This document shows, in pieces, positions 1 through 64,000 of a stretch of DNA of 64,000 nt. Source of the DNA: Ischnura elegans. Its lineage: Eukaryota > Arthropoda > Insecta > Odonata > Coenagrionidae. The notes under the pieces are model-generated. The model did no database searches and was not told the origin of the DNA. It saw nothing but the letters and a program-made list of their open reading frames with translations. The DNA is taken from positions 1,860,001 to 1,924,000 of the forward strand of contig NC_060258.1 of assembly GCF_921293095.1 (NCBI RefSeq), given 5' to 3'. Position 1 is the first letter of the stretch. The number at the start of each line of letters is the position of its first letter. The translations under genes and the position numbers were made by a program.

Positions 1-859
1 AGTAACTCTTAAGTGCTAATTGCTATTTTTCAACGGGAAAAGCAAGAGGAAATCGAACGGAAAACTGCGCACTCATGTCTTCGAGAGATTTGACTAAAAA
101 ACCTAACGGGGATTTCTACTATTCGTTTGACAGGTCAAAAAATATTCTCTTAGTGCGATGGCAGGATAACTCTGCCATTGCTGTTGCTTAAAATTATGGG
201 AATATGGTACCCATAGTAAGGACGAAAAGATATTCCCGGAGATTCCCGTAGAAAATCGAAATATCATCAACGATTAAAATCAGGGAATGGGAGGGGTAGA
301 TTTTCTCGATAATTATGTTGTATGTTACCGTATCCACTTTATGAGCAAAAAATGGAGGTGGCCTCTATTCCAAAAAGGGGTTGACAGTGCAGTGGTGAAG
401 CCGTGGTGATTTTACGCCTAAGTCACGGGCAAAGCAATTCCTCAGTTAGAATTTCGGTCCGAGATCGTAAAACTTTACTGAGACTAGAAATCGTTTCCAA
501 TACTATGGCTGATGACATTTGGCATAAAAATCGGTGTCCACATGCGGAATACCTTAGGAAAAATAGCATGTATGTGGGGTTAATTCCGAGCAGCATATTA
601 TTGAACAATACATCAGAAAAAACGATGAAAAATAAAATAGGCAGCCTAAGTTTTCAAAATTTTTTTTCCTTTTATTTTCCGGAGTTTTCCCAGCGTTGCG
701 TAAACGCAACATTATGCAAATCATATATTATGCTGAATATAATAATTTTGTCCGAAAATTGATCTTAGGCCATAATTAACCGTAAAATACGAAATAACCG
801 GAGTTAAAAGCCCTATGTGCAGTCTGGGGAATAATGGATTAAGAGTGAAAGCTTCTTAA
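1..859. other. AT-rich sequence with no recognised gene
   Basis: I see no conserved motif, repeat or credible exon here. The open frame at 403-762 ends in a run of hydrophobic and low-complexity residues, resembles no family I know, and is overlapped by another frame on the opposite strand. The satellite begins around 850-860 with the first recognisable GTGGGTTA/GGAAGCTTCT-type monomer words. Confidence 0.6.
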
Positions 860-3701
860 TGAGATAATAAGGAGACTGGTGGTATATATGGAACGAATAA
901 ATAAAAGTGAAGGAAGGATGAAAAGTGCTATAGATGGCAATGTATTAATAGGAAGTATGAAGTGCTAGACATGGTGGGTTATGATTGGTAGCTTCTAAAT
1001 GAGATAAGGAGACTGGAGGTACGTATGAAGCGACGGAATATAGGTGAAGGAATGATGGAAAAAATGCAATAGATAGCAAAATGTTAATAGGAAGTATAAA
1101 GTGCTGGACATGGTGGGTAAAAGTGGAAGCTTCTAAATGAGATAAGTAGGAGACTGGGAGCATGTAAGAAGCGAGTGAATAAAGTTGATGGAATGATGAA
1201 AAAAGTGCTGTAGAGGGCAATGTGTTAATAGGAAGTATGAAGTGCTATACATGGTGGGTTAAGAATGGCAGCTTCTAAATGAGATAAGAAGGAGACTGGA
1301 GGTATGTATGGATCGAATGTATAAAGGTGAATGAATGGTGAAAAGAGTGCTATGAGGGCAATATGTAAGTAGGAAGTATGAAGTGCTGGATATGGTGGGT
1401 TAAGAGTGGAAGCTTCTAAATGAGATAAGATAGAGACTGGAGTTATTTATGGAGCGAGTGAATGAAAGGTGAAGGAATGATGAAAAAAGTGCTATAAATC
1501 GCAATATGTTCATAGGAAGTATGAAGTGCTGGATATGGTGGGTGAAAAGTGGAAGCTTCTAAATGAGATAAGAACATGAATAGAGGTATATATGAAGCGA
1601 GTAAATAAAGGTGAAGGAATTATGAAAAAAGTGCTATAGATGGCAATATGATAAGAGGAACTATGGAGTGCTGGATATGGTGGGTTAAAAGTGGAAGCAT
1701 CTAAATGAGATACGAAGAAGACTGGTGGTATATATGGAGGGAGTAAAAAAAGGTTAAGGTATGATGAAAAAAGTGCTATAAATCGCAATATGTTAATAGG
1801 GAGTATGAAGTGCTGGATATGGTGGGTTAAAAGTGGAAGCATGCAAATGAGATAAGAAGGAGACTAGAGGTATGTATGAAGCGACGGATAATAGGTGAAA
1901 GAATGATGGAAAAAATGCTATAGATGGCAATGTGTTATAAGGAAGTATGAAGTGCTGGATATGGTGGGTTAAGAGCGGTCTCTCCTAAATGAGCTAAGAA
2001 GAAGACTGGAGGTATGTATGGATCGAATAATAAAAGGTGAATAAAGGGTGAAAAATGTGCAATGATGGCAACATGTTAATAGGAAGTATGAAGTGCTGGA
2101 TATGGTGGGTTAAAAGTGGAAACTCCTAATTGAGATACAAAGGAGATTGTAGGTATGTATGGAGCGAGTGAAAAAAGGTGAAGGAATGACGAAAAAAGTG
2201 CTATAGATGGAAATATATTAATAGGAAGTATGAAGTGGTGGATATGGTGTGTTAGGGGTGGCAGCGTCTACATGAAATAAGAAGTTGACTTAATGAATGG
2301 ATGGAGCGAGTGCTTAAAGGAGAAGGGATGATGAAAACAGTGCTAAGATTGCAATATGATAAGATTAGGTAAGAAGTGTAGGATGTGGTAAGCAGTGGCA
2401 GCTTCTAAATTAGATAAGAAGAAGATGTATGGTATGGATGGAGCGAGTACTTAAAGAAGACGAAATGATGAAAACAGTGCTAAAGATGGCATTAGGTTGT
2501 AATGAGGTATGTAGTGCAGGACATGGTGGGTTAGAAGTGGCGTCCTCTAAATGAGATAAGAAGGAGACCTAAGGTATGGATGGGGCGAGTATTAAAGGTG
2601 AAGGAATGATGAAAACAGTGCTAAAGATGGCAATATGATGAGATAGGAAACGAAGTGCAGGACATGGTGGGTTAGGGTTGTAGCTTCTAAATGAAATAAG
2701 GAGCAGACTTAAGGTATGGATAGAGCGAGTGCTTAAAGGATAAGGAACGATGAAAACAGTGCTAATGATGGCAATATGATGAGATAGGGTATTAAGTGCA
2801 GGACATGGTGGGTTAGAAGTGGCAGATTTTAAATGAAATAAGAAGGAGTCCTAAGGTATGGATGGAGGGAGTGCTTAAAGGAGAAGGAATGATGAAACAG
2901 TGCTATAGACGACAATATTTTACGAGGAAGTATGAAGTGCTGGACATGGTGGGTTTGGAGTGGCAGTTTTTAAATGAGATTTCAAGAAGACTTAAGGTAT
3001 GGATGGAGCGTGTGCTTAAAGGAAAAGAGATGATGAAAACAGTGCCAAAGATGGCAATATGATAAGATGAGGTATGAAGTGCAGGAATTGGTGGGTAATG
3101 AGTAGCAGCTTCTAAATTAAATTAGAAGGAGACCGAAGGTATGGTTGAAGCGTGTGCTCAAAGTTGAAGGGATGATGAAAACAGTGCTATAGATGGCAAT
3201 GTGATAAGATGAGGTACGAAGTGCAGGACATGGTGGATTTGGAATATAGCCTTCTAAATAAGAAAGGATGAAGACAGAAGGTGTCGATGGAGCCAGAGCC
3301 TAAAGAATAAGGAATGATGAAATAAGTGTTAAAGATTGCAATATGTGGTGATAAGGTTTGAAGTACAGGACATGGTGGGTTAGGAATGGCAGCTTCTAAA
3401 TGGGATAAGGATGGGACTTAAGGTATGAATGGTGCGAGTGCTTAAAGTATAAGGAATGATGAAAACAATGTTAAATATGGCAATATGATATAATGAGGTA
3501 AGGAGTGCAGGAATTGGTGGGTTAGGAGTGGCAGCGTGTAAATGAAATAAGAATTAGACTTAATGTTTGGGTTGAGCGAGTGCGTAAAGAAGAAGTGATG
3601 ATGAAACTGCTATAGGCGGCAATATGCTACGAGGAAGTATTGTGTGCTGGACATGGTAGGTTAGGAGTGGCAGATTCTAAATTAGATAAGAAGGAGACTT
3701 A
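860..3701 (+). repeat. ~142-bp satellite array, block 1
   Basis: About twenty tandem copies of a ~142-bp monomer. Recurring words are GGTATGGATGGAGCGAGTG, GATGATGAAAACAGTGCTA, GAGGAAGTATGAAGTGC, GACATGGTGGGTTAGGAGTGG and CTTCTAAATGAGATAAGAAG. Monomers in 860-2250 are a distinct subtype (GGATATGGTGGGTTAAAAGTGGAAGC); those from ~2290 on are another (AGGACATGGTGGG). The array stops at GACTTA where TE1 is inserted and resumes with the same monomer at 6941. Short frames running through it are by-products of the monomer. Confidence 0.95.
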
Positions 3702-3709
3702 CCCTGGCG

Positions 3710-4010
3710 AAAAAGAATGGTAACATTTGTGTAACCTAATGGTAACTTTTGAGTGTACCATTAGTGTAGGAAAATGGTAAACTCTGTGAAGGCTGTGTGT
3801 AACCATAGTGTACATAGTTATAACTCCAGTGTACAATCTGTGTAACTTTGTGGTAAAGTGGCCCAATCTGTGTAGGTTTTGTGTGTAACTTGTGTAACAA
3901 TTGGCGCTGAATTGTGTACAGAGTCTGCAGTGGTACATGATGTGTACATGATGTACACTACAGTACCATTTAGTACACAGGTGTACAATAATGGTAACAA
4001 GGGTACCATG
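3710..4010. repeat. TE1 left subterminal short-repeat array
   Basis: Dense, irregularly spaced copies of GTGTAAC, GGTAAC, GTGTAC and GTACA words in both orientations, ending near GGTACCATGCAATTAGG. Such arrays are the transposase-binding regions of CACTA-type elements; the function here is inferred. Two minus-strand open frames through it are artefacts of the repeats. Confidence 0.75.
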
Positions 4011-4835
4011 CAATTAGGATTAAAATTAAAAAAATAAATGCAGGAATGTTAAAAAATCAATCTTTATTGCTGTTTGAAGAAGAACTATAAATCATCAATT
4101 GTTGCCTCCTCTACTCCCTCTTGATGATCTTGATAGTTCCTGTTAAATGAAAAAGTAAAATTAAGAACATTTGTCAAGCAAAATTTTATAACTTGATAAA
4201 ATGGACAAAAATTTGGTTTAATGCATAACATTACACTTTCTGTCAAAACAATCTTTCTTTTTTTTTAATGAAATGAAACAGTGGAAGAGAGAACCTTATT
4301 TTTCACAACATTTTCATAAATAACAACCCCTTAAGTTACTGCTCTTATTTATTTTACCTCATACCATGTTGATTCCAGCCAACTTATATTAAGCCAATAG
4401 GTAAAATAAAATTTGAAGTAACTTACGAAGCCAGGCTCCTGAGATTTTCTTCTTCCCCAAGCCAGTGTTATGTCTTCCATTTAAATCGCTGGCCAGCTTT
4501 GACAACATGGTCATCACCTCTGCGGACTTTTGTGCAACCATTAATCAAACTCATTTGGTTATTAACAGAAAAATAAATTCTAGTAATTTTATGCATTTAT
4601 GCTATCACAACTCTATTTATTTTCTAACAGAATTTTAAAAGAAGCCACACTATTAAACAGCTTCAGAATACTTTCACAAAGATATCAAATTTAGGAAATT
4701 TAATATTGTTATTCAATATAACTTAAAAGTTAAAACACCAATTGACATAATATGGGAAAATTAATTACACACTAATGCTACAAAGAAGTGAGAACTGCAC
4801 TACTGATTAGGATGATCAATATGATGGCCTTTCTT

Positions 4836-5385
4836 CTAGGCATCCCTAAATTTGTCATGTCTAAGCCAATGCTTTGTGTAATTTTCTAATTCCTTAGATG
4901 AAGCACTTAGGTGATAAAGTCGAACTGCATCTGTAAAAGATATGAAATCTCTATGAAAAGAATATCAACAACATGTAGTCCAATTAATCATCATAGGTAA
5001 TTTATAAAATTTTTGAAGGATCAATTTATATGGAAAATAAGGAAGAGATATGTTAGACAATAGCTTATGTAGTGGGGATGAAGAGCTTAATAAGAAATAA
5101 GTCTTACTGAAGAAAGGGATAGATGTTTTTTGGGGTGTTTTCACAAAGAAATATCCTTTTGATTTAGAATTGCCTAAGATAGTATCTCTCCTCTAATGAT
5201 GAAAAAATGTAATATAAAACTTACCAAAAATTATTGTTTTCAGGCCAAGCTCAGAAAATACTCTTTTATTTTTGTAGCCTATCCAGCTATAGTTGGCTTC
5301 CAAGATGTCTTTCATGACATACCGGATAGTTCGTTAAAATCATTTATTTAGAAGTGTTGCCTCCAATTAGGGCCAACTCGGAAAT
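4836..5385 (-). pseudogene. DUF4806-like gene remnant inside TE1 (two exons seen)
   Basis: An upstream exon-like segment at 5385-5225 follows an ATTGCAG acceptor and ends TTTTTG|GTAAG. Near its 3' end it reads KDILEANYSWIGYKNKRVF followed by SELGLKTIIF, which matches my memory of the DUF4806 signature (YSW-G-x-F-x-L-x-L). Splicing to an acceptor before 4930 keeps the frame and gives DAVRLYHLSAS...KHWLRHDKFRDA, then a stop at 4836. The first half of the exon is in another frame and has a stop, so the gene is broken there. Weaker minus-strand exon-like pieces lie at ~6435-6320 (MEEVNNPCFAMKTGKK, possible 5' exon), ~4550-4432 and ~4135-4083. DUF4806 proteins have no established biochemical function and often sit in transposon-like genes. 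A profile search would settle the family. Confidence 0.55.
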
Positions 5386-6654
5386 CTGCAATGAAATTAA
5401 CAAAGTATATATACATTGTAATCTTCATTTTCAAAGGTAGATGCGTCAAGTCTTTCACGGAATTGTAAATATTCATGATGATAATATTTTATAGGAATCT
5501 GTCGCATGAGACATTTTGTATAACAATAGTTTCACCAGCATTATTGCCAGCATCTTCAGGTCTTATTGACAATTCAGTTATGTCCTGTTATGTACACTGA
5601 ATTCACAAACTGACATCCAATATATATTAAAACCAGTTGAAATATTATTTTCCGAAGATATTATTTCTGCCCCAATTCCAACTTCTACTGAAATTGCCAG
5701 CAAATTGTAAAAATTGATAACATTATAACTCTTTATGACTTTCATTGCAATTTAGGCATTCGTAAAAAATGTACTGAAGCACAAATCAATACCTAAATGA
5801 TAATGATCGGAGAGAGTTAAATTGATGGCTATGTTTTGAACAGCTTATTAATTATTATAATTCTTCAACGTATTTCCAATGGTTATACATTTTCAAGAAA
5901 AAACTCTTCGTATACGATTTAATTGAGATTGAGACTGATACTTTAATGCCATAACTAACTGCTAACAATAAAGTGGATTCTTCTGCATGCCCTGATATTT
6001 CCACTTAATCGGTCTGAATGGATTGTATTTTTACTATGGCCGCGAAAGTAAAGATCATGCTAAATTGTAATTAAACTGTGAACATAGTAATTAATAATAT
6101 TAAATACTTATTGGACAGAAATTAGCGGTTCATTAATCGTATTAGTACAAACGAAAGATTACATGCATAACCTCGGTGATTTACTAACGAATAGAAAAAA
6201 TGTTCCATTTACTTACATTTACATGGTCAGCTCAGCAGATATGTGTTGATGCTGACAAGGATATATTCTTATATCTCTCTTCGTGCCGCTAGGATCCACT
6301 TTACCCGGTAATTCAGTACACAGAAACAGACAGGAACTTAATCCGGCGTCGATTTAAAAAGTCCCTGAAATAGTATTCTACCAATTCCTTTTTGCCAGTC
6401 TTCATTGCGAAACACGGATTATTTACTTCTTCCATTGCGTACTTCAACGTAAATTTGCTTGTAAAATAAGATTCTACAGCATAGCTTAATTCGCAAAGTC
6501 ACAAAATACAGTAGCTGCGAATGTTTCAGCGCGACGGCTGTTGGGGCATGGAATGCAAGATGGCCGCCGGTCGCTTTGGCCTTTGGCGCAAGTTTCAAAA
6601 TACGATATTAATCCTTTATATTAAAAAATAATAATTATATCATATAATGGTATC

Positions 6655-6940
6655 GCGACACAGTGGTAAAATTGTGATGACATTTGTGTCCCCAAAAATA
6701 GTGATTGATGTGTATATATTGAGTACACTTCTGGTGCATGAATAGACTGGTAACTTAGTGGTACAATCTGCGTAACATCTGATGCATCACATTGAGTACG
6801 GCTGTGGTATCAATGATGTACAGGATGTACAGATTGTACGATTTGTGTAACTTTGTGAGTAGAAAAGCGTAGTAAATGTGTAATTTTACATAATGTACCA
6901 TATTTTTACACATATTTGTTACACAGATTTTTCGCCAGGG
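6655..6940. repeat. TE1 right subterminal repeats and TIR
   Basis: Copies of GTGTAAC, TGTAC, GGTAC and GATGTAC words lie from ~6660 to the terminus, which ends TTTTTCGCCAGGG. The word set is the same as at the left end, so the two ends are matched. Confidence 0.7.
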
Positions 6941-7519
6941 TAAGGTATGGATGGAGCGAGTGTGTGATGAAGAAGGGATGTTTTAATCAGTGCTGTAGAC
7001 AGCAATATGTTACGAGGAAGTATGAAGTGCTGGACAATGTGGGTTACGAGTGGCAGCTTCTAAATCAGATAAGAAGGATACTGAAGGTATGGATTAAGCA
7101 TGTCCTTAAAGGAGAAAACATGAAGAAAACAGTGCTTAAGATGGCAATCTGATAAGATGAGGTATGACGTTTAGGATATTGTGGGTTAGGAGTGGCAGCT
7201 TCTACATTAGATAAGGAGGAGACTGAAGATTTGGATGGAAGGAGTGCTTAAAGGGGAACAGATGATGAAATCAATGCTATAGATGGCAGTATGTGACGAG
7301 GAAGTATGAAGTGCTGGTCATGGTGGGTTAGGAGTTACAGCGTTTAATTGAGAATAAAAGATCACTAAAGGTTTGGATGGATCGAGTGCTTAGAGGAGAA
7401 GGGATTATGAAAACAGAGCTAAAGATGGCGATTTGTTTCGAGGAAGTATGAAGTGCTGGACATTTTGGGTTAGGATTAGTAGCGTCTGAATGAGATACAA
7501 AGATGACTGAATGTATGGT
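6941..7519 (+). repeat. ~142-bp satellite array, block 2
   Basis: About four monomers continue the array across the TE1 insertion. They end at GACTGAATGTATGGT, where the GTGCATCCAGGGGG terminus of element E begins. The last monomers (for example GAAAACAGAGCTAAAGATGG and GATTTGTTTCGAGG) have near-identical inverted counterparts at 35700-35960. Confidence 0.93.
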
Positions 7520-7522
7520 GTG

Positions 7523-7606
7523 CATCCAGGGGGAGTGATCACTTCCTGATCAGTGAGCGGCCTGTGACGTCAGCGCTCACTGAGCGATCACATTCCCCCC
7601 TGGATG
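7523..7606. repeat. 84-bp imperfect palindrome at the left end of E
   Basis: It begins CATCCAGGGGG and ends CCCCCCTGGATG, with TGATCAGTGAGCG facing CGCTCACTGAGCGATCA across a short GTGACGTCA-containing centre. An inverted copy is at 35606-35688 and a shorter related one at 21914-21976. It would form a hairpin at the element end. Confidence 0.85.
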
Positions 7607-7754
7607 GTGAATGCTCAGTGATCGCTTCGGTGGGGAACTTGAAATGCAAAACATTCAATATGGCGCCCAGCGCTTGTGTTTCTTTCGTGTAGCGGCTGCG
7701 AAATATCCTTTAATTCCTGTGATAAGTTCATACCTTGTGACTATCTCTAATATA

Positions 7755-7782
7755 CAGGGTCATTTTAAAAGAATATCACAAC
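7755..7782 (+). repeat. TE2 left terminal inverted repeat
   Basis: CAGGGTCATTTTAAAAGAAT followed by ATCACA. It pairs with 20352-20377, whose reverse complement begins CAGGGTGATTTAAAAAGAAT and continues ATCACA. Confidence 0.92.
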
Positions 7783-8009
7783 CCTAAAAATGTATAACTC
7801 TGCATAAAAGAAAAGGAGAACTAAGCATTACCTGTCTTCGCATTAAGGAAGCTCTGAAATTCAAAAGCTCTAAAATGCTAAATCACTAAAATTTAATTTA
7901 GTTGCTCATTTGTTCACTTGAGGCGCTGTTGACGTTAGCCTACCACAATGAACTTCATCACTGGCCACAAACAAGCTCTGATATCATCCCCCGTGATTTT
8001 TCCTTAAGG

Positions 8010-8360
8010 TATGTTTAGGTACCTACAAAGAAAAATTTTTGCTTTGAAACTGCTTTGGAACCCTTGTGAAACTGATTTGGAACACCGAAATCTGCCTTGG
8101 AATTGCTGTGAAACTCATTTTCACTCATTTGTACCAAAAACTGGATATGTGAAGACATTTGTAACTCATTTGTAATCCCCTTTCGAACTGCTTTGTACAG
8201 AGTGTGCTCGTGTGGAACTCCTTTGTAACGATTCGACTGGATTTCCAGACGTCATCATTTGTGTTGTAACTGCTGTGTACGGAGAAGTTTCATGTGTAAC
8301 TGCTTTTCCACACATTTAACGAATGTGTAACTCCTTTTGAACGAGTCCGTGGGATTTGTA
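8010..8360. repeat. TE2 left subterminal short-repeat array
   Basis: Repeated degenerate words of the type GTAACTGCTTTGGAAC: AACTGCTTTGGAAC, AAACTGATTTGGAAC, GTAACTCATTTGTAA, GAACTGCTTTGTAC, GTGTAACTGCTTTTCC. The reverse complement of the same word fills 19490-20050. Probable transposase-binding sites by analogy with CACTA elements (inference). Confidence 0.75.
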
Positions 8361-9333
8361 GACGTCATCATTGACTTTGCGTAAAACATGCCATGGCGCG
8401 AAGTTCAGTCTGATTCTCTCGCTCGAGAAAACGAAAATTCGCTAATACATATGATATAGAAATGAATTAATGGTTTAATAAATTGCCTTAAATCTGTTTA
8501 TAGAAATGAAACTCCGAAATGGATATTCTAATGAGCTTTAAAAATAATTATTACATTTTCCGTTTCGCTACACCCGCATTTTTGGGGTCGTTTCGAAATG
8601 CGGCAAGTTTATCTTCTCTACGTACCTGGAATCTCTGGTACGTACAATAAGATATTTAATTACAAATTCAGGGCAAAATTCGTTTGTACTAGCGTGTTGT
8701 TGACGTAATAAAAGGGCTCCCTATAATCTGAAAATAATATCTTTGAGAATTCTGGATCCGCGTTTAGAATATCTCTTTCGTCGTCGAGTAGAAATCAATT
8801 AAGTGAATCCATTACGATAATGTCATTGGCGCAAAATTTAACTTACGGCCGCGTTTTGCAACATATTTACTTGGGGTGCCGACTTGCAAAAAATATTGGG
8901 GGGGCCCAAACCGGGGATCTTGCCCCAGGAAATTTTATAAGTAGCGAGTTTTTAGTTTTTTAAGCATTTTAGAAGTCATACGATCAATATTAGAACCCTT
9001 ATAACTCGAATCTCGATAACTGGACACTCCAGGGAAAATCGACAAACCTGACACATTTTTTCGCCTCACCCTTTAACCAATTTTTGAGGGCGCTCGAGCC
9101 CCCTCAAGAGTCGGTGCCACTGACATTTAAATATAATGATGTAAGTCATTACTGCTAGGTCAGAGGTGAATCTGTGGACTTGGGTAGGATATGATCGTGG
9201 TTTCTGGAAGGAGAAACTGGGACTTGGTGGTGAGGTGAATGATTTATGGCATAAATTCATTGAAAAGTATTTATTGAACAGCTTGGCATGTGTTAAAATT
9301 TCAGAATCAACGCAATCTAATAGAGAACCTTTG
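8361..9333. other. TE2 left non-coding part
   Basis: AT-rich sequence with no exon that I can support. It includes a G-tract remnant near 8871-8935 (GGGGTGCCGACTTGC...GGGGGGGCCC...CCCCAGGAAATTTTA) related in style to 18896-18950, suggesting an old small insertion. Confidence 0.5.
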
Positions 9334-10087
9334 GTCAATTCAAGGCAAAGAATCAGTTTTAAAATCAGACACCTGATTGCAGTACAATAAATATTTTGAT
9401 TCTTGTGACTACCAACATACATACATAAAATTAACTGATTAAGCAACTTTTTAAAAAATACAGAATAAATCATGCTGATTCACACCATTTCAGTTTTATT
9501 TACCCTCTTAGCGAGAAAAGACCTTCCCTCAATATTCACATGGGCACACACATCACTAATATTGATGCAAGTAACCTCATGTGAGATCCTCACTTCATTA
9601 ATGAAAGGGTTAGCTGGTATCATACCATTGTTCACAACGATGCACTTCTTCCCTACCGCACAAAAAATGATCTCACATACACACATACAGGTACAATCAC
9701 ATAACTTGCATTTTAGTCAATTCAATGCAAAGAATCAGACATCTGACGCAGTACAATAAATATTTTGATTCTTGTGACTACCAACATACATACATAAAAT
9801 TAACTGATTAAGCAACTTTTTAAAAAATACAGAATAAATCATGCTGGCTTACTCCATTTCAGTTTTATTTACCCTCTTAGCGAGAAAAGACCTTCCCTCA
9901 ATATTCACATGGGCACACACATCACTAATTTCACTAATATTGATGCAAGTAACCTCATGTGAGATCCTCACTTCATTAATGAAAGGGTTAGCTGGTATCA
10001 TCCCATTGTTCACAACGATGCACTTCTTCCCTACCGCACAAAAATTGCTCTCACAAACACACATACAGGTACAATCACATAACTTGT
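9334..10087. repeat. ~380-bp tandem duplication of the transposase 3' end
   Basis: Copy 1 (about 9334-9709) and copy 2 (about 9716-10087) are nearly identical through GTACAATAAATATTTTGATT, the TTAGCGAGAAAAGACC region and up to CACATAACTTG. Copy 2 holds the real C-terminus of the transposase; copy 1 lies downstream of the stop codon and is a vestige. Confidence 0.93.
9480..9709 (-). pseudogene. Duplicated C-terminal fragment of the TE2 transposase
   Basis: The minus-strand frame reads MCVCEIIFCAVGKKCIVVNN and ends FLAKRVNKTEMV, duplicating the terminal ~68 residues of the transposase, with a three-residue (SEI) deletion relative to it. It lies beyond the stop of the intact gene, so it would not be translated as part of it. 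Confidence 0.85.
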
Positions 10088-13000
10088 ACTTTACCATTGC
10101 TTCAACCACAAATTTTGAGGAGTCATTACAAATAATGAAGGACGAGTCACAATTTCTATGGCTAATGCCACTATGACACTGAACAACAAAATTATCCTTT
10201 AGCAATCGGACAAAGATCCACACCTTAGGAACTTCGGAGCAAATTACGGTCAATAATGACTCAATAGCCTTCAAAAGGTACTGACTTATTTCCTTCACTG
10301 GCCTTAGTTTCCCTATTACAAAAGTGGTGCCATCGATCTCCTCCACTTTATTGGACACCGTGCTTAAGCTCTCAACAAATTTCAATGCCAAAGAATTTGG
10401 TGCCAATGACGATGATATTACTGGCAAGCTTTGCAATGCTTCAAATGACTCAGCAATTTTTTGCTCGACATATCGTGTACCAGACACCATCTTTTTCATT
10501 TTTCCCAGCAGAGCCTCTAATGGAAAGCAAGATGTCTCATAGGCTGGCCCTAACCAACGCACATTCTCTGCTAAATGTAGTAGCGAATGTACATTGGCTG
10601 ACATAAACCTCTTGCCATACAACAATTCAAAATCATAAACAAACCTCACCAGTAGCTCACTGGCCTTATCGATGTCAGATGAAGAAATAGAGTCTTGGTT
10701 AAGAATGTACATGGCATGAACGAGCAAGAAATAATGACAAAAATAGGTTCTCTCCATCACATCAACCATGAGCACAGGAATTGAATAATAGTAAAACCAA
10801 TTTTTAAACTCAGATGTCTTGAAAAAAGCAGAACAATTCACAATAGATCGTGGTCTACGACTAATGAAATGGGGCGGTTTTATTTTTTTCAGTCTTTCCT
10901 CAACAAGTGATAATTTGTCCACGAGTGAAAATTCATGACTGCGGAAAGCTGATTTAAACCATAACTCCAGCAAACGTTTTCCCCCAATGCCAGCAAACAC
11001 TGAATGCATGGTATCTATCCCACAACCATTTATAAAATCTGGAACCAATTTAGAAAACATGTTTTCTCCTTTGAACCCAAAAACAGTGGCTTTGGCATTC
11101 AGCAGTGCAGAAGAACAATGCTCCAAGGACTTTTCATGGGTCCTCAACTCCACATTTTCTGAAGAGGGGTAGCAAAATACCCTCCGTCTCCCACCCAAAG
11201 AAACACTTAAACCTTTATGCAGGCATTTGGAGCAGCCATAATAGCCATTGAAATTTTTCATATTTAGCAATAAGGCCTTTGCAGGCAAATCAGCTACAGC
11301 ACTTAATAAAATGGCAATAACTTTAATTCTTTCGCCTGATGCCAATTCAACAAAAATTCCGTTTTTAAGGGATTGTAATGGCTTAAACATAGGTAGCAAA
11401 AATGCATTGAAATTCGGTTTTGTAGTACCGTACCATAAGCCGCCAAAGATAACATTCTGAGGCAAATACCTCTTGGCATATGGTAATTCATTAATTACAA
11501 AAAGAATTGGCCAGACAGACATTTTCGAAGAATTAAATACCTGCATACCATCGGTATATAGCATGAGGGTAATGTCATACACCCCCTTAAGGTACAATTT
11601 AAATTTCTGGTACAGAAGACCATCCATCACATTTTCCATGCAATCCTCTCTACTCTTTTCCTTGTGGTATCTTTCAGTCATGGCATAGCAGAAATCAGGC
11701 TGAGAAAACATTTTTTTAATTTGTGGTTCCAGTGGAATTATCAAAAATGATGATATACCCTTTCCAGTGCAGTGAGTGCAATGATTAATACCTTCAAGTA
11801 CTGACCCACAGCCATTGCAACACTGCATTTTCTTGAATCTGCTCTCGGGTGAGCTGAAAGTTTTCCTGATGACGTAAACTGACTTAACCATTTTATTCCC
11901 AGAAGGTAAATGGTCATCTATTAATTTCAACAAGCTTGCCATGCAGGAGTAAGACAGTTTGAAGTGTAAAAAGAAGGAAAATAGCATGATGGCACTCTCT
12001 TTAACTGTCAGGTTTGCTCCATCATATATTTTTTCCTCGTAAATTCCATTACCGGAAAATTCGTCTTCGGGCTCGCTATCACCTAAATCATCACTACTGT
12101 ACCAATAATCACTTGAGTCATCCTCCACATTGCCTTCATCACAGGACATAGCATCATCACCTGCAATAATGAATTCATGCGTTACTATAGTAATATATTA
12201 CCACATGTGAAACTTTAACCCTACCAGAGGCATCAAAATGAGAAAAAATTATAGGAAGTTCAAAAATTTAAATTAATTTATATTAACTTTTCATATTTTA
12301 TACATACTTTCCGTTTCACGCTGGTCCGCAAGCTGATTATGGTCATCTTCAAATTCAGCATCATCTGTAATGTAAAACAAATTTTAAACCTTACTTTCAT
12401 CGGAGATAACAAAACTGAGTTACATTCACCACAAACTCATAAAATTTACATTGTGATAACAATTAATCAAGCTGAATATAAAGCATAATTGTAAGAGGTA
12501 CCTCAGAGAGTACTAATAAGGGCTCAACTTATAAGTAACATTTAATGACAGAACAGATATTGCTATTTTCCACGAATTTCTTTTTTTTAAAGTACCATAT
12601 AGGAAAATTGCCATCTCTCTTTTTCATGGAATCAGGATATTTATTTATTTAAGGAGTTTCAAACATAGCATTTCTGCCAAGTTACGCAGTAACAAACATA
12701 AAATTTTAACATAAAAAATCTGAACAAAGAGCACAGGCATAAGATAATAAAGAACAAAATAGAAGGCACGAGGAAAGGGAGGTGGAGAGGGAGGTTTCTT
12801 TATTAGCCGAGGAAAGGGAGGTGGAGAGGGAGGTTTCTTTATTAGCCGAGGAATGGGACATGGTAAGTTTGATAAATATGAGTTTAAGGGCAGAAAAAAC
12901 GGGTCAGTATTGTCTGGTAATGAATTGAGCAAGGAGCAAAGGCGGTGTTGGAGTGAGCGCTTAAGGAGGGATAGTCTAGGGATAGGTGTATGGAGTAAGG

Positions 13001-14173
13001 AATGTGTATGAGTGGGTCGGCAAGGCACTCTGAAATTAATGGATGAAAGCAAATCAGGACAATCAATGTGTGAATTTAGAATATTGTGTATAAGTTTTAA
13101 GTCTGTTTTAATCATTTGTTGGGAGAGATGAGTCATTGATAGAGAAGATAAGAGTGAGCTGGTGGACATGTCACGTAAGTGGGGAACTCTGCGTCTTACG
13201 GTTCTGGCCAGGAAGCTGGTTATACAGTCAAGAGAGGTGAGGTTAGAGGGGGCTGCGATGGACCGTATGGGAGAGCAATATCCGGTGACTGGAAGGATAA
13301 ATGCCGAGAAGTATGATTTAAGAGAGTTTGAATTTGCTTAAACAGCTTACAGTCGTCCGCATAAAAGAGAGTATGTGTCTGGGATGGAGGCAAAAGTGTG
13401 GCTAGGTCATCAATGAATAGGCTAAATAAATATGGCCCCGGGACACAACCTTGAGGAACACCTGATGTTACCGGGGACCAGTAGGACGAGGTGCCAGAAA
13501 ATATAACTCTTTGGAATCTATTAGTAAGAAAGGATTTGATGAGATTGAGAAAGGTTCCATGCACGTTGAATCGTTGACTAAGCTTGTAAAAGAGGAGGGT
13601 ATGGTCGAGTGAATCGAAGGCTCTGGAGAAATCAAGGAATATGGTGTCGAGTTGAGAATTTTTTGCTATTGAGTTGAGGGCATGGTGATGGAATACAGAT
13701 AGGTTAGTAAGAAAGGAACGATTAGGAAGGAAACCTCGCTGATTTTTCGAGAGGTTAGGGGATGTAAAGTAATGTTATCTGTTGAGTATAATACTCTATA
13801 TCATTCCATCATATCTCGCCTGCCTCAGTTAATTTAACTATACGGTCAACACTTAACATTGGTTAATTAGCCCACCTTAAGTCTGCTCTAGAATCCCAAA
13901 TAAATACACTGATACTTTAATACTCTAGATACCAGCATCAAATAATTATTAGAAGGCATTTACTAGCCTGACCCCCTCACCTTTGTCGGAGCTGAGTCCG
14001 AAGTAGTCATTTTCCAAACTCTCACTCAGCATAAACTGTGAACGGAGTTCATTTCGCTCCTCATCCTGGTAAGTCTCTTCAAGTGGATCGCCAATGGTTT
14101 CCTCCGCTTCCATAATTCTTCTCTTTCGCCAGATGGTAGTGCGTGATTGACCGCTATACGATTTACTCGCCAT
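9849..14173 (-). CDS. Tnp2-like (Transposase_21/DUF4218-type) CACTA transposase, 3 exons
   Basis: This is the transposase expected to cut and join TE2 ends. Three exons splice in phase: 14173-13981 (donor AAAG|GTGAGG), 12364-12308 (donor GAAA|GTATGT) and 12160-9849. The total is 2562 nt, 853 residues plus stop, with no internal stop. The start is the ATG opening MASKSYSGQSRTTIWRKRR, a basic N-terminus. An acidic region (~65-120) follows, then a possible zinc ribbon CNGCGSVLEGINHCTHC (~196-213). The core contains YTDGMQVFNSSKMSVWPI (~285-302), fitting the D-G-F-P...WP signature of Transposase_21. AVADLPAKALLLNM (~372) and YGCSKCLHKG (~391) are the next landmarks, then GIDTMHSVFAG. The segment NVHSLLHLAENVRWLGPAYE is DUF4218-like. 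Intron 1 holds a LINE fragment. Activity is untested, but the frame is fully open. Confidence 0.9.
12308..12364 (-). CDS. Exon 2 of the TE2 transposase
   Basis: A 57-bp acidic exon (DDAEFEDDHNQLADQRE) between TTACATTACAG and GAAA|GTATGT. Both of its junctions keep the reading frame with exons 1 and 3. It is too short for ORF scans and is listed separately so that it is not missed. Confidence 0.82.
12645..13785 (-). mobile_element. 5'-truncated LINE fragment in transposase intron 1
   Basis: A minus-strand reverse-transcriptase fragment. From 13785 down it reads RGFLPNRSFLTNLS, then the motif-A region IFLDFSRAFDSLDHTLL, then SGVPQGCVPGPYLFSLFIDDL and the catalytic FYADD box (~13340-13360). The frame breaks after that. 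A second segment (13169-12645 frame: SLSMTHLSQQ...LDYPSLSAHS in the alternate frame) is the C-terminal tail region. The 3' end is an ATTTATTTATTTAAGG-type tail at ~12640-12655. It resembles Jockey/CR1-type LINE reverse transcriptases; the clade is not certain. It is not functional. Confidence 0.85.
12766..12852. repeat. 39-bp minisatellite, about two copies
   Basis: The unit CGAGGAAAGGGAGGTGGAGA plus GGGAGGTTTCTTTATTAGC occurs twice in tandem with a third partial start. In the LINE-tail frame it encodes the duplicated peptide RLIKKPPSPPPFP. Confidence 0.9.
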
Positions 14174-14913
14174 GTTAACAACGGAATTTGGATTTTGAAA
14201 CTCGGGACATTCGTATGCAGATAAATCGAAAATCGAAGGCCGGCAGAAATAAAGCTTGGGGGTATCTTGGAATTAGATGCCAATGAAATTAATTATACAT
14301 CCGAGATACTAAAAGACGATTTCTATGCTAATTATTTTTTTACCTCTCCTGATTTGATTTCTGAATATACTGAAAATTGAGATATGTATAGACATCAAAC
14401 GATAGAATTCAACACACAACGGCACTGTGCTTGCTTTGCTCAGCTAGTCGGGTAACAACTTAGCAAGTAACCAAAAATTTTTAAATGACTACATTCACGA
14501 AAAACAGCTATATTATAAATACATTATTTTATTTCATTAAACTTTTTTTGGAAAAATTTTATTAGAAATTTAAAATATCATCATTTCACGCCGAACTTGA
14601 ATCATGTGGTACTTTAATAGTCAATATAAAGCTTTACCTTTAATACATAAATCTGAGAATCGTGCAAAAGGATAACATTTATCATCCCTAAACAAATTTA
14701 AATATTATTTTGTACTTAAAAGCATTAAATTTCAATGTAAAAGATGTCATAAAATTTCGCATTGGTTTATCAAGAGCGCAACTTGAGTTATATTGGACTT
14801 CTTTCCGGCATATCCGGTTCGTGTTGTACGTTTACTCACATCTCACATTTACTGCACGTGGTGATCAGTGGTGAACAGAATTGTAGAGTCACACGTCTAG
14901 AATATCACGCATC
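14174..14913. promoter_or_regulatory. Divergent promoter spacer between transposase and BEN gene
   Basis: A 740-bp AT-rich spacer separating the two start codons, which face away from each other. It must contain both promoters or a shared bidirectional one. A CACATTTACTGCACGTGGTG E-box-like stretch lies ~60 bp before the BEN start. No unambiguous TATA box or initiator was assigned. Confidence 0.5.
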
Positions 14914-17900
14914 ATGTCTAGAATAGTTGAGTATGAAGAAGACTCGATGGACAGCGTGCGGTCTTATACCGCTAGAAGTAAGCGGGAGAAGAGGGTGAAG
15001 GCTGTGCTGTACTTTACGTCCGATGAATCTACCGCCATAGTGGATAATCTGGCAGATTTTCTGCCTGAAGTCGACAGTGTGCTGAGAGGGCAAACACACC
15101 TAATTAAGTGGAACCCAAAAGCTGCGGAGCCCGACCAGGAGGTTCGCATTGTCAAAAAAGGAGGTAAGTATGATAACCAATTCGAATCGACGTTTTCCAT
15201 TGTAATTTGGCCATTCAATGGCAATTCCCATTTGCTATGCGAATATGTTGGTTCCTAAGATGGGCTGATGAGGAACGTACTGAATACTGTATTTCTATAT
15301 TCAAGTCATGAAAATAGTGTCATCGCATGCGATGATGTCTATGATTGGATTGCGTGATAGGAAAGTTTGATGCATTAGTCCAAGAGGAGCTCTTTACTCC
15401 ATGCAAGTAAATGAGTATGGACTGCAGAGTCTTCATGCATTGTGTGACCAGGGCTCTATCCCTGTTGTAGGATGTGGTATTGTGCGTGGGTTTCACCGTT
15501 GCTCTCATGTCATGGTTAATTTCGACATAGTGTTACACTCGTTATTTTAATGAAATGAGTGTAACCCATTGTTATTGTGGCTTACAATAGTGTTGGTACG
15601 GAGAAGCTACATATGACTTTATACTTGAATTTTATGGTATCTATAGTTAAAGCGACTAATTATCTTCCTTTTATATTCTAGGCACTAGGATAGAATGTGA
15701 GGAGGTGCGTGAGGCGTTTGAGGTGCTCGCTAGCTCTGTGGGGGGTATATGAGGCCATAAAGCTTTGTGACGAAACGCCCACCATGGTACGCAAAAGGAA
15801 AACCTGTCCCTCTGTCCGGCCACCACAAGCAGGCCAAATGCCGGTAGAGAGTTTATTTAAGAGGCTACCTGATTCAAATGTGGCCCCAGAGGTGGTGAGA
15901 AGAGTGGAGCCTCTTGCTGCTGCCACTAAGCCTCATGGGGCTTCTGTATTTGATATTGCAGCTCTTCAAAGAGACATGGTGCATGCAGGTGTGTTATTTT
16001 TAGTTGGGAGTCTGACTCACCATTTATGCTTCATTAAGAATTTAAATAGAAGTAGTTTAGTGTGAGCAGTATTCACTGTTTGCTAACCCAGAAATTGTCT
16101 TTCCAGTGACAAATGCTGAAAAGGCTGCAGTGTTGCTCTGCCATGCGGAGCATTTACAGCCAAGAGACATGGATGCTATGGTATGGTCCCTAGGTGGTAT
16201 TACTCAACCTGTGCTTTTGTATTTAGAAATCATTTTAGTTATGTCAAGTACGTGAAGTAGTACTTAAGTTGCTACAAATTTCATTCCTGCTTTTTATATT
16301 TCCTCTGCTTTCATATAGCATCTTGATGCTATGATGATATATTGTTATTGGTAAATTGTTCAGGGAAAACTTCAGTCTTGCAAGTTGCCATGTGCTTTCT
16401 GTTACCATAGAGATAGGAAACCATTTCATTCATCAACATTCTTAATTTTTTATGGTATTATGAATATAAATTTTTCATTATTGTAAGGGTAGAACATGCA
16501 AGCTGTCCATTGTACAATGCCTATTAATGTAATCTCATTCTGCGTAACATCTAAAAGTATGGAGCTATGACTACTTCCTAATTTTGCATCTGAATCTTCA
16601 TTTCGGCAGGTACCTGTGTACCATGGCTTCAATATAATGATTAAAAAAATCGATAAAATGGAGTGCCTCTCTAGGGCAAAAAGCAACCCAGGCAAGTTGC
16701 AGCGGCTCCTGCTGGAGAAGATAAAGGGGAGGGAGTATATAAAAACACATTGCGCCAGAGGGCAAAGAGCAGCAACAGGTGGACTTCCAGCAGCTGATGC
16801 AGATTTATTAATTGCAGTGCAGTGTGAGTCAATGAAATTAATACTTTTAATTGGATGCAGTATACTTAATAGTTCTATATTTTGGCTGTTTAGTTAAGAT
16901 GGATACCTATGTGAAAAGATATCACGATCAATTTAGTGGCACAAGTTGTTTGACCTAAACTACCTATTCTAGCTAAATTACCCATCATGTCGTACAAGAA
17001 CTGCGGTGAGTTTGCAAACTGCCATCTTGCCTAAACTGGCCTCCTTGCTATTTCTGATTATTCACACGTGCAGCATTTCTCTGAAAATAGTGCCCCCATT
17101 TTTTTCCTAAAATGCTTATGGTAAGAGTAAAGGGGAGACTATATTCAAACCCATTTTTTCCTGGGACTGGGACTTATGAATTTTGAGATTCTGATTTGTG
17201 TTCCCACGAATTGGTATTCCTGGTTCAATGTTAAATAAGAGGTTCATTGTTGCTGGGCCATTTCATCTCAAATCAGGCAGATAGTGCAAAATCATGTCAG
17301 GTGACCATCGCCGATTTCTCTGAAATTTATATATGTGAAAGCAGTATCCTTATGATGAATAGTGATGACTTTATTTCAGCTCAGAACTGGTCCGTTATAA
17401 AGTTACCATCCTTTGAACATTGCATAGTTACGCCTCAGAGTAAAAAATGAAGAATCACATAAATGCTGATTACTAAAGAACCATGGCCCGTAGAGCAGTG
17501 GTTATTGTTTCATTTTGAAGAGAATTCATTTATGCACATTTTGGCATAACTTGCAAGCCAGTTGAAGCATTAATAAAGACATAGGACTTGTTTAAACAAT
17601 GAATTCTCTTCAAAATGAAACAATAACCACTGCTTTGCGAGCCATGGTTCCTTAGTAATCAGCATTTATGTGATTTTTCATTTTTTACTCTAAGGCGTGA
17701 CTCTGCAGTGTTCAGAGGATGGTGACTTTATAACGGTTCAGTTCTGAGCTGAAATAAAGTCATCACTATTCATCGTAAGGATACTGCTTTCACATATAAA
17801 AAATTTCAGAGAAATCGGTGATGGTCACCTGACACCCCTCTGCCTGATTTGAGATGAAATCTCCCTGCTGCTTTTTATAGGGTTGTAGCTATGTCCATTG

Positions 17901-18359
17901 TCACATGCTTTTGAAAAGAATCTAATATTTGTTGTTGCTAATATATATTTTCTTAATGTATTACAGTGTACACAGAATCACGATTCAAGGGTAAAGAGGT
18001 GCCGTCTATCAAAAAGACATTCAACCAAATGTCAGGAAATATAAGGAGGCATGACCGGTACTGTGAAGGGAAGTACCGTTATGCCAGAAAGCCGAAGAAA
18101 AATAAGTATGTTGTTTTGCAGTGTGTAAAGAACCTTCTAGGATGGTGTTCAACATTATTGTCAAATTAGAGTTGGGTAATAATTCTTTGTAATTTGTTCC
18201 AGGAATGTTGGAGATGAAAATTTGAGGCCATTACACGAGCATGGAGAAATGAGCACTCCGCTTATTAGTGACGTGTCATACGGAAGGCCTTCCTCAACTA
18301 TGGTTGGAGGCCATGAGCATCAAAATGTGTCCACTGGGGCAGTATATCACTGCATGTAA
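14914..18359 (+). pseudogene. BEN-domain gene of TE2, six exons, one frameshift
   Basis: A probable DNA-binding accessory protein of the transposon. Exons are 14914-15163, 15682-15988, 16107-16180, 16610-16823, 17967-18105 and 18203-18359; every GT-AG junction keeps phase. Exon 1 starts MSRIVEYEEDSMDSVRS and contains VKAVLYFTSDESTAIVDN and LIKWNPKAAEPDQEVRI. In exon 2 the frame is lost at a run of six Gs (15740-15745), leading to an immediate stop; a run of five would keep it open, so this is a one-base indel or a sequencing error. Exon 4 carries the BEN-like core LQRLLLEKIKGREYIKTHCA and RGQRAATGGLPAADADLLIA, and exon 5 continues YTESRFKGKEVPSIKKTF. BEN domains bind DNA and mediate protein contacts in animal chromatin proteins; the role here is inferred. 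The gene is transcribed away from the transposase. Confidence 0.8.
17251..17872. mobile_element. Fold-back MITE in BEN-gene intron 4
   Basis: Two ~275-bp arms (17251-17529 and 17599-17872) are near-perfect inverted copies around a ~70-bp centre; both contain TTTCATCTCAAATCAGGCAG, the GTGAAAGCAGTATCCTTA word and AATGAAACAATAACCACTGC in opposite orientations. It falls between exons 4 and 5. I found no clear target duplication. A transcript through it would form a long hairpin. Confidence 0.88.
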
Positions 18360-18472
18360 TTATTTTTGAAGGTTTCTGTGTGTGTTTATTATTGTTCTTT
18401 ACTTGAATGCATTGAGAGGGTTTTTAAAATAGTATATGTGTGTTGTAATTGGTACTTTTTCCCTGTTTGGGC

Positions 18473-18478
18473 AATAAA
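18473..18478 (+). terminator. Polyadenylation signal AATAAA of the BEN gene
   Basis: AATAAA ~114 bp after the stop codon of the BEN gene, in the context TTTGGGCAATAAAAATTTAG. Confidence 0.6.
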
Positions 18479-18479
18479 A

Positions 18480-19480
18480 ATTTAGTCAAAAGTAATTTTC
18501 TTATTGTCCTTTTCTCACTAAACTTTATTGTAGCACCGCTTAATTTTTGTAGTATTAAATGACAAGTGTGCTTTCCAATTTGATGCTTATTTTTAAAAGT
18601 TGCAATTATACGATTTCTAGATCCATATTTTTAAATGTTCATTGGTCAATCACGAAATATTCTTACCTTATTCTCAACGCTGTCTCAAGTATATTTTTGG
18701 CAAGATGGTTAAATGACGTATTACATTTAGTTTCATTGGGGAATGTATGAAGTTATATCTGGGTGTTCTTTACAAGTGTTTATGATACTCAACTTGATGC
18801 ATCTTAGAATCTTTCCTTTTCTCACGATAACTCTTGAAGTACAACGGCAGTATACCACAGGTACAGACAGGTGGCGTTACTAGGAATATTCTTTTGGAGA
18901 GGACTGGGGGGGGGCTACCCCCACAGGCAACAAGGAGTCCAGGAAATTTTTTGAACAATAACATGTCTAGAAATGCTTTTTGCATAATTTTGGAACTTTA
19001 AATTTAACTTAAAGCAGATACAGTTATTGGGTGTCTAATTCAGGCAATAGTTTTTAAAATTTCTGAGGCTTTTGGGGTGGGGGAGCTATCCTCCCCCCCC
19101 ATAGTTATGCCAATGCAATGGAATTTTTAGTTTGTAATTTTGACCAAGAAAGCTATCAATTAAGGACCCAAGCTGCATTTTCCTAAGATAAACTGATCCA
19201 ATCATTTTCGCCCTTAAGCAGATTTCTTTCTAATATTATCATTGGAAGAGATTGAGTGGTGAATCTTACTCTGGTTTGTGTGGACAAATAGGATCTCAAA
19301 TTTCTTTGTTAATACCATTTGTTTAAAAAAAGGTATTATAGGAAGTAGGAATATTTGTTAATAGCTTTGTGTGAATTGTTTGTAATGTATACTATCAGGT
19401 TATGTCTACATCTGGTACAATAATATAGTTAATTTAGAAAGAAATGAGTTCCATAGATGTAGAAATTATTTTCAGCATTG
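18480..19480. other. TE2 right non-coding part with a G-tract insertion remnant
   Basis: No supported exon. The segment 18871-19110 begins GGTGGCGTTACTAGGAATAT and contains GGGGGGGGCTACCCCC, then GGGGTGGGGGAGCTATCC and CCATAGTTATGCC. This signature (GTGGCG plus G-tracts) recurs elsewhere in the window and looks like an old dispersed repeat. Confidence 0.5.
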
Positions 19481-19489
19481 ATTCCAAGG

Positions 19490-20050
19490 CAACTCCGTAA
19501 GGCATCCCAACCTGTTACGAATCAGTTTCATTGCCAATTCCAAAATAGTTACAACGCAGTGTGGATGGTGTACAAATCAGTTCCACGGGTGGGTGAGTGG
19601 TACAAATCAGTTCCATTGCCAATTCTAAAGCAGTTACAAAGCTGTTTGGATGGCGTACAAATCAGTTCCATAGCCAATTCTAAAGCATTTACAAAGCAGT
19701 CTGGATGGTGTACAAATCAGTTCCACGGGTGGGTGAGTGGTACAAATCAGTTCCATTGCCAATTATAAGGCAGTTACAAAGCTGTTTGGATGGCGTACAA
19801 ATCAATTCCAATGCTAATTCCAAATGAGTTTCAAAGGTAGAAGGGATGAGGAAATGTATTCCAAAGCAGTTTCCATGGCAAATCCAAAGCAGTTTCCATG
19901 GCAAATCCAAAGGAGTTGATGACATAGCAGGAAGGTATGATGTCATGAACTGCTGTGTACCTTGTTTCAATTCCACAGCAGTTCAACAGCACATCCAAAT
20001 CAATGGTACAAAGCAAATAGACGGCAGTTCCAAATGCCTTACACAGCAGA
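19490..20050. repeat. TE2 right subterminal array with ~140-bp tandem period
   Basis: Repeated words GTACAAATCAGTTCCA, CCAATTCTAAAGCAGTTACA and AAAGCAGTTTCCATGGCAAA. These are the reverse complement of the left-end GTAACTGCTTTGGAAC word. A block beginning TGGATGGTGTACAAATCAGT and including CCACGGGTGGGTGAGTGG recurs 140 bp apart (19562 and 19702). Confidence 0.85.
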
Positions 20051-20351
20051 AATTTTTCCCTGAGTATGTTCAGGATATGGTGTTTCCATCACCTCTACCA
20101 TTAAATATTGATGATCTGATGCAAGAAATATCACCAGACATTCAAATTTTTACACCCAATATGCTATTGAGAGTGTGAAAAAAGTTCAAGTACCCATCGA
20201 GTTGATATCGTTTAACTGTCAGGAGGAGGTCATATTGAACATTAGTGGACTTGTTCTTAAGTGGAAAAAAATATTTTTAAATGTTCTTGATAATGATGTA
20301 TAACACACGTTTCTTTTGTGTTTTTTTTTATTAAATACATATTTGTGAAGA

Positions 20352-20377
20352 TGTGATATTCTTTTTAAATCACCCTG
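20352..20377 (-). repeat. TE2 right terminal inverted repeat
   Basis: Reads TGTGATATTCTTTTTAAATC then ACCCTG; followed by TATATCAC of the host element E. Confidence 0.92.
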
Positions 20378-21300
20378 TATATCACTCAAAATTTACGGGC
20401 TTTAAGGATTTACTGATAACAGTTCTAACGATTCCCGTGATATTTAATGGGAATGCTTTTTGTATCGATCGTCCAAACATTTCGTTGGGAATCTGGTGGC
20501 TGACATTGAAGTCTTGAAAAAAGAAGTCTTTGAACTAAAATGGACGTATTTTTCATGTTTAGAAAGAAATACTTTCTCATTTGCTAATGCCGTGAAATCC
20601 GCTTCGTCTTATAGTTTCTTGAATGAGATATAATAATTGATCAAGGACGTCACTAGACGTTGTTATTGTTATCACAATAAACCGTTTCTGACTAATTGTG
20701 ATATTGGGTGACTAATGATGAAGTTAAATATCTCAGCATTCCGGGAAGTAGTGTTGTCGGATGTTTTGAAGAAGTGTTGGTAAACCGGTCAAATTAAAAA
20801 AATGCTGGTGTTATCGTGCTAACCAAATCTGACATTACTTTTGAAGTGAGCTATATAGTTGTCGCATATGTGCCACATGAGCTGTGCATTACTGTATATT
20901 ATAACTATCTTGCATTGTATTACTCAGAGAATGAGTTTTTGTGGGTGACTTTTTACCCTAAAATATTTTCATCTTCCACTGAATACTTTTTTACGTTGAA
21001 TCTAATTTACAATTTTATGAGTATTTTTGTTTCTGTCATGCATTTGTGACGTACCTCACAGTACTTGTGACACTGTATACTCTTCTCATAATTTTTCTAT
21101 GATCTCCTGGCAAATAAAAATATTATTATGAATGATATAATGAAATACAATGAAGGTTGTATAGGCAGTTTCACATGGACCACGTCATTCCACAGGTTAG
21201 CAATGAAAACATGTTGAAATTGCGAGCTTGGAATTTAGAGCAGGGAATATTTTGCTGTATTATATCCACGCACTCTCGCGTGTGTTATAGAAATCCACCG
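20378..21300. repeat. Part of element E present again, inverted, at 34537-35460
   Basis: From TATATCACTC through the ATGTTTTGAAGAAGTG and GTCGCATATGTGCCACATGA regions to AGAAATCCACCG, this segment is matched inversely with few differences by 34537-35460. Open frames inside it (for example 20816-21049) are hydrophobic and not matched by any family I know. Confidence 0.92.
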
Positions 21301-21913
21301 GTTTACACGACGCAATTTTGATTTTAACTTCATACATACTTCAGCTATTGCGCAATGACGTCCACCATGTAAAACGGCCTGAAGGCAATGTTAAAGCAAT
21401 TACCTTAGTTAAACTGGGAGAAAAATTACTCACGCCTTATTTTTTTACTAACCAGAAAAGTAATACCCCACGTTATGCATATATAGATATAATTTATTGT
21501 TTTATTATTATTTATTATTTAAATATATATGAAGCCTATGAAATATTAATAAAGATTTAAAAACACATTTCAATACGAAAATCCATTTTTCAGCGAAGAC
21601 GACATCTGAACTTTACCTGGCTTACGACGACATTCCAGCGCAGAATAATATTTTGCCTACCTTATTTAGTAAAGGAATAGGTACGTAACAAGAGGCCTGC
21701 TGGCAATCGCATTTCTTATGCCTACTTTAGGTATAAGTCATCCAGCGTTCGATAAGTTACAATGTGTAATTAATACGGCTGCCCGACTCGAGTGTTCTTC
21801 GGCACCATTTTGAACTCGCGCCGCCGCTCACCTACTCGGTGAGCGCTATCATACCCGGGAGTACGCTCACAAATATGGCGGCCGCTCACTAGTGATCGGG
21901 TGGTGAGCGGTCG

Positions 21914-21976
21914 CATCCAAGGGGAGAGCGGTGGTTCGCTCACCTTCCGCTCAGTGAGCGGAGGTCCCCCTGGATG
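21914..21976. repeat. Right-end palindrome of element E
   Basis: CATCCAAGGGGAGAGCGG at one side and CCCCCTGGATG at the other, with CCGCTCAGTGAGCGG inside. Related in sequence and position to the left-end palindrome at 7523. Confidence 0.8.
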
Positions 21977-21979
21977 CAC

Positions 21980-24010
21980 CCATGGATGGAGCGAGTGCTT
22001 AAAAGAGAAGGGATGATGAAAACAGTGGTATAGATGGCAATATGTTGTGATGAGGTATGAAGAGCTGGACATGGTGGGTTACGAGTGACGGCTTCTATAT
22101 GAGATAAGAAGGAGACCAGAGGTATGGATGGAGCGAGTGAATGAAGGAGAAAGAATGATGAAAACAGTGATGTACTTTGCAAATTGTGTAGAAGAAATAT
22201 GAAGTACTGGGCATGCTGGGTTAGGAGTGGATGCGTCTATATAAGATAAGAAGAAGACTGTAGGTATGGATGGAGCTAGCGCTTAAATGAGAACGGATGA
22301 TTAAAACAGTCCTATAGATGCCAATATGTTACTAGGTAGTATGAAGTACAGGACATGGTGGGTTATGAGTGGCGGCTTCTATATGAGATAAGAAGGAAAC
22401 TGACGCTATGGATACAGCGAGTGATTAAAGGAGAAGGGATGATGAAAACAGTGTTATAGATGACAATATGTTACGAGGAAGTATGAAGTGCTGGACATGG
22501 GTTAAGAGTGGCAGGTTCTATATGAGATAAGAAGGAGACTGAAGGTATGGATGGAGCGAGTGCTTAAAAGAGAAGGAATGATGAAAACAGTGCTATAGAT
22601 TTCAATACGTAACGAGGAAGTATGAAGTGCTGGACATGGTGAGTTACGAGTGGCAGATTCTAAATGAGATACGAAGGAGATTGGAGGTTTGGATGCAGCA
22701 AGTGCTAGGATGATGGAACCAGTGCTATAGATTTGAATATGTTACGAGGAAGTATAAAGTGCAGGGCATGGTGGGTTAGGAGTCGCAACTTCTATATGAG
22801 TTAAGAAGGAGACAGAAGGTATGGATAGAGCGTTTACTTAAAGGAGAGGGGATGATGAAAACAGTGCTATAGATGTCAATATGTTAATAGAAAGTATGAA
22901 GTGCAAGACATGGGGGGTTAGGTGTGGCAGCTTCTGTATGAGATAAAAAGGAGATTGGAGGTATGGATGGAGCGAGTGTTTAAAGGAGAAAGGATGATGA
23001 AAACAGTGCTATAGATTTCAATATGTTACGAGGAAGTATGAAGTGCTGCACATGGTGGGTTAGGAGTGGCAGCTTCTAAATGAGATAAGAAGGAGGCAGA
23101 AGGTATGGATGGAGCGAGTGCTTAAAAGAGAAGGGATGATGGAACCAGTGCTATAGATTTGAATATGTTACGAGGAAGTATAAAGTGCTGGACATGGTGG
23201 GTTAAGAGTGGCAGGTTCTATATGAGATAAGAAGGAGACTGAAGGTATGGATGGAGCGAGTGCTTAAAAGAGAAGGAATGATGAAAACAGTGCTATAGAT
23301 TTCAATACGTAACGAGGAAGTATGAAGTGCTGGACATGGTGAGTTACGAGTGGCAGATTCTAAATGAGATGCGAAGGAGATTGGAGGTTTGGATGCAGCA
23401 AGTGCTAAGAGGATGAAAACAGTGCTATAAATGGCAAAATTTTACGAGGAAGTAATAAGTGCAGGGCATGGTGGGTTAGGAGTCGCAACTTCTATATGAG
23501 TTAAGAAGGAGACAGAAGGTATGGATAGAGCGTTTACTTAAAGGAGAGGGGATGATGAAAACAGTGCTATAGATGTCAATATGTTAATAGAAAGTATGGA
23601 GTGCAAGACATGGGGGGTTAGGAGTGGCAGCTTCTGTATGAGATAAAAAGGAGATTGGAGGTATGGATGGAGCGAGTGTTTAAAGGAGAAAGGATGATGA
23701 AAACAGTGCTATAGATTTCAATATGTTACGAGGAAGTATGAAGTGCTGCACATGGTGGGTTAGGAGTGGCAGCTTCTAAATGAGATAAGAAGGAGGCAGA
23801 AGGTATGGATGGAGCGAGTGCTTAAAAGAGAAGGGATGATGGAACCAGTGCTATAGATTTGAATATGTTACGAGGAAGTATAAAGTGCTGGACATGGTGG
23901 GTTAAGTGTGGCAGGTTCTATATGAGATAAAAAGGAGACTGAAGGTATCGATGGAGCGAGTATTTAGCGGGGAGGAGATATTGAGAACAGTGTTATAGAG
24001 GGAAAAATGT
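21980..24010 (+). repeat. ~142-bp satellite, block 3, with a 700-bp higher-order repeat
   Basis: Same monomer and orientation as blocks 1 and 2, resuming at CATGGATGGAGCGAGTGC. From ~22510 the array is organised in a five-monomer higher-order unit: the segment beginning GGCAGGTTCTATATGAGATA recurs at ~22511, ~23211 and ~23911 (period 700 bp) with the same private variants, such as TTGGAGGTTTGGATGCAGCA and GAACCAGTGCTATAGATTTG. The array decays after ~23990. Confidence 0.95.
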
Positions 24011-25594
24011 TATTAGGACTGTTCACGTTCCTTGCAGCTCATCTTTGAACGCGTTTTAACTCAGTTTTTAAGCCTATTTCACGAGGGTCATAAAAGCTAA
24101 CGCTTGCATCTTAATTTTTCGAAAACTCTCTCATACAGATTCTCTAATATAGGCAATTTAATCATAGCATTTGCCATGTTGTTTAAAATTGCGATACGGA
24201 ATTCTAATCTCCAACAACTACGACCACTCGAATTTCATTCCGACACGGAGTCACTAGAATCCGAACAACATCTCCTCTCCAAGGTTTCAAGCGCACCAAA
24301 TCACATTCCATATCGAACTTTTTCGGGCGAGTACTTGGTTATGTATCGGAATAAATCCTCATTGGTTCAAGGACAACCCTTTCTATCACGAGGAAATTAT
24401 GGTAAATATACAGCAAAACATACATTTTGAATATCATTCACTCCAAGGCGAATGATTTCTTCCTCTGAGTAATTTTCGCAAAGGAAATGGAAGTTAAAAA
24501 AATTACCGTGTCGGGAAAATATATGAACCCATCATATTTGTTGTTATTTCATTTTAACCGTTAGAATTGTGTGATTTAGGAGAGGTGTATGTTGCTATCG
24601 AGGAATTAAACATTCAAATATATGTAAGGCCGTTCTGTGATAAAATTTGTCAATAAAGTTGGTTCTTTAGACTGATGCCTACAATGTCTCCTTAAGGAAC
24701 ACGAAAATCCAAATATATTGAGACTTTTAGGCGATGATGGTCGAAAACGTAAAGCTTAAATTTAAATATGCGAACCGGAGGGCTAAAATATAGTGCGAAC
24801 AATTTAGAATTTCAAAAATTAATACTTTTGGGCGACGTTAACCTAATATGTACACCATATGGCTATGATGTATACGTATCTACTGATGATGATTTTAGGA
24901 AAGATAAGATATCGCAAAAGGGGAGCTATCCGCTTGTACGTCTTCGATTGTTCTCCATTTCTTCTCCTGACATGGGATTTAACCCTTTGAGTCGAAATCG
25001 AGTAAAAAGAGCGATGAGAAATTGGTAGCTGCAGTCAGAGAACTTCCTGAATGACTTGAATGGCTTCTTATCGCCCGGAAACTTAATCGAATCGTCGAGT
25101 AGTTTCATGTTTGTGTCAAAGAAACATCCTATCAGAGGCTCAGAAAATACGAAAAAAAACTAAAAAAACTAAAATAAAATAAATATGTGAAATGAGTCGT
25201 CTATGTGAGTTCCATATGAACTCGAAATAATGGCGTTTATGCCTTTTAAGGTCTTCCTTAAAAGCATGGCATTCTACATCCACATAATAACATCTAGGAT
25301 GTTTGGCAAGGGGTGATATATCACCAGGATGCAGCATACAAGAAGCATTGCGCATAGTGCAAAAAATACGTGCATATTCCTGCAGAGAGAAAACTTGCGA
25401 ATGGCCTGGAATTCTTATTACAAATCTATTAAAGTTTACAAAAAACCATGCATGCAATAAAAACGTGGCTGCAAACCACCGGAAAATGGCCATTTTAGCG
25501 AAGTTAACAAAATCGTTATTTTTCATCGCAGAATCACGCTTCTAAGACGTAACTGATTTCTTGATTAGCAGGAGTGCGATGAAAACAATGATTT
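24011..25594. other. AT-rich sequence, no recognised gene
   Basis: Several open frames (24104-24430, 24768-25028, 25140-25526 on the opposite strand) lack conserved motifs. Segment 24900-25140 is a diverged direct copy of 29040-29270. Confidence 0.5.
24900..25140 (+). repeat. Diverged direct repeat (partner 29040-29270)
   Basis: Shared order of words: AGATATCG, TTCTCCATTT, AGAGCGAT-GA-AAATTG, AACTTCCT-AA-GACTT, CTTCTTA-CG-CC, TAATCGAA, and the following GTTTC-TGTTTG. Similarity is partial but collinear. Confidence 0.6.
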
Positions 25595-26061
25595 TTTGAT
25601 GATCCCGTCCTCTGTAGCAACCGGCACCCTTACCTCAGCCTACTTCGTGTGAAAATTCTTTGGAGGAAAAAACCGTTCCTAGAGGGTGCAGTGACCCTTT
25701 TTTCATCCAGGATTTTGAATGATTTGCTTTGAAAAATGCTTTTGTATTATTTCTATGGTTAAAATAGCTCAAATTTAGCGTAATAAAAATATTATGCATT
25801 TTATAGCGGTACATCATTTGACGTGACTTCTTTGATGTTTCAAAAACAGTAGGTTTTCATCATTAAAAAATTTATATTTAAAAGTTAGCAATAAAGATTA
25901 TTTAACTTATTCATAAAGAAGAGCAAAGTCCATTTCATTGTAATACACATCGATATTAATATTTGGATGCATATATATCGCATTATATTTTTGATGCTTA
26001 TGATTTAAAAAAATTGCGAATTCAGTAGGGCATTAAAATTAGCGGCCGGCACTCAAAAGTG
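25595..26061 (+). mobile_element. piggyBac-like MITE remnant, 3' part (copy 1)
   Basis: Collinear with 48080-48535: shared CATCCAGGATTTTGAATGA, CTCAAATTTAGCGTAA, GGCGGTACATCAT-like, AACAGTAGGTTTTCAT and the terminus GCCGGCACTCAAAAGTG followed by TTAA at 26062-26065. The 5' part seen in the other copy is missing here. Confidence 0.75.
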
Positions 26062-26065
26062 TTAA

Positions 26066-26979
26066 CGCCGGGTTTCCCTCCGCACAACCCTCTCTTCCTC
26101 CGCCAATCTAATGCAGCAACGAAGATTGGTAAAAATGATCCTTGACCCGAGAGGTTAATTGAAAATATATTTCTTCGGGGAATATTAATGATGCGTTCCA
26201 TGTCATACAAGGAGACAAAATACTTTTATATTATTTTAATTTCAATCCTACCTTATTAACAGTGGTTTATATCGCAATTGTAAGTAGATTTACAACGTAC
26301 CCCAAGCCAAATCAAAGCCAGTCGGTAAGGTCCCTGTAATGTTTTAGTATTATTTTGTATAAGAGCCGATAACGAAAGTAAAATTATACACAAATGTAAA
26401 TTAGTACATTTAGATTATGATGTTTATCAAATCATATAGATTTCCATTCATAAAATCAGTAATTCTTTTCCGATTATAAATTATCAGTCACAAAATCACG
26501 GACCCGTGGACACCACGGGGTATCGGAAGGAACGTTAGTTGAACTTAATTAAAACGACTGACGCCTCTAAACTAAGTTGTAATCGTTTAGTCCTGCCTTA
26601 TTTAAATCACTGCAATTAAATTTTGTTTGTGGATATCGTTTTACTCCCAATATTCCGCTTTAAATATGCGAGGTGATTACGGCAGACATCTTGAATTTCG
26701 CTCGCTCCATTTGAGTGGCCCCTCGGAGTGTCCGACGGAGGTCACTCGTTTCCGAGGGCAGTCCGAGGGAGCAACGTCACTCGAGTGACGTCTTGGAATG
26801 CCAAAGTGGCGACCGAGAGTGCACTTGGAGTGACGAGTGGAGGAAATCAACACTGGAGTGACGCTCTGCAATATGGCCCTTAACCTCTCCCTCGTCTTCT
26901 CCAAATATTAAAAATCTACGCTGTGCAAAAATTTATTTTGGAAAGGTGCACACCTCCCTTCACGAGATACATTCTTTCG
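26066..26979. other. Non-coding sequence with a CpG-richer stretch
   Basis: GTTTCCCTCCGCAC at 26071 recurs at ~30920. The stretch 26690-26870 is GC-richer with repeated GAGTGACG/TCACTCG words and the perfect palindrome at 26774. I assign no gene. Confidence 0.45.
26774..26791. repeat. Perfect 18-bp palindrome
   Basis: ACGTCACTCGAGTGACGT, with two outward TGACGT half-sites, in a cluster of GAGTGAC words. It could be a bZIP-type site or a terminal part of an old repeat; unproven. Confidence 0.8.
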
Positions 26980-27500
26980 CGAATGCCCCGTTGCTTTTTA
27001 TCATCTCCTTCTTCTTTATCTCTTATCTCCTTCGTATGCTCCTCCTGTACACCATTCATATCCTATTCCCTCTTGGAAATTCGCCATCGCCTTCCGTAAA
27101 TGGAATTCTGCTTACATGACCACTTACTCCTCTGTCCCACAGCAAGTGCAAAGAGATTAAAATCTAACCAATTAGATAACATTGATGGGAAATTGAGGTA
27201 TCTGGTGATAAATGCAAAAAATGGAGATTTTATGTCATTATCATCGTGTATTAAGTCACATTCATGAAATATCCAGTCTTGAATTATTCAGAAAAAGCAT
27301 TTTATACAGATATAATATTGAGATTTCCCTTTAATTAATTTCAACTATCAAATATTGCATGGCAAGATTATTTTTGGTACGTATTTATAGTATTTCTGAG
27401 ACTTATCTGATTATTCAGTCAAAGTTAAATTTTTTCCTGTAAGTGATATGTCCAGTTACAGAAGTAAATGGATTTGGAAGAATAAATATTCGTGTATGCT
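26980..27500 (+). repeat. Diverged direct repeat (partner 31300-31840)
   Basis: Collinear words: GCGAATGCCCCGTTGCT/GGAATGCGTCGCTGCT, TATCTCCTTCGTATGCTCC/TATCTTATTTGTATTCTCC, CCACTTAC, AGATAACATTGA, ATTCATGAAATATC, CTTATCT-GATTATTCAGT. Offset ~4320 bp. Confidence 0.75.
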
Positions 27501-29431
27501 TAAGTATATCTCAGTACAGACGTAAAATATTATTTTTACTGTAAATTTTAGTCCCGCTACAGCCAACGCACAACACCGCTGACATATGTGTTATCTGGTC
27601 ATAACATCATAAACCGTGGTTTTATTTTCTTGCCTTGAATTAAATACTCATCCACGAAATATCCTGTATTTGCCTTAAATATGTAGATTCTATATTTATA
27701 TTAGAGTGGGTCTTACCTTTTTTACAGCAACTACAGAAAATCCTAATCTTCTAAGTTGCGGCAAGGTCATCGGAGGTACTTATTAGCTTCATGGAAATTA
27801 AGTGCTCAATTAATAATCAACTCAGATAATAATGTGTAATATTCATATAACTTATTTTTTGCTATTGTGTGCCTATTGTCGTACTTGCTTATAGTAGCTG
27901 AGTTTCCATAATTAATAAAAGTATTTTATTTCTGTTGTTTCATCGTTAACCGACAGAAATAATTCGTGGATGCGTTCGTTATAGGAGTTTCTTTATTCCT
28001 CAGTGTTAGGCTGATTGACTGTAAAATCGGTATGAATTTCTATTAAATTTTTATTACTTTTTGTTTCAAATTGTCAATATTTCTGTTGAGGTTGCTGAAT
28101 CTTTACGTTGTTTTTTCTTTGATTGTTAATTCCCCAAGGAAAGTAATAAAATATTCATTCATTCACTTGCTCTTACTAAACCAAATTCTAGGAATAAGTT
28201 GCGGCATAAATATATTTGTGTAAAGTTCCAGGGGAACCAAGAAAGAAGGTACAACAAATGGTAACTACTAAGTCTCCCGAATTGAAATAAAGTAAAAATT
28301 TAATAAGATTGTCCTAAGATTCTCGGTATCTTAGACAACCCGTGTCATGAATTAAATTCACCATCATTAGTGAATTCAAATCGAGGGTTAAATATATGCA
28401 TTCGGTTTGCTTGTATATCCATGATATTTAAATGCAAAACTCGCAATGATATACATGAATATCTTTGCTCAGACCCGTTTAAATGAAAATAAGGTACCGA
28501 ATACATGTCAAATGAACTACTAAGGTTGAAAGAAGTAAGTATAAAGTAAATCTTTAAATTAATTTTGTTGGGAAAACTCTTCTGATTCACTTTCATTCTC
28601 ATTGCAAATCAATTAAAATATGAGTAAATTTATAAAATGGCATTTAAATATTTCCAGGGTAAATATGAGCTCCTATAAAGATTGTATCGCCGCATCCATT
28701 GAAATATTGAAAGGCAAATTTTATTAAAATCTTTGTATTTTAATGATAAAATCCCCCTCTCAAATCTTAAATGGGTTTGATTTTTTCAGTTATCAGTTCA
28801 ACAATTATCTCTTAAGATAAAGGAATAATCAAGGGATATGATGTTCAATTAAATGTACGCGATTTGTAAATCTATTTCCCATATTGTCTAAAAGTGAACA
28901 CGCATAGCTCAGTGCTTCAACTTGCGAAGGATATTTTTTTCCATCGTTTCTCTAAAGCGGCGTTTGCGATAGATAAATGTTGGGAGTCCTTTCCTCCTAG
29001 GTGACAAAAACAGGTGAAGGCAGAGTCAATGTGAGGCGGAGATAAGATATCGAAAATGGAGAGATTAGTGACCTCAATGCTTCTCCATTTATCTTTGGAC
29101 GCTGAGTTTAGCCACGAGAGTTGAAATGCTTGCAGAGCGATATGAAATTGGAAGATGGGCTAGAGTAACTTCCTCAACGACTTCTTACGATCCAATAACG
29201 TAATCGAAAATTGAAGTAACGTTTCCTGTTTGCTCCAGAGATATGTCTCATTAGCTTCTAAAATATGATGAAGATTTGATAACGGAGAAGTCTCTATATA
29301 CTCATTTTTTTCCAATTAGATCTTCCATCAGTCACTGCATGGATAAATCATTACGGATGATCGTCTCAATGAGTATATAAATACAACCCTATAGGCTCGA
29401 TATTTTTCGGTGCATTTCTAACTTGGCAAAC
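27501..29431. other. AT-rich sequence, no recognised gene
   Basis: No exon supported. Contains 29040-29270, the partner of the repeat at 24900. A phrase at 28915-28965 (GCGAAGGATATTTTTTTCCATCG and AAGCGGCGTTTGCG) is echoed at ~30672-30718. Confidence 0.45.
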
Positions 29432-29880
29432 GCGAGCGGTTATTTTTCCGTAACTAAATAGCTTTTTTCCAATGAACGTTGATATATGGTTATTCAGGCG
29501 TTAAGCTTTCTTAAGATTAATTATAAGCTTTTCTTCATGTCTGAACCTGAAGGATTCTGAAAGCTACCGCTAGATATTGAGACCGCTAGGTATTGACCAA
29601 TCGCTAGGAGCCACCCCACATTAGGAAATAGTAAAAAGTAGTTTAACTCAAAAGACCAAATGAGTCTTAACGTTTTTTAGAAGTATCATTTGACAGAAAA
29701 ATACCGAAAAATACGTATTCAGACATGTAATTTCTGCAGAATGCAAGTCATTTTTGCCAAATATGCGCGTTCAGCTATTGCCACTGTCAATGATGACAAT
29801 CAAATGACATTTTGTCGGAGTTATGCGGAAAAAAGAAACTTCCCTCAAATTTCCTGATTAAGAGTTATTTTTAACGTCAC
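29432..29880. repeat. Left arm of an inverted repeat (partner 33562-34008)
   Basis: ~448-bp arms share, in opposite orientation, CCGAAAAATACGTATTCAGA, CAATCAAATGA, TTCCCTCAAATTTCCTGAT and CTTCATGTCTGAACCTGAAG. The match ends exactly at AACGTCAC on the inner side. Confidence 0.9.
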
Positions 29881-32507
29881 AGCCGTGAGATACAGTCTTC
29901 GAATACGGTTATCAAGTAAACATTTAGCGCGTTTAATTGAAGAGTTACACAAATATTATACTAAATTATTAAATGAATAGTTACAAATAAAATAATAATT
30001 GAGCGAGAAATATTGATGTATTTTGTCTTGTTGTAATCTTTGCTTTATTTAATTATTCATATCAAACTCGATGACACATTATTTTTATTCATGCAACGGC
30101 CTCATTACTATTTTCCTATTTTCTAAGTGCTTCTGAATACAACTTTTTTGAATCGTGTAGGATATTTTGAAAGCAATTCTGTTTGCTGTTTTCATGCCGT
30201 GAAGAAATGTGGATAGGAACCCACGGAACGATTCCAACATGCATCGCTCATATAGTTCACTATAGTATACATAAAATTAAAGGCCGCCCTGATACCAGCT
30301 CGTGAGGATGTACACCAGTAAATCAGTCACTTATTCGAACGGAGATAAAATGGAGATTGTTTGTCTTGTTGAAATTTTTCCCGTCGATCAATGTTTAACG
30401 ACAAATAAATATATAAATACAAATTTCACTTGAGCGATAGTGGCAGTACAAATTGCATTGGGATCATTTTTTTCCCATCCCACTACAATTAGTGTTTTCA
30501 AAACCTTTTTCCTTTATTTTTTTTTAAATATCGGCACAATACTATGACTTATGGCCCCAATAGCCCCAATGACAATGGAAATAATTGAATAGCATCAAAG
30601 AAATTAATCTTGATTGTAAATGTGCTTCCAATTATTTCCTTTTCCGAACACATCTTTCTAAGTGCTATCACAAGCAAAGGATATTTTTCCATTGCATTCA
30701 TAAAGCGGCCTTTGCAGTACTGCAGTGCTGTAGCAAGGAATATTCTTCGGGGGTAATTGGAAGTGAGCTCCTTAGGAATCAGGGAGTCTGGGAAAATGTC
30801 TGCAGGAAATATAAATTGCTTTCTGTAGGGCAAGTTCAGTACAACTATCCGTTCGCAGGAATAATGTGAAGTCTTCGTCACTTGGGTGCGTTTCGTTAAA
30901 AGCGGAATATAGCATACGTCGGGTTTCCCTCCGCACTGTCTTCTCATCTTTCACCCCTATAAATGTCCATTATCATCGGGCAACCGAGTCGTAAACGTTA
31001 CCTTGGAACAGTAAGATAGCAAGGAACTTCGTCCGGCGGCGTCCGAAACCAGGAGGAATTTTTTTAAACAGGGTACTAAACAGAAGGTTTTACACTAATT
31101 TTAATATTTTTCATTATTGAAAAAAACTTTATTTTTTAGATTTTTTTGTAAAGTAATGAATTTTCAATATTTTGTTTTCTTTGATGGAGGTGTGTATTGT
31201 GTTCCCATATTTGGGGGGGGGGGGTGTCCGGACCCCCCGGACCTCCCCTCTCTCCACGCCACTGCCTTGGAGACCCCCGGGATTCACAAGATTCAATCTT
31301 TTAGGAATGCGTCGCTGCTCTGCTCGTCTCCATCGTGTTTATCGCTTATCTTATTTGTATTCTCCTGCTGTCCACCTCTTATCTAACACTCCAACAGCTT
31401 TCGATCTTCCTTTGAAATTAGCGATCATCTTCTCTCGACAAAATTCTGTGTGCGTGCCCACTTACCTCTGCGTCCCATAAGCACGTGAAAAGAAATTGAA
31501 ATGGATCAGAGAGATAACATTGAGTCATTTGGTGATAACGGAAAAAAACTACATTTTATTTCTTAACGATCGTGTCTTCGGTCACGTACGCATTCGTGAA
31601 ATATCGAGTTTTGAAATATCCAGAAAAAGTAGTTTTTCTTGGAAAAAGAGTTAATCTTCCTTAATTTTTTTCACCTATCACAGATTACATGGCAATATTA
31701 TTTTGGAATGAACTTTGAGTATTTATTGTTCGACTTATCTCTGATTATTCAGTTTCAATTTAATATATTCTTTGAAAGAAACGATTTTATCCGCAAATGA
31801 GAATGAATTTCAAAGAAAAATATTCATTCAAGCGAAAAATTAAGTTGCATTTAATAAGTAAAGAGAAATGATGTTGCTCTATAATAAATGTAATAAACAT
31901 TTGAATATTGAACAAGATGAGAATTTCAAAATTCACCTCCGTTCTTTCTCACTCTTACAACAAAAGGCAAAACTGTTCCCTTTACATTTGTTTCCATCAC
32001 TTGTCCCCATTTTAGAGCTCTCTGTTGTGCAATCACTTCCGCTGATGGGATGGAAAAGTTTCATTTTGTACTCCGTGTATACTTTTGTATGTCCTGTATA
32101 TAACGGGCAAATTTTAGAGGTCGTCATCAATATTTCTTGATTTTGTTAACTATAAGCACGATGGCTATAGTATGAGGATGTCACAGCGCGTCTAATGTAT
32201 CTGAAACTTAAATCAAAGGGCCGCAAAAGACGAGAGAAGGCGACGGTTGTAGGGAAAGAGCGATCGACTCGCACGGCTTCCCGAAAACAATGGAGGGCGG
32301 AGAGGCGAGTGAACAGTCACAGGAGACAGAGTGTTTATCAAAACAATGGAAGAGCGGAGAAGGCATTCGGTTCTTTTTCGACACTTGCCTATTGTGGTAA
32401 ATATTTTACTGCAGATATATATTCCTGGTATTGAATGGCGTGAACATCATAAGATTATATCTTTTCCCATTTTTAGAAATAAATATTTAAGCTTAGTTGC
32501 TTGGATA
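29881..32507. other. Non-coding sequence between inverted arms
   Basis: No credible exon. It holds the second copy of a direct repeat (31300-31840) and a G-tract remnant at 31195-31268 whose reverse complement reads GGCAGTGGCGTGGAGAGAGG, a dispersed-repeat signature. Confidence 0.45.
31300..31840 (+). repeat. Diverged direct repeat (partner 26980-27500)
   Basis: See the partner entry; shared words occur in the same order, ending AAATATTCATTCA versus AAATATTCGTGTA. Confidence 0.75.
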
Positions 32508-33559
32508 CCCAGCCGGCACAGCCCATACTGCATCTATATGTAAAGTGGATGCAATGAGGATGCATTGTGTGACAGGATGCACTGGGTACCAAATATCCTT
32601 CTGCCATCTTTTGCTAGTTGCGCCTATGTATGCCATATTTTTCATGATGTGGTTTAATACTTAAAAATATCTGCAAATCCTCGCATTAATTATTATAAAA
32701 TTTCAAGAACTATTATTATAATTATTCATTGTATTCAAGATTTTCACGAACATACAGAACTACCAATGACTACAGCAGTAGGTATGGACTTGTCGTCTGG
32801 TAGCCATCTTTCCCTATCTCGACGTGTTGGAGCCTCGTAGATTGAGTGTTGTGTTTTAATAGTGATATTTTTTAATTCTGACCATTGCAGCAATTTTGAC
32901 TAATCTCCCTGTGTCGACCCTCGCTCACTCATTGGCCTCTACTCTCCTGGATTTGAAATCTGCGTTTGTCTTTAACTCGGATGGATAGCAATTTTCTACC
33001 TCGTAGATTGAGTGTTGTGTTGGGCGTGTTTTATAGTGATATTTTTTAATTCTGACCATCGCAGCAATTTTGACTTATCTCCCGGTGTCAACCCTCGCTC
33101 ACTCATTATGGCCTCTACTCTCCTGAATTTGAAATCTGCGTTTGTTTTGGACTCCGATGGATAGCAATGTTGTACTTAAGTTCTCGTATGTTGTCTTTTG
33201 TACGCCTGTATTCGCCTGTCTCTTGTTTTATGCCGAGTCATTAAAGTTATACTCATGAAATAAAACGTGCTCTGATTTATCCCGAGTAGTTTAAAACAAT
33301 CATGAGATAAAGAGAACCAGACAAGCAATATAAGAATACTATCTCGACCGAGTTCAAATTTCGGCCGTCAGATGGCAGCACTTTCGTGAATCCTCATCCT
33401 CACGGCATCTCTCCAAGTGCGGCGGTATCTCTCTTCCGCATCCCCTCGGCAGCGGACCGGCATATGGATGGCATCTATATGAAAGGATGCACTCATACTC
33501 TTTGCATCTGGATGACATCCAGCTGCCAAAAAGAAATTTGATGGTTTGTGCCGGCTGGG
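32508..33559. mobile_element. 1.05-kb TIR element with GGATGCA subterminal repeats
   Basis: Perfect 13-bp terminal inverted repeats CCCAGCCGGCACA / TGTGCCGGCTGGG. Next to each end lie clustered GGATGCA/TGCATC words (32530-32585 and 33460-33535), including GCATCTATATG on both sides. No transposase. I could not define a target duplication (flanks GGATA and TTGTG). It sits at the inner border of the inverted-repeat arm 33562-34008. Confidence 0.85.
32835..33178. repeat. 166-bp tandem duplication inside the 32508 element
   Basis: TCGTAGATTGAGTGTTGTGT at 32835 and again at 33001, both followed by AATTCTGACCAT-GCAGCAA, ACCCTCGCTCACTCATT and GATGGATAGCAAT, with small differences. Confidence 0.93.
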
Positions 33560-33561
33560 TT

Positions 33562-34008
33562 GTGACGTTAAAAATAACTCTATCAGGAAATTTGAGGGAA
33601 GTTCCTATTTTTACGCATAAATCCCACAAAATATCATTTGATTGTCATCACTGACAGTGGCAGTAGCTAGACGAACATGTTTGGCATAAATGTATTACAT
33701 TCTGCTGCAATTACATGTCTGAATACGTATTTTTCGGTATTTTTCTGTCGAATGATATCTCTAAAAAACGTTAAGACTCATTTGGTTCTTTGAAATACAC
33801 GATTTCTAACACTTTCCTGCTGTGGGGTAATGTAGCGATTGGTCAATACCTAGCTTTGCAACATATAGCGGTACCTTTCAGAATCCTTCAGGTTCAGACA
33901 TGAAGAAAAGCTATAAATTAATCTTAAAGAAAGCTAAACGCATGATTAACCAAACATCAACGTTCATTGGACAAAATGCTATTTATTAAAGTAATTATAA
34001 CCGCACGC
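33562..34008. repeat. Right arm of an inverted repeat (partner 29432-29880)
   Basis: Inverted copy of the left arm beginning GTGACGTTAAAAATAAC and ending at ATAACCGCACGC. Confidence 0.9.
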
Positions 34009-34536
34009 CCATGATGCTTGTTAGCAATATTCATGGCCACACTTGTTCTTTGTGTGAATTATTTTATTTTTCTCTTTGAATAAATGTTTTCTTCTCTGAA
34101 TGTTCTGGTTTCCTTGTATTTATTCATCCATTTTAATATTGAGTGGATGTGGGTCATAAAATCAATATGTATAATTCATGTACGAAGGCCTGCAGATACA
34201 TATGTATATTAAATGTAAGGGTATTCAGATTTACAATTTGTAATACGCACGTATACATCCTGAAGGACTTTTGAGCCACTTTTACGTGAAATATACAGAC
34301 GTAATACAATTGTATTCCATCTTATACACATGTATATTTCGTGTATGGGTATTCAGATTTCCAATTTGTAATACGCATGTATACATACATCCATAGGGAC
34401 TTTTGAACCACTTTTACGTGAAATATACTGATGTAATACGATCGTATTCCATCTTATACATATGTTTTTGGTCACGTATTTTTATGTGTAATATTGATGC
34501 AATACAGATGTAATGCAAATGCCGTGTTATCTGGGG
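34009..34536. repeat. Short tandem and subterminal-type repeats ending TGCCGTGTTATCTGGGG
   Basis: Two ~130-bp units (34204 and ~34331) share GGGTATTCAGATTT, CAATTTGTAATACGCA, CCACTTTTACGTGAAATATAC and GTATTCCATCTTATACA. GTAATAC/GATGCAATAC words continue to GCCGTGTTATCTGGGG at 34536. This resembles the subterminal zone and terminus (CCCAGATAACACGGC inverted) of another TIR element whose left end I cannot find. Confidence 0.65.
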
Positions 34537-35688
34537 CGGTGGATTTCTATAACACACGCGAGAATGCGTGGATGTAATACAGCAAAATATTCCCTGTTTC
34601 AATTCCAAGCTCGCAATTTCAGCATGTTTTCATTGCTAACCTGTGGAATGACGTGGTCCATGTGAAACTGCTTATACAATCTTCATTGTATTTCATTATA
34701 TCATTCTTAATAATATTTTTATTTGCCAGGAGATCATAAAAAAATAATGAGAAGAGTATAGGTACACGGTCACAAGTACTGTGAGGTACGTCACAAATAC
34801 ATGACAGAAACAGAAATACTCATAAAATTGTAAATTAGATTCAACGAAAAAAGGCACTCAGTGTAAGATGAAAATATTTTAGGCTAAAAAGTCACCCACA
34901 AAAACTCATTCTCTGAGTAATGCAATGCAAGGTAATTATAATATACAGTAATGCACAGCTCATGTGGCACATATGCGACAACTATATAGCTCACTTCAAA
35001 AGTAATGTCAGATTTGGTTAGCACGATAACACCAGCATTTTTTAATTTGACCGGTTTACCAACACTTCTTCAAAACATCCACAACACTACTTCCCGGGAT
35101 GCTGAGATATTTAACTTCATCATTAGTCACCCAGTATCACAATTAGTCAGAAACGGTTTATTGTGATAAAAATAACAACGTCTAGTGACGTCCTTGATCA
35201 ATTATTATATCTCATTCAGGAAACTATAAGACGAAGCGGATTTCACGGCATTAGCAAATGAGAAAGTATTTCTTTCTAAACATTAAAAATACGTCCATTT
35301 TAGTTCAACGACTTCTTTTTTCAAGACTTCAATGTCAGCCACCAGATTCCCAACGAAATGTTTGGACGATCGACACAAAAAGCATTCCAAAATATATCAC
35401 GCGACTCGTTAGAACTGTTATCAGTAAATCCTTAAAACCCGTACAATTAAAGAGATATATATTCGAGACAGTCACAAGGTATGAACTTATCACAGGAATT
35501 AAAGGATATTTCGCAGCCGCTACACGAAATAAACACAAGGGCTGGGCGCCATATTGAATGTTTTGCATTTGAAGTTCCCCACCGAAGCGATCACTGAGCA
35601 TTCACCATCCAGGGGGGAATGTGATCGCTCAGTGAGCGCTGACGTCACAGGCACTCACTGATCAGGAAGTGATCACTCCCCCTGGATG
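34537..35688 (-). mobile_element. Inverted partial copy of element E with an empty TE2 site
   Basis: Inverse of 7520-7754 joined directly to 20378-21300. The empty TE2 target is ATATATA at 35455-35461. It ends at the palindrome 35606-35688 (CATCCAGGGGGG...CCCCCTGGATG), then satellite on the minus strand. Truncated at 34537, where it meets the GTGTTATCTGGGG sequence. No coding region. Confidence 0.92.
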
Positions 35689-38085
35689 TACACCATACAT
35701 TCAGTCATCTTTTTATCTCATTTAGACGCTACTACTCCTAACCCAAAATATCCAGCACTTCATACTTCCTCGAAACAAATCGCCATCTTTAGCTCTGTTT
35801 TCATAAACCCTTCTCCTCTAAGCACTCGATCCATCCAAACCTTCAGTGATCTTTTACTCTCATTTAAACGCTGTAACTCCTAACCCGCCATGACCAGCAC
35901 TTCATACTTCCTCGTCACATACTGCCATCTATAGCATTGATTTCATCATCTCTTCCCCTTTAAGCACTCCTTCTATCCAAATCTTCAGTCTCCTCCTTAT
36001 CTCATGTAGAAGCTGCCACTCCTAACCCACAATATCCTAAACTTCATACCTCATCTTAACAGATTGCCATCTTTAGCACTGTTTTCTTCATGTCTTCTCC
36101 TTTAAGCACACGCTTAATCCATACCTTCAGTATCCTTCTTATCTCATTTAGAAGCTGCCACTCGTAACCCACATTGTCCAGCACTTCATACTTCCTCGTA
36201 ACATATTGCTGTCTACAGCACTCATTAAAACATCCCTTCTCCATTACGCACTCGCTCCATCCATACCTTAAGCCTCCTTCGTATCTCATTTAGAAGCTGC
36301 CACTACAAACCCACCATGTGAGGCACTTCATACTTCCTCGTTGCATATTACCATCCATAGCAGTGTTTTCATCATCCCTTCTCCTTTAAGCACTCACTCC
36401 ATCCATTCCCTAAAGTCTCCTTCTTATCTCATTTATTAGCTGCCACTTCTAACCCACCATGTACTGCACATAATGCCCTATACTATCAAATTGCCATCGT
36501 TAGCACTGTTTTCATTATTCCTTATCCTTTCAGCACTCGTTCCATCCATAACATCGGTCTCCTTTTTATCTCATTTAGAAGCTCCAATTCCTAACCCACC
36601 ATGTCCTGCACTTCATACCTCATCGTAACATATTGCCATCTCAATCACTGTTTTCTTCATCCCTTTTCCTTTAAGCACTTGCTCTATCCATACCTTAAGT
36701 CTCCTTGTAATATAATTTAGAAGCTGCCACTCCTAACCAACCATGTTCTGCATTTCATACCCTATCTTGTCATATTGCCATCTTTAGCACTTTTTTCAAC
36801 ATTCCTTCTCCATTGAGTACTCGCTCCATTCACACCTTTGGTCTCCCTCTTATCTCATTTAGAAGCTGCCACTACTAACCCACCATGGCCTGCACTTCAT
36901 ACCCTATTTTATTATATTGCCATCATTAGCACTATTTTCATCATTCCTTATCCTTTAAGCACTCGCTCCATCCACAACATCGGAACCTTCTTATGTTATT
37001 TAGAAGCTGAAATTCCTAACCCATCATGTCCGGAACTTCATACCTCATCGTAACATATTGCCATCTTTAGCACAGTTTTCATCATTCCTTCTCTGTTTTG
37101 CACTCGCTCCATCCATACCTTAAGTCTTTTTCTTATCTTAGTAAGAAGCTGCCACTCCATACCCACCAATTCCTGCACTTCATACCTCATCTTATCAGAT
37201 TTCCATCTTTAGCGCTGTTTTCATCATACCTTTTCCGTTTTGTACTCGCTCCATCCATGCCTAAAATATTTTTCTTATCTTATTAAGAAGCTGCCACTCC
37301 ATACCCACATATTCCTGCACTTCATACCTCATCTTATCAGATTGCCATCTATAGCACTGTTTTCAACATTCCTTCTCCTTTAAGCGTACGCTAATTCCTG
37401 CACTTCATACCTCATCGTAACATATTGCCATCTTTAGAACTGTTGTCATCATCCCTTCTCGTTTAGACACTCGCTCAATCCATACATTAAGACAAATTCT
37501 TATTTCATTTAGACGCTGCCACCCCTAACACACCATATCCACCACTTCATACTTCCTATAAATATATTTCCATCTATAGCACTTCTTTCATCATCCCTTC
37601 ACCTTTTTTCACTCGCTCCATACATACCTACAATCTCCTTCGTATCTCAATTAGGAGTTTCCACTTTTAACCCACCATATCCAGCACTTCATACTTCCTA
37701 TTAACATGTTGACATCATTGCACTTTTTTCAACCTTTATTCACCTTTATTTATTCGATCCATACATACCTCCAGTCTCCTTCTTAGCTCATTTTGGAGAG
37801 ACCGCTCTTAACCCACCATATCCAGCACTTCATACTTCCTATAAACATATTGCCATCTACAGCACTTTATTCATCATTTCTTCACCTGTTTTTACTCCCT
37901 CAATATATATCACCAGTCTCGTCGTATCTCATTTAGATGCTTCCACTTTTAACCCACCATATCCAGCACTTCATACTTCCTATTAACACATTGCCATCTA
38001 CAGCACTTATTTCATCATTATTTCACCTTTAATCACTCGCTTCATACATGCCTACAGTCTCCTTCTTATCTCTTTAATCAAGGAA
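35689..38085 (-). repeat. ~142-bp satellite on the minus strand (inverted arm)
   Basis: About seventeen monomers, reverse orientation. Individual monomer variants occur in the mirror-image order of the left array: for example GCTCTTAACCCACC with AGAGACC at ~37800 corresponds to GTTAAGAGCGGTCTCTCC at ~1968. The site equivalent to the TE1 insertion (CATACCTTAAGCCTCC, ~36260-36275) is intact. The array stops near TCTTTAATCAAGGAAAT. Confidence 0.95.
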
Positions 38086-39454
38086 ATAATAAATAATAAA
38101 AGCACTGTTACAATTTTCCTAAAATGTTGGTTTCATTCTCCTAGTACATGCTAAAATATCACAAATTGGCTTGACCCATCCCCTCCCGCTGGACCATGGC
38201 TTGCCCCCCCTTGTTATTATTCTGGGTACGCCCATGCATCATCCCTTAAATATTTATATCCTCTTCTTTTTATTTTCTCCTCTATCTATACTTCCTTCGC
38301 AGTTTAAGAGCTCAGTTAAGTTTTCTTTCCAAGTTTTCAAAACTTCGGCTGGTTCACTGATAACGATTTCATACTTTTCCTTCACCTCTACTGCGTAAGA
38401 GCCTTCTTAAAAGGATTTTAATTTTCTTTAAATACATCTTTAAAGAATATCTACTCGTGTGCAATCTTGCTCTGCCATTGAAACTGCATTGTTTTTTATT
38501 TTCTATGCTCCTAGGATGTTGTTTGCTTTCCTATTGGCTAGATGGATTAAACCTTTTGATTTCTTGTTGTGATTTTTATACTAAGGCTTTCCTTTTATCT
38601 CATTTCCTTTCTTCTTTTAGCTTTCTACAAGTCTCATTTTGTTATAAAGAAATTTAAATGCTATTATGATGAGAAGAAAGTTACGAATAAACTCTTCCTT
38701 TGGCGTACCCAACGAGGGGCAGAGGTCGGATAGATGAAGCAAATAACCCCAAAAAAATTGAAACACAATTTTTAGTTTTTTTTAACCATATCTCCAGTTT
38801 TTATTTTTATTGAATCGTTATCTTGATTTAAAAATGTAAATACAATTACGTTCTACCAATCCTTTTTTTTAATGTTTTGACCGAAAACTCAACTTTAGCA
38901 CAAGTTTGAAATTTTCAAATTTAAATTAAAAAAATTAGGAAACAATAGACGCGCCGAAAAAATATATGTTGTCACCCCTACATCAAAGAATAATCCTAAT
39001 TTTTTCAGATTTTTAAAATTGGTGAAACACCGTCAAAAACACGAGTAACTGTTTTGCGCCATTTGCATCTATGCATTCCAGGAGGATATTTGATTTGATC
39101 TATTGTTGATCAGTTTCTAATATTATTGATTAAGAATAAACATTAACATTAACAATGCCTATCACACTTAGATTAATCGTACTTATTGTTTATACCTGTA
39201 CTGTTAACCTTTCACTCATAGTATCTGTTTGCTTTAACACGCTATATTACGCCTTTCGCTTCTCACATTTATGCCGACAGATCAATGGCGAATTATTTAG
39301 CTTTGCCGGGAAAGAATAGCATCATATTTTACTTAAAGTTATTTTGTTTGAGTGAAGTGTTGGTATCTGTCGCTGGGTTTAGGGCCGCGTCTTAGGGCCT
39401 CATTAATAGTCGTTTACCTTAGAGGCCCCAAGGAGATTACTTCCCAAGGGGCTC
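38086..39454. other. AT-rich sequence, no recognised gene
   Basis: A C-tract remnant at 38165-38235 (reverse complement GGGCGTACCCAGAATAATAA then GGGGGGGCAAGCCATGG) is of the same style as other G-tract repeats in the window. Otherwise nothing supported. Confidence 0.5.
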
Positions 39455-39790
39455 CTAGGGAAATCCTAGACATCGGTATAAATTTACGTCCCCTGCTGTC
39501 TCGTGGTTGTGGTTGCATTTTGAAAAAGACAGAACATGACGAAAACAAAACAAGATAGCAACGAAAGCCTTCTGTTTACCCACTTCTGACCCAAATGCCC
39601 ACAGGTGCAACTCCAGGTTTTCATTATCATAAACCTTCAAGTATGAATTATTGTCGTTTAAACCCACAGCTGCACTTTTGCGTGCATCGTAGTACACGAT
39701 TCTGCCGCTACACGCCACATGTGTTTTGTTTTGAGCTCGTAAAACATGATCGATGACACAACGGCAAGGAAGATGAGCGTGCGTCGACAA
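39455..39790 (-). CDS. Exon-like ORF, function unknown
   Basis: The first ~70 residues of this frame look coding. They start MSTHAHLPCRCVIDHVLRA and include VACSGRIVYYDARKS and YLKVYDNENLELHLWAFGSE, with balanced codon use. After GAAGTGG there is a possible donor GTAAAC, and the remaining frame looks less protein-like, so the natural product may splice out near 39570. I do not recognise the family. It is the only non-transposon-looking ORF in a wide area. It could be a first coding exon of a host gene running leftwards or a chance frame. Confidence 0.3.
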   Translation of the reverse strand: MSTHAHLPCRCVIDHVLRAQNKTHVACSGRIVYYDARKSAAVGLNDNNSYLKVYDNENLELHLWAFGSEVGKQKAFVAILFCFRHVLSFSKCNHNHETAGDVNLYRCLGFP

Positions 39791-40657
39791 ATGCTTTTAT
39801 TAATTATTCACTTGTTTAAAGTTATCAAGGAGGTCGTAAATACACTGGAGGCGCTGTATTCGAGTTTTAAGCGTGGTTCGAAGTCCGACATCTTGGATTG
39901 ACCATTTTAGGACTTAGTCTCAAACCGTGCACCTATATAATCAAGTATTTTATTCCTTATATTGCCTCTAATTTATAAAACGAAATGCAACAATTACTTC
40001 TTGATTGTCGTCGTAATTTTCCAATTGTTTCTCATAATACTGTGTAAATTAAACTTTCCATGTAGTCATTTCGTGGTGACAATATATCGTCGTGAACATA
40101 CTTACATTCTATTTATGCGACCGGTCCGCTAACGTAAGATTTCCATTGGCTGTGATCTTATTAATTACCATTGGAAGTGCGGGGGAATTGATATTCTACG
40201 CTTGTAAAATGTCATTTTCGGCTAAGCTAGTTGCACAGCGGAACCGTGGTGATTGACAATAATATTTCCTTGGGAAAAGATATTCGAGGCATTTTTTCAC
40301 CAAGCCTTCCCATAATGATAGAAAAAAGGTTTACTGTGTTCGTTTGCGATGGATTTTTTTAGCGTCACAACGATCATGACCGAATGTTTTACCAAATAGT
40401 TAGCTTTGACTCCTATGGGACTATAAATGTTTTAGTGTCAAAGTGGGCGCGGCTATCCTACCCAGGCACCCCCATTCCTGCCACACAGCGCTCAACGCTC
40501 GAAACTGGTTATGCTCCCTCCAGATTATTTACAACCTCCTTGAAAACTATACCCTTTTCCGAAATGTTGGCGGGCGGGCGGTGCAGAGCTAGTGGCCAAT
40601 TAGAATCGCTGCACATTCCACCTCACTGTTCCCCTCCGCCCTCCTCCATGCGGCCGA
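39791..40657. other. No recognised feature
   Basis: Mixed-composition sequence. The frame 40384-40722 lacks recognisable motifs and runs into a short inverted repeat. Confidence 0.45.
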
Positions 40658-40737
40658 ACAGTGTTGCCAGTCAGTGGAAATATTTGTACGTGAGACAGTC
40701 GAGCGCGATCCCAACAGATTAAGTTTGGCAACACTGT
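40658..40737. repeat. 80-bp segment with perfect 12-bp inverted ends
   Basis: ACAGTGTTGCCA at the left and TGGCAACACTGT at the right. It may be a very short MITE or deletion derivative; no target duplication seen. Confidence 0.7.
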
Positions 40738-41174
40738 GAGCTGGAGAGAGATGCTCAGTGCACGGAAATGGATAGAGGATGCGGCCTCCTATTATATTCA
40801 CCTGACGCTCTTCTGTGATTGGCTAGAAAGGTGGGAGGGGCTTGAAGCGCGTTCATGGTCACCTGCCATCAGTTCGGAAAAAAGAGTATAATAAATAATG
40901 TTTATAAAGATTACATCTATTGAAACTAATGAATTATAATAAAAAGACGTCGATGAGAATAATCGCTTTGCATACATGTGTACTTACTGCTCCGTGAAAT
41001 ATTTTTCATTTCATATTTCTTTCCAATTTCACTGTGATGTTTTTTTCCCATACATCCCTGATTATGAAAAGAGCCTGAAACATAAATACAATAACTCAGA
41101 GACTCATCGGTTTGAAGAAATTACGGTCCCAGTAGTTCGAAGTTCCTCCGCTTCATGCATATGTCGCAAGATAA

Positions 41175-42117
41175 GGGTGCCTTCACAGTTTGGCGTAGCG
41201 TTGACACCGCGGCTCGTGAGCCAATCAGAGCAAGTCTTTAAGAATTGATGACGTCAGGTCGCTACCTCGCTGCGTCGTTGCAGAAAAATCTAATGGTGTA
41301 GGATTTTCTCTGCGTCAAGGCGACAGTACGCCAGCGATTTCGAATTGGCGTTTGCTTATGGGAAGCTAAGATATACAAATACCCAAGATTAGCTCTAATG
41401 GGAGTGAGGAATGTTATTGATTTCACTGTTCAATATTATTTTGAACTTTAAAGGATCGATGTTTCGTGTATTTCCGAAAAATTTGACAAATGTTAACCCT
41501 AGATAAGGCTACAACCACTGAGGTGCATAAAATAGCGCAACACATACCCATCAATAGTATTAAAAGCTGAATACAGCGTGATAGCTCCTCGTTGGTGACT
41601 ACGGTCGTATAAATTCCAATTTATATCTAACAATTGTGCCGTCATGATCTGCTCATTATAAAAAGGATAACTTAACTGGGACACTTTGTTTGAGCAACAA
41701 TTATCATAAATAAATATTCCTGATAACATTCCACGTTACTCGCGGTGAGTGTGTGTAATTTATTATGTTTCGTATATACCGAGTTAGGAAATAAAATTCA
41801 AAGGTAATAATAATTCATAGGCAAGGGCCATCACTAAGTGCATCATTATCGACTTCATGGTCGCCATATTATCTTGAAATGCTATTTATAGCTAAGAAAA
41901 ATATTTTAAGAACGAAATTGCGTGAAAATGCAAAAACAACATATGTGTTGTGCGCTTGGCTCGAAATCATAAGATGACATGCCTCAAGGACGATTTAAGG
42001 AGCCGAAGCTTTTTGCCTTTCATTTGTTTTCGCAACGCACAGTTATGAAGGGCAGAATTTGTTGGCCGAACGGGAGCTCTCGTGGCGTCGACGCAACTCA
42101 GAGCTGTGGAGGCACCC
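41175..42117. mobile_element. 943-bp PIF/Harbinger-like non-autonomous element, TAA duplication
   Basis: Terminal inverted repeats GGGTGCCTTCACAG / CTGTGGAGGCACCC. TAA lies on both sides (41172-41174 and 42118-42120), fitting the 3-bp TWA duplications of PIF/Harbinger elements. No coding region supported. The right TAA is the very site where the next two elements meet. Confidence 0.8.
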
Positions 42118-42121
42118 TAAG

Positions 42122-44091
42122 TAGGGCTGTGTGAGACACTCGAGATCACTCGAGAGTCTCACACAGAGAATTTCATTTCTCGGCATCGTCAAGACGAGAC
42201 TCTCGGGAAAGGCGAGAGTCTCGCCTCGGTCGAGAGTCTTGACGAGAGTCGAAATTTCTCGCCCCTTCGAGATTTATCGACACCCGTCGAGACTATCAGC
42301 TCCTCGAAAAAATAAAACTAATTATATTTAAGACATTGAATATAATTTAACAAAAAATTATTTTAAGGCATCTTACATATCCCCAATACCTAAAATAGTT
42401 GTAATATAAGATCGAAAATGCCAACTTGAGCATATTTTATTATTTATTTAACCAAAATTGATCCTTAGTTACCATAAGTAAGCATTGCAAAAAGATATAT
42501 TAAATTCTAAAGAATTTGACTGTTATACCTACTTTTTAGTTAATTTAAAAGTGATTTTTTTATTATTATATTACTATAGTATGAAAAATTGATGTTACCC
42601 TTTATAATGTCTATGTATCAACATTATTTGCTCAATTTCATTTTAAGCCATGATAATGGTTTGTAAATAAACGAAAACGTCGGCAAAATTTACGTTTCCA
42701 TTTAAAGACCAACACTCAAAGATTGGAATTTTATATGTATTGAGTTCAGAAAAATAAAATATTTATTTCCAAATCACTCGTTGGGAACTCTAATAGCATC
42801 ATGCACACTTTAAAAAATTGGATGCTGCTGGTAAATCATTAAATAAAATATTTTTATAATCTGAATAAATCTGTAAATGTCGTAAGGGGTACCTTAGTAA
42901 ACTGATTTTATAGTGCCTTTCTTTTCACTCCACATTCACACACAAATCGTTTTAGTACAGTTCTTATATTATGTAAAATTTGTACTTAAATGTTCTTTTT
43001 ATCCACAAAATTTTTATAGTTTTTACATATATTTATTGGAATTTTGTTTTTCCCTTTTATTGATTTTATACTATCCTTATTTTGTCATTATGCTTGTAGC
43101 AATCTTAAGTTTTACAAAGTTTTTTGCAAAGTTTCATCCCTTTTATCTGCTTTTAATGTTTTCAAACGAATTATTTATTTATTTCTGTATTTTTATGTTC
43201 AAGTATTTATTTATTTATTTACTGATGCATATATTTACATATGGCTACAACTGAGGCGTACCGGCGACGGCAACACCGCATTGCCCGAAAGGCTTGACTT
43301 GTAATCGCCGGATGATCTAGAAATGAAACATAAATTAATGTTGAGAGTTGGAAATTGTACCGGCCTGCGAGCCACCTCTATGTCATGACATGTTTTTTTG
43401 AAACTCTGTACAAAGAGCCCTGGGTTGGGGGAAGATGATATATATCTTCTGATGTCTTTGTGGAGAGATTCCAAAGCTTCCTGAGAAAATTGGCGAAGTG
43501 GAAGCACTGTTGCCTTGGCAAGTGATGCTCCATGAAACTGCACTTTGAGCACTTTGCCTGCACTTTGCACAGGTGGCGAAAGTGCACTTTGTGCACTTTC
43601 GCCACCTGGCCTCACACAACCCAGGTTAAATAAACTAAAGTCAAGTCAAGTCTCAGAGATCGCTTTTTTACAGACTCCCTACGTCCTTCAATACCATTTT
43701 GAGTACTCACCCTTCGCTGGATCTTTCAATGCCCATAAGATTATTCAAGAGGCAACTTCGAAAAGCCATCTACTGAATCCCTTTTTTCTTTCTTATATCC
43801 TTTTTATAGTTTTTTATTGTTTATATTTGTAAAAGCTGCAGATTTTATGTTTTGTATACAATATTAAGGCCATTATGGCTGTGTTTGAATAATTTAATAA
43901 ATAAATAAACTCTATCATCGAATGATTGCGGCATTCATCGGAAATTCTCGACTTTTCCCGGGAATCTCGACCGGTGTCGTGAAATCTCGACCGAGGCGAG
44001 ACTCTCGCCTTTCCCGAGAGTCTCGTCCCGACCATGCCGAGAAATGAAATTCTGGTCTCGACCGCCGAGACGAGACTCTCGCACAGCACTA
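42122..44091. mobile_element. 1.97-kb hAT-like non-autonomous element, 8-bp duplication
   Basis: Termini TAGGGCTGTGTGAGA and TCTCGCACAGCACTA are inverted (TAGNGCTGTG). Flanking 8-mers are ACCCTAAG (42114-42121) and ACCCTAAA (44092-44099), one mismatch, as expected for hAT. About 170 bp at each end carries repeated CGAGAGTCTCG/GAGACTCTCG words in inverted arrangement. The interior is AT-rich and has no transposase; the frame 42913-43254 is a low-complexity hydrophobic by-product. Confidence 0.88.
43570..43608. repeat. Perfect 18-bp inverted repeat with a 3-base loop
   Basis: CAGGTGGCGAAAGTGCAC, then TTT, then its exact inverse, inside the hAT-like element. It is preceded by GCACTTTG words and forms a stable hairpin. 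Confidence 0.9.
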
Positions 44092-44098
44092 ACCCTAA

Positions 44099-44632
44099 AG
44101 GCCGGGACACAATGAACGCTAAAGTGAGTCGCGAGCCGTTAACGGGAAGTGGTAAAAAGATGGCGGAAGGGAAAGCTTATGGAAGGGACACAACCACCGT
44201 TTACGGAGAGTACGTAAACACCAAAGATGGACAACTTTCATCTCTTCCCGCGTCCCGTACTTGGAAAGCCAAACAGAAGAGCCCGAAAATGGGAGACATC
44301 TGTTTACAGCGATACAGCAATGTTGGCGCCCATTGCTGAATATAGCAGTTGTTGTTGTGCTACGTGAGCTGAAGAGAAGTCAGTTAAGGTAAGCCGTTAC
44401 TTAATTTAATTTACGTGCATACTTTCCTCCTCGATTTCGAATATTCTTCAAAACTCTTCGTACACACTAACGAAAAGATTGAAGACCACACACAAAACCA
44501 CTGCACGGGCGTTAGTCAATTTTCTTTCCAGCCACGGGAGCGTCAATTGTGACCGCACGGTGGCGTTCCCCGTCTCGCGTTTTCCCGGATCCCGTATATC
44601 GTCTCACGTTAGCGTTGATTGTGTCCCAGCCT
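44099..44632. mobile_element. 534-bp PIF/Harbinger-like MITE
   Basis: The left end AGGCCGGGACACAATGAACG and the right end (inverse AGGCTGGGACACAATCAACG) form a TIR that continues GCTAA-GTGAG. Flanks are TAA (44096-44098) and CAA (44633-44635), compatible with a mutated TAA duplication. The two ORFs spanning its ends are chance frames. Confidence 0.78.
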
Positions 44633-44635
44633 CAA

Positions 44636-47600
44636 TGCTCACCCCGTTCCCCGCGGAAACGGACTGCAAGGGAGGCGGGAGGAAAATGAAAGTACAAGTC
44701 CTGGGTTTATGTGTTGTAGTATTTTTTAATCAATAGAAAATAAATACATGGACATCTTTCTTTCAAAATGAAGCGTAAAAACAACGTAATTTATTAACAG
44801 CCATCATAGCAACATACATATTCATAGCATGAATAGCATTCAAAATCAAGAAAACAACACTTGAATATTACACAACCTCCTTCAAATTGCACTTTTCAAT
44901 AAAAAATGTTATTTCTCATAGCCACATGACTAAAATAACACTTGAGAGTTAAAGAATTCTTTTCTTTAAACACAAAAAAACACAAAAAAATTATTTCACA
45001 TAACTTACATAACAAAATCATTATATTTTCAAGTATTTCTATTACTCATTTATGCATTTATTTTTCATTCACGTCTATTCCTTCACTTCTCAGGTTATCT
45101 TAATCATCAAAATCCATCTCGCACTCCCGTAAGTGAAGACTACTTCGTCTTAGCACTTTTTGAGATTTTCCAATTCTTACCAGATCTGATCTTGGTGTGA
45201 CCAACAATTTGACCTAGCTTCCAATGCTTTTTCAGTGTGTTGTACACTTGTACTTTATCAAAAAGTCTGTAACCCTTTGATCTTTTCATAATCCCAGGGC
45301 CTAGGATCACTTTCGCTCTTGCACGAAATTAAAATCACCTTGGAGTTAAGTTTCGACCCGGGACGAATCTATAGGAACTCGCGGGAACGAAACTAAATTA
45401 ATCGAAACTCGGCTGCTCATGTGATTAGGTTTCGATCCCAGAAGTTGTGTGGAGGCTCCCGCTCTTTTCCATACACGTCCACAAAGGGATAGGCGAGTTT
45501 CTAATTTTAAAATGTAGAAAAAAGACAGGGTCATATGTACAACTTTAATTGGAATGTTCATGTGCATATTGAGGTCAGAGGACCTATTTAAACACACCAT
45601 TGGAAGTAATTACACTATCCTCCGTTAAACGCACATGATGGCTCATACTTGCGTATCAACGACTTGGATGTGGAATCAGCCGCATTTTGATAAAATTTAC
45701 TTGAAGAATGCGAGATATTGTTGCAAATGAACAAACGTATCAGTAAGTGCGCCGTTAACGTCAGGAATATTTACAGGTTTTTGTTTTTTTTGTTATTTTT
45801 ATATTACTTAAAAATCAATTTTAGGAAACCATAGCAATATTTAGGAAGTTATATATGCCGTCGCATTTTCTCCGATAAATTCTTTGCATTTTGGTACCTC
45901 ATTAGAAGAGTTTGGTTGCTTATTAGTTGAGAAAAAGGTATCTACACAGTAGAAATAATATTATGGATTTCTTAGCATTGAGCTTAAAAATCAAATGGAC
46001 AGTTTGCGTTAACCATTCTCTTATAAGTGGTGAAAATATGAGTGCCCCATTCATAAAACTGCGAACGGGCAAACCCCTACTTTATGTCAACCGTGTCTCG
46101 TACTCGGTTTGTGGGCTGAAACGAAACTGTTTCCAAGGAAACAATGTTGGTTTGAAGGAAGGTGAATTACGTGGTCTCTCCGGTGCAAAGCATAACACAG
46201 GCCAACAAAACAATTTGTAAGAAAACTTTTTTATTTATATAGCTGATCTTAATAGATTTTATGTGCTGAATCCAAACCTGGCCTTAGTTTGTTTTTATCA
46301 CCATAAGCATATACAAGGAAATTAATGAAACACTGTGTGACATCATAAATTGTTCCTATAAAACGAAAACGTGATAATACAGGGTTCACTTGTCAACTAG
46401 AATTGGTCTTCAGTTTCTTTCGCTTTTTTCCTTGAAGCTTTTTGTGTAGTTTTTCCTACGATGAATCGCTTGCTGAACTTCTAGGTGAAGTACCAACAGT
46501 AATTCCCCATTATCTTCGTTCATTAGACCTACTTTTTCAATTATATTATAGCAAAAAATGCTGTTAAATTCCAAAAATATTGCTTGATCTCATAATTTTA
46601 ACTGTAAGATGTGAATAAATGGTGGGTGATACAACTTTAAAACCATCATATTTGAATTAAGCAAATTAAAAAACATAAGAACAAGGTATTTTTTGTAAAA
46701 ACGTTTTCCATTGTTGGCCTGTGTAATCTGTGTTTGGTTTTTACCACCCACAGCCAAGAAATTGATCCTCTTATAAGTAGTACGTATGCGTATCAGTCCA
46801 AAGTACAAGCCCAGGAGTTGACCCTCACGATGTAGGCGCAGGGATTGTCATTATAATGGAATAGAATAGATAATGATATTTATTATTCCTAGACAAGTGT
46901 GTCCCTTAGGAACGTATATGGTTATAAATATAACAGATTCAGAAATATTACAATAATATTTAGATTTACATTACGCATCGATGTCCCAAAATGCGACTAA
47001 ATATATGACAGAATAGAACAAAAAATGCATTGGTACATATAATTATCAGCGAGAGAAACGCTCATAAATACATCTGATTTTATTGACTTTAGCATCAGCA
47101 CAATAATGAGTTAACTTCAGTATTAGCACAATAATCAGTTAAGTTACAATATTCAATTTACATGTAGCAATATTTCATAATATTTCTTTTTGAATTTTGA
47201 ATTCACTGCTGTGGGCGTACTTTTTCTTTTTCTGTGTTCCGTTTTTGCGTTTTTTTTTAGAATGGCGAGGATTGGGGGTAGATTAGAGGGTTGTTTTTGG
47301 ACCTTCCCCCCGGAGAACAATAATCTTTTCGCTAATAAAGACGTGAATATGCGTCTAGAAATGTCTGGACCGGGAGACGAAAGTAAAGAGCATGAGGGTT
47401 CAGAGTGAACCCTTTGACGATGCAACACACAGGGGCCGAGAACCAAGCAGTGGCTTACTCGTCCAATCACCCGGGGAGGGGGTAGAGAGGAACGAAAAGG
47501 AAAGAGGCGCGGCCGCGATAGGAGCCCGACGACTCCTCTGGGAAAGGATAGGAACGAAATGAAGGGGACAGGGAAAAACACCTCAACGCTATGAAAGCGA

Positions 47601-47857
47601 AGAGGGCCCCACTATAAGCGAAACCAGGCACGCTTTCAATGTTCCAACGATCTTGGAGGATTATTCCATGAGGAAGAATAATCCAACAATCAGATCATGG
47701 GATGGGAGACGAAAGCAGCAAATTTTCGTCGGAGATTTTCTTACGTAGGAGAACGAATGCCCAATATATGCCTTTCCTATGCCTCCCCTTTTTATGACGG
47801 TCGCGGGAGTGCGATGTCTTTATTTCGGGACCCAAAACTTATCACCAACACTTATCA
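44636..47857. other. AT-rich sequence, no confident gene
   Basis: The minus-strand frame near 45300-45140 reads KGYRLFDKVQVYNTLKKHWK then LGQIVGHTKIRSG, basic and faintly like an integrase C-terminal segment, but too short to call. Frames at 45346-45600, 45927-46220 and 47153-47581 show no motif. GTTTCGA-CCC phrases recur at 45350 and 45430. Confidence 0.4.
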
Positions 47858-47861
47858 TCAA

Positions 47862-48535
47862 CACTTTGCGTGCCATGGACGTCATATTACGTCCTGTTAA
47901 TCTCTCTGAAGAATGGAATGAACGTAATATTACGTCTTCCTGTTTTATTGACTTTATTTGCGTGAAGCTGTAATATTTTGCCCGTGATAGTTCTCCAGTT
48001 CTTATATGCTTAGTGGTTCTGTTATTCAAAAATCAAATGCTCGATGGGAAAAGAGTTCTTTTGATGCCTTGAGGACGAAAAGTCCTCCGTAGCTACCGGC
48101 ATCCTTATCTTAGGCCACTTGGTGTGAAAATTATTTGGAGAAAAGAGCCGTTCGTAGGGGGAGCAGTGACTCCTTTTGTCATCCAGGATTTTGAATGAAT
48201 TTCTTGGAACAATGCTTTTTTATGATTTTCATGCCTTAAATAGTTCAAATTTAGCGTAAAAACAAAATTATTATGTATTTTATGGCGGTACATCATATGT
48301 TGCAACTTTTTTATTTTTCATAAACAGTAGGTTTTCATTGTTAAATTATATTTTTTTAAATTAGTAATAAATGTGACTCAATTCTTTCACAAAGAAGAGC
48401 AAATTCTATTCTTATGGAAATACGCATCGATATAAATATATTTTTGATCCTGATGTTTTAAAAAATGTACGAATTTAGCATAAATGGCTGGATTTTTCAG
48501 TAGGGCTTTTAAAGTAGCAGCCGGCACTCAGAGTG
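47862..48535. mobile_element. 674-bp piggyBac-like MITE (copy 2)
   Basis: The left end CACTTTGCGTGCC preceded by TCAA (47858-47861) and the right end inverse CACTCTGAGTGCC followed by TTAA (48536-48539): TIRs of 13 bp and a TTAA duplication with one decayed base. Contains GTAATATTACGTC palindromic words near the left. Collinear with 25595-26061 in its right two-thirds. No transposase. Confidence 0.82.
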
Positions 48536-48711
48536 TTAAGGATATCATATTAATGGTAAGAGATGAATAAGACATCCTGTTGATAGCATTGGTAGCAGCC
48601 GGAGAAGCTATCTTCACCGTAACTACAGTCGCAGTGATTTCAAGCATTCGGTTATTTCTGCGTCGTCACGGAAAACGTCACACACCCGTCTCCCGCCTCG
48701 CTCCAGATGCT

Positions 48712-49268
48712 TCTTCTTCTTCCTTCCAGGATTAGGCTACTAAGCCTGTTCCGGCTCCACATCACCATCTTTTCCTTGGTCTTCCTATACTTCTCTTGCC
48801 AAATGGTTGATATTCCATTGCTTGCTTTGGAATTCTTTCATTTGGCATTCGAAGTAAATGTACTTTCCATCTATGTTTGTATTCTTTTAATTTGTCAGTG
48901 ACTGCTTGGACACCTAGTTCATCTCTTATTTGAGTGTTTCTTATTTTATCCAATATTGTGCAACCTTTAACTGATCTTAAAAATTTCATTTCAGACGATT
49001 CTATCTGCCTTAATTCCTTCTTTTTTGTTACCCAACATTCTGATCCGTAGAGTACAGTAGGGACTGCCATCACTTTGTAAAATTTTATTTGTGTTTCTTT
49101 TCTTGTTTTGTTCTTTAGAGTTCTTCTGATAGTGCCACATATTCTCTGGAAAGTGTTAACCTTATTTATAATATCTTTTTCCTCGTCATATGTTATGTCG
49201 CATCCTAAGTACTGGAAGTGCGACACTTGCTCCAGGACTTGATCCTCAATAACAATTTTTGTTCTTAT
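48712..49268 (-). mobile_element. 5'-truncated LINE, 12-bp target duplication
   Basis: GCTCCAGATGCT flanks the insertion at 48700-48711 and 49269-49280. The 3' end (left side) has a (GAA)n-type tail seen as TTCTTCTTCTTCC on the + strand. The minus strand encodes the C-terminal part of an endonuclease/reverse-transcriptase polyprotein. A dead-on-arrival copy. Confidence 0.92.
48762..49268 (-). pseudogene. C-terminal piece of LINE reverse transcriptase
   Basis: Open from the truncation point: IEDQVLEQVSHFQYLGCDIT, then YKVMAVPTVLYGSECWVTKK, then LGVQAVTDKLKEYKHRWKVH and a final GRPRKRW. FQYLGC, LYGSECW and the HRWK-H-GRP-RW ending are hallmarks of the post-catalytic region of insect endonuclease-reverse transcriptases. 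The fingers and the catalytic YADD region are missing, so it cannot act. The first ~14 residues of the longer frame (49269-49316) belong to flanking DNA. Confidence 0.9.
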
Positions 49269-49280
49269 GCTCCAGATGCT

Positions 49281-50219
49281 CCTATGAAAACTAGGGTCTG
49301 CAGAGGAGCGAGTCATTTTTTGGCGGAAATGCGTAGGGAATTCACTGAGGCAATGGATAGTTTACTCACGTTGCAGTTGTTGGACGCTGAATCTGGACGC
49401 CTTTTTTCTGTAAAGGTGTGACTACGAAGTAAGCGAAGTAGGCGTACATAGTAAATAGATATAAGTAAAACTGTGATTCAAATAAATATATACCAAGCAC
49501 TACGTATCCTTAGACATTCTCGTATCTCTCCAAAATGAACTCAAATGTGTCGAGAAGCAGCCTTTACATTCAGAAGGTAATAAAAAATATTAAAAGGAGC
49601 ATGTAGATTAGGAAACTATGGTAAGAGCATGTATCAACACATCAATTATCATGTCATTCATTAGAAAATGGGGAAAAGTAAGATATAAAAATGATTGGAA
49701 TGGATTAATCTTTCATAATAATCGTTAGCTATTATAAGTGAATATGTTTCAACCGAGTTAGCGGAGGAATACCTACTTTTTCCTTTACTAGGGCAATGAG
49801 TTTTTTTTTGAAGGGGTAGGCGTGGGTAGAAATGCAGTTCAAATTTTCTTGCTTTACTTTGTGGAACATCGATGTGAGAAAATATAATTCATTTAAATGA
49901 TATTTGAACATATTTATTAACATTCATTGACCATAATCGCTTCAATTCGCAATAAAACCATCACTTCGATCTTATATTCTAAGTTAGCCCGCCCTCGTTC
50001 ACTTCCGCCATTTTTACTTCGCTCCTGACCGGTCCTACTAGAAATTAGCGAATTTGGCGCCTATGGACTCTCTGGTGGCGAAAGTAGCATTCATTGGACC
50101 GTACCCTAAGTCCAATATTGCCAAAAATAGATTGTGGAACTTCTACCACGCCAGAAACTTGGGAACAGCGCATCCAGATATTTACAACGCCCTTGATGTA
50201 GGGGCTGGTGATGTATATA
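49281..50219. other. No recognised gene
   Basis: AT-rich. The frame 50054-50242 (MDSLVAKVAFIGPYPKSN start) has a reasonable composition for its first 50 residues but resembles nothing I know; it overlaps the start of the repeat below. Confidence 0.4.
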
Positions 50220-50555
50220 TAAATATGAGGCAGTCAATTTAAGTAAATATATTATCCCTGGGACAATGCCATTTCAAGAAGTGCTCACTTTATACTAAAG
50301 TAACAAATCAGATGGGTCAAATCCTTGTGAAAACTTAAATGAACGCATAGTTTTTAGGTAGTTTTCGAGTTGCAATAATTCCATCAAAACTTTGAACACC
50401 GTCTAAATATTCACTCATTGATACAATCATTTAAAAATTTATAAATGCATCTCTTATGACAAAATATTAGCCGTTAGAGTAAAATTTGAGTTAACAATAT
50501 ATTTTTTAGAGCAATCTTAAATAATGGATATTTAAACATCTTTTTAATTAAAAAA
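50220..50555 (+). repeat. Direct repeat, copy 1 (partner 51380-51725)
   Basis: AATATGAGGCAGTCAATT, GTGCTCACTTTATACT, AACAAATCAGATGGG, CCTTGTGAAAACTTAAATGA, TCCATCAAAACTTTGAACA and CTAAATATTCACTCATTG occur in the same order at both places. Confidence 0.93.
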
Positions 50556-51379
50556 ATCGGCAAACATACCAAAATCAACCTCTAAGAAAGAGTGGATAAT
50601 CCATAAATTCAATAACTTTATGTCACAGACAATTCTGTATGAAGATATATTTGAATAATAATAACCCTTTGAGTCTATAATATAAATTAGCACCATTTCA
50701 AGTACCATATTTAGGGTGCCCACATGCATACCACACAAAGTTATTTTTTTGCGAAGTGGTAGTTTTCAAACAATTTCTGGAACCGAGCATGGTTATAAAT
50801 TACAAATAAATGTTAATTTTCTAGTTCCATGTACATATTATTCATACATATCATATATACATATAATTATATATTATTTTTGTGATAGGAGGAAAAAGAA
50901 ATTAATTTTGTTCTGTTCATATATTATACTTTGTTCTTGTTTATTGTAAGTTATTGTCACATGTATGTTTCATAATGATGATGTTTCAAAAATTAAATGT
51001 ACTTTCTTTTCGTTTTCTGATCTGCCTTGAATTTAATTTATAAGATGGTAGCTTCCATGATGGCTTTTTTTATTTTAACCATCGAAGCTACCTAAAGCTC
51101 CTCTTTATTATTTATTGTTGTTAAAAAAGTGTACATTTCAGTTGGAGTAATAAATTCATTCATTCATTCATACGATACGGTCAAAAAAAACGTTAGAAAC
51201 GGTTGTGATAGGGTGATTCATTAAATCAATTTTAATATATATCACCAAGGATATTTGCAGGACTTATGTTATGTCACAGGCCATCCATGCGTTGTGATGA
51301 TTTTATAATAATAACTACATCTGACGGATTACATAAGATAGAACAATTTTTCCCATCCACCAAACTAAATATCACAATA
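50556..51379. other. AT-rich spacer between direct repeats
   Basis: Contains ATTC microsatellite at ~51157-51171 and an imperfect hairpin at 51045-51095 (GGTAGCTTC / GAAGCTACC). No gene supported. Confidence 0.5.
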
Positions 51380-51725
51380 AATATGAGGCAGTCAATTCAA
51401 GTAAACATATTACCCCCGGGGAAATTCCATTTCAACAGGTGCTCACTTTATACTTAATAGTAACAAATCAGATGGGCCTACTCCTTGTGAAAACTTAAAT
51501 GAACAATTTAAAAAGTTTTTAAATAGTTTTGGAGTTGCAATAATTCCATCAAAACTTTGAACAACGTCTAAATATTCACTCATTGTTACAATCACCATAT
51601 AAAAATCTATAAATACAACACTGATGTCAACAAATTAGTCGCTCGAGCATAATATGAGTTAACAAAATATTTTTCAGAGCGATCTTAAATTATGGAAATT
51701 TAAACATATCTTTTGAATTAAAAAA
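51380..51725 (+). repeat. Direct repeat, copy 2 (partner 50220-50555)
   Basis: See copy 1. Offset ~1160 bp, with small indels. Confidence 0.93.
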
Positions 51726-51946
51726 AATAATATCAATCACCAATTATGTATATGTATATTAAGATGTGGGTGTACATGTACTTCTTCCAAATAAATTAAA
51801 AAAATATATAAATAAAAAAAAACTATGAATAAATATTTGACAAAAATAACTTAATGCACTAATGGGTTAAGAAAAACTCCTTTGTTACTAAATACAAAAG
51901 CATAAATAATGCGATGCTTCTCTGGCTCTTAATGTAACACAGTTTG

Positions 51947-52376
51947 CTACATAGTGCCAACAACGGGGGGGATGCCAACAAAGGGGCATTCTATCCTATA
52001 TGTATATGAAGAGGTGGATGTGGATGAACTTTTTCCAAATGAACTTTCCACCCTGATTTTTACCGCTTTAAGATCCTTCCAGAGTATTTTTCTGAGCGGG
52101 AAGGGGTCATAGCCCAAAAAATTAGAAATGAGATAGAGAAGAAGTGGCCAGCTGATAATGTAGCCCATTAACATAAGCCCCGTCGGGAACCATCTGCGGA
52201 ATGCCGACAGATAACTGTCGTCCAACAGAAATGGCCAAGACACGGTCATCGCAAAGGTCTCGAGATGGAATATGAGGTCGTCATAAGTTTCCATCCTCCA
52301 AATTACCATGTTGATTGGCGGGATAAAGATGCGGTAGAGCATCCACAGCGTGTTATATGTATGAGTCATTATTTCT
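51947..52376 (-). CDS. Exon-like ORF with hydrophobic segments, possible chemoreceptor exon
   Basis: An acceptor TTTTTATCCCTACAG precedes 52376. The frame then encodes EIMTHTYNTLWMLYRIFIPP, METYDDLIFHLETFAMTVSW and a second hydrophobic stretch YIISWPLLLYLISNFLGYDP before a Ser/Thr-rich tail and stop. The order (short hydrophobic helix, D-D-L-x-L-x-T region, second helix) loosely recalls the N-terminal part of insect odorant receptors (7tm_6), which is only a suggestion. No second exon was found in the window, so if real it is partial or decayed. The longer frame up to 52501 would include intron sequence. Confidence 0.3.
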
Positions 52377-52571
52377 CTGTAGGGATAAAAAAGACATGAA
52401 TTCATATAAAAAATATATGAATTGCAAAGCAATGCATACATGGCTCTACTGGAAATCGATTGGTACTCATTTTTGCCTTGCAAAACACCCATGAAAAACA
52501 TAAAGTTAGCATTAAATTCGAAAAAAATGAATCTACGTACATAAACTTTATTTTCTATGATATCCTATGAG

Positions 52572-52655
52572 ATGACGGTGCCTTAAAGGTTATGGCGAGG
52601 GTTACTGCTCAAGTAAAGATTCTGCGTTCGAGCCTCACTCTTGGATCTTTTGTAT
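52572..52655 (+). repeat. Possible tRNA-derived SINE head
   Basis: The segment GTTATGGCGAGGGTTACTGC ... GCGTTCGAGCCTCAC has a good B-box (GTTCGAGCC) and a weak A-box-like region upstream, then an AT-rich tail. The cloverleaf is not convincing, so I do not call a tRNA gene. Confidence 0.35.
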
Positions 52656-52659
52656 TTTA

Positions 52660-54320
52660 TTTTTCTAGGATTTTATTTTTTTTAATTTTTAAAGATTGTT
52701 TCTTATCTTCGTTTACCCAATAAAAATATTTTTAATTATATTTTTCAATAATAAAAAGTGCTGGAAAGAGTAAGAAATGAAGCAAGGGCTATATAACAAC
52801 CTACCCAAGGGCGATTTTGAATTTACTTGTTCTCTCTAGAGATGTATTAGGGTATCGCGAGCGTAAATTGTCTTCAGTAGGGGTGAGGACAGAATTTATG
52901 TTACTGATTGGGAAGGAAAATCCACCATAAAGATTGATTTCTCTTTCATTGGGAAACGGAAATGGATCAGCTTGGGATAAGTAACAGAGTATTAACAGTG
53001 GACAGAAACCCGGTGACGGCCTTAGACAACTCTTAACGAATGTCGCCAAGAGGATCACGGCTTAACATCCCATCCGACGGACGGTGTACTGCACTGCCGG
53101 TGTAAACCACAATACACGCAGGGATTGAATTCCGAAATGCTCTTAAATTAGTTACAAGATTTGGATGTGGAAGGCCAGTACATTACCTAACCATTCCAGT
53201 AAAATCTTTATTTTCAATTTTTAGGATGGTAGTCGAACAAACGGAGAACGCGTTTTTTCCTCTGCCGCAACGACTGCCCTGGATTTTTGACGGAATATAC
53301 ACTTCATTCACGTTTACGAATAACTTTCTCGTGCCACTGAGCTTTGAAGCAAACCATGGATGTTCAATCAATTTTGTTAAACCTGTTTTGTTTTGTATAT
53401 TACACAGGTGTATATTTTCACATCATCACCCCTCGTGTTTTGTCCTGTAAGTATTTCCTGATGAATCATTTTGTTCTGAGGAACCTTTTCCTGAGACAAT
53501 AAATGAAAAGTCATGAACGAATATATTCCCTGTGTCTTATTACCTTTTTATTAGTGAAGTGCCACTGTTTGCATAGTTAATGCCATTTTCCGATCATCAA
53601 TTATACTATTTCAAGAAGCCCTATCCCTGGTGGAGAATGGAAGAACTACAACGGTCCCCTAATTGATTTCTTGAGCATACACATGTATTATCCGTTTTTT
53701 TCCGGCATAATATCATTTATACACCAGATTTATTCCGTTTTTACTCCGGGAATAACGGTTTTTACGCGGAATAAAACACGTGTAATGCACGGCCTATAAA
53801 CTAGTTTGCAATAGATTCTGCTGTATGGGTCGAATCCCTGAATATAAACGTTTATTTACTTAGGCTAGAAAAATGCGATAGTAAATACAGCAAGTTCTCC
53901 AGGTACAAGCCACGTCGCAACAACTGGAGTAAGGAATTGAGTTCGCAGTATAATTGAGCATCGTTAATATCTTAAAAAGTATTGATAAACTCCTTTCATC
54001 TTCATTACGGGCTGCTATGGCGTTTTCGGGGTCTCATTTTTTAATGTGAAGAAACGAGAAATTTGATTGGTCTATGCACCTAGCCTCGAGGGCGGGTGTC
54101 ACTTTCCTACCAACAAAAGCATGACATATCGAAGTCGCCGGTTGCACCGACGAGTATCGGTAGGGACGTTCCACCAATCGAGTTTCTGTCAGTGAAAGCG
54201 GCGTTGGAGGCTACCGATACCAACGATCGTTGGTAGCCGTGTACAGAATTCCGCCCCTGTTATCAAGACCATGGAAGTACAAAGCAGTGTGAGGAACCAC
54301 CTTGATCGAAGTCAGTCAAT
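52660..54320. other. No confident gene
   Basis: Short frames at 52801-53058 and 53183-53450 lack motifs. The block 54125-54260 (CCGATACCAACGATCGTTGG, AGAATTCCGCCCCTG) is GC-richer and looks like a small repeat fragment. Confidence 0.4.
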
Positions 54321-54533
54321 ATGTTCCTCGTGCAAAACGCAATTCTCTCTGCCTTTGTCAACAGATTCCCTAATGCTCCTAGCTGTTTTGGTAGAAATCC
54401 TAATTTCATTGTGAGTAGAGATGAGTTACTTATTATGGGAAGGTCGGAAGAGGAACATGATCAAGCCCTGCAAAATGTGATGAACACTGCCAAGTTGGTT
54501 AATGCAAAATTTAATGGAGGCAATGTACTTTAA
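54321..54533 (+). pseudogene. Scrap of Ty3/Gypsy-type reverse transcriptase
   Basis: The frame contains SRDELLIMGRSEEEHDQALQ followed by NVMNTAKLVNAKFN, which matches the region around and after the catalytic YxDD box of insect Gypsy-like polymerases (D-D-x-L-x-x-G-x-S-x-E-E-H-D). The box itself is degraded and the flanks are unrelated. It is non-functional and no LTRs are visible nearby. Confidence 0.6.
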
Positions 54534-55056
54534 GAACTTTAAGGTTAAATGTATGTGATTAATAATTTCTGAACAAGGGATGCGAATTGATTCTCAAAGA
54601 GTCGAATCTCTAAAGTCAATTAAGAATCAAAAAAATAACATAGAGTTGCAGCGACTTTTATGCTCATATTATTATGTTAAACGGTATTTTCCAATTACGA
54701 ATCAGCTCATGAATGCCATCATTTTAATTACATCTCATATGATGTTGGGCATGATGTGGTGTTATTTTTTAATATTTGTAAAATTGGTCATAGCGATATT
54801 CCCACCAATGAATTGTAAAAAAGTTGTATCAATTTTATGGATTTGACAGTCAAAAGGGTGGGGAAGAAACATGGTTTTCCCATTTTCAGAAAGCACACAT
54901 GCACAGACATACAGCAGTTGGAAGATGCATTTGATTTGCATAAAGTTCTCGCTGAATATAATTATAGTCCAATCATAAACCTAGGAGACTCACCCTTTTA
55001 AGTACTAAATAATAGCTATATGAGATCTAGTATATGATAATCACTATACTAGTCAG
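54534..55056. other. No recognised gene
   Basis: AT-rich; the frame at 54580-54846 is hydrophobic in its second half without a known motif. Confidence 0.4.
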
Positions 55057-55181
55057 AACCAGAAATACAAATTGATTTGTACGAGAAACTTTGTGAGAGA
55101 CAAAGTTCGATGGAGGACTGGTTTTATAAGAAAGCTCATAGAAAGGAAGAGGATTTTTTTAGGGAAAGAAGGCAGTTGTAA
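55057..55181 (+). CDS. Terminal-exon-like ORF, basic/acidic amphipathic
   Basis: After an acceptor-like TACTAGTCAG the frame reads PEIQIDLYEKLCERQSSMED then WFYKKAHRKEEDFFRERRQL and stops. The charged, helix-favouring composition is typical of the C-terminus of a small regulatory or transposon-encoded protein. No upstream exon was identified and the family is unknown. Confidence 0.25.
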
Positions 55182-55815
55182 GAAGTGCAAAAGACAATTA
55201 TTTGGAAAAAGTGACTATCATGAAGTAGGCAGATGAGCAAAATTCCTATAGGATTAATACAGATAAAACAAGATCAGTGGTTCGACATAATATTTCGCAA
55301 CTGAAAAATAAACAACCGTCTCCTTGTCAGTGTTTTGTATGGACTTTTTTAATGAATGAAATCTTTGCTTCCTTGGTAAATGTAGTGTTAAACACTTAAA
55401 GGATTACAGGGGTCATTTGACCCATTTTCAAAGTTCAAATTAATTTTTCTCCTATTAAAATACATTATAACATTTCGAAATGTTTATATTTTCTTAACTT
55501 TGGTCAAAATTTTGAAAAAATAGCGTACATTTTACAATAATATTGTTTTACAATTTTATGACAAGTGGTTATACGTTGAAGAAAAGCTGGGGGTTATTTG
55601 ACTCACAACTTGTTTTCGTGTTATCTTCTACTCTTTTTCTTGTCCGTAGGCTCTTCTGTGATATACATGTTTCATTTTTCGAAGAGGACTTCTGTGGCAG
55701 ATGATTTTCTTGATTGTGAACCAGAAAAAAACCGGTGATATGCCGGTTTTATCCCATGGGCTCCACTTGAATTTCAAATCTTTGCATAGTGACTTATTGT
55801 ACTCCGTCTTCCGAT
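55182..55815. other. No recognised feature
   Basis: AT-rich sequence leading to the GC-rich block. Confidence 0.5.
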
Positions 55816-58450
55816 ATTTCTCGCGTTTGCTCGCTAGGGGGCTCCGCCCCCTTAGAACCCCCGGATCCGGCTTCGCCGTCTAATTTTGTCGGTGTTTGAA
55901 GAATTATTTTCAGGAATAATCCGACCGCAAATGATGAACGAAAACGAAATCTCGGCTACGCCACGGTCGGCTTGGTAACGGCCTCGTACTTAATCAAATC
56001 TCAGTCCACTAACTCCAAAGCACCCCTTTTCGGTCCAGGGGGAATGTAAGCACCCGCTGGAGCCGCCTTCGTAAGGACTCGGTCGGCCGAAAGTACTAGA
56101 TATATTGTGTGAATCTTTTATGAATCGAAATTTATGTGATTTTTGGCATTGTTTTACTTTTATCTCTGCAACATAGGGAAATTAAAACAATCTGTTGCCA
56201 ACACCCGGTTGAAGATATTGACACTATATATGTTAATCATTTTCATTATTCAACCCACGAAACTACGTAAAGGGCAATGGAACATATTATATTTTTCCAT
56301 AAAATATATTCACAGACGGATTTTCTGCCGACTTCGCAGAAACATCACTTGGAAGCCCCTTCCCAAAATTACCGGGTTCGGGAAGGTGAGGGGGAGGAAA
56401 ACAAACACTCTTCTAAGGTACGGTCTGCGTCGCCGGCATATTATTCGGAACGGCTTCGTCGTTCCTCGAAGCTCTGTGCACAAAGTCCTCGGGGCTGTCT
56501 TCGCCGTCCAGTGAGGAAGGAAAGCGCACACCGCACCCACCTTCTCCAGCTCATTCCTCGGAACGGTTTGCCGTCCCTCGTAGCTCAGGGAATAAAGTTC
56601 TAGGTGTCGGTTTCGGCGGCCGTTGGGTAAGGGTAGCAACCGCTTTGTCCGTCGTCGCCAGCGAACTCCTCGTAACGGCTTTGCCGTTCTTAGAGGCTCC
56701 GCTCCCAAATTCCCCGTGACCAGAGGGGAAGGGAGGCCCCCCCGCGGCTAAATTATCTTATTCCGAACAGTAATACATAATTTCATGCAAGTGAAAACTT
56801 CATGAGAAATCGGTCGTAAGATCAGCGTCAATTTTTAACTTAGAATCCCCCGGTTTGGCTTCGCTGTCTTAGTTTGTGGTTGTCGTAAAATTTCTAATCG
56901 AAAATTCTGACCCAAAAGTGATAGGGGCCGGCTTTGCCGGCCAGGGGGTAGAGAGTCTGCTCCACCACAGGCATCGTCGGCAAGGTCTTCAACACGTCAT
57001 CGCCCATCCTCCTACCGCTGTCCACAAAGTCCTGCGGGGCAATAGGGCTCGAACCCCTAGAAGCCACTTTGCGGCCAGCTTGGTCGGCCGACTCCCTGGA
57101 TTGCTTCGCCGTTCCCTGTCGCGGACGGTTGGAGGGAAGAGTCACTAACCGCGGCTACGCCGATCCTCGTTTCAGCGATAACATCGCCGCCCAGGGGCAA
57201 GGGAGTCCCCCGAATCTGCACTACTCAGAACTGTGGACTGCTTCGCCATTCCTCGTAGGGGGCACCACGCCGCCCGGAGATAAAGGAGTCTTATCGCCGC
57301 TGCCACGCTCATTCCTCGGGACGGTTTCGCAGTTCCTCGTTGAGAGGTGGCTTTGTCGCCCAAGGGGTTGAGTGCGCCCCCCGGGGGTACCCCGCTTAGT
57401 CCTCGTAACTGTTTCACCGTTATACGTTGTACGCCGTTATAAGGTTAGAAGCCCCCAGCGGATCCGTCGCGTGTTCTTCGGGATGGCTTCGCAGTTTCTT
57501 GTAAAGGGCGGCCCGCCCGAGGGTTACTGACGCCACCCGAACCTAGGCCAGTTAGTCCTCGATACGGCCGTCGCCGTCTAATTTTGTGGGTGTTCATAGA
57601 ATTTTTATACGAGTAATCTGACCGCAAAATGCCAGTACAGCGGGGAGGGAAGCAGACCCTTGGGTGCGTCACGACCGCCGTTGCCGGTTAACTCCTCGTA
57701 AGAGCTTTGCTGTTCCTCGAACGTCTGTCCACTAGGTCCTCGGGGGCTATAGGGCTCGACCCCACTTCGCGGCCAGCTTGGTCGGACACCTCCTCGAACT
57801 GCTTCGCCGTTCCCTGCGCGGTCGGTCGGTGGAAAGAGAGTCGCTACCCGCGATTGCGCCGCGCCTTCGCCGATCCTAGTTTCAGGGATAGCTTCGCCGC
57901 CAAGGGAGAACGGAGTCGCCTAGAGCTGCAATGCTCAGACCTTGGGCCGGCTTAGTCATTCCTTGTTGGGGGCGCCACGCGCCACGATTAAGGGAGTCCT
58001 ACCGCGGCTGCCGCTCTCATTCCTCGGAACGGCTTTGCCGTTCCTCGTTATGAGGTGGCTTCGCTGCCAAGGGAAGAGTATGCCCCCCCAGGGGTACTCC
58101 GCTCAGTCCTCGGAACGGCATCTAATTCGCCGTTCCTCGTTAGGGGCTGGCTTTGCCGCCTAGAGGGCAGTGGCAGTTCCAAACTGTTCCGAACTGAAAA
58201 GTAGGTGGAGGTAGCCACCACCGGCTGTGCCGCTTGTTTCTTGGTTTGGCTTCACCGTTTCTAGTAAATGGGGCTTCGCCGTCAAAGGGTTACTTACGCC
58301 CCCGCGCTGCGGCAGTTCATTGAAGGGCGGCGTCGCCGCCTCGGTGGTGAGGAGGCCCCTCGCTGCTGCTCCACTTTACCCCCATTACGGGTTTCTTCCT
58401 CCGAGGGGGGCTCCAGAGGGATGCAGGGGTTTTAATGTGTGTTATAAATG
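55816..58450. repeat. GC-rich block of GGCTTCGCCG hairpins in ~0.7-kb tandem units
   Basis: Begins near CGCTAGGGGGCTCCGCCCCC. Dozens of short hairpin words (GGCTTCGCCG, GGCTTTGCCG, AACGGCTTTGCCGTTCC, GGTGGCTTCGCTGCC) separated by CCTCG and GGGAGTC phrases. Larger periodicity: a GTCTAATTTTGTNGGTGTT...CCGCAAA phrase recurs at ~55878, ~56865 and ~57571, and 57005-57290 is collinear with 57722-57970 (offset ~717). Open frames on both strands here are GC by-products. Confidence 0.85.
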
Positions 58451-58489
58451 CGGTCAACAATAATCCACGCTGATTCTGTAGCGATGATT

Positions 58490-59090
58490 GGAAAGGGTAG
58501 GGAAATGCGGCGTAATGGCGGCCACAAGTACCCATAAAAGGAAACGTAATGGCAAATATTAATTTTTTGGGGAGGTTTCAAAAAAATACCGGGGGTTTCA
58601 TATTTGTGTTCAACCACTGGTCACAAATCGATCTCATAAATTCCGTGCCGATAGTCGTAGTATTCCGGATAAGTGGTGGAATTCTGACGATAAATACGGA
58701 ATTATGCGATCATTCAGAAGAATAATCTTTTTGGTAAGTTTCACGGGGTTATCGTGGGTTCTAATAACTCGAAGGTTTGAGGAAAACGGCCTGAATGGTG
58801 ACGAAAAGTGCCCGGAAAGGAGAACTTAATAACTTTTATTTTTCTGGGAGGTCCCAGAAGGTGATCGAGTGTTTTCAGGTTTAATTTTCCCGCATGGTTT
58901 ACGGTGGCCCGCTATTAGCAAATATTCCATATCTAGACCTGTGAGGGGACGGACAATGCGGCGTAATGTCGGCCAGAATGTCCCAAAAAGGAGAGTAAAT
59001 GTCACATTTTACATATTTAGGGGTTTCAGGGGGATGCCAGGGGTTTATATGGGTGTACTGCTAGCCGTCATCAGTCGTTCACTATGAGCA
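58490..59090. repeat. Degenerate ~150-300-bp repeats with GGGGTTTCAGGGGG words
   Basis: Three related segments: CGTAATGGCGGCCACAAGTA...GGGGAGGTTTC (58508), AATGGTGACGAAAAGTGCCC...GGGAGGTCCCAGAAGG (58794), and CGTAATGTCGGCCAGAATGT...GGGGTTTCAGGGGG (58969). A fourth relative is at 63760-63825 (GAGGGGGTCCCAAGGGGTTA). Confidence 0.65.
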
Positions 59091-59149
59091 CATATAAATG
59101 AAATATTCGTTATCCTAAACCTGAATTTAAGTCGCGGGGGTAGGGAGTT

Positions 59150-59359
59150 ATGAAATTTCCAGTAAAGAAGAGTAATTGGTTTCTTATTGACCTTCTTGGG
59201 CTCACGAGTTCCTGGAAGTTCCAAGGAGATATATTACTACCACGAATCCCTATTATTTCGACAGATATGCCAATTGAATACATACGGGTTCCATTTCTAA
59301 TTAGATTGGCATTCGCTGTGTCAATAAATAATACCAAAGTACGTCTGTTTGTGGCTTAG
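59150..59359 (+). pseudogene. Helitron/PIF1-type helicase C-terminal scrap
   Basis: The frame contains GDILLPRIPIISTDMPIEYI followed by RVPFLIRLAFAVSINNTKV. This is the pattern of the PIF1-like helicase end of Helitron Rep/helicase proteins (PRIP-I-D-P-F-x-R-x-Q-F-P-RLAFA-TINK-QGQ), with the terminal NK-QGQ motif altered. Only ~45 residues remain, with no Rep domain nearby. It lies right after the GC-rich repeat block, so that block might belong to the same element (inference). Confidence 0.6.
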
Positions 59360-60726
59360 ATATTCGAAAAAGATAACAGTGATCTCATATCACCATTCAC
59401 GTTCTATCCTAAAAATTTCAAAATGGTACGCTCAAAAACAAAAGAAAAAATGAGACCTATCGATATTATTTCATTTCGATATATCTTTATAAGGGACCAT
59501 TACTCATCAATATAATTTGCATGTACGTAAAGAATGTTGCTGTCTAAGCGAATTATTAAAAATTCTATCCCCGTAACTATGTAAATAAGTATGAAAAAGA
59601 CATGCATCGATTGCACACTCGGATCGCTAATAACTTCGCCTCTAATTATTCGATCCGCTTGATTTAACTTTTGCCTGATTAAAAATGTCAATTCGCGTTT
59701 TCGGAGTTCGGAGTTTCCCGAGTTCGGAGAACCCTAAACGGTTTTTTTTGAAGATTCCAAATTTTCACATGCCAAAGTCTCAAAGCCGAAATCCGAAAGT
59801 CTCCTCGACAAAGGAAAATCGAAAATCGTTTATTCCTCGGAATTAGTTCGACTTGTTAATATTCCAAAATAGCCGAAAAATTAAGCAAAAAATCTAGTAC
59901 CTTGCGTTTCAAGGAATTTGTCCTACAATTATTAGAAGTTGGTCAAAAAAAATTCAAAGATAGGCCCGTAAGAAAAGCATTGGAATTAAAAAAATGATAA
60001 AAAATAGTAAATATCAAAATATCGCAATGACAACCACATCAAAAAATCAAACAAAAAATCTACTTTGTGTCCATTGAATGTCATCCCCCTAGGGAAATAA
60101 AAAGTCCTCAATCGTTGCTATGCGTATAATACATGCAGTTATATTATTTTTTTTCGATGATTATTGTATTGCCCACACCGAAAAATCACACGTATCCAAT
60201 GAGTGTTGTCCATAAGCCAAGATTCAGAGGTCTCTTAGATATCATTATTTTGCGTTGCAACATCATGTCTACGAATAAGGGTTTCATTTTTATGGTCATT
60301 TGGCCAGTGGCGGTATGCCCATAAGGACTCTCGGACGCCGCTCCTCCGAAATATTTGAAAAAGTAAAAAAATAAATATATATTAATTTAAAACTATACAT
60401 CTGATTAATTAAAGTGTTTCTCCAGTCCCATACATCGAAAGTGTTGGAAAAAATACGAAAAGAAATAGCGCGAGAAGCTCGTGTTTGTAGCCGTGGGGCG
60501 CTGGCCAGAACGTCCCAATCCATCCCCATGCAGTTATATGGAGAGTGGTAGTGGTGGGGGCTGCTGGTGCTATGACGCGTCTAACGTTGTGTCTTACGGA
60601 AGTCTTGGGACGTCGTCCGAGATTGCGCAGAGCGACGAGTGAGTTGACATCGCTGCGCAGGCCGGCGGGCGTATAATCTGACGTCTACTTGGTGCTGCTA
60701 CAGAAAAGGGACCTACGGAATCAGAA
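59360..60726. other. No confident gene; GC-rich stretch at 60540-60720
   Basis: 59360-60300 is AT-rich without features. 60295-60345 reads GGCCAGTGGCGGTATGCCCA, another GTGGCG-type remnant. 60540-60720 is CpG-richer and could be a promoter/5' UTR for the exon-like start at 60727. Confidence 0.4.
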
Positions 60727-60775
60727 TGGTCACTGTACTGGGTGTAGTTGTACGATGTTTATTTTTAATTACTGG
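60727..60775 (+). CDS. Possible first coding exon with signal-peptide-like start
   Basis: An ATG after a CpG-rich stretch encodes MVTVLGVVVRCLFLITG and runs straight into a consensus donor GTAGGT. The composition fits a signal peptide. No downstream exon was identified in the window, so this is weak. Confidence 0.25.
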
Positions 60776-61787
60776 TAGGTATTGCTACAGTAAATAAATT
60801 ATCCCATTCTGCTTGCATTTTTTGGAGTTTGAATTCCGGAACACATAAAATCCAACCATTTAAAGGCCGTATTGACGAAGGAAAACTATTCTCGAGTATT
60901 TTCCACACTTCTGTTATGATTACGAATTTCTAGAACCCTGGGGAAACTAATATTATAATATTTAGGCCTTAACGATGCATTAATATCGTCCCGATGATTA
61001 GAAATGCGGTACCTATTTTTCAGATAAATTTATCAAAAGACCTGCAGTATTAGGAAAAATCAGTTATTATTCCCCACTGATTTAGAATTTAAGATATAGG
61101 TGCGTGCGTGATAGGGTGAAGGATTAAACATGATTTTAACCGTAAAACGTGACTTTATATAGAGTCATTCAATGAATGTCAAGAAGTGCCGTGTACATTT
61201 TTCATTCATGATTCCACAGTTCATATCAGTGCAGAGATCCTTACAGCTCCTATCTGTGGTTCAGAGTCGTCTTCTTTTACGGTCTAGAATTTATATTCTA
61301 TTATCTCATGGCAATGATTTCGAAGAGATGGTTATTCCAAATGCGACCCGTTGGCGTCCCGTGTGTTTACCACATATGAATCTTAGACTCAAGGAGATGG
61401 TCCGTGACGTCCTTTGTTTGCCTGAATGCCTTTTCTGACCTTAAATTCGTCCCTCAGCTGAATCAGCATTAGTGGACCAAGACTTCTATCTCCTTTGAGT
61501 CGTCCTTATAGTAACGGCAAGACTCTCGGAAATAACGGAGTGAAATGAGTTCAGACATCATTTTCGAGGAGTTAATTGTGTTTAATTGCCGATTAAGAAG
61601 TTTCTTAGTGCTGCGTGTATGTTCAAGAAGACAATTTTGAATTATTCAACAGTGCTCGTTTTCTTAGGGAAATATGGGGAAAAATGGTCCCAATTTTGTG
61701 TCCAGGCACCTTGTTCTCTTTGGTCCTATTTTTCGTCGGCCTATTTTGTGCCGTCCCTTGTTTATTTATAGACTAGTGCCCTTACCA
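60776..61787. other. No recognised gene
   Basis: The frames 61172-61438 and 61586-61771 lack recognisable motifs. Confidence 0.4.
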
Positions 61788-61901
61788 TGTGTTCAATCGG
61801 AAAGAAATCGTTGTCCGGCGCTGATTTCAACGAACGTGTAATTGATCGCTTTGCTGGACAAAAGGAGAGAAGAATGGACTTCTGCAATATAACGAAAGGC
61901 A
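61788..61901 (+). CDS. Possible coding exon of unknown gene
   Basis: An ATG frame MCSIGKKSLSGADFNERVID then RFAGQKERRMDFCNITKG followed by the strong donor GTGAGT (GGCAT|GTGAGT). Composition and donor suggest a genuine 5' coding exon with a + strand gene continuing beyond or within the window; no partner exon was found. The upstream in-frame stop supports this ATG. Confidence 0.3.
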
Positions 61902-61904
61902 TGT

Positions 61905-62575
61905 GAGTATTTCAGATTTTGTTAAAAATGTGTGATAAATGTTTTATGATTGATTTTAAAGCATACTGTATTCAAGAAGCAACGCGAACACCGCCATCTA
62001 TGTTTACATCTGCAATAGTAAAGCGCGCGCATTGTAGTAGTGTTTGTTACCTAGTGGAAGTCAGTGACACTCCCCTCCCTCCTCAGGTGTTGCAAGTGTC
62101 ATTGCTACCTAAATCATTTTAAATGTTGCATAGATTTGACAAATAACGCATTATGATTGCAAAACGAACAACAGAAGTGTATTGCAGGCATATCCATACG
62201 AAGAATGTGGGCGCTAAAACCTAAAGTTACGTATTTTCATTTGTATTTGCAATTTATCGCAGCAAATGTATTTTAATTCTTCAAGATTATTGATCAGTAT
62301 AATCGTGAGTCCGGACTAAGCCGATTCGTATGACCGAGAGTCTACTGCATTTAGTATTTATTAATCAAGCTTCATTAGGAAAACTAGGTATTTTTGTTAA
62401 AAAAACGGAACATATGGCATCACAAAATTTAACTCCTAGATTGCCGTAAAATATTAATGAAATACATGAAATATTAAAAATTATTACCCCCCCCCGGTGG
62501 AGTGCGCCCCCCTAGCATTTGACTCACGAGCCGCCACTTCATATGGCATTATCACTCCATCATAGCTTTAGCCAG
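61905..62575. other. No gene; C-tract remnant at 62483-62535
   Basis: 62483-62535 reverse complement reads TGGCGGCTCGTGAGTCAAAT then GGGGGGCGCACTCC and a G-tract, another dispersed-repeat signature. Confidence 0.45.
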
Positions 62576-62784
62576 GTGTCCCGCCGTAGTGCCGCCTGAC
62601 CCCGTCGGGGTTTGTGGTGGGCGGACTGCACGCTGCCCCCCAGTGCTAACTCCTGTCTCCTTTTGAGGGAGTGGAGGGATTGGATGGATTGTAAAATTCT
62701 ATTGTATATGTATTCTATGTATTCTTCTCTTCCTTCATGTATACATTTGTTCCCTGTTAAATGAACGTTCGTAAGAAATTGACA
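62576..62784 (+). repeat. Probable 5' LTR of a Gypsy-type retrotransposon
   Basis: Sequence beginning TGTCCCGCCGTAG and ending AAGAAATTGACA directly before a primer-binding site. TG...CA ends and ~209 bp length are plausible, but the left border is a guess because no second LTR is in the window. Confidence 0.5.
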
Positions 62785-62799
62785 TGGCGCAGTCGGTAG
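62785..62799 (+). other. Retrotransposon primer-binding site
   Basis: TGGCGCAGTCGGTAG immediately after the LTR, the form used by 17.6/297-type Gypsy elements (tRNA-Ser primer, from memory). Confidence 0.7.
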
Positions 62800-62897
62800 T
62801 GCTCGATCAAGGCCATGTGCTCGATAGTAGGTACTCATCACATCGTAGTCAGACGACGCGACGTGTTGAAAGTAAAGTGTAAGAGAAAGTTTCGAGG

Positions 62898-62982
62898 ATG
62901 CAGCAAGCAGGGCCTTCTAATCCGTTAGTCTTAACGGGCAAGGTGAATGATGATTTCTAGAAGTTTAAACAGAACTTGGGCT
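62898..62982 (+). pseudogene. Degraded start of a Gypsy gag
   Basis: ATG followed by QQAGPSNPLVLTGKVNDDF, then an in-frame stop at 62958-62960, then KFKQNLG. The P-x-L-x-L-x-G-x...KFKQ pattern is typical of insect Gypsy Gag starts. Unrelated sequence begins after ~62982, so the element is truncated and dead. Confidence 0.6.
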
Positions 62983-64000
62983 GCTATTCTGGAAAAGCGT
63001 TAAATAGCATATGCTATTCCGCGGGTCATTATTGCAACGACCCCGTATTCTGAATGAAGAGGAGTTATAATTTTGTTCGGAATAGCATCTGGCTATTTAT
63101 TACCCGAGCTATTTCGAAGTTCCGCCTCTTCCCGTACGAAAAACTTTCTGAACTGTTTTCGCAGCCGATGAGGGAGTAAATATTTTTTACATTTTCTGTA
63201 TTTAACGGAATATTGACTTACAACTATAAATAATTGCTAAATTTATTATAAAAAATTATATTAAAATCTCGCTGCGCTGCGCGCGCGTGGGGCTACTCCC
63301 CCTAAAACCCCCTCATTCTTCTGGTCTTATAGGAAGCTGCGTGAAATTTCGAGGGGTTTTCCTGCATACAATTTGTTTGCCTTCCCACAATAAAAATTCC
63401 AGCTCTCTAGCTACACGGGAACAATGAATTTTCCCCTATTACTCACATATAGATAACAAATTCTGTGTTCTCCACATAGCGGTGCGTAGGCGCTGTAATA
63501 AGGCATTATTCACGCGAATTTCGTGGCCGTACCTTATGGTGAAGTGGTTTTAAAAAATCGCGTTTAGGTGTCCATGAGCAAGGAGTAGCATTTTGCCTCT
63601 ACTATTTTGTTAAGAAATGTACATTTAAATATTTGAAGTTTTATTACTGGTATGTGCATGGATAATTGAACATGACGGGTAAATATAGCCGACACAATTC
63701 CCATTCCGAATCAATAAAAACGATACAACTGGGATGAATGGTACACGAAATATACGACTTATTAGGTAATTTTTATTTTCTGAGGGGGTCCCAAGGGGTT
63801 ATCGGGGGATTTCATGTGTTTGTCGAGTAAAACGTGGCATCATTTACCATCAGTTTACCGGCTCTTTGGCTGTAGTGCAAGCAAGGTTTTTCGACGGTGT
63901 CACCCGTTTAAATTTAATGTTCTGCGTTCTTCTTTTAGCGGCTCGTAGGGGCACAAGAAAGGCATCACTCACCGGAATTTAGTGTATCTACGTCGTCGGG
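62983..64000. other. No gene; old repeats
   Basis: 63262-63315 (CTCGCTGCGCTGCGCGCGCG, GGGGCTACTCCCCCTAAAACC) resembles the border of the GC-rich block at ~55820, and 63760-63825 resembles 58560-59050, so the same repeat family is present here in a short form. GCTATTC/GAATAGC words occur in inverted arrangement at 62984-63095. Confidence 0.5.

Follow-up and report, generated by a model that had tools for sequence, protein, structure and literature searches.

The 64,000-nt window analysed here (positions 1,860,001 to 1,924,000 of Ischnura elegans contig NC_060258.1; coordinates below are those of the window) contains, between inverted repeats at 7755 and 20377, a transposase gene and a second gene on the opposite strand, raising the question of whether both belong to one mobile element and what the second gene would do for it. 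The original prediction had proposed a 12.6-kb CACTA-type transposon in which a BEN-domain protein accompanies the transposase. The transposase gene was confirmed as predicted: it lies on the minus strand and consists of exon 1 (13981–14173), exon 2 (12308–12364) and exon 3 with the stop codon (9849–12160), which together form an open frame of 853 residues. Exon 3 encodes Transposase_21, DUF1258 and DUF4218, the first scoring 37.7 bits against a Pfam cut-off of 28.6 and the other two likewise above their cut-offs. An alignment of the window protein with 11 of its 17 matches (P0010 and P0013–P0017 were left out) revealed that D287, D374, C393/C396, H608/H612 and E632 are invariant in all 12 sequences. 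The aligned transposases present a DDE triad with the C(2)C and H(3-4)H motifs, named as in the available part of PMC12730594; the putative catalytic role among the invariant acidic residues is an assignment made in the present analysis.

The divergent gene, on the plus strand, was traced through six exons. Exon 1 (14914–15163) has homologous exons at other places and is followed by exon 2 (15682–15988) and exon 3 (16107–16180), the latter with the same junctions in the annotated gene P0001. Exon 4 (16610–16823) holds the BEN-like domain core and is supported by comparison with P0001 and by a profile match, exon 5 (17967–18105) by comparison with P0001, and exon 6 with the stop codon (18203–18359) has a start common to P0001. 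The predicted multi-exon structure and BEN-like core were thus recovered, but not an open frame, since exon 2 is broken at about 15741–15744; its conserved blocks lie 4 nt apart, versus 3 nt at all three other places where both blocks are seen (L029, L040 and L041, of which L029 and L041 have stops of their own). Single sequences stayed below the threshold for BEN: PF10523 gave no match in the window protein, and the best single copy elsewhere reached 16.4 bits for a cut-off of 23.2. A profile built from seven copies of the genome retrieved NACC1 first in the PDB (E = 2.1e-5 and 2.8e-5) and BEND6 at 0.014, the next match being a kinesin at 0.031; with a two-sequence profile, NACC1 came third after two thiolases. 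The divergent gene is accordingly best described as carrying a predicted remote BEN domain, a match that holds at the profile level. Residues 1–190 of the protein had no relative at E <= 1 among 1209 candidates, and its 275-aa C-terminal piece matched one protein, P0001, among 1662 candidates.

The association of the two genes recurs in the genome of Ischnura elegans. A BEN match lies within 10 kb of 21 of the 29 listed transposase places of at least 39% identity (window included), in divergent orientation for 19 pairs and convergent for two, while a null based on the known sizes of contigs (a lower bound for C11) gave a mean of 0.19 and a maximum of 4 in 5000. The 39% line was chosen after a gap between 34% and 39% was visible; no BEN match was found within 10 kb of any of the 21 more distant listed places, a "sister" group defined as the 30–34% identity class and not from a tree. 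Conversely, a listed close transposase lies within 10 kb of 23 of the 67 BEN places. These places were obtained by merging 85 BEN hits (18 extra exon hits of the same places were dropped) and 64 transposase hits (14 fragments dropped, leaving 50 places), the transposase list being a lower bound as 58 of 580 candidates were scored. For one transposase of the distant group (L058), one upstream stretch is without BEN by profile, yet it contains a divergent open frame; this group may have a different or far-diverged second gene.

A second family also carries both genes. Its copies L056 and L057 are near-identical (98% and 97.6% over two blocks, with both genes inside), their ends match at 96%, their TIR begins with CCC (CCCAGC) and they are flanked by 2-bp duplications, TC and TA. 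For the copy on contig C17 (L055), ends were looked for and none was found. The head-to-head pairs within the same genome, together with this second family, support the proposal that BEN is a stable component of the transposon. The observations that would have counted against it were not made: at 16 loci, shorter copies without BEN are devoid of the transposase as well, and the BEN gene is not unique, being present at many genome places; we rejected the idea of a lone captured gene, given that the pairing recurs (21/29). A full-text literature search found no paper describing a pairing of transposase and BEN.

The recurrence of the pairing at many places in the genome points to a helper protein dedicated to the transposase, probably a DNA-binding one. 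The reading we favour, and consider reasonably likely, is that the element encodes a DDE transposase and a divergent BEN protein, the latter being the conserved second gene of the clade and probably a TNPA-like DNA-binding partner. Candidate binding sites are available near both termini, where the predicted inverted word arrays were indeed found: the left array (8046–8338) contains 8 matches to GTAACTGCTTTG with at most 2 mismatches, all on the plus strand in that stretch, and the right array (19541–19896) contains 11 matches, all on the minus strand in that stretch. Strand-asymmetric end arrays exist in both families, the end words having been taken as the most frequent ones, on counts alone. 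In plant elements, TNPA binds end-proximal repeats. By analogy with TNPA in plant Spm, the BEN protein would bind the strand-asymmetric arrays near both ends and help the transposase to find or pair these ends, at which the transposase would cut.

Alternatively, the BEN protein could belong to the element yet serve regulation, by silencing or activating the element's promoter or by countering host chromatin control, and be dispensable for cutting and joining. Known BEN proteins are chromatin factors, and 741 bp separate the ATGs of the two divergently oriented genes, a natural arrangement for a shared promoter. In addition, TNPA both reactivates and represses the Spm promoter, according to the available part of PMC1636069. 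The arrays, however, are found at both termini, even in the gene-less shorter copies, a placement consistent with a function at the ends and also compatible with regulation; we regard a purely regulatory protein as unlikely.

We find it improbable that the element picked up the BEN gene as a passenger, which then spread with one successful family and is functionless for the element. Such a history would agree with the 8 of 29 close transposase places having no BEN match within 10 kb, and with some BEN copies having no listed transposase, among which three are near-identical and one is annotated as a gene (P0001). However, pairing extends across families with transposases 45–50% identical to that of the window, with a common exon layout and exon 1 homology, and the BEN exons have dN/dS values of 0.10–0.35. 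As most copies used for these values (L027, L028, L030, L031 and L040) have no listed transposase nearby, the selection may partly reflect use outside elements. Finally, Pfam BEN matches occur at 4 genome places (26 of 26 candidates scored), all away from elements, a distribution that speaks against an ordinary host BEN gene having been captured recently.

With a fixed second gene whose domain can be recognised, the role of such a partner becomes open to testing in an animal transposon, and the BEN domain, known elsewhere from chromatin factors and from viruses, is linked to a transposon lineage. We also propose, more tentatively, that this clade of animal CACTA relatives could be a two-part machine, made of a DDE transposase and an obligatory BEN protein reading the end arrays, the latter being a counterpart of TNPA drawn from an unrelated domain. 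Such elements might in addition be one source of the BEN domains present today in host chromatin factors and viruses, the basis for this being the shared domain itself.

Concerning the boundaries, the 12.6-kb span is not one element but two nested ones: a TRC-type gene-bearing element inserted into a 582-bp MITE. The MITE halves lie at 7755–8025, with TIR CAGGGTCATTTTAAAAGAATATCAC and outside the gene-bearing element, and at 20065–20377, which starts with the second copy of the TA duplication of the inner element. In L002, L003 and L004, three of the four other places listed for the arm, the left half is joined directly to 20065–20380 and the junction reads across uninterrupted. The predicted TIRs and the TA duplication seen through an inverted empty site do exist (a 47-nt inverted repeat, 81% complementary, at 7755/20377, and a site at 35458/35459 with a 2-bp TA overlap within a TATATA run), but because the arms are joined elsewhere without the interior, they belong to the MITE. 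The outer CAGGGT repeats were rejected as ends of the gene-bearing element, the solo MITE copies spanning the junction. A single element bounded by these repeats would explain why an inverted repeat and an empty site are seen, and can be dismissed in view of the arms joined without interior (L002, L003, L004) and of the interior's ends found without the arms at 14 loci and in L010. This nesting illustrates why element ends need checking against other copies in the genome.

The inner element spans 8026–20064 (12,039 bp, TA/TA flanks), the solo MITE copies representing its empty sites and its end regions being common to the 14 loci. Its TIR is CTCAGGGAAAAATTT in other copies; in the window the left one has decayed to CAAAGAAAAATTTTTG (8026–8041, plus strand), whereas the right one is intact (AAATTTTTCCCTGAG, 20050–20064, minus strand). 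The flanking 2 bp match in 9 of the 10 copies with both ends visible (chance 1.4e-10), the exception being L014 (ac/tt). This count was drawn from the 14 loci, leaving out L017 (two right ends, left pattern absent), L020 (cut at the edge), and L018 and L023 (right end out of view); L010, on C6, keeps the left end alone, over 979 bp. A strict TA target was rejected, as the duplications are TA, TT, AT, TC, AA and CA. Neither CACTA-type (or CA..TG) ends, the window family having CTC..GAG (CTCAGGG, with no TIR beginning CCC) and the second family CCC..GGG, nor the 3-bp target duplication of CACTA/EnSpm proper were found, the duplication being of 2 bp. The strict CACTA label must therefore be abandoned: the window element is a TRC-type animal relative of CACTA/EnSpm. 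Judging from its decayed left end and broken BEN frame, the window copy is probably inactive.

TRC elements are represented by SmTRC1 in Schistosoma mansoni, with relatives from Aedes aegypti and Tribolium castaneum. As far as described in the available part of PMC1636069, they resemble the window family in encoding a Transposase_21 transposase and an extra protein beside it, in having 2-bp duplications and either subterminal or tandem repeats, and in occurring also as shorter copies with deletions. Their CCC ends are also those of the second family, unlike the CTCAGGG ends of the window family (PMC1636069, same part). In the same part, the extra proteins of SmTRC1 are produced by alternative splicing and have no detected relatives, whereas the window family has a separate divergent BEN-domain gene; the authors expected one of these proteins to act like TNPA (PMC1636069). 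Plant CACTA/EnSpm elements with ORF2 or TNPA are alike in their related transposase, second protein and end-proximal repeats, and differ by their CACTA ends and 3-bp duplications (available parts of PMC4158355 and PMC1636069). Between BEN and TNPA we propose a likeness of role only, not kinship. The solved BEN domains of NACC1 and BEND6 match the profile of the seven genome copies remotely, with no single copy passing the Pfam cut-off, and in contrast to them the BEN domain described here is transposon-borne. PIF/Harbinger elements, which combine a transposase with a separate Myb-like DNA-binding protein, offer a similar two-protein organization, built on another transposase superfamily and another DNA-binding domain.

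The genome searches covered the I. elegans genome (1.7227 Gb in 110 contigs), in which the window is G000:C13:1860001-1924000. The original prediction had taken an inverted repeat at 7755/20377 as the ends of a gene-bearing transposon and had pointed to an empty site where the flanking DNA recurs in inverted orientation. The repeat is present, as is the empty site: the flanks join at 35458/35459, overlapping by 2 bp within a TA run. A genome search with 7700-8300 divides at 8026, with 7751-8026 and 8030-8300 hitting separate places. At L002 (C8), L003 (C9) and L004 (C7), the three loci fetched out of four further places that the search listed with this left arm, 7750-8025 directly abuts 20065-20380 with no interior. 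The junction in all three is GGTACCTATGTTCAGG, where the window has the TA doubled, one on each side of 12,039 bp. Thus, the outer repeats belong to a MITE (582 bp in the window, 574 bp in L002, 580 bp in L004; flanks TA/TA at L004 and TA/TG at L002), and the carrier of the genes is 8026-20064. The 7755/20377 repeats were consequently rejected as gene-element termini, since the MITE copies run across the junction. The DNA flanking the nested insertion (7055-7754 and 20378-21077) recurs inverted at 34763-36156 on the minus strand (95-96% identity), adjoining arrays of a ~142-bp repeat (about 850-3700, 6942-7518, 21982-24018 and 35700-38071).

The inner TRC-type element spans 8026-20064 (12,039 bp). 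Its left end region, from 8030 up to 8670, is common to all 14 fetched loci, and the right terminus is visible with both flanks in 10 of them. The copies share the terminus CTCAGGGAAAAATTT, and the 2-bp flanks match in nine of ten (chance 1.4e-10 at 1/16 each). In the window the right terminus is intact and the left one decayed. Neither the transposase nor the BEN gene was found in loci L009-L024 by tblastn or, for BEN, a profile. Allowing up to two mismatches, GTAACTGCTTTG occurs eight times on the plus strand in the left array (8046-8338) and 11 times on the minus strand in the right array (19541-19896), with nine plus- and four minus-strand matches elsewhere in the window.

The transposase is encoded on the minus strand by three exons (13981-14173, 12308-12364 and 9849-12160), which join into 853 residues matching DUF1258 (48.1 bits), Transposase_21 (37.7) and DUF4218 (30.4), all above cut-offs. 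Residues D287, D374, C393/C396, H608/H612 and E632 are invariant in all 12 aligned proteins, namely the window transposase and 11 of 17 database hits. Among 8000 scored candidates, its nearest proteins are P0002 (46% identity over 92%) and P0003 (53% over 41%), both from I. elegans, followed mostly by unnamed metagenome proteins. Intron 1 contains open frames (12645-13774, minus strand) whose motifs resemble reverse transcriptase and which we take to be probably a LINE fragment, and a tandem duplication (9330-9715/9712-10093, 91% identical) copies the 3' end of the coding region.

The BEN gene occupies the plus strand with six exons from 14914 to 18359, of which exons 3 to 6 are spliced identically in the I. 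elegans protein P0001. The frame of exon 2 is broken near 15741-15744, where two conserved blocks lie 4 nt apart; they are 3 nt apart at L029, L040 and L041, the three other places with both blocks, and the L029 and L041 copies carry stops of their own. From reading the sequence, a weak alternative splice acceptor might skip the break. A large palindrome with 208-nt arms (92% complementary) sits in intron 4 (17252-17868); it is probably an inserted fold-back element or MITE. The likeness of the gene product to the BEN domain is remote. The window sequence alone has no Pfam BEN match and its best PDB match is NACC1 (E 0.18), which ranked third with a two-sequence profile (E 0.63). A seven-copy profile (window, L028, L042, L048, L049, L051 and L054) placed NACC1 at the top of the PDB matches (2.1e-5, 2.8e-5) and BEND6 third (0.014), followed by a kinesin (0.031); Pfam BEN is listed for three of the seven copies, at best with E 0.011, under the cut-off.

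A second family has moved as a unit with both genes. The alignment of L056 (C9) with L057 (C1) falls into two blocks, 98.3% and 97.6% identical, and stops at the element ends on both sides; between the blocks L056 is about 270 bp longer. With ends set at CCC..GGG, the elements measure 7891 and 7638 bp, are flanked by TC/TC and TA/TA, and have ends CCCAGCAAAGAAAAACCGATTTCCA that match at 96% over 25 nt. Each contains a transposase 46% identical to that of the window, together with a BEN gene in divergent orientation (44-45% in exon 4). Strand-asymmetric words are likewise present at their ends; CTGATTTCCA, for example, occurs 11 vs 1 times (raw counts for words chosen as most frequent). L055 (C17), the P0003 locus, has the same divergent layout. 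Directly beyond the C1 element on its right side (L057:8186-8395) lies a second, differing BEN exon 4.

The pairing recurs genome-wide. Matches to the BEN query number 85 and merge into 67 places (all 129 candidates scored); the transposase query gave at least 64 matches in at least 50 merged places (58 of 580 candidates scored). A BEN place lies within 10 kb of 21 of the 29 transposase places of at least 39% identity, and 19 of these pairs share the window's divergent orientation (20 of 28 and 18 with the window excluded); random placement on the same contigs gave a mean of 0.19 pairings and a maximum of 4 in 5000. Two convergent pairs (C17, C13) resemble each other, each with a further BEN match 26-27 kb away. 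Conversely, a close transposase is listed within 10 kb of 23 of the 67 BEN places. With the single BEN query, none of 21 distant-group transposases (30-34% identity) had a BEN place within 10 or 30 kb. The one of these that was inspected, L058 (C6:12731001-12735800), has a divergent open frame upstream with no match to Pfam or to the BEN profile; only by eye does its end look like BEN exon 1. The Pfam BEN profile matches four places in the genome (26/26 candidates scored), none at an element, which speaks against the elements having recently picked up an ordinary BEN gene of the host.

The BEN gene is under constraint, with dN/dS of 0.10-0.35 between the window and L027, L028, L030, L031 (exons 4-5), L029 and L040 (exon 1). 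No transposase is listed within 10 kb of most of these copies, and the constraint may therefore stem partly from use outside whole elements, of which P0001, placed by sequence at C16:6799825, may be an example. L028, L030 and L031 (C14:15422238, C16:6799825 and C16:2932683) are near-identical BEN copies with no listed transposase nearby, and one is annotated as P0001, with BEN exons 3-6 after a different N-terminus; host reuse or a truncated copy are both possible.

In full-text searches of freely accessible papers, judged by titles and the beginnings of abstracts, we found no description of a BEN protein paired with a CACTA-type transposase; the one paper containing both CACTA and BEN mentions them in unrelated places (PMC5704228). 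We propose that the BEN protein would bind the end arrays and cooperate with the transposase, by analogy with maize Spm, in which TNPA and TNPD work together (PMC1636069); the BEN protein may instead have a purely regulatory role. TRC elements, the type to which we assign the inner element, are described in S. mansoni, A. aegypti and T. castaneum, with Transposase_21, TIRs starting with CCC and 2-bp duplications (PMC1636069).
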